DNA of 32,062 bases. Source: a virus. Shown here in pieces: positions 1 through 32,062 of this stretch; position 1 is the first letter of the stretch, and each line of letters opens with the position of its first letter. The DNA is taken from the IMG/VR virus record IMGVR_UViG_3300042894_003450, positions 1 to 32,062 of that record; one strand, given 5' to 3'. The translations under genes were made by a program, and so were the position numbers. Below the pieces are notes generated by a model. That model did no database searches. It had not been told where the DNA came from and saw only the letters and a list, made by a program, of their open reading frames with translations.

Positions 1-1
1 A

Positions 2-1081
2 AAGGTTGAAGATCGTGAAGAACTAAAACAACTTTTTACTAATACCTTAGATGATATAGATCTTATAATTAAAGATACTATACTACCTGGAACTCCTGAA
101 TCACCTTCAAGTAAGTACATGTCTTATGTAGTTCAGGATAAAGACAATAACGAATTTATAATAACATTAGGTGGTGGTTCTTTCTCTAATGTAGGTATGA
201 ATTACGAGAGAGAGTTGATGAAAGAGTTAGAGAATTATTTCGAGAATAAAGATGAAGGTGCTGAAAAGCCAGCGTTTCTCGATAAACTAGAACAAGCTCT
301 TGATATAGAATTTGAAGGACTAGATACAAGCGCTACATTTGCAAGACGTGTTAGACGTCCTTTGTCTGATAAAGGACCTTCAGATAAGGGTGATGAAATT
401 TCTGACTTAACACTTATAGCCACGGACAACGGTAAAGTAAAGAAATTTTATATATCGCTTAAAAATGTAGGAGGTAAGACTATATCTAATGCTGGAGCAA
501 AGGGAATGTTTGAAATAGAAGATAACAAAGTTGAATTTGTTAACAAAGAAAAAAATTCTATAGGTAAAAAATTATTAGATGCTGCTAATGTAAATATCGA
601 CTTAGTTGAAAGAGGTCTTACAGACTATGTTAATAAGAACGTATCTAGTAGTGTACTCAGTCAGCAAGAAGATGTTACTGACGATGTAGATAAAGATAAG
701 CTAATTAAATTTATAGGATCAGCATTTGATTATGGTTACATATATGTAAAGCAGAAAAATTCTAAGAATGATTTAGAAGTTGCTGATTTAACAGAAGAAG
801 ATAAATTATATGAATTTATAGGTGATATAGAAAATGTATATGTTAAGTACCCTTATTATATTAATGAAAGAAAATCACGTAAAAATATATCTATAGTTAT
901 TGAAACAACAAAAGGTGTATATAGCTTCGATATTAGAAACGCAGGTGGTAATATAGAGCCTAATCAAATTAACTTAGTTCGAGCAGGTAGTAAGAAGGAT
1001 ATTCAACAAACAATTAGTAATATCAAAAGCCTAGAAACATCAACGACCAACCTAAAAGATACACTATCAGAATATGATTAA
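2..1081 (+). CDS. Conserved phage protein with PD-(D/E)XK nuclease-like core (5' partial)
   Basis: The frame is open from base 2 to the stop at 1081, so the gene starts left of the window; the ATG at 119 is merely the first internal Met, and 39 codons upstream of it are also open. Numbering from that Met, a Glu-rich helix (about residues 28-42) is followed by an acidic strand with the motif SDLTLI (about 95-100) and then FYISLKN (about 110-116). This helix-E, D, (S)xK order resembles restriction-type PD-(D/E)XK nucleases with a Ser-Leu-Lys final motif. The rest is hydrophilic with no recognisable domain. It overlaps the next gene by 8 bases, which suggests translational coupling. The nuclease reading is inference; a non-enzymatic virion or core protein with a related fold is the alternative. 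Confidence 0.6.
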   Translation, partial: KVEDREELKQLFTNTLDDIDLIIKDTILPGTPESPSSKYMSYVVQDKDNNEFIITLGGGSFSNVGMNYERELMKELENYFENKDEGAEKPAFLDKLEQALDIEFEGLDTSATFARRVRRPLSDKGPSDKGDEISDLTLIATDNGKVKKFYISLKNVGGKTISNAGAKGMFEIEDNKVEFVNKEKNSIGKKLLDAANVNIDLVERGLTDYVNKNVSSSVLSQQEDVTDDVDKDKLIKFIGSAFDYGYIYVKQKNSKNDLEVADLTEEDKLYEFIGDIENVYVKYPYYINERKSRKNISIVIETTKGVYSFDIRNAGGNIEPNQINLVRAGSKKDIQQTISNIKSLETSTTNLKDTLSEYD

Positions 1082-2774
1082 CTTTAAACAATTTTTCCTT
1101 TTACTATCAGAAGGTGGTAATGTATTCAAAGCTACACCTACGTCTAGAATATTTTTACAAAACATACAACCAACTGTTAAATTTGTTGGTGATATTTTAG
1201 GTATAAATTTATTGAACAGTTTGCTTGGTAGTACAGGTAAGAGAGAAAGCTCTGGTGATTTGGATATTGCTATTGATGAAAAGAAACACACTAAACAAGA
1301 TATAGTTAATAAATTAACAGAGTGGTGTCAAGAGCGTAATCTCAACCCTAAAGAGTATATTGCTAAAACCGGTATTAGTGTTCACTTTAGAGCTCCTATT
1401 GTAGGTGAAGATGGTCAATTTGTTCAGACAGACTTAATGCTAGTACCTGATATTAAGTTCGCTCAATTTGCTTTGGCTAATAACGAACAAGCGCCATTTA
1501 AAGGTGTACATCGTAATATAATACTATCAAACTTAGCTAAGAATATAGGTACAACATGGAGCAATCAGAACGGCCTTCTAGATAGACAAACAAGAGCTGT
1601 TATAGAAAGCAAAAATCCTAATAGAGTAGCTCAACTATTATTAGGATCAAAGCATGCAAAAGGTCAACATTTAGAAAGTATAACAAATATACTAAATTTC
1701 TTATCTAAAAAATATACACCAGAGATTGTAGCCTCTATGCTTAATGAAGCAAGAACTACTATACTAAAAGATGGTGTTGATATTATGTCTCTTCTTAATG
1801 GTTATACTATTCAAGAAAGTGCAACTAGTGAAGGTGACAGGGTAGGAGTACAACACTTATATTCACAGTATAAGTCAGATCAATACTCGATGAATTTTGA
1901 AAGCTTTAAAGAGCTGCTAAAATCGTTGCAAGATAGTAATGGTATACTTACACCGGGTAATTCAAGTGTAAGTGAAAAGGCAGATGGTATGAGTGTTAAA
2001 TTCGGTATTACATCTGGTAATGAGTTTTTCTTACAGAGTAGTTATTCAGGACCTGTAACAGACGGTAACTTTGAAGGAAGGATAAAATATAAGCCTGTAC
2101 AACAAGCTTTTGAACTAGAATTTAATAAAATTAAAAAGCGTATATACAAAGTTCTTAAACACTATAAACAAGAGTTCAATCTAGAAGGTATACGAGTCCA
2201 AGCTGAATGGTTATATTCACCTCTCGCTTTAGCACGTGAAGATAACCCTAATATGGTTTACTTTGTAGCTACTAACTACGCTAAAGATAAACTAGGTACA
2301 TGGTCTACATTCCCTATTATTAATGTCACAGATACCGACGGTAATGAATTACCTGAAGATCAAAAATATAGTATAATTAATGCTATTGTAGATACATCAG
2401 ATCAGGATGTTAAGTTCTTACCTTTAGATATTGAAATATTTAACAATATCGATCTTTCATCAGAGATGAGAGACTCTATGCAAGAAATTAATACATTTGA
2501 ATCACAGTACCCTAACTATGAATCTATATTGTATAACACCTCACGAAAACAAGACGACGTAAGAGCTAAAAAAGCAATGAGAACTAATCTCATTAGCAGA
2601 CTATTACCTTATCAGCGTAGAATGCATGAAAAAATATTAGCTGAACTTGATAGACTAGCTGGTATTTTAGGTGAATATGAAGGACTAGTAATTAAGGTTA
2701 AAAATTCTAAAGGTGAACCCTTCATCTTTAAAGTTATATCTCCTACCTTCCATAAAAATAAAGGCCGTATATGA
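1074..2774 (+). CDS. Fused Pol-beta-type nucleotidyltransferase and ATP-dependent ligase-like protein
   Basis: The 566-residue product seems to carry two nucleotidyl-transfer domains. Near the N-terminus, G52-S53 followed by D62-L-D64 matches the GS...DxD signature of the DNA polymerase beta nucleotidyltransferase superfamily. In the C-terminal half, EKADG (K302, D304, G305) matches the KxDG nucleophile motif of DNA/RNA ligases and capping enzymes. EGLVIK (E536-K541) fits ligase motif IV, and FKV with K553 fits motif V. A ligase of this type would form a lysyl-AMP intermediate and seal nucleic acid ends, while the N-terminal domain would add nucleotides. The first residues, MINFKQFFLLLSEGG, resemble a T4 capsid-targeting sequence with an LSE/G cleavage-like site. 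The gene overlaps its neighbours by 8 bases upstream and by ATGA downstream. Fold assignment is from motifs only; the substrate is unknown. Confidence 0.75.
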   Translation: MINFKQFFLLLSEGGNVFKATPTSRIFLQNIQPTVKFVGDILGINLLNSLLGSTGKRESSGDLDIAIDEKKHTKQDIVNKLTEWCQERNLNPKEYIAKTGISVHFRAPIVGEDGQFVQTDLMLVPDIKFAQFALANNEQAPFKGVHRNIILSNLAKNIGTTWSNQNGLLDRQTRAVIESKNPNRVAQLLLGSKHAKGQHLESITNILNFLSKKYTPEIVASMLNEARTTILKDGVDIMSLLNGYTIQESATSEGDRVGVQHLYSQYKSDQYSMNFESFKELLKSLQDSNGILTPGNSSVSEKADGMSVKFGITSGNEFFLQSSYSGPVTDGNFEGRIKYKPVQQAFELEFNKIKKRIYKVLKHYKQEFNLEGIRVQAEWLYSPLALAREDNPNMVYFVATNYAKDKLGTWSTFPIINVTDTDGNELPEDQKYSIINAIVDTSDQDVKFLPLDIEIFNNIDLSSEMRDSMQEINTFESQYPNYESILYNTSRKQDDVRAKKAMRTNLISRLLPYQRRMHEKILAELDRLAGILGEYEGLVIKVKNSKGEPFIFKVISPTFHKNKGRI

Positions 2775-3320
2775 TATCATTTAAAATATTTTTTGAACAA
2801 AATGTAAACAACGAGACAGTTGCTTTACTACCTGGAGGGTTTCAAACCACCTACAAAAGGACACTTTGAAGCTCTTGAAGACTTACTACAAGCAGCTAAT
2901 AAAGGTGTTGTATTTATAGGTAAGGAATCAAGAGATGGTATTACACAGGATCAATCATATCAAATATGGAGTATCTATAGTAGATACTTATCAAAGCCTG
3001 TTGATGTGATTAAATCACCTGTAACACCTGTAAAATCAACATATGACTATGCTATAGAGCACAGCAATTATAATATTATAGTCGGTGCTGGAGCTAAAGA
3101 TGCTGATATAACACGCTACAATTCGTTTATAAAAAATCCTGATAAATACCCTAATGTTGTTGGTATTGAAAAAATAAATATAAAAGGAGAAGGTATTAGC
3201 GGTACTGAGACACGAGAAAGAATTTTAGCAAAAGATCCTTCTGTTGTAGACTATTTTGTACCTGAGATTGTAAACCAAACAGACAAGGATAGAATAAAGC
3301 AAATTTTAGGTATAGTATAA
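2771..3320 (+). CDS. HIGH-family adenylyltransferase-like protein, interrupted by an apparent 1-base frameshift
   Basis: The ATG at 2771 overlaps the previous stop (ATGA) and encodes MISFKIFFEQ... to ALLPGG; this frame then hits a stop after about 33 codons. From about 2840 the +1 frame continues as GFKPPTKGHFEAL to the stop at 3320. Joined, they give ALLPGGFKPPTKGH, the nucleotide-binding T/HxGH loop of the nucleotidylyltransferase (NMNAT / phosphopantetheine adenylyltransferase) superfamily. A later ISGTETR segment matches the ISxTxxR motif of that fold. One surplus G in GGG at 2837-2839 explains the break; the corrected protein is about 182 residues. The only in-frame start for the downstream part alone is a TTG at 2820, which would lose the leading strand. 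Cause (sequencing error, mutation or recoding) is unresolved, and the substrate is unknown. Confidence 0.75.
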
Positions 3321-3323
3321 ATA
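3316..3323 (+). promoter_or_regulatory. T4-type late promoter box TATAAATA
   Basis: An exact TATAAATA lies 5 bases before the ATG at 3329. T4 late promoters consist of this octamer centred about 10 bases before the transcription start, which would place the start on the A of the ATG. No Shine-Dalgarno sequence lies between. Confidence 0.75.
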
Positions 3324-3328
3324 ATAAT

Positions 3329-3772
3329 ATGTATACATCTAAGGATAGAATGATGCTTGAACAAGCATACAATAAGACAGCGTATGTTAAAGAGAATCAT
3401 GGTATACCTGTAATGGTCTCTATGGCTATGCCAGGTGTCGAAGTTGATCACTCAGATCATTCCCACTCAGGTGAGAGTAGTGATAGTGATGAAGTATCTA
3501 TGGCTGCAGGTGATCTTATGCGGATAGCTGATGAAGCTACTGCTCTCAGTCAAAAGGTAGGTTCTATGTCTAACCTAGAGGGATGGGTCGCTGCTAAAAT
3601 TACAAAAGCAGCTGATTATATTTCATCTGTATCTAATTACTTAGAATACGGTGATGCAGGTTGCGGTTGTGAATCTGAATCTGACATGTTTGATCAAGGT
3701 CACGAAAGTGCATCGTGTAAATACGCTAAGCAAGGTTGCACATGCGGAGGGTGTGAAGACTGTCATGATTAA
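3329..3772 (+). CDS. Small conserved phage protein with His-rich and Cys-rich segments
   Basis: The 147-residue product has three parts. Residues 36-54 are acidic and His-rich (DHSDHSHSGES). Residues about 57-107 are helical and contain WVAAKITKAADYISSV, a segment I recognise from several T4-like marine phage proteins of unknown function. Residues 112-145 hold seven cysteines (C112, C114, C130, C137, C139, C142, C145) plus His, resembling a metal-binding tail. It is preceded by an exact late-promoter box, which suggests late, virion-associated expression. The Cys-rich end overlaps the next gene by 8 bases. No enzymatic motif is seen; the likely role is a structural or metal-binding virion component, but this is inference. 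Confidence 0.65.
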   Translation: MYTSKDRMMLEQAYNKTAYVKENHGIPVMVSMAMPGVEVDHSDHSHSGESSDSDEVSMAAGDLMRIADEATALSQKVGSMSNLEGWVAAKITKAADYISSVSNYLEYGDAGCGCESESDMFDQGHESASCKYAKQGCTCGGCEDCHD

Positions 3773-4232
3773 TTTTCGCACCTTTTACGAAAAGACAGTT
3801 ATAGGTCTTGTTGAGTCTATTGAACTTGCTGGTATAGGCAAAGTCGAAGCTAAAGTGGACTCAGGTAATGGTGCGTATAATGTATTACACGGCGAAAATA
3901 TTACCAAACAAGGTAATAAAGTAACATTCACAACCATAAATGGTCGTAGAATAATTAAAGACGTTCAAGATACAATTACAATTAATGTAGGTGCAGGTAA
4001 TGTAGAAGAAAGACCTGTAGTAAACTTTAGAATGAAATTTGCGGGTGCTGAGTTTGATAATATACCTTTTAGTATAGGTAACAGATCTCAAAATGAATAT
4101 AAAATTCTAATAGGTAAGAACTTTATTAGAGAGCTTGACGCGTTAATAGATGTTGATGCTAAACACATAGCAAATGATCAGATTGAGGTTGAGTATGGTA
4201 CCAATCAGGTGAAGAACGACGAGTCCATGTAG
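3765..4232 (+). CDS. Retropepsin-like aspartic protease (PF05618/RimB-like)
   Basis: The start chosen is the ATG at 3765, overlapping the preceding stop; an open extension reaches back to 3651 but only re-reads the Cys-rich gene in another frame. The 155-residue product has VEAKVDSGNGAYN, in which D32-S33-G34 is the D-[ST]-G catalytic motif. It is followed by a basic strand (NGRRIIKD) and by NRSQNEYKILIGKNFI, which matches the R...YP(V/I)LIGRxFL pattern of the ATP-dependent zinc protease / RimB family, now regarded as retropepsin-like. Such single-domain proteases act as dimers. MINFRTFYE at the N-terminus resembles those of the genes at 1074 and 2771. Its last 74 bases overlap the opposite-strand gene. 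A virion maturation or host-directed protease role is inference. Confidence 0.7.
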   Translation: MINFRTFYEKTVIGLVESIELAGIGKVEAKVDSGNGAYNVLHGENITKQGNKVTFTTINGRRIIKDVQDTITINVGAGNVEERPVVNFRMKFAGAEFDNIPFSIGNRSQNEYKILIGKNFIRELDALIDVDAKHIANDQIEVEYGTNQVKNDESM

Positions 4233-4728
4233 CAAATTCTTTATCGTACTGAATGTAAGCACGATACTGATCAATCACATATAGTTTACTAAAGTTAGGT
4301 ACAACGTGCCTACAAATACTACCACTATTAATTGCTACTACAAAAGGTGTTAATTGTTCCTTTGTAATTGTTGTATTATGTAGATTGCGACTGCACCACA
4401 CAATGAAATCTTTTGTAAAGTGTTCAGCTGAATTAGGCCATCGATACATACGCTCTGTAAATTGTTCTAGTGTATGATTTACAAGCCACATAAAGTTAGC
4501 TTTTGACTCTCTAGCCCATATTGAGCATTGATGTTGAGCGTAACCTTTACCAGATTTACGAGACTTACCGGACTTTGTTTTAGGTGTAGAGGGATGATTT
4601 AAAACCTCTTGTGGAAATGCGTTTGCTAGCATAATGGCGCCTTCAATTTGCATTTTAGACCTGCAGTGTTTATCACAAAGATCCCGTGCGGCTTGCACGG
4701 GATCTTGATTAGTTACAAATATATTCAT
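4159..4728 (-). CDS. Conserved phage protein of the DPVxAAxxxCDKH family
   Basis: The 189-residue product starts MNIFVTNQDPVQAARDLCDKHCRSKM, a pattern I recognise from a widespread phage family of unknown function (usually DPVKAAQxxCDKHVVKM followed by HPCxxW). Here QHQCSIWARESKANFMWLVNHT fills the conserved His/Cys-Trp segment. A basic Ser/Lys/Gly-rich stretch (about residues 49-62) precedes it. No catalytic motif can be named safely; some relatives have been compared with pyrimidine-dimer glycosylases, which I cannot confirm here. It lies 23 bases downstream of folE on the same strand and probably shares its transcript. Two hairpins lie over its start codon and codons 8-17. Its 3' end overlaps the protease gene convergently. 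Confidence 0.65.
   Translation of the reverse strand: MNIFVTNQDPVQAARDLCDKHCRSKMQIEGAIMLANAFPQEVLNHPSTPKTKSGKSRKSGKGYAQHQCSIWARESKANFMWLVNHTLEQFTERMYRWPNSAEHFTKDFIVWCSRNLHNTTITKEQLTPFVVAINSGSICRHVVPNFSKLYVIDQYRAYIQYDKEFATWTRRSSPDWYHTQPQSDHLLCV
4678..4706. repeat. Perfect 12-bp inverted repeat inside codons 8-17 of the minus-strand gene
   Basis: Arms AAGATCCCGTGC (4678-4689) and GCACGGGATCTT (4695-4706) are separated by GGCTT. The stem is GC-rich against an AT-rich background. No T-run follows on either strand, so it is not a standard terminator. Confidence 0.8.
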
Positions 4729-4745
4729 ACACCCTAAGTGTATGA
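4725..4745 (-). promoter_or_regulatory. Hairpin covering the start codon of the 4728 gene
   Basis: Arms TCATACAC (4725-4732) and GTGTATGA (4738-4745) can form an 8-bp stem with a 5-base loop. In the minus-strand mRNA the ATG lies in the stem and the SD-like TTAGG in the loop, so the structure could limit initiation. It lies in the short gap after folE. Confidence 0.45.
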
Positions 4746-4751
4746 GAGTTC

Positions 4752-5414
4752 CTACTTAGCCATATCGATGAACTTATAAAACTCATTTCGAGTCTTTTCA
4801 TCTGTCATAAAATCACCTGATAGTTTACTTGTTACCATATAACAACCATCATGCTTGACTCCTCGTAGACAAGCACAAGTATGTTGAGCTTTAACTACAA
4901 CAGCAACACCGATATTACCTTCACAAGCTAGGTTAATTGCATTATGTATCTGTATACATAAGCCCTCTTGTATTTGAGGTCGTCGAGCGTAAAACTCAAC
5001 AATTCTATTAAGCTTACTTAAGCCTATAACCTTACCTTCTTTAGAAGGAATATAAGCAACATGAGATACACCAGTAAATGCTAAGTGGTGGTGTGAACAT
5101 AATGACTTAACAGGTATATTACACTGAGCAATAACACCATCATAACCTGCAGAAGGAAAAGCTGTAACAGAAGGCGGTTCGCTATAGCAACCAGATGCAA
5201 TATCATTTACAAAAGCTTTTGCTACACGCATAGGTGTATTAGATGAATTCGGATCGTTACGCCAATCAAACCCAAGTGCATCAAGATATTTTTCATATGC
5301 TTTTGCTGCACGCTTAATAATCAATTGCTTTTCTTTATCTGTTCTCGGTGAATTTCCATTAGCATACGGAATTTTAACTACCTCTCCAATTTCGTGATCT
5401 TCCAAATCATCCAT
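4752..5414 (-). CDS. folE: GTP cyclohydrolase I
   Basis: The 220-residue product is a full-length FolE, which converts GTP to 7,8-dihydroneopterin triphosphate and formate, the first step of folate and of 7-deazaguanine synthesis. Zinc ligands are visible as C106 and H109 in SLCSHHH and C180 in QHTCACLRGV, matching the Cys, His and Cys of characterised enzymes. VIGLSKLNRIVEFYARRPQIQE is the conserved tunnel and active-site block. The first 25 residues are a variable extension. The gene is transcribed leftward, divergent from the 5464 gene across 49 bases. QueD and QueE are encoded nearby on the other strand, so supply of the deazapurine pathway is the likely role, although folate support cannot be excluded. 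Confidence 0.95.
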   Translation of the reverse strand: MDDLEDHEIGEVVKIPYANGNSPRTDKEKQLIIKRAAKAYEKYLDALGFDWRNDPNSSNTPMRVAKAFVNDIASGCYSEPPSVTAFPSAGYDGVIAQCNIPVKSLCSHHHLAFTGVSHVAYIPSKEGKVIGLSKLNRIVEFYARRPQIQEGLCIQIHNAINLACEGNIGVAVVVKAQHTCACLRGVKHDGCYMVTSKLSGDFMTDEKTRNEFYKFIDMAK

Positions 5415-5450
5415 AGGTATAATATATATTACCTCAATATGTAAATCAAC

Positions 5451-5458
5451 TATAAATA
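5451..5458 (+). promoter_or_regulatory. T4-type late promoter box TATAAATA
   Basis: An exact TATAAATA lies 5 bases before the ATG at 5464, the same spacing as at 3316. The predicted transcription start coincides with the A of the ATG. It lies in the divergent gap with folE. Confidence 0.78.
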
Positions 5459-5463
5459 AGAAT

Positions 5464-6444
5464 ATGGTTAAGTATTCTCAAAAACGGCTTTTACAAGAAG
5501 GGTTTACAGATATAGTTCGAGGAGTAGCAAGTGTAGCTAAAACAGGCATGCAAACACTAGCACCTGAAATAACGCAACCTCTTGGTAGAGTTGCAGAGCC
5601 ATTCAAGCAAATGGCTCAAGCGTTTTCGGGGCAGCAACCAGTTCAGTTTCTAAAAGATCAATTAAAAGACAATCCTCATATTGAAATTACTAAGATTTTA
5701 AAACAGGAAAAAAAGAAAGCCAAAAAAGGCTTTTTTGCAAAAGAAGTCACTCTTATAACATTCCAAGCTAATGTGTACGAAAGAGGCAATTTAGCAAAAG
5801 GTAGACAATATAAAGCTTACGAATCATATAGCTTAAATGCTGAGACAATCATCAACGAAGCAGTACTACCTCCAGGTGTATCAAGCGTAAGAAGTCTTCC
5901 AGGTGGTACTGCTCCTACTACTGCTACGGCACCTACTACACCAGCAAGTTCAACTAGTACAACCACTCAAACATCAGCAAATGCTACAACTCCACGGACA
6001 AAAACACTTACTGCGGAAATTTTTAGAACTAGTAAAGGCTTACAACTAGGAGATATTTTTGATACAGAAACAGGACAAAGATACAATATAGGTGAAGATA
6101 AAAATAAATTAGGTACTTTTGAAGATAAAATCTCAAATAGAAATTTAGGTGCTAATCCGACAGTTGAAAAGATGGCGAAAGCTATAAAACAAGCGTTTAA
6201 TAATTCACAACAAAAGACTATGAGAGACTCACATAGTGTACCTGATATGCTACAATTAGTTATGAAATTAACAAGTAAGACTTATAGTACAGATACATTA
6301 AGTACCGCAGACATTGCTACTATATCGCAAGCATTTAGAGATGAAATGATAACAGAGTCATCTCAACTTAAGACACTTTTTCAGTTGAAAGCTCTAGCTC
6401 ATCATTTACAATCAGTAAATGAAAACAGCTTATCAAAGTACTAA
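5464..6444 (+). CDS. Probable virion/internal protein with Thr/Ala-rich linker
   Basis: I recognise no enzyme domain in this 326-residue product. The N-terminus MVKYSQKRLLQEGFTD fits a short capsid-targeting-like peptide ending in an LQE/G site of the kind cut by the T4 gp21 prohead protease. Residues about 20-140 form a helical and then beta-rich, Lys-rich region. Residues about 145-180 are a low-complexity Thr/Ala/Pro/Ser linker, and the C-terminal 140 residues are mainly helical. An exact late-promoter box directly before the start supports late expression and hence a virion role. The last 26 bases overlap queD. Function is unknown; the structural or core assignment is inference. Confidence 0.65.
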   Translation: MVKYSQKRLLQEGFTDIVRGVASVAKTGMQTLAPEITQPLGRVAEPFKQMAQAFSGQQPVQFLKDQLKDNPHIEITKILKQEKKKAKKGFFAKEVTLITFQANVYERGNLAKGRQYKAYESYSLNAETIINEAVLPPGVSSVRSLPGGTAPTTATAPTTPASSTSTTTQTSANATTPRTKTLTAEIFRTSKGLQLGDIFDTETGQRYNIGEDKNKLGTFEDKISNRNLGANPTVEKMAKAIKQAFNNSQQKTMRDSHSVPDMLQLVMKLTSKTYSTDTLSTADIATISQAFRDEMITESSQLKTLFQLKALAHHLQSVNENSLSKY

Positions 6445-7048
6445 AGTAATTGAACTAGGTTCTTGCGCATTCCGTCAATGGAGAGCAACTCATTCTCATT
6501 GTAAATACATTCATGGATATCAGCTAAAGGCAAAGCTTTGGTTTGGTGGTAGTTCACTAGATGATAAGAACTGGCTTGTAGATTTTGGAGGTCTCAAGGA
6601 TCTAAAAGCTAAGCTACAAGGTGTATTTGATCACACTATGACCGTCGCAGCTGATGATCCTGAACTAGAGACATTTAAGGATCTAGATCGTAAAGGTATT
6701 ATTCAGCTTCGTGTAATGGAAGCTGGTGTAGGTATTGAACGCGCAGCTGAGGCTGTCTTTAATATTACACAGCAATATATTAATGCATTAACTCTAGGTA
6801 GATGTTGGGTTGATAAAGTTGAAGTGTTTGAACACGAAGATAATTCTGCTACATTCTCTAAAGAGACATATGTTGAGACAACAATTACTTCTAATACCTC
6901 AGAGCAAGTAGTAGAACAAGAGCCTACAGATATCGTGCAAGATATTATTGAACACACACCAGAGGTTCAAGTTGATAGAGGTGCACGAGTTGGGGGAAAT
7001 GTAAGTTCAGGTAAAGGTAACTGGTTCGCAGGAACAACTTGGGGATGA
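6419..7048 (+). CDS. queD: 6-carboxy-5,6,7,8-tetrahydropterin synthase (QueD-like) with C-terminal extension
   Basis: QueD converts dihydroneopterin triphosphate to 6-carboxytetrahydropterin, the second step towards 7-deazaguanines. FRQWRATHSHCKYIHGYQ carries metal-ligand histidines (H27, H32) and the catalytic-type C28, with Tyr at 34 where many bacterial enzymes have His. NWLVDFGGLKDLK (51-63), FDHT (H72) and the later VGIERAAEAVF region match phage members of the family. The core ends near residue 138; residues 139-209 are an acidic Thr/Glu/Val-rich extension ending in a Gly/Trp-rich tail that the usual enzyme lacks. It overlaps the previous gene by 26 bases and the next by ATGA. A pyruvoyl-tetrahydropterin synthase activity is possible, but the neighbourhood favours QueD. 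Confidence 0.88.
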   Translation: MKTAYQSTKVIELGSCAFRQWRATHSHCKYIHGYQLKAKLWFGGSSLDDKNWLVDFGGLKDLKAKLQGVFDHTMTVAADDPELETFKDLDRKGIIQLRVMEAGVGIERAAEAVFNITQQYINALTLGRCWVDKVEVFEHEDNSATFSKETYVETTITSNTSEQVVEQEPTDIVQDIIEHTPEVQVDRGARVGGNVSSGKGNWFAGTTWG

Positions 7049-7233
7049 TAACAGGTGTGAACATAGAACGCGATTTAACTATTGCAGCTCTTGAGAAGAG
7101 TGTTTTCGATCAAATTAAAGCATTCGGACCTGTTCAACAAAAAGTAGAGCCTTCAGATCTAAAAATAGAGTATGTAGATCTGGAGGCTGCTATTAAGGAA
7201 CTAGTAGAATTAGAGAAGTTAAATACTATTTAG
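7045..7233 (+). CDS. Small hypothetical phage protein
   Basis: The ATG at 7045 overlaps the queD stop as ATGA, so I prefer it to the TTG two codons upstream. The 62-residue acidic product is predicted helical at its end (DLEAAIKELVELEKL) and has no recognisable motif. Coupling to queD and uninterrupted coding support it as real. Its last 8 bases overlap the convergent phoH gene. Confidence 0.55.
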   Translation: MITGVNIERDLTIAALEKSVFDQIKAFGPVQQKVEPSDLKIEYVDLEAAIKELVELEKLNTI

Positions 7234-7969
7234 CTTCAAGAATCTTAACAATAAATTTAAGAATTTTACTTCTAACTATTTCTGTTTCTTCGAATTTGTA
7301 GGAAAATATCTTATTATAAGTGCATTCATCTGTACTGAATCGATCATAGATTTCTTTAAATCCAGATTGTTTGCCAATATCGCTTTGAGCTAAGTCACCA
7401 CAAATGACATATTTAGTTCCTTTACCAAATCTTGTTAAGATTGTAACAATTTCTGATTTAGATAAGTTTTGAGCTTCATCTACAATTACAAGCGCCTCAT
7501 TGAAAGTAAGACCTCTAACAAAGTTTACAGGTACGGCTTGTATAATATTATTCGATTTTAGGAAGTTACATGTTCCTGGATCGGTAATTTCTGTTATTTT
7601 CTCTATCAGTGGCATAGCGTAAGGTGAAAATTTATCATCAATTTCACCCGGTAAAGCACCTATACTACGCGATGCAGATTCTATAACAGACCGAATATAA
7701 ATTATATTCGTAATTTTACGCTCTTTTAACAATTCAAGTCCTGCTAATACAGCTATATATGACTTAGCGCTACCTGCTGGTCCAGCGACAAAAGACATAT
7801 TCGTATCATCATGTATTATACTATTATAAAACTGTTGATGTTTAGGGTTGAAGTTGAATGGCTTTTTAATTTTGAAGTTAAAAAGCCAGTTTTTTTGGAT
7901 GTTAGTTTCGATTTCTCTACTTTCATCCAAACCTGCAGTTTTGCGCTTACGCGCTTCTTTCCGAGGCAT
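7226..7969 (-). CDS. phoH: PhoH-like P-loop ATPase
   Basis: The 247-residue product has a PhoH-type ATPase core preceded by a basic N-terminus. The Walker A motif is GPAGSAKS (63-70), with Ala in place of the last Gly, a change common in phage PhoH proteins. ASRSIGALPGEIDDKFSPY (99-117) is a PhoH family block, and Walker B is VIVDEAQN (161-168). CGDLAQSD (190-197) is the sensor-like segment. PhoH is widespread in marine phages; its role (RNA metabolism or phosphate stress) is not settled. It is transcribed leftward, divergent from queE across 57 bases, with an AATAAATA box just upstream. A terminator-like structure for the opposite strand lies within its 5' coding part. Confidence 0.93.
   Translation of the reverse strand: MPRKEARKRKTAGLDESREIETNIQKNWLFNFKIKKPFNFNPKHQQFYNSIIHDDTNMSFVAGPAGSAKSYIAVLAGLELLKERKITNIIYIRSVIESASRSIGALPGEIDDKFSPYAMPLIEKITEITDPGTCNFLKSNNIIQAVPVNFVRGLTFNEALVIVDEAQNLSKSEIVTILTRFGKGTKYVICGDLAQSDIGKQSGFKEIYDRFSTDECTYNKIFSYKFEETEIVRSKILKFIVKILEAK
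7859..7897 (+). terminator. Rho-independent terminator-like hairpin, antisense within phoH
   Basis: Arms TGGCTTTTTAA (7859-7869) and TTAAAAAGCCA (7878-7888) form an 11-bp stem with an 8-base loop. It is followed by G and eight T residues (7890-7897) on the plus strand. It would stop rightward transcripts that run on from queD and the small ORF through phoH, before the queE promoter region. Confidence 0.65.
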
Positions 7970-7975
7970 ATAATA

Positions 7976-7983
7976 TATTTATT
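7976..7983 (-). promoter_or_regulatory. Late-type promoter box AATAAATA upstream of phoH
   Basis: On the minus strand AATAAATA (one mismatch to TATAAATA) ends 6 bases before the phoH ATG. The predicted transcription start is one base before the start codon. Confidence 0.45.
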
Positions 7984-8012
7984 AAACTCACACTTGATTA
8001 CGAGAGAAATTA

Positions 8013-8020
8013 TATAATAA
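8013..8020 (+). promoter_or_regulatory. Possible promoter box TATAATAA upstream of queE
   Basis: TATAATAA lies 6 bases before the queE ATG in the divergent gap. It may be a sigma70-like -10 (TATAAT) or a weak late-type box (6 of 8 matches). No convincing -35 element is seen at normal spacing. Confidence 0.3.
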
Positions 8021-8026
8021 TAATTT

Positions 8027-8785
8027 ATGTTTGATTGTGATAAAGAAACAATAATTTTGAGTGATGATATGATCTTCTACACTCTTGAAGGTGAAGGTGA
8101 ATATGTAGGTTACCCTTCTGTTTTCATGAGATTATCGATGTGTAATTTAACTTGTATCGGATTTGCATCAGAAGATTCACCAAATGGTTGTGACTCATAC
8201 ATATCATGGACCGTTAAAAACAAAAGAACATTTAATGAAGTCTTCCAGTTTATGGAGGATGGTCTCTTTGTAGATAAGCTACGTGATGGTGCTCTGTGGA
8301 AGATTACAGGTGGCGAACCTTTAGTCCAGCAAAAGCAACTACTTAAGCTAGTTGAAGCGTTTGTTGAAAAATATAAGTTCTTACCACGTATTGACTTTGA
8401 GACTAACGCCACAATAAAACCTGATGATAAGTGGGTAACGCAATTTAGTGCAACGTTTACTACTTCACCTAAGCTTACTACAAACGGTGATCCGGAAGAG
8501 AAGACATACAAGCCTGAAGTTCTGAAGTGGCATAAAGAACACGGCTCAGGTTTCAAGTTTGTTATTAGTGGATCAGAAGATCTTGAAGAAGTCTGGCGTA
8601 AGTATGTTAATGATACTAATAACGTAAACATTACCATAGATCGTATATGGTTAATGCCGTGCTGCGGATCACGTGAAGAGCATATTGAACGAGCGCCTGC
8701 TGTAGCTGAATATGCTAAGGCATTAAATGTTAAGTTTAGTCCAAGACTTCACTTACTTATCTGGGATAAGGCTCTTAAGGTTTGA
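8027..8785 (+). CDS. queE: 7-carboxy-7-deazaguanine synthase (radical SAM, QueE-like)
   Basis: QueE rearranges 6-carboxytetrahydropterin to 7-carboxy-7-deazaguanine with a 4Fe-4S cluster and SAM. FYTLEGEGEYVGYPSVFMRL (17-36) is the conserved QueE entry (usually QGEGxxxGxPxxFxRL). The cluster cysteines appear to be C39, C43 and C55, spaced CX3CX11C instead of the radical-SAM CX3CX2C, with the inserted loop carrying FASEDSPNG. KITGGEPLVQQ is the SAM-binding GGEP motif, and FETNAT follows as in the family. The 252-residue length is normal. With FolE and QueD in the same window, three consecutive pathway steps are covered. It starts in the divergent gap with phoH; no Shine-Dalgarno is visible. 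Confidence 0.92.
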   Translation: MFDCDKETIILSDDMIFYTLEGEGEYVGYPSVFMRLSMCNLTCIGFASEDSPNGCDSYISWTVKNKRTFNEVFQFMEDGLFVDKLRDGALWKITGGEPLVQQKQLLKLVEAFVEKYKFLPRIDFETNATIKPDDKWVTQFSATFTTSPKLTTNGDPEEKTYKPEVLKWHKEHGSGFKFVISGSEDLEEVWRKYVNDTNNVNITIDRIWLMPCCGSREEHIERAPAVAEYAKALNVKFSPRLHLLIWDKALKV

Positions 8786-8807
8786 TACTATAAGTATAAT
8801 TAATATA

Positions 8808-9161
8808 ATGAAACTAAGCGTAGTATTTACTGTTTTAAATCAATTAAAGATCGATCACTGGCAAACAAAAAGTTATGCAGAGCATAAAGCTCTCGGAACA
8901 GCATATGAAAACCTAGATGGTCTCTTTGATAAGTTTGTAGAAGTTTTTTACGGTAAGAATACAATTCCGTCAAGCAATACAACTTATTCTATAAAGTCTG
9001 ATTCATATGCAGATAACGTTATAGAAAGATACAAACAAATGAGAGTTAAAGTAATAGAGTATTTGTTGCAACTATCTGAAAATAGCGGAGACCTTAAAAA
9101 TATTACTGATGAAATAGAAGGTGAATTTAATCACCTATTATATAGATTACAACAAAAATAA
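8808..9161 (+). CDS. DUF5856-like conserved phage protein
   Basis: The ATG at 8808 is preferred over an open extension back to 8727 that overlaps queE. The 117-residue helical product contains LKIDHWQTKSYAEHKALGTAYENLDGLFDKFVEVFYGK, the hallmark of a T4-like phage family (DUF5856) of unknown function. The pattern of spaced His and acidic residues on helices recalls ferritin/Dps-like four-helix proteins, but that link is only my inference. TATAAGTA at 8789-8796 could serve as a promoter box. It joins the next gene through a TAATG one-base overlap. Confidence 0.75.
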   Translation: MKLSVVFTVLNQLKIDHWQTKSYAEHKALGTAYENLDGLFDKFVEVFYGKNTIPSSNTTYSIKSDSYADNVIERYKQMRVKVIEYLLQLSENSGDLKNITDEIEGEFNHLLYRLQQK

Positions 9162-9793
9162 TGTCATACCTCAACCATAATATACCGACACAACGATGCT
9201 TTATTCGTAATGAGTTTCTCTTTAATCATGAAAATGGTTTTGGAGAATTTACTCCTTGTGATGTTCATTCTGTAGCTAGTATGGAAGGTATATCTCCTTT
9301 ATTCGAGGCATTTCTTGAAAATGGAGTTAACTGGACACGTAGACCTATACACTCTTTTGCATGGAAAAAAACAGCACCAGTTAGGGATATTACAGATCAT
9401 ATTTACTGGGACTGCTTTTCAAACTATATAGATGTAGCAATACGTAATAGATTGTCAGGTTTACGAGCTCAATTAATTCTACCAAACTTAACTAAACTTG
9501 AAGGTGAGTATTTGTTTACAATTGATTGGGCATTTGAAAACAAAGCAGCAATGCTAGATGTTTCTTTCTCTGAAACATTTGAGCATAAGTGCGCGCATGT
9601 GTTTAAAATGGATGAAGGTAATTTTTTTGCATACCCTAATAACAGAATCGTATGGTATGATAAGGCATGGACATCAAATCGCATAAGCAAGAATCCAGGT
9701 TATAAAATAGACGAGAATGTCTATTCAGTTGAAGGTCGTAAGAAATTTGAAACAGATAATTCTTATATTACTACATTTTCGGAACTAAGCTAA
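9161..9793 (+). CDS. Conserved phage protein of unknown function
   Basis: The ATG is embedded in the previous stop (TAATG), so translation is probably coupled. The 210-residue soluble product begins MSYLNHNIPTQRCFIRNEFL and contains FGEFTPCDVHSVASMEG, a block I have seen in marine T4-like phage proteins without known function. It is rich in Trp, Phe and Tyr, with paired segments such as EYLFTIDWAF and NRIVWYDKAW that suggest a beta-sheet domain. I see no catalytic signature, signal peptide or membrane segment. Nothing in the neighbourhood (DUF5856-like gene, HNH endonuclease) fixes its role. Confidence 0.65.
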   Translation: MSYLNHNIPTQRCFIRNEFLFNHENGFGEFTPCDVHSVASMEGISPLFEAFLENGVNWTRRPIHSFAWKKTAPVRDITDHIYWDCFSNYIDVAIRNRLSGLRAQLILPNLTKLEGEYLFTIDWAFENKAAMLDVSFSETFEHKCAHVFKMDEGNFFAYPNNRIVWYDKAWTSNRISKNPGYKIDENVYSVEGRKKFETDNSYITTFSELS

Positions 9794-9803
9794 TATTACA
9801 GAT

Positions 9804-10403
9804 ATGAAAAATTATAATATACTTGTACTTAACAAGTTTTACTTTCCAATCGCTATTGAAGGTGTACAAAAAGTATTTGGTAATATTTTCTCTGGTTCTA
9901 TGATTCCGCTTGATATAGTATACGAGCAGGAAAACGGATGTGTTAATATTGAAATTATTGAATACTTTACACCTGTAAGTGATGTAGAGGATTGGCTAAC
10001 ACTACCTATTCGTGATTACGATGAATACATTCAAACATGTAACGGACCTGTTCGTATTCCCTCTGTCGTAATATGTGCTAAATTTGATAGAGTAATGTAT
10101 AACAAAGTACAATTTCCTACAAAGTTAAATATTTATAAGCGCGACAACTATACATGTATGTACACAAATAAGAAACTATCTAAAGATGAACTTAGTGTAG
10201 ATCATGTCATACCTAAAAGTAGAGGTGGTAAAGATACATGGGATAATCTTGTGTGTTGTGATAGACTTCTAAACTCTAAGAAGGGTTCTAAGAGTGTTGC
10301 AGAAATGGGATTAAAGCTAAAGTATAAACCATACAAGCCTACAACTGGAATGAATTTCGAAATTTATAAAGATGAGTGGGCTTCGTTCTTGAAAAATATA
10401 TAA
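9804..10403 (+). CDS. HNH endonuclease (McrA-like bacterial type)
   Basis: The N-terminal 100 residues (ILVLNKFYFPIAI...) match the leader domain of stand-alone bacterial and phage HNH proteins. The HNH core follows at about residues 113-160: RDNYTCMYTNKK, then SVDHVIPKSRGGKDTWDNLVCC with D133-H134, N148 and N157 in LNSKKG. The usual CxxC pairs of the structural zinc site are altered (C118 lacks its partner; C151-C152 are adjacent), so metal binding may be reduced. Such genes cut DNA and may be mobile; this one lies just before the kinase and the sugar-gene island. The product is 199 residues, full length for the family. Confidence 0.85.
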   Translation: MKNYNILVLNKFYFPIAIEGVQKVFGNIFSGSMIPLDIVYEQENGCVNIEIIEYFTPVSDVEDWLTLPIRDYDEYIQTCNGPVRIPSVVICAKFDRVMYNKVQFPTKLNIYKRDNYTCMYTNKKLSKDELSVDHVIPKSRGGKDTWDNLVCCDRLLNSKKGSKSVAEMGLKLKYKPYKPTTGMNFEIYKDEWASFLKNI

Positions 10404-10421
10404 CTGTTCATATATATAGGT

Positions 10422-11189
10422 ATGAGAATTTGCGTATCGGGTACTGCCTGCACGGGTAAGACAACACTTGTTAATAACTTTTTAGATGTGTGGGTAATGT
10501 ACAAGACACCTGAGAAAACATATAGAGATGTTATAGCTGAAAAGAAACTTTCACACTCTGCAAATACTACGACAGATACACAATGGGCTATTCTAGAGTT
10601 CATGGTAGACCAGCTACAGAGTACAACACCGAAGGATAAGATTATCTTTGATCGGTGCCCGTTTGATAATCTTGTTTATACTCTATGGGCGCATGATAAG
10701 GGACTAGAAGGATTTGATAAAGTGTATGTTGATAAGTGTATTAAGATTACAAAAGAATCACTTCGTAGTCTTGATCTTATATTGCTTCTTCGATATGATC
10801 AATCTATTCCTATTGTAGATGATGGTACACGTGAAACAAATAAAGAATACATTATTGAAATAGATAATATATTTACAGCTTTACTAGAACAGTACAAGCA
10901 GAACTACGAGTCAGATATATTCTTTCCTGCTAATGATTCACCTGGTATTATAGAGCTACCAACCGGTCAGCAAGCTCGTATTGATCTAATCAGTCAATAC
11001 CTTAACGCTGAGGGTGAAATTTATGGTGATGAACATTCACTGTTTAACCCTGAAAAACTTGATGAGCTTGAGGCTCTCGTTAAGCAACAAAAGGCTGCGC
11101 TTGAATCAGAAGAAAATGAACGAGCGTTATTTGAGAAATTTGGAATGCCAAAATTACCCGTCAAACCTAAGAGCAATATTATTATATGA
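10422..11189 (+). CDS. P-loop nucleoside/nucleotide kinase-like protein (AAA_28/NadR-kinase-like)
   Basis: The P-loop is at the very N-terminus: MRICVSGTACTGKTTL with G7...G12-K13-T14. IIFDRCPFDNLVY (D77, R78) is the DR motif found in NadR-type ribosylnicotinamide kinases, thymidylate kinases and related AAA_28 proteins. KEYIIEIDNIF and later helices fit a lid region. Residues about 195-245 form a charged, coiled-coil-like extension (LDELEALVKQQKAALESEENERALFEKFG) not usual for the family. The last 4 bases overlap the first glycosyltransferase gene (ATGA). The substrate is unknown; deoxynucleoside monophosphates or nicotinamide riboside are candidates. Confidence 0.7.
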   Translation: MRICVSGTACTGKTTLVNNFLDVWVMYKTPEKTYRDVIAEKKLSHSANTTTDTQWAILEFMVDQLQSTTPKDKIIFDRCPFDNLVYTLWAHDKGLEGFDKVYVDKCIKITKESLRSLDLILLLRYDQSIPIVDDGTRETNKEYIIEIDNIFTALLEQYKQNYESDIFFPANDSPGIIELPTGQQARIDLISQYLNAEGEIYGDEHSLFNPEKLDELEALVKQQKAALESEENERALFEKFGMPKLPVKPKSNIII

Positions 11190-12025
11190 TTAATAAAAAG
11201 GTTGGAATAGGTATTATTACTTGTAATAGACCTGAGTATCTCAAGCAATTATTAGACAGTATAAACTACTGTAACTGGGCTGATTTAGTTATTATCAACG
11301 ATGGTGATAAATTTGAGCTTGAAGGTTACAACTATTATATACAACACAACGAAAAGAATCTTGGAGTTGGAAAATCTAAGAATAAAGCTATGAAGCATCT
11401 TTTAGATATAGGTTGTGATTATATCTTCATCATAGAAGATGATATGATTATATTAGATGATTCTGTTTTTGATAAGTACATTCAAGCTAGCGAAGTAAGC
11501 GGTATTCAACACTTCAATTACGGTCCAGGTTCACCTTTTAATCGCAAGCAGGAAATTAAAAATTTCGATCTACATAATAGAGACCAACTATCAAACGTTT
11601 CTTTGCCAGCTCCTAAACTCACAATAGACTATAAAGTTTCACAAATAGATTTATATGAACACTGCGCTGGTGTCTTTAGTTTCTTTACTAGAGAGATCCT
11701 CAACAAGGTGGGATTAAATAACGAAGAGTTTTTTAATGCATGGGAGCATGTTGAACACACCTATAGAATTATTTTAGAGAAAGGTCATCCACCTTTTTGG
11801 TGGTTTGCAGATATTAAAGATAGTGCAACATATCTTAAAGTTCAAGAAGAAGCTATTAAAAAAAGTTCCACTTCACAAGATAAAGAAAAGTGGTTTGCGA
11901 ATATTGCAAAAGGTAGAGAGCTGTATAAAAGCATACACGGTATGTATCCTAATCTAACTCCACATACTTCAAAAACAGATGTTATTACTACACTTAAGCA
12001 AATTAAGTCATTATGGACGATCTGA
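11186..12025 (+). CDS. Glycosyltransferase family 2-like protein
   Basis: The GT-A fold is indicated by VGIGIITCNRPEYLKQLLDSI at the N-terminus (nucleotide-sugar binding strand) and by FIIEDDMII with E84-D85-D86 as the metal-binding DxD equivalent. The segment from HCAGVFSFF to AWEHVEHTYRI fits the acceptor-side and catalytic-base region (E-H/E pairs). It has no membrane segment, so it acts in the cytoplasm of the infected cell. It is the first of the sugar genes and is coupled to the kinase gene upstream (ATGA) and to the next gene by a 13-base overlap. Donor and acceptor sugars cannot be read from the sequence. Confidence 0.8.
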   Translation: MINKKVGIGIITCNRPEYLKQLLDSINYCNWADLVIINDGDKFELEGYNYYIQHNEKNLGVGKSKNKAMKHLLDIGCDYIFIIEDDMIILDDSVFDKYIQASEVSGIQHFNYGPGSPFNRKQEIKNFDLHNRDQLSNVSLPAPKLTIDYKVSQIDLYEHCAGVFSFFTREILNKVGLNNEEFFNAWEHVEHTYRIILEKGHPPFWWFADIKDSATYLKVQEEAIKKSSTSQDKEKWFANIAKGRELYKSIHGMYPNLTPHTSKTDVITTLKQIKSLWTI

Positions 12026-13428
12026 CATTAATTACATGTTCATACAATACACCTGACATTACCTTAACTATGCTCAAATCATGGGCACATGTTCATAGTA
12101 AGACGCAGAGATTAATTATATGTGATAATTCTACAAATAATAATACTAAAGATTTACTACATCAGCATAATATACCATTCGTTTCATTCCCTGGAATGTG
12201 TCACGGTGACGGTGTTAACAGAGCTTTGGAACTTTGTACAACAAAATATGCGCTTCTTGTTGATACTGATGTTATTTTTTTAAGAGATCATAGTTCTATC
12301 TTTAAACAGTTTAAAGGTATGGACCTAGCTATCATGGGAAAGGTAGAAGGTGATCGTGGAGGTAAATGCATACATAATAGAGTTAATCCATGGCATTGTT
12401 TTATTGATGTAGAGAAGATTAAGCAGCATAATATTACTTTCTTCGATAGAGAAAGAATGAAAGATAGCTTTGCCACAGATAAAATATATGATATTGGATC
12501 AACATTTCTTGAAGATATTAAAAAGTCTAATTTAAAAATTGGCAATATTGACCTATCAAATAACTATTACACTCATCTCGAAGGTATGAGTTGGTATAAA
12601 AATAAATTTGATAACACAAAAGAAGACACTGGTATCGATTTCGGTGGTACACATAACAACGTTGCTTTTGTTCATGCGTATGATCAAAAATATAGTATAT
12701 TTCAACGTATTAAGAGTGAGTACGAAGACGTAAAAATATCTAACAAGTTTATTTACGAAGAGCCAATTCTCCTAATTAAATTTCCAACAAGAGGTAGACC
12801 TGATAAGTTCTTTAAGACTCTAGACAAATACTATCAACTTCTATCAAACAAATGTAAAGTAAAGTTTTTTGTAACGTGTGATATTGATGATACAACTATG
12901 AATAACTCTATTGTTCGTGAGAAATTTAAAACGTATCAAAACTTAGAAGTAGAATATAGTAACAGTAAAACTAAGGTAGAAGCGATTAATTCGAATGTAA
13001 GTAGTCAAGACTTTCAAATATTACTATTAGCATCTGATGATATGATACCGGTTATACAGGGATATGATGAGATCATTGTAAACACGATGTGTGAAACATT
13101 TCCGGATTTTGATGGTATAGTTTGGTTTAATGATGGAGTTCAACAAAATAGACTTAATACTCTTTGTATTTTAGGTAAAACATATTACAATAGGTTCGGA
13201 TACATTTACCATCCTGGTTATAAATCACTATGGTGTGATATGGAATTCACAATGGTAGGTAACTCGCTAACCAAACAAAAGTACTTTGATCAAGTAATTA
13301 TTAAGCACGAACATCACTCTGTAATAAACAGTGAAATGGATGATACTTATATTCAAAACGAAATGTATGAGAATGAAGACAAAAAAACTTTTATAGAGAG
13401 ACGTAGTAAACAGTTTGATCTAATATGA
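12013..13428 (+). CDS. Tandem two-domain glycosyltransferase
   Basis: At 471 residues this is twice the size of its neighbours. Domain 1 starts with LTLITCSYNTPDITLTMLKSW and has LLVDTDVIFL (D84-T85-D86), a GT2-type DxD. Domain 2 begins near residue 250 with LIKFPTRGRPDKFFKTLDKY and has LLLASDDMIP (D342-D343) as a second DxD. Its C-terminus holds histidines and acidic residues (KHEHHSVINSEMDD) that could complete a metal or catalytic site. Two active sites suggest that two successive sugar additions, or a repeating disaccharide, could be made by one polypeptide, as in bifunctional polysaccharide synthases; that is inference. It ends in an ATGA overlap with the next gene. Confidence 0.78.
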   Translation: MDDLTLITCSYNTPDITLTMLKSWAHVHSKTQRLIICDNSTNNNTKDLLHQHNIPFVSFPGMCHGDGVNRALELCTTKYALLVDTDVIFLRDHSSIFKQFKGMDLAIMGKVEGDRGGKCIHNRVNPWHCFIDVEKIKQHNITFFDRERMKDSFATDKIYDIGSTFLEDIKKSNLKIGNIDLSNNYYTHLEGMSWYKNKFDNTKEDTGIDFGGTHNNVAFVHAYDQKYSIFQRIKSEYEDVKISNKFIYEEPILLIKFPTRGRPDKFFKTLDKYYQLLSNKCKVKFFVTCDIDDTTMNNSIVREKFKTYQNLEVEYSNSKTKVEAINSNVSSQDFQILLLASDDMIPVIQGYDEIIVNTMCETFPDFDGIVWFNDGVQQNRLNTLCILGKTYYNRFGYIYHPGYKSLWCDMEFTMVGNSLTKQKYFDQVIIKHEHHSVINSEMDDTYIQNEMYENEDKKTFIERRSKQFDLI

Positions 13429-14117
13429 AAATTAAAGCCTATACACTATTTACAGATTCACATAAAAAATTCCTAACGGATTATTTTATACCAACCTTTC
13501 CATACCGTGAAGAAGTGGAGTTAACTATCTTACATAGACCTCAAAAGTGCAAGACAGCAAGTTTTGAAACAGACGGTTGGCATGATACAATGCGAGACAA
13601 AGTCAATTGCTTTATTGAAGGTATTAATCAATGTTCGGATGAAGAGATTTTTATGTTTATAGATCCTGACATTCAATTTTTTGGTGATTTTTATGAAGAT
13701 ATTATTAATGGATTAGCTAATAAAGAAGCTGTGTTTCAAAACGACGTATTTGGCGGTGTAAATACAGGGTTTTTTGCTGTTAAAAATACACAAAGAGTAC
13801 GATCTTTTTTCAAGACAGTGTTAGGTAATCTAGATTCTTTTAGCCAAGAACAAGTACTCGCAAATCACCTTCTAACTAATTCTATCCGTTACCCAGCAAT
13901 AGCTATTGATTGGGAATTTTTACCAATAAAATACTGGACATATGGGCATATCGCTGCATTACCAGCAACTGGACCAGAGCCATATAGAGGAAGCTGGACT
14001 CCTGAAGCTCCAGATTTTGATGTACCAAAAGATATAGTTATTCATCATGCTAACTGGACTGCTGGTATTGATAATAAACTAAAATTGCTTAACATTGTAC
14101 GTAATAAACTCTCATGA
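13425..14117 (+). CDS. Nucleotide-diphospho-sugar transferase (PF03407-like)
   Basis: The 230-residue product has the order expected of this GT-A family: a strand KAYTLFTDSH at the start, FMFIDPDIQFFGDF with D80-P81-D82 as the metal site, FGGVNTGFFAVKNTQ in the middle, SFSQEQVLANHLL downstream, and VIHHANWTAG near the end. The family includes plant and viral galactosyl- and xylosyltransferase-like enzymes. No membrane anchor is present. ATGA overlaps join it to both neighbours. The specific sugar is unknown. Confidence 0.78.
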   Translation: MKIKAYTLFTDSHKKFLTDYFIPTFPYREEVELTILHRPQKCKTASFETDGWHDTMRDKVNCFIEGINQCSDEEIFMFIDPDIQFFGDFYEDIINGLANKEAVFQNDVFGGVNTGFFAVKNTQRVRSFFKTVLGNLDSFSQEQVLANHLLTNSIRYPAIAIDWEFLPIKYWTYGHIAALPATGPEPYRGSWTPEAPDFDVPKDIVIHHANWTAGIDNKLKLLNIVRNKLS

Positions 14118-14962
14118 TTATTGACTTTAAAAATTTAAGACCACCAGCAGATTACCCAGTATATCCACCTTACCATACAGGTAATTATCTAGAAGAACAT
14201 TTTTATAGCTTTTATAAGGAACATAAAAATGAATTTGATAAGACAGGGTACACTCTAATACCTATCTTTTGGACTAATGTGTATATTACCAATAAAAATG
14301 TTAATTTAATTCAACCTTACTTAGATTCACTTCCATTAGGCAAATATTTTACTATATCACAACATGATGATGCGGTAAAAGAGCAATTACCGATAGGTAC
14401 TTTAAGTTTTGAAGCTGGTGGCAATGGAAACGGTATGCCGATACCGTTAATATGTTCTCCAATTGATGAGCAAAAAACACAACTAGTACAAAAAGACATA
14501 TTCTGCTCTTTTGTAGGCTCTATTACGCACAGTATCAGAACTGAAATATATAACAGATACTCAAATGATAGTTCCTTCTTAATTTTAGGAAAAAACTGGA
14601 CAAGTACAGTTAGTGAAGATAGCTTTAATACTTTTATAGATATAACTAAACGTTCAAAATTTTCGTTATGTCCTAGAGGTTATGGAGCTCAGAGTTTTAG
14701 GTTGTATGAAGTTTTGCAGTTAAACTCTGTACCAGTAGTTATTTACGATAAAGAATGGTTTCCATTTAATGATGTAATTGACTGGAATAGTTTTTGTATT
14801 ACATTACATGTAGATAACATTGACAAACTAAAAACTATTTTGGAAAGTATAACTGAACAACAATATGATCAGATGCTTCAAAATGGTAAAAATATATATA
14901 GCAAATATTTTACTATGAACGGTATGTCAACACGTATATTACAAATTCTACAATCTCAATAA
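14114..14962 (+). CDS. Exostosin-like glycosyltransferase (GT47-like) 1
   Basis: The 282-residue product ends in an exostosin-type GT-B domain. FSLCPRGYGAQSFRLYEVLQLNSVPVVIYD (from about residue 183) matches the nucleotide-sugar-binding block CPxGxGxxSxRxxEalxxGxiPVii, and W-P-F follows as in exostosins. The front half (about 1-120) contains WTNVYITNK, typical of the acceptor domain. It is coupled to the previous gene by ATGA and lies 2 bases before the next exostosin-like gene; the two share the domain but differ widely, so they are probably old paralogues. Donor unknown. Confidence 0.78.
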   Translation: MIIDFKNLRPPADYPVYPPYHTGNYLEEHFYSFYKEHKNEFDKTGYTLIPIFWTNVYITNKNVNLIQPYLDSLPLGKYFTISQHDDAVKEQLPIGTLSFEAGGNGNGMPIPLICSPIDEQKTQLVQKDIFCSFVGSITHSIRTEIYNRYSNDSSFLILGKNWTSTVSEDSFNTFIDITKRSKFSLCPRGYGAQSFRLYEVLQLNSVPVVIYDKEWFPFNDVIDWNSFCITLHVDNIDKLKTILESITEQQYDQMLQNGKNIYSKYFTMNGMSTRILQILQSQ

Positions 14963-14964
14963 TT

Positions 14965-15879
14965 ATGAATATTCATATACCTGATATACTTGAGAAAAAA
15001 GATTTTAGCTGTTTTACTGAGCTATTCTTTATTATACCATACATTGGACATGACCTCTATAAAACTGTCTTACAGAACGCTAATTGGTGGAATGAGGGAC
15101 TCTTTACAAAATTATACTTCAACGGCTCTATACATAACTTAGCTTCTCTATCTGAATGTGATATAGTGTGTATCCCCTTTAAATACACTCAAGAAGATAT
15201 TCGTATAATCAACATTTGCTCTGAAGCTCAAAAATATAATAAAAAGGTAGTTGCGATTTTTAATGATGATTACACAGGTAGTTTCAATTTACCTGCAAAT
15301 CTCATTTTATTTAGAACATCTGCATGTAAATCAAAACTAGGTAATAATGAACGTATTTTACCTGTCCTTATACCTGATCATTCATCTGTAGTCAATATTA
15401 AACCACAAGAAGATATTAGAGCAACGGTGGGATTTTGTGGACATGCTGAAGGTATACGAGCACGTATATTGCGGAGTGTTGAGAATGTATTAGGTTCTAG
15501 CCAATGTAATTTTATTGTACGCTCTACGTTTTATCATCATACTGGTCAAGTCAATATTAAGACACGTCGTGAATATTGTAAAAATATAGCAGATAATCTC
15601 TTCACTTTATGTATTCGTGGAGCTGGTAATTTTTCATATAGATTTTATGAAGCATTAAGCATGGGTAGAATTCCTATCCTCATCGATACAGATAACGCCT
15701 TACCGTTTGATCGAGAAATTCTCTGGGATAATTATATTATTAAAATACAAGAGAGTGATATAGATAAGCTACCTTCATTAATTAAATCGTGCAAAATAGA
15801 TCCTATTGAAGTGCGTCGTTTATGGGAGGGTTACTTTTCACCAGAAGGCTACACAAATAATTTTTATAAAGACATATAA
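14965..15879 (+). CDS. Exostosin-like glycosyltransferase (GT47-like) 2
   Basis: FTLCIRGAGNFSYRFYEALSMGRIPILIDTDNALPFD (from about residue 213) is the same exostosin-type binding block as in the upstream gene, with R and E positions kept. The 304-residue protein also has VGFCGHAEGIRARIL (about 156-170), matching the FxGxxxxxxR segment before the donor domain of the family. No signal or membrane segment is seen. A 40-base AT-rich gap follows, the first clear gap within the island, which could hold an internal promoter. Confidence 0.75.
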   Translation: MNIHIPDILEKKDFSCFTELFFIIPYIGHDLYKTVLQNANWWNEGLFTKLYFNGSIHNLASLSECDIVCIPFKYTQEDIRIINICSEAQKYNKKVVAIFNDDYTGSFNLPANLILFRTSACKSKLGNNERILPVLIPDHSSVVNIKPQEDIRATVGFCGHAEGIRARILRSVENVLGSSQCNFIVRSTFYHHTGQVNIKTRREYCKNIADNLFTLCIRGAGNFSYRFYEALSMGRIPILIDTDNALPFDREILWDNYIIKIQESDIDKLPSLIKSCKIDPIEVRRLWEGYFSPEGYTNNFYKDI

Positions 15880-15919
15880 TATTTATTTGCAAAATAATTT
15901 TTATTTCATAATATAGTAT

Positions 15920-16717
15920 ATGAGTGTTATTGTTAATCATATTTCAGGGTGCAGACATGGTAATCAGCTATGTCAACACATGTTCGGTAGAATAATATCT
16001 GAAAGGTTAAAATTTAAATTATTTGGAATTGATAAAAATCATAGAGAGTTTTCTTTAAACGGATTTAACCTAAACTACGACCAATCAGGCTACTCATACC
16101 ATGAAACACCTGTACAGTATATTGGTACAAGTAGATCTTATGATTATAGTGAGTCACTCATCTGGGCCCACCCAGATGTTGATTTAGATTCTATATGTAA
16201 TGATACTACACCTCGTAGAATTATATTAGAGGGTTTTTTCCAGAGGAAAAAATATTTTATTCCATATAAAGAGCAAATTAAAACTTGGTATAACTTTATA
16301 AAATACGATATACCTAATGATCATGCAGCTATTCACATTAGATTAGGTGACTTGAGAGAGACAAAACATCCTGATCTGCTGCCAGTTGAGTACTATCACA
16401 ACGCATTAGACATGCTTAACTTTAATAAACTAACTGTATGTACAGATACACCTACAGATAGTGAATACATTCTACCGTTAATTAAAAAATATAATGCACA
16501 AATTTTTACAGGTGATGAACGAGAGACAATTTGTTTTCTCGCTTCACATAATAACTTAGTATTAAGTGTCGGTTCGTTTAGTTTTTGGGCAAGCTTATTT
16601 AGTGAAGGGCAAAACATTATTAATGCTATACCTACAAAAGGTAATAATCGAATTGATCCGAAAAACGGCGTTGATCTATTAATACAAAGTCCAAGCCACA
16701 AATACATAACTTTATGA
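15920..16717 (+). CDS. Fucosyltransferase-like protein (GT11, alpha-1,2 type)
   Basis: The 265-residue product starts with SGCRHGNQLCQHMFG (9-23), matching the GRLGNQLFQ opening of GT11 enzymes. AAIHIRLGD (136-144; H139, R141, G143, D144) corresponds to the GDP-binding HxRRGD motif, and LLPVEYYHNAL follows as in the family. VLSVGSFSFWASLFSE matches the NSTFSWWGA motif. GT11 enzymes transfer L-fucose from GDP-fucose; a phage enzyme could use another GDP-sugar, and a GDP-mannose epimerase-like gene lies at the end of this island. The gene follows an AT-rich gap with TATAGTAT abutting the ATG. Confidence 0.8.
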   Translation: MSVIVNHISGCRHGNQLCQHMFGRIISERLKFKLFGIDKNHREFSLNGFNLNYDQSGYSYHETPVQYIGTSRSYDYSESLIWAHPDVDLDSICNDTTPRRIILEGFFQRKKYFIPYKEQIKTWYNFIKYDIPNDHAAIHIRLGDLRETKHPDLLPVEYYHNALDMLNFNKLTVCTDTPTDSEYILPLIKKYNAQIFTGDERETICFLASHNNLVLSVGSFSFWASLFSEGQNIINAIPTKGNNRIDPKNGVDLLIQSPSHKYITL

Positions 16718-17502
16718 AATTAATAAAAGGTACATCTAAAGGATTCTTTGGAGTTGCAAACGATACTGCAAGACACATTTCGCAGTGCATACAAAATAAC
16801 GAAGAGTGGGTTATCGGTTGGGGAGATGAAACTCTGTATCACGACTCTGCTTACGGAGATAACGTTTGGGAATATTATTTTGAACAACCATTTAAGAAAA
16901 ATCCACCGTATCAAGTAGTACAGGACTATACCGAATTAGCATTACTAAAGGATAATAGTTTCAGATCTACAATGAATTATATCTATACTAATTATTTTAT
17001 TCTTAACGAGGGTACAGAAAGTAAAATATCTAATAATTATAAATTATTTGAAGATAATAAAGTATTGGGAGTTCATATAAGACGTACAGATAAATTTCTA
17101 GTAGGGATGCATGGTACTACATATAGACATACACCTGTTAATTTAGAATTATTTAAAGCGGAAATAGATATGGTGATTGACGACTATGATTACATATATC
17201 TTGCAACAGATTGTACAGACACTGTTAAATATATAAAGGAACTATATGGCAAAAAAGTAATATGTAATATTAATGCAATACGAGGTAATAATACAATCAG
17301 TATTCATAATAACTTTAAAAATGTATCTGGTTATATAAAAGGTCTTAATGTACTTACAGATGTAATTTATTTGTCAAAATGTAAACACCTAATAAGATCA
17401 TCATCAAATGTATCTATAACATCTCTCTATCTCAATTTAGATTTGACTTGGCTTAATGTTAACGAAAAATATCATAACGACTCTGAACAGGAAATTCTTT
17501 GA
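16714..17502 (+). CDS. GT23/NodZ-like (alpha-1,6-fucosyltransferase-type) protein
   Basis: VLGVHIRRTDKF (117-128; H121, R123, R124, D126) is the GDP-sugar-binding HxRRxDK motif of FUT8/NodZ-type transferases. The later block LTDVIYLSKCKHLIRSSSNVSITSLYLN matches the DxxxLSxCxxxxgTxSSxxxxla motif near their C-terminus. The 262-residue protein has no anchor. With the GT11-like gene just upstream (ATGA overlap), the phage encodes two different GT-B enzymes of fucosyltransferase type in tandem, which suggests a glycan carrying fucose or another GDP-derived L-sugar. A 30-base AT-rich gap follows. Confidence 0.75.
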   Translation: MKLIKGTSKGFFGVANDTARHISQCIQNNEEWVIGWGDETLYHDSAYGDNVWEYYFEQPFKKNPPYQVVQDYTELALLKDNSFRSTMNYIYTNYFILNEGTESKISNNYKLFEDNKVLGVHIRRTDKFLVGMHGTTYRHTPVNLELFKAEIDMVIDDYDYIYLATDCTDTVKYIKELYGKKVICNINAIRGNNTISIHNNFKNVSGYIKGLNVLTDVIYLSKCKHLIRSSSNVSITSLYLNLDLTWLNVNEKYHNDSEQEIL

Positions 17503-17532
17503 AATTTTAAGAGTTACGAGTATATAAGTTAT

Positions 17533-18345
17533 ATGATATATCTTCTTACACATATAGGTGGTAAATTTCCCGACTATGTAAAGTATAATATACGGCAAAT
17601 ACATAGAAAAAATAGTAACTGTACAATATATCTATGTGGTGATACAAAACCAGATTTTATAGATGAAAAATATACTTTTATACATACAAGCGAATTAAAT
17701 ATACCTCATACTAATTATTTAATTAATGAGCCTGATCCATTATGGTATGGCTCATTAATGAGAATTTTCTTAATTAATTCTTTTATGCAGAAAGAAAATG
17801 TTGAGGGTATTATACATTTTGATAATGATGTAATGATTTATAGTGATTTTACTAAATTAATAAATGAGTTAGATAGAAAAAATTACATAACACCGCATAA
17901 GTATACTGAGTATACGTTTGGCTTTTCTTATTTAAATAATAAAGATGAATTTAACATATTAACAAATCGTATACTAGAGACTATAGCACACGGCGAATCA
18001 AAAGTTAGACAGATAACAGGAGATGAAATACATGAAATGAGATTATTAGGCTTATGTGGAAATGACTTAATTTCTCCTTTACCTGTACATCCTGAAATAG
18101 GTAGTATTAATGAATTTATTTTCGATCCTTCTTCATACGGTCAGTATATTGGAGGTACTCCAAACGGACATAGTCCTGGCTTTATTGATAAAACACAGCT
18201 AGTGGGTAATTATTTTAGTGAGCAAAAACCAGATATTATCTATAGTCCTGAAGACGAAATTTTTCATTATAGATATGCAGATAAAATATATAAAATTTTT
18301 AATTTGCATGTGCATAGCAAAAAATTAGAAATGTTTTTATTATGA
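17533..18345 (+). CDS. GT-A-type glycosyltransferase
   Basis: The 270-residue product has GIIHFDNDVMIYSDF with D97-N98-D99 as the DxD metal site, after IYLLTHIGGKFPDYVKYNIRQI at the start, which fits the donor-binding strand and helix. WYGSLMRIFLINSFM before the DxD is a pattern seen in several small bacterial and viral transferases. The C-terminal NLHVHSKKLEMF contains a HVHSK segment usual at the end of the same group. The DNA here is more AT-rich than the flanking housekeeping genes. It ends in an ATGA overlap. Donor unknown. Confidence 0.72.
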   Translation: MIYLLTHIGGKFPDYVKYNIRQIHRKNSNCTIYLCGDTKPDFIDEKYTFIHTSELNIPHTNYLINEPDPLWYGSLMRIFLINSFMQKENVEGIIHFDNDVMIYSDFTKLINELDRKNYITPHKYTEYTFGFSYLNNKDEFNILTNRILETIAHGESKVRQITGDEIHEMRLLGLCGNDLISPLPVHPEIGSINEFIFDPSSYGQYIGGTPNGHSPGFIDKTQLVGNYFSEQKPDIIYSPEDEIFHYRYADKIYKIFNLHVHSKKLEMFLL

Positions 18346-19064
18346 AGTTCGACGTTGTAATACCATATTGCGAGAAAGATGAATATACAATTTATAGCTG
18401 CATTGATTCACTTAAAAATATTAGTGAGATTAATAATATATATGTTGTATCTTCAAAAGAATTTACATATAAAAACATAAAATGGGTTAATGAGGATATT
18501 TTTCCGTTTAAAATAGGAGATATAACGAGGCTAAACTCTTCTATTCCACAAGAACGAGCAGGTTGGTATTATCAGCAATTAATAAAATTACATAGTTTTT
18601 TAATTCCTAATATTACAGATAGTTTTTTAATACTAGATTCTGATGTTATATTCTTGAGAGATGTGAATTTTTTTGAGAATAATAAGTTTAAATATAATTA
18701 TTCGCATGAATATACAGCACAATACTTTGAGTGTATGTATCGGTTAAATAATTTTTTTGTAAAGAGTGTAAACATTTCAGGTATTTGTCATCATATGATT
18801 TTTGAAAAGAAAATACTAGATGAAATTTTTAATTTAATAGAACAACCTGGTGAAGAAGTATATGAAACAATAATTAAGGCTGTTACTCACAGTCATATTG
18901 GTTTTTCAGAATATGAACTATACTTTAATTACATTTTTAAAAAATATCCAGAATCTTATACAATAAGGCATCTTAATTACGATGATGTAACAGACTATAA
19001 ATTGTTTTTACAAAATAATAATTATGACTACGTTGCTAACCACGCGTGGAAAAGATTAGAATAA
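18342..19064 (+). CDS. DUF6492-like glycosyltransferase
   Basis: FDVVIPYCEKDEYTIYSCIDSL at the start and FLILDSDVIFLRDV (D99-S100-D101) indicate a GT-A enzyme. RAGWYYQQLIKLHSF before the DxD and SGICHHMIFEKKILDEIF followed by GFSEYELYFNYI match the DUF6492 group (GWxxQQxxKL ... FSEYExY), which I recall from capsule and viral sugar loci. The 240-residue length is typical. It is coupled upstream by ATGA. The next coding region starts 8 bases after its stop. Donor and acceptor unknown. Confidence 0.72.
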   Translation: MKFDVVIPYCEKDEYTIYSCIDSLKNISEINNIYVVSSKEFTYKNIKWVNEDIFPFKIGDITRLNSSIPQERAGWYYQQLIKLHSFLIPNITDSFLILDSDVIFLRDVNFFENNKFKYNYSHEYTAQYFECMYRLNNFFVKSVNISGICHHMIFEKKILDEIFNLIEQPGEEVYETIIKAVTHSHIGFSEYELYFNYIFKKYPESYTIRHLNYDDVTDYKLFLQNNNYDYVANHAWKRLE

Positions 19065-19072
19065 ATTTAATT

Positions 19073-19702
19073 ATGATTAAAACATATACACATAGACACG
19101 GGACATATACATCTGATAAATTTTTAAATTATATAGATAAAACAAAAGTAAAAACTATCGTGGAAGGGGGTAGTAGAGATTTAATTGATGCTTTATTTCT
19201 TGAAGAATATTTTAATGATGCTCACATTCATAGTTTTGAATGTAATATAGAAGCTCATCAGATATGCTTGACAAACTTACAAAGAAGTTTAGGTAGAATA
19301 ACACTCAACTCAATGGCTATGTGTAACGAAAATACACAGCTAAAATTTTACGCGTTTGATCATATTGCGACTGAACATCATGACATTGGAGTCTCTTCAA
19401 TATATAGACATATAAATCCTATCGATGTACCGCAAAAAGAGATAGAAGTTGCAGGTATAAGGTTAGATACGTATTGTAATTTAAATAATATTCAGCAGAT
19501 AGATTTTTTATGTCTAGATGTACAGGGAGCTGAGCAGATAGTTTTAGAAGGTTTAGGTGATATAATAAATAAGCTAACATATTTGGTAGTTGAAAATGAT
19601 AGTATGTTTTATAATGGCGCTCCAACTATTAATCAGACGCTATTAGAAGATTTTAAAATCGTGGATACAATTTGTAACGACATACTTTACATAAGAAAAT
19701 GA
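19073..19702 (+). CDS. FkbM-family methyltransferase 1
   Basis: I choose the ATG at 19073 (209 residues) over a GTG at 19046, because that one overlaps the previous gene and adds only nine non-conserved residues. VKTIVEGGSRDLIDALFLEEYF with EGGSRD is the SAM-binding motif I of FkbM-type enzymes (usually DVGAxxG). HSFECNIE is motif II with the ribose-binding acidic residue. IDFLCLDVQGAEQIVLEGL is the diagnostic FkbM block (D-xQGxE). FkbM enzymes O-methylate sugars or polyketides, so it probably caps a sugar of the glycan. ATGA overlap with the next gene. Confidence 0.82.
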   Translation: MIKTYTHRHGTYTSDKFLNYIDKTKVKTIVEGGSRDLIDALFLEEYFNDAHIHSFECNIEAHQICLTNLQRSLGRITLNSMAMCNENTQLKFYAFDHIATEHHDIGVSSIYRHINPIDVPQKEIEVAGIRLDTYCNLNNIQQIDFLCLDVQGAEQIVLEGLGDIINKLTYLVVENDSMFYNGAPTINQTLLEDFKIVDTICNDILYIRK

Positions 19703-20514
19703 TATCAGGTGAGCAATTTCAACAGTTAGCAGAAATCGGACTATATAGTGATATTAACTGTATTATACGTGATCAAGTTCTCGCCTTTAAACAAAATATT
19801 ATACAGATCGATGAACTAAGCGTTGAAGATATTAAAAAATATAATAAAATATTTGTTTATACACATTGCTTACCACATTTTTTTAATAAATTTTTTAAAT
19901 ATTTAAATCCAGGTACAGTACTTATAACACACAACTCTGATGACTGTATTACAGAGAATTTTTCAACATATTTGAATGGTAATACTATTTCAAAATGGTA
20001 TTGTCAGAATAAACTCATTAGTCACCCTAAACTTTTTTCGCTACCTATAGGACTAGCTAACAGTCAGTGGTCACATGGCGATCAACAACTTATAAAAAAT
20101 ATTAAAGAAACGTGTAAGCAAAAAAACAATTTAATTTTTAAGAATTTCGACAAAAATACAAATAAAGATGAACGTACTCAGTGTGATAATATAACCAATA
20201 AAAACGGTATATACATGTATCCTAAAACTTCTAACAAAGAATATTGGAGTCAACTAGCGAGTAGTTGTTTTGCTATTTCACCTGCTGGAAACGGAATCGA
20301 TTGCCACCGAATATGGGAATGTTTATATCTGCGTACTGTACCAATTGTCTTAAAACATGAAGCTCTAGAGCAGTTTAAACATCTACCTATACTATTTGTA
20401 GATAGTTGGGAAGAAGTTACTATTAGTTTCTTACAATCTAAACTTAATAACTTTATTGATGTAGATTGGAATATAGCTGAGCTAGATATTAATTTTTGGA
20501 AACAAATAATATAA
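19699..20514 (+). CDS. Exostosin-like glycosyltransferase (GT47-like) 3
   Basis: KTSNKEYWSQLASSCFAISPAGNGIDCHRIWECLYLRTVPIVLKHE (from about residue 176) is the exostosin-type donor block, with P-x-GNGxDxHRxWE in place of CPxGxGxxSxRxxE; this variant is common in viral and bacterial members. HPKLFSLPIGLANSQW upstream (about 110-125) is the acceptor-side PxGl segment of the same group. The product is 271 residues with no anchor. It is the third exostosin-like gene of the island. A 44-base AT-rich gap follows. Confidence 0.75.
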   Translation: MISGEQFQQLAEIGLYSDINCIIRDQVLAFKQNIIQIDELSVEDIKKYNKIFVYTHCLPHFFNKFFKYLNPGTVLITHNSDDCITENFSTYLNGNTISKWYCQNKLISHPKLFSLPIGLANSQWSHGDQQLIKNIKETCKQKNNLIFKNFDKNTNKDERTQCDNITNKNGIYMYPKTSNKEYWSQLASSCFAISPAGNGIDCHRIWECLYLRTVPIVLKHEALEQFKHLPILFVDSWEEVTISFLQSKLNNFIDVDWNIAELDINFWKQII

Positions 20515-20558
20515 AAACTTTATATTGAAAGGTAAAATTTTTGTATTAAATACAGTAT

Positions 20559-21320
20559 ATGAGTGATAAGATATGCACGGTTCTTGTAACAAATAATGCT
20601 TATTTTGATAGGTTAATACAAACACTTAATAACATATTATCTTACGAATATCAAGGTGATATATGTATTGTTATAGGTGATGATTTATTAAATTCAGATA
20701 AATTAAATCATTCTTTATTAAAATTAAGTAATATTACTATAAAGCATTTTCCTGATATTGCGTTTACAGAGGAATTTAATAATAAATTTTATTCATTAAA
20801 CCGTGAGGAATTCTGGTCACAAAAAAAATTCCAATATCATAAATTAAATCTTTTTGATATTTTCTTTAAACAGTGGGATTATATATTTTATATAGATTCA
20901 GGAGCAAAGATATATAGCTCTATAATGCCTATTATTAACGCTAAGAAAAAAGACAAATTTGTAGCACATTCAGATGCATATCCTGAATATTTATGGAAAC
21001 TTAAAGTACAATTTATAGAAGAAGATCCTATATTTAATGACTTAGCTAAAAAATATAATTTTGATATAAATTATCCACAAACAACAATCATGCTATATGA
21101 TACATCTATTATAGACTCTAATACATTTACTGATTTAGTAGAGCTTACTGAAGAATGTAAGATTTCAAAGACAAATGATCAAGGTATAATTGCTCTATAT
21201 TTTACTAATATTAAACCTCTTTGGGAACAAATTCAGTTAGAGGACGAAAATACTTGGTTTTATGATTTTGAGCTAAGACCAACTAAATTAAATAAACCGC
21301 ATATTATGTTAAAGCGATAG
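20559..21320 (+). CDS. GT-A-like glycosyltransferase with atypical DSG motif
   Basis: The 253-residue product begins KICTVLVTNNAYFDRLIQTLNNIL (nucleotide-sugar strand and helix) and has WDYIFYIDSGAKIYSSI, in which D113-S114-G115 takes the place of the DxD. Absence of the second Asp may mean weaker metal binding, use of another residue, or a changed mechanism. NYPQTTIMLYDTSII and TNDQGIIALYF in the second half fit the acceptor domain (NDQ/xxN motif of PF03407-like and GT8-like enzymes). It lies between AT-rich gaps of 44 and 33 bases, so it may be a separately acquired unit. Assignment rests on fold pattern only. Confidence 0.6.
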   Translation: MSDKICTVLVTNNAYFDRLIQTLNNILSYEYQGDICIVIGDDLLNSDKLNHSLLKLSNITIKHFPDIAFTEEFNNKFYSLNREEFWSQKKFQYHKLNLFDIFFKQWDYIFYIDSGAKIYSSIMPIINAKKKDKFVAHSDAYPEYLWKLKVQFIEEDPIFNDLAKKYNFDINYPQTTIMLYDTSIIDSNTFTDLVELTEECKISKTNDQGIIALYFTNIKPLWEQIQLEDENTWFYDFELRPTKLNKPHIMLKR

Positions 21321-21353
21321 AATGAATAATTAAAAATATTACCAAATTATAGT

Positions 21354-22025
21354 ATGTCAGAAATAAAAATATGGTCTCTCGACGAAGTAAAAAGCGTCAT
21401 TTTTCAGTACGAGTATAAACAAGTTGAAATATTTAAAAATGTTTTAACAAAAATTAATACCTCTATACCCACTATGATTGAGTTAGGAGCTGCTGAAGGA
21501 CTCTACTCTCTTATGTTTAGCGAATTCTTTGAGCTCAAAAAACAAGCTCATAAAAACATCTGTCTAGAGTTATGTGACCATAAAATTAAAGAAATACATA
21601 AGAACCTACCAACTGCTATAACTCACCATGGATATATTGGAGAGCTCGACATGTCAGATGGAGATGTACAAAATTTGCTTGCTAATCAATCTCTAGATTC
21701 TCAACGTAAATATACTCTTACTGAAATTTTAAAAATTAATAACATTTCAACAGTAGACATTTTACATGTTGATATACAAGGCTCTGAATTGGAATTAGTG
21801 GAAGAACTTGAAGCTAACCAATTGTTTAATAAAATAAGATTTTATTTTATTTCTACACACCGCTTAGCTACTAGAAACACTCATGCACGAGTTCTTGAAT
21901 ATTTTTCTAAGTTTTCTGATGCAGTTATTATATTAAATGAACCTGATCTAGATAATGGCGGTGGTCTTGGAGATAGTTTATTAATAGTGGAAAATATCGG
22001 ATTTAATCATATACTCAGTATATGA
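21354..22025 (+). CDS. FkbM-like methyltransferase 2
   Basis: MIELGAAEGLYSLMF (41-55) is SAM motif I and NICLELCDHK is motif II. VDILHVDIQGSELELVEEL (about 137-155) is the FkbM block with D-IQGSE. The C-terminus (LDNGGGLGDSLLIVEN) fits the closing strands of the fold. At 223 residues it is close to the FkbM gene at 19073 in layout but too different in sequence to be a recent copy, so the two probably methylate different positions or sugars. It ends in an ATGA overlap with the next glycosyltransferase. Confidence 0.8.
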   Translation: MSEIKIWSLDEVKSVIFQYEYKQVEIFKNVLTKINTSIPTMIELGAAEGLYSLMFSEFFELKKQAHKNICLELCDHKIKEIHKNLPTAITHHGYIGELDMSDGDVQNLLANQSLDSQRKYTLTEILKINNISTVDILHVDIQGSELELVEELEANQLFNKIRFYFISTHRLATRNTHARVLEYFSKFSDAVIILNEPDLDNGGGLGDSLLIVENIGFNHILSI

Positions 22026-22870
22026 TTAAAATAGGTTTAGTATGTGTACCTGAAATAGAAATTATTGGACATAGTTTATTTGACAACTTTTATAAAGCTT
22101 TAAAAAATTATGTTAATTCAGAAATTGTATTTGTTAAGTCAGTAAATGACTTAGTCGATTTAAATGCTTTAATTATTGTTGACGAACATCTTTCTTTTAA
22201 TATTGACATTTGGAAAAAACCGGAGTTTATTAATAGAATAAACGAATTAAACTTAAGTACAATAGTCTTTAATTTTGAAAAAGTATATAATAGCTCTTAT
22301 ACTTGGAATGAAGATCATCAAAATAATTTATTACAGATAAAAAATCTACATCAATTTATATCAGATGTAGATGATGCTAAAATACTTAATAAATCATATG
22401 TTAATAGACAATTTTTATCTAGAAGTACTGTATTGGTTCCTCCTATTACAGAAAAAAAAGATGAAATTTTATTTATAGGTCAAATATATCCTGATTATAC
22501 TACTCGTGTAACTTTATTAAAAGATCTTGAGGAAGCTAATTGCGGAGTAAAAATTATTAAAAGTCAAAGAAAATATACATACACTGAATATTTAAATATA
22601 TTAAATGAACACAAATACATACTAAATCCGTTAGGAATGGGAAAATTTCTAAATTTGAGATTTTATGAAGCATTAGAATTAGGATGTACAGTGATACAAC
22701 AATATACAGATAGTATGTTAGAATGGTATCCAGAACTTAATAGACCTGACGTCATTAAGTTTAAAGACGTAGCAGATTTTTTAACCTTAGATTTTAAAAC
22801 TACACCAGGAAAAAATATTTATTTAGAAGATTACTTTAACGAAATAAATCTTAAGTCCTTGTTTAATTAA
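22022..22870 (+). CDS. GT-B-type glycosyltransferase (GT1/exostosin-like)
   Basis: KYILNPLGMGKFLNLRFYEALELGCTVIQQY (from about residue 199) is a GT-B donor-binding block, with R-F-Y-E-A-L-E-L-G in the position of the catalytic-domain E. EILFIGQIYPDYTTRVTLLKDL (about 149-170) matches the FxGxxxxxR segment that begins the second Rossmann domain. The first 140 residues form a less conserved acceptor domain. The DNA is very AT-rich. The product is 282 residues with no anchor, and the gene is followed by a 27-base gap. Confidence 0.68.
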   Translation: MIKIGLVCVPEIEIIGHSLFDNFYKALKNYVNSEIVFVKSVNDLVDLNALIIVDEHLSFNIDIWKKPEFINRINELNLSTIVFNFEKVYNSSYTWNEDHQNNLLQIKNLHQFISDVDDAKILNKSYVNRQFLSRSTVLVPPITEKKDEILFIGQIYPDYTTRVTLLKDLEEANCGVKIIKSQRKYTYTEYLNILNEHKYILNPLGMGKFLNLRFYEALELGCTVIQQYTDSMLEWYPELNRPDVIKFKDVADFLTLDFKTTPGKNIYLEDYFNEINLKSLFN

Positions 22871-22897
22871 TTTGTTGTTAAACTAAACTATAATATT

Positions 22898-23551
22898 ATG
22901 AAAACTATAGAAGAATTAGCTCATTACTACGCTACAGACAAAAGGATGTCTGATCACGGATTCACAAAATTTTACGAAAAACATTTTGAATCTCGTAGGG
23001 ATCAAAAACTTAATATTTGCGAGATAGGTATACTTAATCATCCTGATAAGGTTAATAGACCTTACGAGGGAGCATCTCTATTGATGTGGAGAGATTATTT
23101 TTACAATTCAGGGGTGATTGGTATTGATATTAACGACCATTCGAGATTAAATGGAGAAAGAATTAGAACGTATATGGCAGATCAAGGTAATAGATCTCAA
23201 CTAAAAGATCTATTTCAAGATAAACAATTAGATATAATAATTGAAGATGGAAGTCATTTTATGCACCATCAACAAATTAGTCTTGGAGTATTATTTCGCA
23301 ATTTAAAACCAGGAGGTATTTTTGTAATAGAAGATCTTCATACTTCACACCAAGATATGCTACCTTCATTTAGACGGAATATCGAAGACACTATTACATT
23401 AAACATGTTACAAGATTTTAATAAAACTGGCAGTATCAAAAGTACATGTATGACCGCTGAGGAAATTAACTATCTAAATGATAACATCATGGAGTGTGTA
23501 ATTGAAACGGCGAATATGTCAGAAATAGCATTTTTATATAAGAAAAAATAA
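22898..23551 (+). CDS. SAM-dependent O-methyltransferase (macrocin-O-methyltransferase-like)
   Basis: The 217-residue product has the pattern of MycE/TylF-like sugar O-methyltransferases. YYATDKRMSDHGFTKFYEKHFESRR (10-34) is the lead segment, and NICEIGI (39-45) is SAM motif I. GASLLMWRDYF (58-68) and GVIGIDIND (72-80) are the next blocks. DIIIEDGSHFMHHQQ (112-126) carries the metal-binding D and H residues, and PGGIFVIEDLHTSH follows. These enzymes methylate sugar hydroxyls with Mg2+. It is the third methyltransferase of the island and lies directly before the sugar epimerase. The start is preceded by an AT-rich gap with TATAAT. Confidence 0.82.
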   Translation: MKTIEELAHYYATDKRMSDHGFTKFYEKHFESRRDQKLNICEIGILNHPDKVNRPYEGASLLMWRDYFYNSGVIGIDINDHSRLNGERIRTYMADQGNRSQLKDLFQDKQLDIIIEDGSHFMHHQQISLGVLFRNLKPGGIFVIEDLHTSHQDMLPSFRRNIEDTITLNMLQDFNKTGSIKSTCMTAEEINYLNDNIMECVIETANMSEIAFLYKKK

Positions 23552-23553
23552 TT

Positions 23554-24543
23554 ATGAAAACAGCACTAGTATTAGGAGCGGGAGGATTTATAGGCAATCA
23601 CCTCGTTAATAGATTGAAAAATGAAGGTTACTGGGTAAGAGGTGTGGATTTAAAGGTTCCTGAATATCAAGAAAAATCTAACGCAGATGATTTTGTTGTA
23701 GGTGATCTCAAAGAGACTATTTTAATAAACAAAGTATTCTTTGCACCCTTTCAACAAAGCATGCAAGATAAAGGTTTTGACGAAGTATATCAGCTAGCAG
23801 CTGATATGGGTGGTGCAGGTTATATATTCTCTGGTGAAAATGATGCTAACGTTATGCATAACTCTGCGGTTATTAACCTTAATGTTGCTGATGCTGCAGT
23901 AAGATATAAAGTTCAAAAGCTTTTTTATTCTTCCTCAGCTTGTATGTATCCTGAACATAACCAAATGAATCCCATTAATCCTAACTGCTCAGAGGGCTCA
24001 GCATATCCCGCTAATCCAGATAGTGAGTATGGTTGGGAGAAGCTTTTTAGTGAGCGCTTGTTTCTAGCTTATAAACGTAATTATAACTTAAATGTACGTA
24101 TTGCAAGATTTCATAATATTTTTGGACCACTCGGTACATGGAAAGGTGGTAAAGAAAAAGCACCAGCAGCTATTTGTAGAAAGGTTATCGAAGCTACTTC
24201 AGAGATTGAAATTTGGGGAGATGGTGAGCAAACACGATCGTTCTTATATATTGACGAGTGTATAGACGGTATTAGAAAATTAATGGAATCAGAATTTAGC
24301 GGACCGGTTAATATTGGCTCTGAAGAAATGGTTACAATTAACGAGCTTGTCGATATTGCGTGTAGTTTTGAAAATAAAAGTCTTGCACGTGTTCATAAGT
24401 TAGATGCTCCGCTAGGCGTCCGTGGAAGAACTTCTTGCAATAAACTTATACAACAATCAATCGGTTGGTCACCTAACTACCCTCTTAAAAAGGGACTTGA
24501 AATTGTTTACCACTGGATTAAAGAGCAATCTAGACTATCATAA
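23554..24543 (+). CDS. GDP-mannose 3,5-epimerase-like NAD-dependent sugar epimerase
   Basis: The 329-residue extended SDR protein has GAGGFIG (8-14) for NAD, AADMGGAGYIF (82-92), SSSAC (126-130), YGWEK (159-163) and REKAPAA-like KEKAPAAICRK (200-210). Measured against plant GDP-mannose 3,5-epimerase (Cys145, Tyr174, Lys217 in Arabidopsis), the candidates C130, Y159 and K202 have the same spacing. All catalytic residues are therefore retained. The reaction would turn GDP-D-mannose into GDP-L-galactose or GDP-L-gulose, a donor for the GDP-dependent GT11/GT23-like enzymes upstream. It closes the sugar island; a DUF366 gene follows after 3 bases. Other GDP/NDP-sugar epimerases are possible but less likely. 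Confidence 0.85.
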   Translation: MKTALVLGAGGFIGNHLVNRLKNEGYWVRGVDLKVPEYQEKSNADDFVVGDLKETILINKVFFAPFQQSMQDKGFDEVYQLAADMGGAGYIFSGENDANVMHNSAVINLNVADAAVRYKVQKLFYSSSACMYPEHNQMNPINPNCSEGSAYPANPDSEYGWEKLFSERLFLAYKRNYNLNVRIARFHNIFGPLGTWKGGKEKAPAAICRKVIEATSEIEIWGDGEQTRSFLYIDECIDGIRKLMESEFSGPVNIGSEEMVTINELVDIACSFENKSLARVHKLDAPLGVRGRTSCNKLIQQSIGWSPNYPLKKGLEIVYHWIKEQSRLS

Positions 24544-24546
24544 GGT

Positions 24547-25128
24547 ATGATTATTGAACAACCTCTGTATAATGGCGATTTAATTCACAAGCGTTTTGCA
24601 TATCAATTCTTTAAGAAGAATGTTTCGCCTTATGGTAATATTGTAGCGTTCCGAGCTCCTATGTTTGTGAGTGATAATCTAATCGACCTAGAAGATTCAC
24701 TAAGTAAGGATTATATTTTTAGTGATGATGCTGTTAATTTCTGCTGGGAAATTCCTAACCTTGATGCTTTTGGATCGGTGGCGTTTCAACGACTATTCAA
24801 TACAGGTATTGCAAACTTACTGTCGAATCTGATTAAGCGACCTATTGAGATGAAAGGTGATGACTTAATGGTGCACGATCAATTCACAGGTAATGATAAC
24901 GTTGTACGTCAAGTTGGTAAGGTCAGTGTCTCTATTACATACTCTAAGGATAATGTAGGTATAGGTCATACTGGTATTAACGTTAGTGCTGGTAAGAAAG
25001 CTCCTGGGTTTGCTTATAGTTCAAATCTGACTGATGAAGGTGTCGAGACATTCATGCAAAGCGTTTGTGAGTTATTTAACGAAATGGTTGCTGATATGTT
25101 TGTTGCTACTACTAAGGTAATTGTATGA
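24547..25128 (+). CDS. DUF366 family protein
   Basis: GNIVAFRAPMFVSDNLIDLEDSL (about 30-52) and the later QRLFNTGIANLLSNL, GDDLMVHDQF and GKVSVSITYSKDNVGIGHTGINVS match the order of blocks in DUF366 (GdsivaF...lvDleD...QRLl...GDDly...KlSVSIa...HxGiNi), a family known mainly from archaea, bacteria and some phages. The conserved acidic and His residues suggest an enzyme, but no reaction has been assigned that I can state. The product is 193 residues. It overlaps the clamp-loader gene by ATGA, so it belongs to the replication module rather than to the sugar island. Confidence 0.75.
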   Translation: MIIEQPLYNGDLIHKRFAYQFFKKNVSPYGNIVAFRAPMFVSDNLIDLEDSLSKDYIFSDDAVNFCWEIPNLDAFGSVAFQRLFNTGIANLLSNLIKRPIEMKGDDLMVHDQFTGNDNVVRQVGKVSVSITYSKDNVGIGHTGINVSAGKKAPGFAYSSNLTDEGVETFMQSVCELFNEMVADMFVATTKVIV

Positions 25129-25505
25129 CATTCTTCGACATCCTAAAGGATCTCTTTTTTACTAGAAAGTCCAACGTTAATCCTGAAGTCAATACAGATA
25201 CACTTCAGATGTTTACTCCATATATAGTAAACCGTTGGTATTCCTTTTCCGGTAAAGAAGAGACTATCATTGCTAATGAAACATTTAATAAATACAGCAG
25301 CTTATTTGATGACAAGCATGAGATGTATAAGTTTTATTATCACCTAATACCATCTTCCAGATTCAAGCGCATCTCTTATGTAAAGAAGAAAAAAGAAGAA
25401 GCGGTAAAGGAAGATAAAGATATTGAAATTATAGCGAAGAATAGGATGATATCGCAACGTGAATTGAAAATGTATATGGCTTTTCTACCTAAGTCAGATA
25501 ACTAA
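25125..25505 (+). CDS. 62: Sliding clamp loader small subunit (gp62-like)
   Basis: The 126-residue product follows the pattern of short gp62 proteins in T4-like marine phages: FFDILKDLFFTRK at the start, PYIVNRWYSF (VNR-S block), DDKHEMYKFYYHLIPSSRFKRISYVKKKK (Y-Y-H-L-P...R segment), and a C-terminal IEIIAKNRMISQRELKMYMAFL helix pair. T4 gp62 is longer (187 residues) but divergent; marine relatives are near this size. It works with gp44 to load the gp45 clamp for DNA replication and late transcription. The gp44 partner is not in the window. It is coupled upstream by ATGA. Confidence 0.65.
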   Translation: MTFFDILKDLFFTRKSNVNPEVNTDTLQMFTPYIVNRWYSFSGKEETIIANETFNKYSSLFDDKHEMYKFYYHLIPSSRFKRISYVKKKKEEAVKEDKDIEIIAKNRMISQRELKMYMAFLPKSDN

Positions 25506-25510
25506 GGTAT

Positions 25511-25924
25511 ATGGCACACATTGACCAGCTAGCTCCACTACGAAGCAATATTGATCTATCCAGTCACTCTGAAGGTGACTTTGGTATAGAAGATTACGCA
25601 CTAAGTTTTATATTTGATGATATTATTCTTGTAGAGTACATCGATATGAACAGCACTAAAGAGGGTATCACAAGAGGTGGAATTGTAATACCTTCAAACG
25701 CACTTAAACAAGCATGGCGTAAAGCAAAAGTTATTCTAGTTGGCCCACAAGCGAAATATACTAAAGTTGGAGATATTGTTATATTTCCAAACAATCTAGG
25801 TGTCACAGTTTCAAATATGGACATTGTCGATGTTGGTAGAGTTGATAAGGGTGTGTTCTTAAATGAAAGCCGTATTTTCGGCATATGTAAACCAAAGGAT
25901 GATTGTCACAAGACCAACGCTTGA
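25511..25924 (+). CDS. GroES-like co-chaperonin (gp31-type role)
   Basis: The middle of this 137-residue protein has a GroES layout. FIFDDIILVEYIDM is the first strand, KEGITRGGIVIPSNA resembles the mobile loop plus GGIVIP motif of GroES, and KAKVILVGPQAKYTKVGDIVIFP matches the gkVvavGxG...VkvGDxVlf block. SRIFGICKP ends the domain. T4 gp31 replaces host GroES to fold the large capsid protein gp23, and a like role is probable. The first 25 residues are an extra acidic segment. The gene starts 5 bases after the clamp loader and overlaps the next gene by 26 bases. Confidence 0.7.
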   Translation: MAHIDQLAPLRSNIDLSSHSEGDFGIEDYALSFIFDDIILVEYIDMNSTKEGITRGGIVIPSNALKQAWRKAKVILVGPQAKYTKVGDIVIFPNNLGVTVSNMDIVDVGRVDKGVFLNESRIFGICKPKDDCHKTNA

Positions 25925-26276
25925 GCAATTACTGCTCAATAATGTATTAGATTTGAGATTCGTTCGTCGAATCCAAGTACCAGGTAGACCAGCGACAAGA
26001 CGAATGCTGTGTACTAAATCGTATGATCTGCTGAATACAACAAACGGTAAAATAGTACTTAACTATACCCCACCTAAACGCGGCAAACAAATTAACGAAG
26101 CAAAGGATAATGCGTGTGTAGTGTGGGATATAATAATGCAAAATTATAGAGTTGTATCTGCAGAGGGTGTTAATATTATTAAGCAAATACCTGCAAATGA
26201 GGAGTTTTGGAATTTCTTTAACAAAGAGATTTACACAATGAATCAAGCACAAAAATTAGAATACATGGACTCATGA
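25899..26276 (+). CDS. Small conserved phage protein (SH3-like / DUF2693-like)
   Basis: I choose the ATG at 25899 over one at 25863, because TLEQLLLNNVLDLRFVRRI then becomes the N-terminus as in SH3-barrel phage proteins (DUF2693-like) that begin with a short helix and a VxVxFxK strand. RRMLCTKSYDLLN and VVWDIIMQNYRVVSAEGVNIIKQIP are conserved-looking blocks. The 125-residue protein has no catalytic motif; such proteins may bind nucleic acid or protein. It overlaps its neighbours by 26 and 4 bases. Domain naming is tentative. Confidence 0.55.
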   Translation: MIVTRPTLEQLLLNNVLDLRFVRRIQVPGRPATRRMLCTKSYDLLNTTNGKIVLNYTPPKRGKQINEAKDNACVVWDIIMQNYRVVSAEGVNIIKQIPANEEFWNFFNKEIYTMNQAQKLEYMDS

Positions 26277-26617
26277 AGCGTATAGAAGATTATAGTAACA
26301 CACTAAGAATGTATTTGCAGAACACTGTTACTGTAAAATGTAATAATAAGGTTCTTAAAACAGGTAAATTAAAACTGTTTAATATTAAGCAATATTTTAT
26401 CAAATTATACATTGAGACAAGCAAAGGTGAAATTAAAATTATAGAGTTGCCATACCCGTACGATGTATACTCTGTAAAAAATAAGTGTGTATTAAATTAC
26501 AAGCTCAATACGCTTGCTAATAACTCACTCTATATGATGTCGAGATTAAAGAATATTAGTTCATCTAACGCATTAAAAATTTACGATCAGACGGTAGATA
26601 TTATAAGCCTGAACTAA
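26273..26617 (+). CDS. Small hypothetical phage protein with beta-barrel pattern
   Basis: The 114-residue basic product contains NTVTVKCNNKVLKTGKLKLFNIKQYFIKLYIETSKGEIKIIELPYPYDV, an alternation of strands and turns typical of SH3/Sm-like small barrels. It is otherwise unknown to me. The ATG overlaps the preceding stop (ATGA), which argues for coupled translation with the SH3-like gene; both could be paralogous single-barrel proteins, though I see no clear sequence identity. Its last codons form one arm of an inverted repeat spanning the start of the helicase gene. Confidence 0.55.
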   Translation: MKRIEDYSNTLRMYLQNTVTVKCNNKVLKTGKLKLFNIKQYFIKLYIETSKGEIKIIELPYPYDVYSVKNKCVLNYKLNTLANNSLYMMSRLKNISSSNALKIYDQTVDIISLN

Positions 26618-26654
26618 GGAACTAACATATAATCATTATATGTTCTCAGGCTTA
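26604..26654 (+). promoter_or_regulatory. Nested inverted repeats over the helicase start codon
   Basis: An outer 9-bp pair TAAGCCTGA (26604-26612) / TCAGGCTTA (26646-26654) encloses CATATAA-TCA-TTATATG (26626-26642). The helicase ATG (26640-26642) lies in the inner stem. TATAAT (26628-26633) is also a possible -10 element. The structure could regulate initiation. Confidence 0.4.
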
Positions 26655-28283
26655 ATCAGTAAATTTCCAGATAAATATACACCAAGTTCGCAACAACATA
26701 ACCTAATTAAAAACATCGAGAAAGCATTCGATGATGGTTATAAGTTTGTTGTGTGTAGTGCTCCAACAGGTTCAGGTAAGTCATTTATATCAAAGACACT
26801 AGGTAATGCTACAAAAGAGGCATCTGAATCATATACAGATCTTGTAACATCTTATCAAATCTACAAGCGTACTCATACAGGTGGATACGCTCATGCTAGT
26901 GATATTGAAGAAGAAGAGCCTTATGGAACTGTTGCGTTAACAATTACCAAGGCTCTACAAGATCAGTATAAGGAATTGTTTGATGATGTCGCTGTACTTA
27001 AGGGTAAATCCAACTACAAGTGTTCATACGATGAAAACTTTACTGTAGAATATGCTCCGTGCATGTATCTAAAGAAATTGAGAGATGATTGCTGGTCAAA
27101 GGATAGCTGCCCTTATTACAAAGCTCGCAACACTGCGATTGTATCTAAGTTTGCTACATATAACTATAATATGTTCTTCTCTTTGCCAGATGAGTTTAAG
27201 CGTCGTCAGGTAATGGTGTGTGATGAAGCTTCTGAATTAGAAGATCAGCTTGTTAAAGAATATACATGCACAGTTAATTTTAGTTTCCTTAAGAAGCTAG
27301 AACTTCCGATTTTTGCATTTCCTAATAGTGATTACGGTAAAGCTGGTAAGTGGGTGCATACTCTATACTCAAATGTTGTAGATAAAGTTGACGAAATTAC
27401 AGAATTAATTAAAGCTAAAGAAGGTAAGACAGTAGAGAAGACTCTTAATGCTCGTAAAGATGATCTTATTATGCTAAATGGTCTACGTAGCAAGTTAAAG
27501 ACTCTAATTGAAACGTGGAATCAAAGTGAGTATCTTTTTGAAAGAGATGCAAAAGCAATCACATTCATTCCTCTTAAAGTTGATAAGTTAGCTGCTAATT
27601 TATTTGATCATGCAGATAAAGTAATTCTTATGTCTGCAACAATTATTGACCCTCAGAATTTCTGTAAGGGTTTAGGTATTACTAAATTTAAATATATTGA
27701 AGCTGAGTCGACATTCGATGCATCAAAAGCACCTATCTATGCAAATACAAAGGTGAAGCTTAACTATGCAAATCTACAATCTAACTTACCTAAGATCGTA
27801 GATCAAATTAAAGCTATATGTCAATCTCATAAGGATGAGAAGGGTATTATTCACACGCAGACTAACACGATTACGAAGTATGTTCAAGATAATATTCCAC
27901 ACGATACAAGATTCTTATTTCGTGAACCAGGTGTAAAGAACGAAGATTTGTTAGATACACACTATAATACATCTGATCCAACTGTACTTGTATCACCTTC
28001 TATGTCACACGGGGTAGATCTTAAAGGTGATCTTGCAAGGTTTCAAATTATTATCAAGGCTCCTTATCTACCAACAAAGGATATTAGAGTAGAAAGAATG
28101 ATGAAATTGGATCAGAGTTGGTACATGAATAAAATGCTTAGCTCACTTATTCAATCTTGCGGTCGTGGTATCCGATCTCAGAAAGATCATTGTGTTACAT
28201 ATATTCTTGATGGGTCTATTATTGAGCAAATTATTAGGAATAAAGCAAAGATTCCAAAATATTTCATCGATAGATTTATGTAA
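26640..28283 (+). CDS. XPD/DinG-like superfamily 2 DNA helicase with Fe-S cysteines
   Basis: The 547-residue product has Walker A APTGSGKS (41-48), Walker B VMVCDEAS (191-198, DEAS in place of DEAH), motif III-like ILMSATI, and motif VI QSCGRGIRS (505-513). Between motifs I and II, four cysteines C128, C141, C151 and C157 (in SNYKC, APC, DDC, DSCPYY) have the order of the 4Fe-4S domain of XPD, DinG and Rad3 helicases. These unwind DNA 5'-3' in repair, and DinG also removes R-loops. T4 itself lacks such a protein (UvsW and Dda are different types). It is slightly shorter than DinG. The start is chosen by the hydrophobic N-terminus and the ATG after the 22-base gap. Confidence 0.88.
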   Translation: MFSGLISKFPDKYTPSSQQHNLIKNIEKAFDDGYKFVVCSAPTGSGKSFISKTLGNATKEASESYTDLVTSYQIYKRTHTGGYAHASDIEEEEPYGTVALTITKALQDQYKELFDDVAVLKGKSNYKCSYDENFTVEYAPCMYLKKLRDDCWSKDSCPYYKARNTAIVSKFATYNYNMFFSLPDEFKRRQVMVCDEASELEDQLVKEYTCTVNFSFLKKLELPIFAFPNSDYGKAGKWVHTLYSNVVDKVDEITELIKAKEGKTVEKTLNARKDDLIMLNGLRSKLKTLIETWNQSEYLFERDAKAITFIPLKVDKLAANLFDHADKVILMSATIIDPQNFCKGLGITKFKYIEAESTFDASKAPIYANTKVKLNYANLQSNLPKIVDQIKAICQSHKDEKGIIHTQTNTITKYVQDNIPHDTRFLFREPGVKNEDLLDTHYNTSDPTVLVSPSMSHGVDLKGDLARFQIIIKAPYLPTKDIRVERMMKLDQSWYMNKMLSSLIQSCGRGIRSQKDHCVTYILDGSIIEQIIRNKAKIPKYFIDRFM

Positions 28284-28289
28284 TAAATA
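28282..28289 (+). promoter_or_regulatory. Late-type promoter box AATAAATA
   Basis: AATAAATA (one mismatch to TATAAATA) overlaps the helicase stop and ends 6 bases before the GTG at 28296. The predicted transcription start is one base before the start codon. Confidence 0.5.
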
Positions 28290-28295
28290 TATCAT

Positions 28296-29417
28296 GTGAA
28301 GAATAGAGGATTCTACTGGGAAATAAAAGACATATTAACTCAATTTGTCGCTGCATTTGATGATACTGTAATATCGCGTTACGATAAAAATAGATATGCA
28401 AAAGAAACTATTGAGGTACGATATGTTTTTGGTCCTAAGCAGAGAGTGATGTATGACATAATTAACAAAGCTCAAAACTTAACGCTGCCAGCGATTGCGG
28501 TTAATATAACAGGCATTACGCGTGATGAATCTAGAGTCTTTAATAAGCTTGAACCATCTTATCTACCAGGTGTAGCATCACAATATGGACCAAGAGTAGC
28601 AAAAGTTCCTGCACCTGTACCAATAAACATAGAGGTTAGTATGTCAATACTGTCAAGGTATATGACAGATATGGATCAAATTCTATCTAATTTTGTACCA
28701 TATAATAACCCCTATGTTATATTGTCGTGGTTACTACCTGAAGAGTTTGGAGTAGCATATAATACAGAGATAAGATCTGAGGTTCTGTGGAGTGGCTCTG
28801 TGAGCTTAACAGAACCTACAGATCTAACATACTCTGACAAATTTAGAATAGTTGGTGACACCTCCTTCACTATTAAAACATGGTTATTCAAGGAAGCTAA
28901 GGATCCGATGAATATAATTTATAAGGTCGATGCTAACTTTTTTAATGTTAATATTAATAATAAAATTATAGGTTATGAAGACTATGCAACATATAGCGAT
29001 ATACCTATTAATTACGATTATACAGATGTTGTAACTGTATCAGCAATTCCGTCATTTACTAACTTATTTTATACAACATCTGGATCAACTCTTCCAGTTT
29101 ACAAGCCTATAACTATAGATCGAGGAAAGGATAATTCCTTTATCGTATACGGTAAGAGATTTGATTATAATAATACATTCTACTTATCTGCAAATACTTC
29201 GAATTTTTATAAAGATTATACAGCGGTTAAAACTGCAAAGAGTCCTATAATCAGTGCTTACGATATAACAGATAAGGTATCTGTCTTGAATGATAGTATA
29301 TTTACACTAAATCTACCTACCAATACGTTATCAGCGGCTGGTAATTTTACTATCGTATCAGCAAATAGTGCAGGTTGGGTAAGTACTAATGCTGGTTATG
29401 TGATAACAGTAGAGTAA
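28296..29417 (+). CDS. 15: Tail sheath stabiliser and completion protein (gp15-like) with C-terminal extension
   Basis: The first 210 residues follow T4 gp15: GFYWEIKDILTQFVAAFDDTVISRYDK at the start, IEVRYVFGPKQR (the VPlrYGpKer block), then VPINIEVSMSILSRYMTDMDQILSNFVPYNNPY (vPi.m.F.l.iyTRyqDDmfQIiEqimPyF block), and EIRSEVLWSG. gp15 forms a hexameric ring at the head-proximal end of the tail. Start is GTG at 28296, since the ATG two bases earlier is followed at once by a stop. At 373 residues it is about 100 longer than T4 gp15; residues about 230-373 look like Ig/IPT-type beta domains (FIVYGKRFDYNNTFYLS...). The portal gene follows 17 bases later. Confidence 0.72.
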   Translation: MKNRGFYWEIKDILTQFVAAFDDTVISRYDKNRYAKETIEVRYVFGPKQRVMYDIINKAQNLTLPAIAVNITGITRDESRVFNKLEPSYLPGVASQYGPRVAKVPAPVPINIEVSMSILSRYMTDMDQILSNFVPYNNPYVILSWLLPEEFGVAYNTEIRSEVLWSGSVSLTEPTDLTYSDKFRIVGDTSFTIKTWLFKEAKDPMNIIYKVDANFFNVNINNKIIGYEDYATYSDIPINYDYTDVVTVSAIPSFTNLFYTTSGSTLPVYKPITIDRGKDNSFIVYGKRFDYNNTFYLSANTSNFYKDYTAVKTAKSPIISAYDITDKVSVLNDSIFTLNLPTNTLSAAGNFTIVSANSAGWVSTNAGYVITVE

Positions 29418-29434
29418 ATATATATTACTAAGCG

Positions 29435-31240
29435 ATGCCAGATACAACACCAAATAGAAACGCTAACTCCGTAACAAACGATGGTAGAGCATCTACATTC
29501 GGTAGAAATCTTAAAGCGTTCATTCAGAATAGATTGCCATATTCTAATATAGTAGATACAGAAAATAATGATCTGAATCCTAAATATAAGACGTTTGCTT
29601 CTGCTGGTATGAGACGTTCTGAAGCTCTTGCTAAGAACTCTGTATCTATCTCTAACGAATATAATAACTTACCTATTGGATCAATGGGTAAGGATACATC
29701 GTTCGGTCAAGTAATGTATGCTAACCTTCAAGAAAATAAAGGCGGCAGATTAAGAGACTATAGAATAATGGCAGCATATTCTGATGTAGCAGACGCGCTA
29801 GATGAGATATGCGACGAGACTATCAACACTGATGAAAACGGTGCTGAGCTTAATATAAAGTATCGTGACGTAGAACTAAACACAGATAGTAAAATTGCAT
29901 TAGATAAAGAGTTTAGTAAATTTGGAGAGTATTTCGATCTTAAAAATAAAGGCTGGCAGTACTTTAGACAGTTAATGGTAGAAGGTGAGCTATTCTTCGA
30001 GTTAATTATCCATAAAGATTATATAGATGAAGGGGTATTAGGTGTTATAAATTTACCAGGTGAATTAATCGACCCTGTTTATAACAACATTCAGAATATG
30101 ATGGTAAAAGGCTTTATATACAGAAAGCCTATATTTGATCCAACTAAGCCTGATAAGGTAGAACGCTTTGATTATATACCTCTAGATCAGAATCAGGTTG
30201 TTTATGTAAACTCTGGTGTCATGAACGAGACAAAGAATATGGTTCTACCATTTCTTGAAAATGCTAGACGTGCATATAGACAGTTGTCTCTAATTGAGGA
30301 TGCCATTGTTATCTATCGTTTGGTCCGTGCACCAGAACGACTTGTATTCAATGTTGATGTTGGTAATATGCCTGCACCTAAAGCAGAAGCATATCTTAAA
30401 AAATTAATTAACAACTACTGGTCATCGAAAACATTTGATATAGATCAGACAGATGTGGTTAAGAAATTTAACCCTCAGTCAATGTTAGACGCGTTTTGGT
30501 TTCCTAAGCGTCAAGGATCAGAAGGTTCATCTGTAAGTCAATTAGCTGGTGGCCAGAATTTAGGCGAACTAGCTGACCTAATGTACTTTATTAAGAAGCT
30601 ATATCGCTCACTTAAGGTGCCAACTTCAAGACTGGATCCTGAGGATGCTTTCCGTGATGGGTCTGAAATTTTACGTGAAGAATTAAAGTTTGCTAGGTTC
30701 ATAATTAGACAGCAACAACGTTTTGCTACTGGTATTAAGAGAGGGTTTATTACTCACTTAAAACTAAAAGGTCTGTGGGATAAGTACGAGCTAACAGATA
30801 ACAACATCGATATTCAATTTAATGTACCTACTAACTTCTATGAGTTAAGAGAAAATCAAAGAATTGAAATGAAAGCTGCGACATATAACTCAGTCGCAAA
30901 TAATGAATTTGTATCTAAGACATACGCACAAAAGAAGTATCTTGGCTGGAAGGATAAAGATATTTTAGCTAATAGAGAGTTCTTACGTAAAGATGCAGAA
31001 CTACAATGGGAGCTTCAACAGATAGCAACTGCGGGTCCTGCTTGGAAAGAGCAAGCTATCGCTACTGATATCAGCGGTGGTATGGGTGGTGAAATGGGTG
31101 GAGGCATGGAAGCCCCAATGCCAGCAGCAGGTGGAGGTGGTGTTCCTCCTTTCACAGGTGGTCCAGCGACGCCTGAAGGTGCAACTCCGGCAGCTCCACC
31201 AGAAGGTGCGGCTCCTGAAGGTGGACCTGCACCTGCTTAA
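29435..31240 (+). CDS. 20: Portal vertex protein (gp20)
   Basis: The 601-residue product is a T4-type portal. LSLIEDAIVIYRLVRAPERLVFNVDVGNMP (about 283-312), then YLKKLINNYWSSKTFD and NPQSMLDAFWFPKRQGSEGSSVSQLAGGQNLGELADLMYFIKKLYRSLKVPTSRL, is the most conserved gp20 stretch and is commonly used as a marker. Twelve copies form the ring through which DNA is packaged and ejected and to which the neck binds. Residues about 550-601 form a Gly/Pro/Ala/Glu-rich low-complexity tail that T4 gp20 (524 residues) lacks. The upstream box is weak (AGTAAATA at 29413-29420). Confidence 0.97.
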   Translation: MPDTTPNRNANSVTNDGRASTFGRNLKAFIQNRLPYSNIVDTENNDLNPKYKTFASAGMRRSEALAKNSVSISNEYNNLPIGSMGKDTSFGQVMYANLQENKGGRLRDYRIMAAYSDVADALDEICDETINTDENGAELNIKYRDVELNTDSKIALDKEFSKFGEYFDLKNKGWQYFRQLMVEGELFFELIIHKDYIDEGVLGVINLPGELIDPVYNNIQNMMVKGFIYRKPIFDPTKPDKVERFDYIPLDQNQVVYVNSGVMNETKNMVLPFLENARRAYRQLSLIEDAIVIYRLVRAPERLVFNVDVGNMPAPKAEAYLKKLINNYWSSKTFDIDQTDVVKKFNPQSMLDAFWFPKRQGSEGSSVSQLAGGQNLGELADLMYFIKKLYRSLKVPTSRLDPEDAFRDGSEILREELKFARFIIRQQQRFATGIKRGFITHLKLKGLWDKYELTDNNIDIQFNVPTNFYELRENQRIEMKAATYNSVANNEFVSKTYAQKKYLGWKDKDILANREFLRKDAELQWELQQIATAGPAWKEQAIATDISGGMGGEMGGGMEAPMPAAGGGGVPPFTGGPATPEGATPAAPPEGAAPEGGPAPA

Positions 31241-31246
31241 TAAATA
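31239..31246 (+). promoter_or_regulatory. Late-type promoter box AATAAATA
   Basis: AATAAATA (one mismatch to TATAAATA) ends 5 bases before the ATG at 31252. The predicted transcription start falls on the A of the ATG, as at 3316 and 5451. Confidence 0.52.
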
Positions 31247-31251
31247 GTAAT

Positions 31252-32062
31252 ATGGCACTAGCATGTGAAGTATTACCTGTATCAGCTTTTCAATCTACCA
31301 ACTTAAATAATAAGCTTGAAACTTTTAACGATGTTGGTGATCGTATAAAGCGCGCACTTGGTTACCCTCTAATAACTTTAGAGTTACACAGTGATCAATT
31401 GTTTCAAAATATTCAAATCGCTATAGAGTATTTCTCGAAGTTTGCAGGATACACAACAGAATACCTAATCTTTAGCTCACAGCTATATGAGAAAAATAAA
31501 GGTATAAGACTTGATCATTTATATACACTATCTAAAGGTGGGTATACAGATCAACAAAAGGTAGCAAATGCACCTGTATACCCAGGTCCAGACTTTGTCG
31601 CTGCAATACCAGCTTCTGTTTACATAGCAACTTCAGCGCTACCAAGCACATACTTTAGTGCTTCATCATCCCTGTCAAGTATTTTCACTCAAGGTGTACC
31701 TGAGTTTGAAATGGTTGATCTTTCCTTATATAGTGCAATGACGGCATATAGCCCTGTATTATCAAGTATATTCAGACAATCAATTAGTAAGAGCCTAACT
31801 ATACAAGGAGCAGAAGCTCCTGGCGTTGTAGAATACTCTAATGTATTTGACTATGATGTAATGGACTATAGAAAAGTAATCGCTATTACTAATTTTGAAG
31901 AAGGTTCTAATGAAGGTATTAATTCACTGTTTACATTAGAACAAACTCTAGCGCAACAAACTTACTTTAGTTATTCCTTAGGTAACTATGGCTTTGATTT
32001 AGTATCGTGGTACGCCATGAAAGAGTGGCTTGATACACGCGATAAGATGTTAGCCATACGTC
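31252..32062 (+). CDS. Neck/structural protein next to portal (3' partial)
   Basis: The frame runs open from ATG 31252 to the window edge (270 codons). It begins MALACEVLPVSAFQ and contains DVGDRIKRALGYPLITLELHSDQLFQNIQIAIEYFSKFAGYTTEYLIF, then DYDVMDYRKVIAIT, NSLFTLEQTLAQQTYFSY and NYGFDLVSWYAMKEWLDTRDKMLA. I recognise these blocks from proteins next to the portal in several marine and enteric T4-like phages, usually called structural or neck proteins. An Ala/Ser/Thr-rich insertion lies between. Position next to portal and a late-type promoter support a virion role. The C-terminus is missing, so the full length is unknown. Confidence 0.7.
   Translation, partial: MALACEVLPVSAFQSTNLNNKLETFNDVGDRIKRALGYPLITLELHSDQLFQNIQIAIEYFSKFAGYTTEYLIFSSQLYEKNKGIRLDHLYTLSKGGYTDQQKVANAPVYPGPDFVAAIPASVYIATSALPSTYFSASSSLSSIFTQGVPEFEMVDLSLYSAMTAYSPVLSSIFRQSISKSLTIQGAEAPGVVEYSNVFDYDVMDYRKVIAITNFEEGSNEGINSLFTLEQTLAQQTYFSYSLGNYGFDLVSWYAMKEWLDTRDKMLAIR

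What the first reader, a model, noticed from the sequence alone, without database searches (positions are those of the whole stretch)
11186..24543. Thirteen-kilobase phage glycan-assembly island
Sixteen co-directional genes: about twelve glycosyltransferases of GT-A and GT-B type (GT2, tandem GT, PF03407-like, three exostosin-like, GT11-like, GT23-like, DUF6492-like and others), two FkbM-like and one macrocin-type O-methyltransferase, and a GDP-mannose epimerase-like enzyme. None has a membrane anchor, polymerase or flippase, so this is not a typical surface polysaccharide locus. It looks like cytoplasmic assembly of a long, branched, methyl-capped glycan on a phage component, comparable in idea to chlorovirus capsid glycans. 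The acceptor (fibre, capsid or modified DNA base) is unknown.
Basis: partly seen in the sequence, partly recalled or inferred. Interest (0 to 1): 0.8.

Follow-up and report, generated by a model that had tools for sequence, protein, structure and literature searches.

The report
Phage sugar-coat island with fixed starter
An uncultured T4-like virus of bacteria carries sixteen sugar-building genes led by one conserved enzyme related to those that decorate bacterial flagella and some virus shells, which suggests that the virus coats one of its own proteins with a long, strain-specific sugar chain.

Summary
Positions 11186-24543 hold 16 co-directional genes: 12 glycosyltransferases (GTs), 3 methyltransferases and a GDP-mannose 3,5-epimerase. 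None is a multi-pass membrane protein.

The window is a fragment of an uncultured T4-like myovirus. In all 24 related records examined, the same interval (between a dNMP-kinase-like gene and a DUF366 gene) holds such an island with largely different content. Only the first gene, g01 (GT2), is in all 24; it leads in 22. Of 298 ORFs there, none has two or more hydrophobic segments.

In a tree the window's g01 clade groups (support 87/67) with a proteobacterial clade in which 8 of 9 members lie beside flagellin or flagellar genes. Among isolated phages, g01-type GTs lie in mycobacteriophage GT clusters, including that of Myrna (reported to have glycosylated proteins), beside homologs of Che8 gp110 (reported essential for capsid glycosylation).

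Best reading: g01 starts an O-glycan on a conserved phage protein; an exchangeable cassette extends and methyl-caps it. The acceptor is not shown; host-surface or DNA modification stay possible. Phage virion glycosylation is known, so this is a larger, hypervariable variant of it.

The parts
10422..11189 (+). dNMP-kinase-like P-loop protein (AAA_28), conserved 5' border of the island
   Evidence: Pfam AAA_28 E 4e-14, PHROG thymidylate kinase; found upstream of the island in the 24 related intervals; no PDB match at E <= 0.01
11186..12025 (+). g01: GT2 glycosyltransferase, leading and conserved gene; proposed priming enzyme
   Evidence: 24 of 24 islands, first among + ORFs of 120 aa or more in 22; invariant E84 D85 D86 and H188; relatives in flagellin loci and mycobacteriophage GT clusters
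12013..13428 (+). g02: GT2-type, 471 aa, probably two GT-A domains
   Evidence: PF00535 above cut-off over residues 6-93; found in 8 of 24 islands at E <= 1e-10
13425..14117 (+). g03: PF03407 nucleotide-diphospho-sugar transferase
   Evidence: E 9e-8, above cut-off
14114..14962 (+). g04: exostosin-like GT47
   Evidence: E 7e-19; 43% identical to a gene of cyanophage S-SKS1
14965..15879 (+). g05: exostosin-like GT47
   Evidence: E 5e-10
15920..16717 (+). g06: GT11
   Evidence: E 3e-7; PHROG 2644 glycosyltransferase
16714..17502 (+). g07: FUT8/NodZ-like (GT23-type)
   Evidence: Pfam E 1e-4, below cut-off; PDB FUT8 E 0.0037
17533..18345 (+). g08: GT-A fold, glycogenin/GT8-like
   Evidence: AlphaFold pLDDT 90.6; Foldseek E 3e-7 to glycogenin
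18342..19064 (+). g09: DUF6492, GT-A-like
   Evidence: E 6e-8, above cut-off; that DUF6492 is GT-A-like is recalled
19046..19702 (+). g10: FkbM-type O-methyltransferase
   Evidence: PF05050 E 6e-10
19699..20514 (+). g11: exostosin/RXYLT1-like GT
   Evidence: RXYLT1_C 28.2 bits, cut-off 27
20559..21320 (+). g12: probable GT-A (GT8-like)
   Evidence: low-confidence model, pLDDT 67; Foldseek E 8e-6 to glycogenin
21354..22025 (+). g13: FkbM-type O-methyltransferase
   Evidence: PF05050 E 2e-5, above cut-off
22022..22870 (+). g14: GT-B-like
   Evidence: Glyco_trans_1_2 E 0.0013, below cut-off; one marginal hydrophobic window
22898..23551 (+). g15: macrocin/MycE-type O-methyltransferase
   Evidence: PDB 8ia9 E 8e-25, 3ssm E 2e-24
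23554..24543 (+). g16: GDP-mannose 3,5-epimerase
   Evidence: PDB 2c59 E 2e-93, motif segments kept
24547..25128 (+). DUF366 protein, conserved 3' border of the island
   Evidence: PF04017 E 7e-19; 32 of 36 related records
28296..31240 (+). tail sheath stabilizer and gp20-type portal genes: start of the T4-like structural block downstream
   Evidence: PHROG 227 and 213; synteny with gp15, gp20, gp21 and gp23 homologs in long relatives

Best explanation
The island is a cytoplasmic O-glycan assembly line for a phage (most likely virion) protein. g01, the conserved leading GT2, adds the first or an early sugar to a conserved acceptor. The other eleven GTs, exchangeable between relatives, extend and branch the chain in the cytoplasm. 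g16 makes GDP-L-galactose or GDP-L-gulose from host GDP-mannose as one donor, and g10, g13 and g15 methylate sugars to cap it. Shown: gene content, fixed head gene with variable tail, lack of export machinery, kinship of g01. Inferred: protein acceptor, virion location, order of steps, sugars, and selection for surface variety.
For: (1) g01 is in 24 of 24 related islands and first in 22, while every other island gene is in 11 or fewer; a fixed first enzyme with a variable remainder is what a constant acceptor and a variable glycan would give. (2) The genome-contig scan gave 20 loci. In 3 of them (Mixta L268, Brenneria L277, P. arcuscaelestis L270) the g01 relative lies among flagellin, FliD and large GT genes. 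In 5 (P. syringae group) it lies about 5-6 kb from flgA. Flagellin O-glycosylation is cytoplasmic (recalled). (3) In the tree the window's g01 clade (23 rows, 100/99) joins the proteobacterial clade (9 rows, 98/99, 8 with flagellar neighbours), joint support 87/67. (4) The g01 profile finds Sebata gp241 (E 2e-22), ByChance gp92, HK542 gp54, prophiGD57-2 gp73 and Lucky2013 gp18 and Myrna gp234. In 5 of these 6 clusters a homolog of Che8 gp110 lies in the same cluster; in the sixth, Lucky2013, the GTs follow the major capsid gene. PMC12363180 (passages) reports glycosylated proteins in Che8, Corndog and Myrna and calls Che8 gp110 essential for capsid glycosylation, citing Freeman 2023 (not seen). 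(5) 0 of 298 island ORFs have two or more hydrophobic segments.
Against: No acceptor was found. No window protein matches Che8 gp110, and the g01 profile does not match Che8 gp108-110 directly. Phage g01s are not one clade: 10 of the 24 aligned rows fall in other groups, and the grouping with the flagellar clade has only 87/67 support under midpoint rooting. The five P. syringae-group loci are close relatives, so the flagellar evidence is about three independent cases. The other 12 bacterial loci do not show flagellar genes; two Ignavibacteria loci (L274, L279) look like exopolysaccharide loci by eye (not tested). Ser/Thr-rich stretches, one kind of likely acceptor, are not more frequent in six relatives than in four T4-like controls.
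Confidence: 0.55

Rival explanations
1. Host surface remodelling: the GTs and methyltransferases act on nascent host LPS/LOS or another host glycan at the inner membrane, changing the surface against competing phages (serotype-conversion-like).
For: This is the authors' reading for GT-rich hypervariable islands of pelagimyophages (PMC7029224, abstract and passages). Cyanophages hold comparable clusters with GME, GMD, fucose synthase and GT11 (S-SSM7, S-SKS1). LPS-core GTs need no phage flippase (recalled). Hypervariability fits competition at the host surface. Some bacterial g01 relatives lie in GT-rich loci that are not flagellar (by eye).
Against: No flippase, polymerase or multi-pass transferase in 24 islands (0 of 298 ORFs). 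The conserved head gene is kin to flagellin-locus and mycobacteriophage GTs. Mycobacteria have no LPS, yet their phages hold g01-type GTs. g01 itself is absent from the six T4-like isolates tested, among them HTVC008M, P-SSM2, S-SSM7 and S-SKS1.
Confidence: 0.25
2. DNA hypermodification: the glycan is built on a modified base of the phage DNA.
For: Precedent: YerA41 DNA carries a substitution of about 1 kDa on thymidine that its authors take to be an oligosaccharide (PMC9023294, passages). g01 has a weak TAGT hit (E 5e-4). preQ0-pathway genes (folE, queD, queE) flank the island and QueC is in 11 of 12 long relatives.
Against: TAGT matches 3 of 24 g01 members, below cut-off in the window, against GT2 in 24 of 24. 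No thymidylate-synthase/hydroxymethylase family member in 12 long relatives and no TGT-family member, which DpdA belongs to (recalled), in 36 records; these records are fragments. In a second lineage the g01 island lies between gp47 and gp46, with queE/queD on the other strand about 8-9 kb away where visible (4 loci), so the link to the preQ0 genes is not constant. The Tet_JBP search was uninformative: its control was silent.
Confidence: 0.13
3. The island modifies a host protein such as flagellin or pilin rather than a virion protein.
For: Bacterial relatives of g01 lie in flagellin loci.
Against: g01-type GTs also occur in phages of mycobacteria, which have no flagella (recalled). The host of this phage is unknown.
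Confidence: 0.07

Closest known systems
Virion glycosylation of mycobacteriophages Che8, Corndog and Myrna (Freeman et al. 2023; known here only through passages of PMC12363180, PMC11256854 and PMC12619734)
   Same: Phage-encoded GTs without an export system. Myrna carries a g01-type GT (gp234) near a Che8 gp110-type GT (gp238), next to virion structural genes.
   Different: Che8 shows 3 annotated GTs against 12 here, with no epimerase or methyltransferases seen in the stretch. No Che8 gp110 homolog was found in this window, and glycosylation is not demonstrated here.
Flagellin glycosylation islands of gamma-proteobacteria
   Same: A g01 relative among GTs (and in Pseudomonas a methyltransferase, fused to it in L270) beside flagellin; cytoplasmic protein O-glycosylation (recalled).
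   Different: No flagellin here, and the large FgtA-like GTs of about 1,200 aa are absent.
GT-rich host recognition cluster of pelagimyophages and LPS-type clusters of cyanophages (PMC7029224; S-SSM7, S-SKS1, P-SSM2)
   Same: T4-like phages, hypervariable islands with GTs, GME and GT11.
   Different: Other location (VrlC to gp14, not kinase-like gene to DUF366); with tail fibres in between; g01 not found in six T4-like isolates; authors infer LPS modification.
Chlorovirus capsid glycans (PMC7019647, passages)
   Same: Virus-encoded GTs and a sugar methyltransferase build a capsid glycan outside the ER.
   Different: Eukaryotic virus, N-linked to the major capsid protein. No sequence comparison was made here.
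YerA41 hypermodified thymidine (PMC9023294, passages)
   Same: Large glycan-like addition by a phage with several GT genes.
   Different: Acceptor is DNA. No Yersinia phage was among the g01 matches; whether YerA41 is in that collection was not checked.

Membership tests
Phage virion O-glycosylation (Che8/Corndog/Myrna type) | Phage-encoded soluble GTs without an export system | tested here: met
   12 GTs; 0 of 298 ORFs of related islands with two or more hydrophobic segments, one marginal window in g14
Phage virion O-glycosylation (Che8/Corndog/Myrna type) | A GT of the kind found in phages with demonstrated virion glycans | tested here: inconclusive
   g01-type GT in Myrna (E 1e-21), but no match of g01 to Che8 gp108-110 and no gp110 homolog in the window
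Phage virion O-glycosylation (Che8/Corndog/Myrna type) | Glycan on capsid, tail tube or other virion protein | not testable with these tools
   needs virions
Flagellin glycosylation island | GTs beside a flagellin gene | tested here: not met
   g01 relatives are (L268, L270, L277); none of the window proteins scanned with PHROGs or Pfam is flagellin
Lipid-linked O-antigen or capsule locus | Flippase, polymerase and membrane initiating transferase | tested here: not met
   no multi-pass ORF in 24 islands; none among the 25 commonest Pfam families shown, of 70, for 142 of the 298 ORFs
DNA glycosylation (T4 or TAGT type) | Hydroxymethyl-pyrimidine source in the genome | tested here: not met
   PF00303 in 0 of 12 long relatives, all fragments; Tet_JBP search uninformative
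DNA glycosylation (T4 or TAGT type) | TAGT-family GT | tested here: not met
   3 of 24 g01 members match at E <= 0.01, the window member below the curated cut-off
Pelagimyophage/cyanophage host recognition cluster | Location between VrlC and neck gene gp14, with tail fibres | tested here: not met
   located between a kinase-like gene and DUF366, upstream of sheath stabilizer and portal
GDP-mannose 3,5-epimerase (g16) | Full-length match and conserved catalytic segments | tested here: met
   E 2e-93 over residues 6-326; SSAC, YxxxK, EKAPAA kept

The most novel reading that the evidence does not exclude
A large group of uncultured aquatic T4-like phages wears a long, branched, methylated glycan on a virion protein. 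One conserved enzyme primes it on an invariant acceptor, and an exchangeable cassette sets its structure, so that close relatives differ in 'glycotype' - a phage counterpart of variable O-antigen, built wholly in the cytoplasm and never exported.
Probability: 0.4. Interest if true: 0.82.

Novelty: new variant of a known kind. Interest (0 to 1): 0.6.

Why it matters
Virion glycosylation is documented for a few mycobacteriophages. If this reading holds, a widespread group of T4-like aquatic phages makes a far larger virion glycan, and changes it rapidly by swapping genes behind a fixed priming enzyme. It would also give a concrete test of what the many GT clusters of marine T4-like phages do, which are usually assumed to modify host LPS. 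The fixed gene g01 is a single handle with which to find the acceptor.

Tried and rejected
Mucin-like acceptor: some relatives encode striking Thr-rich proteins (L293:5459-8976, runs of Thr; TPTVTP repeats in L307, L310, L313, L325). A count over whole contigs showed no enrichment: ORFs with a 40-residue window of 45% or more Ser+Thr, per 100 kb, were 0.9-4.1 in six relatives and 1.7-4.1 in T4, Syn19, HTVC008M and S-SSM7. Runs of 8 Thr codons occur in 3 of 24 relatives and 3 of 13 isolates; TPTxTPTxT in 4 of 24 and 1 of 13. Kept only as something noticed.

TAGT/DNA reading of g01 from its first Pfam hit: not borne out by the family. Deazaguanine as acceptor: no TGT-family gene and no constant linkage. 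PDB searches with g01 alone, DUF366 and the kinase-like protein gave nothing; the g01 profile gave one weak PDB match, 6p61 (E 1e-4). The viral scan with L286's g01 relative found no relative. Corndog could not be tested.

Selection and drops: of 36 related records searched, 24 had queE and DUF366 on either side of an interval that was fetched. The other 12 lacked a flank or had another order (G023 and G025 hold both genes in another arrangement and were not analysed). 9 of the 24 came from the scan with g16, so g16's count (11 of 24) is biased; none came from a scan with g01. Some of the 24 are close to each other (for example L168 and L169). L176's g01 (528 aa) was left out of alignment A1. 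The 142 ORFs come from 14 of the 24 islands, g01 left out. In L178 the flank genes are duplicated and the last pair was used.

Literature: all ten paper searches returned no paper describing this island; only an open-licence library was searched. Papers were seen as abstract and passages (PMC12619734, PMC7029224) or passages (PMC12363180, PMC11256854, PMC9023294, PMC7019647, PMC8402811). Freeman 2023 was not held and Sullivan 2005 is recalled.
Full report
What is there. The record is a 32,062-base IMG/VR virus fragment, 33% G+C or so, without tRNA genes. The 16 genes at 11186-24543 are real ORFs on one strand. Twelve are glycosyltransferases (GTs): seven above Pfam cut-offs, three below (g01, g07, g14), and g08 and g12 by predicted fold, the latter with low confidence. 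Two are FkbM-type methyltransferases, one is a demethylmacrocin/MycE-type O-methyltransferase, and one is a GDP-mannose 3,5-epimerase.

Which phage. Downstream lie DUF366, a GroES-like protein, a helicase, a tail sheath stabilizer and a gp20-type portal. Upstream lie folE, queD, phoH, queE, an HNH nuclease and a dNMP-kinase-like gene. The portal is at best about 32% identical to isolates, all T4-like, with cyanophages best, but 68-100% identical to the 80 listed uncultured contigs of 173 found. In five long relatives the same flanks lie near homologs of gp46, gp47, gp55, uvsW, gp20, gp21 and, in four of the five, gp23. The host is unknown.

A fixed head and a variable body. Of 36 related records, 24 had a usable interval between queE and DUF366. 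In all 24 the space between the kinase-like gene and DUF366 (3.3 to 15.2 kb; 13.4 kb in the window) is filled with such genes: 298 ORFs, 279 on the island strand. g01 is in 24 of 24 and is the first + strand ORF of 120 aa or more in 22, second in the other two. At E <= 1e-10 the next commonest are g16 (11, biased because 9 records were fetched with it), g02 (8), g03 and g04 (7 each). A Pfam tally of 142 other ORFs from 14 islands shows GT2, GT10, GT11, GT47, epimerases, GMD-type dehydratases, methyltransferases and UDP-galactopyranose mutase (25 of 70 families shown). In 12 further loci the g01 gene lies instead after gp47, with gp46 downstream in 10 of them. The module therefore changes place as well as content.

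No export system. None of the 298 ORFs has two or more hydrophobic segments and 13 have one; in the window only g14 has one marginal window. A flippase, polymerase or polyprenyl-phosphate transferase would be multi-pass. This speaks against a self-contained surface polysaccharide locus, but not against action on host LPS core.

What g01 is kin to. The family is GT2 (24 of 24 members) with an invariant EDD; TAGT is only a weak side match (3 of 24). A scan of about 85,000 bacterial and archaeal species genomes gave 20 loci. In Mixta, Brenneria and P. arcuscaelestis the relative lies among flagellin, FliD and large GT genes; in P. arcuscaelestis it is fused to a methyltransferase. In five P. syringae-group genomes it lies about 5-6 kb from flgA, with the same methyltransferase next to it. 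Three other loci are phage-like: L280 with a tail tube gene, L286 with a tail protein, L283 with a weak tape-measure match. The remaining nine show no flagellar gene in the tests made; L274 and L279 look like exopolysaccharide loci by eye. In a 56-row tree the window's clade (23 rows) groups with the proteobacterial clade at 87/67; other phage g01s form separate groups, and the root is only a midpoint.

The mycobacteriophage link. In 50,697 phage records g01 matches 519, of which 488 are Mycobacterium or Mycolicibacterium phages. Their g01-type genes lie in GT clusters: Sebata gp241 with gp245 and Myrna gp234 with gp238, both next to a virion structural gene; ByChance gp92 with gp94; prophiGD57-2 gp73 with gp81; Lucky2013 gp18 in a run of GTs after the major capsid gene. 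gp245, gp238, gp94 and gp81, and gp55 beside gp54 in coliphage HK542, are homologs of Che8 gp110. PMC12363180 (passages) states that glycosylated proteins were found in Che8, Corndog and Myrna and that Che8 gp110 and Corndog gp38 are essential for capsid glycosylation. Against this, g01 does not match Che8 gp108-110, and no window protein matches gp110. These clusters were picked from hits, not at random.

How it most likely works. Host GDP-mannose is turned by g16 into GDP-L-galactose or GDP-L-gulose (enzyme class well supported; product inferred). g01 places the first or an early sugar on a conserved phage protein (inferred from its constancy and kinship). The other GTs, among them fucosyltransferase-like g06 and g07 and three exostosin-like enzymes, extend and branch the chain, and g10, g13 and g15 methylate it (inferred from families). 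The whole is made in the cytoplasm before or during virion assembly. Gene exchange behind g01 gives each lineage its own glycan, perhaps as camouflage, a shield or an adhesion aid; nothing here tells which.

Rivals. Host LPS modification is the published reading for similar islands in pelagimyophages (PMC7029224) and is not excluded. DNA glycosylation has a precedent in YerA41 (PMC9023294), but no hydroxymethyl-pyrimidine enzyme (0 of 12) or TGT-family enzyme (0 of 36) was found, with the caution that the records are fragments. The Tet_JBP search proved nothing because its control was silent. A search for Ser/Thr-rich acceptors gave spectacular single cases but no enrichment over controls.

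Verdict. Observation confirmed; interpretation partly supported. New variant of a known kind: phage virion glycosylation in its size and modularity, if the acceptor is as inferred. The ten paper searches returned no paper describing it, within an open-licence library only.

Noticed in passing
L293:5459-8976 (relative G003); L307, L310, L313 (G020); L325 (G027): Proteins with mucin-like repeats: runs of up to about a dozen Thr with LAP/ARP spacers, or TPTVTP repeats; one neighbour (L293:8989-10887) has a major tropism determinant N-terminal domain. Not enriched overall against controls.
   Followed up: partly
window 5464-6444: Protein without a PHROG match that has a Ser/Thr/Ala/Pro-rich linker (52% Ser+Thr over 40 residues from about residue 140).
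   Followed up: no
window 4752-5414, 6419-7048, 8027-8785: folE, queD and queE; QueC in 11 of 12 long relatives but no TGT-family gene in 36 records: preQ0 synthesis without a known transglycosylase.
   Followed up: partly
window 24547-25128: DUF366 (PF04017) protein conserved next to the island in 32 of 36 related records but in only 1 of 50,697 phage isolate records, Microcystis phage MaAM05. Function unknown.
   Followed up: partly
window 1074-3320: A protein with a KADG ligase-like motif followed by a cytidyltransferase-like protein; several proteins nearby begin with a short motif like FKQF..SEG that recalls T4 capsid-targeting starts (recalled, not tested).
   Followed up: no
L161:2227-4353, L165:2910-4088, L166:6250-7470 and similar: Opposite-strand ORFs of very different length (178-709 aa) inserted between the kinase-like gene and g01 in many relatives; perhaps homing or cargo genes.
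   Followed up: no
L240, L244, L248, L250, L251, L253, L255, L257, L260, L261, L266, L267: A second group of T4-like contigs with the g01 gene after gp47, and gp46 downstream in 10 of 12.
   Followed up: partly
L280, L286: Contigs binned as Cyclobacteriaceae and Acidimicrobiales are phage-like and carry g01 relatives near tail genes; L286 also has a g02 relative beside it.
   Followed up: partly
L178: Kinase-like and DUF366 flank genes are duplicated, giving two islands in tandem.
   Followed up: no
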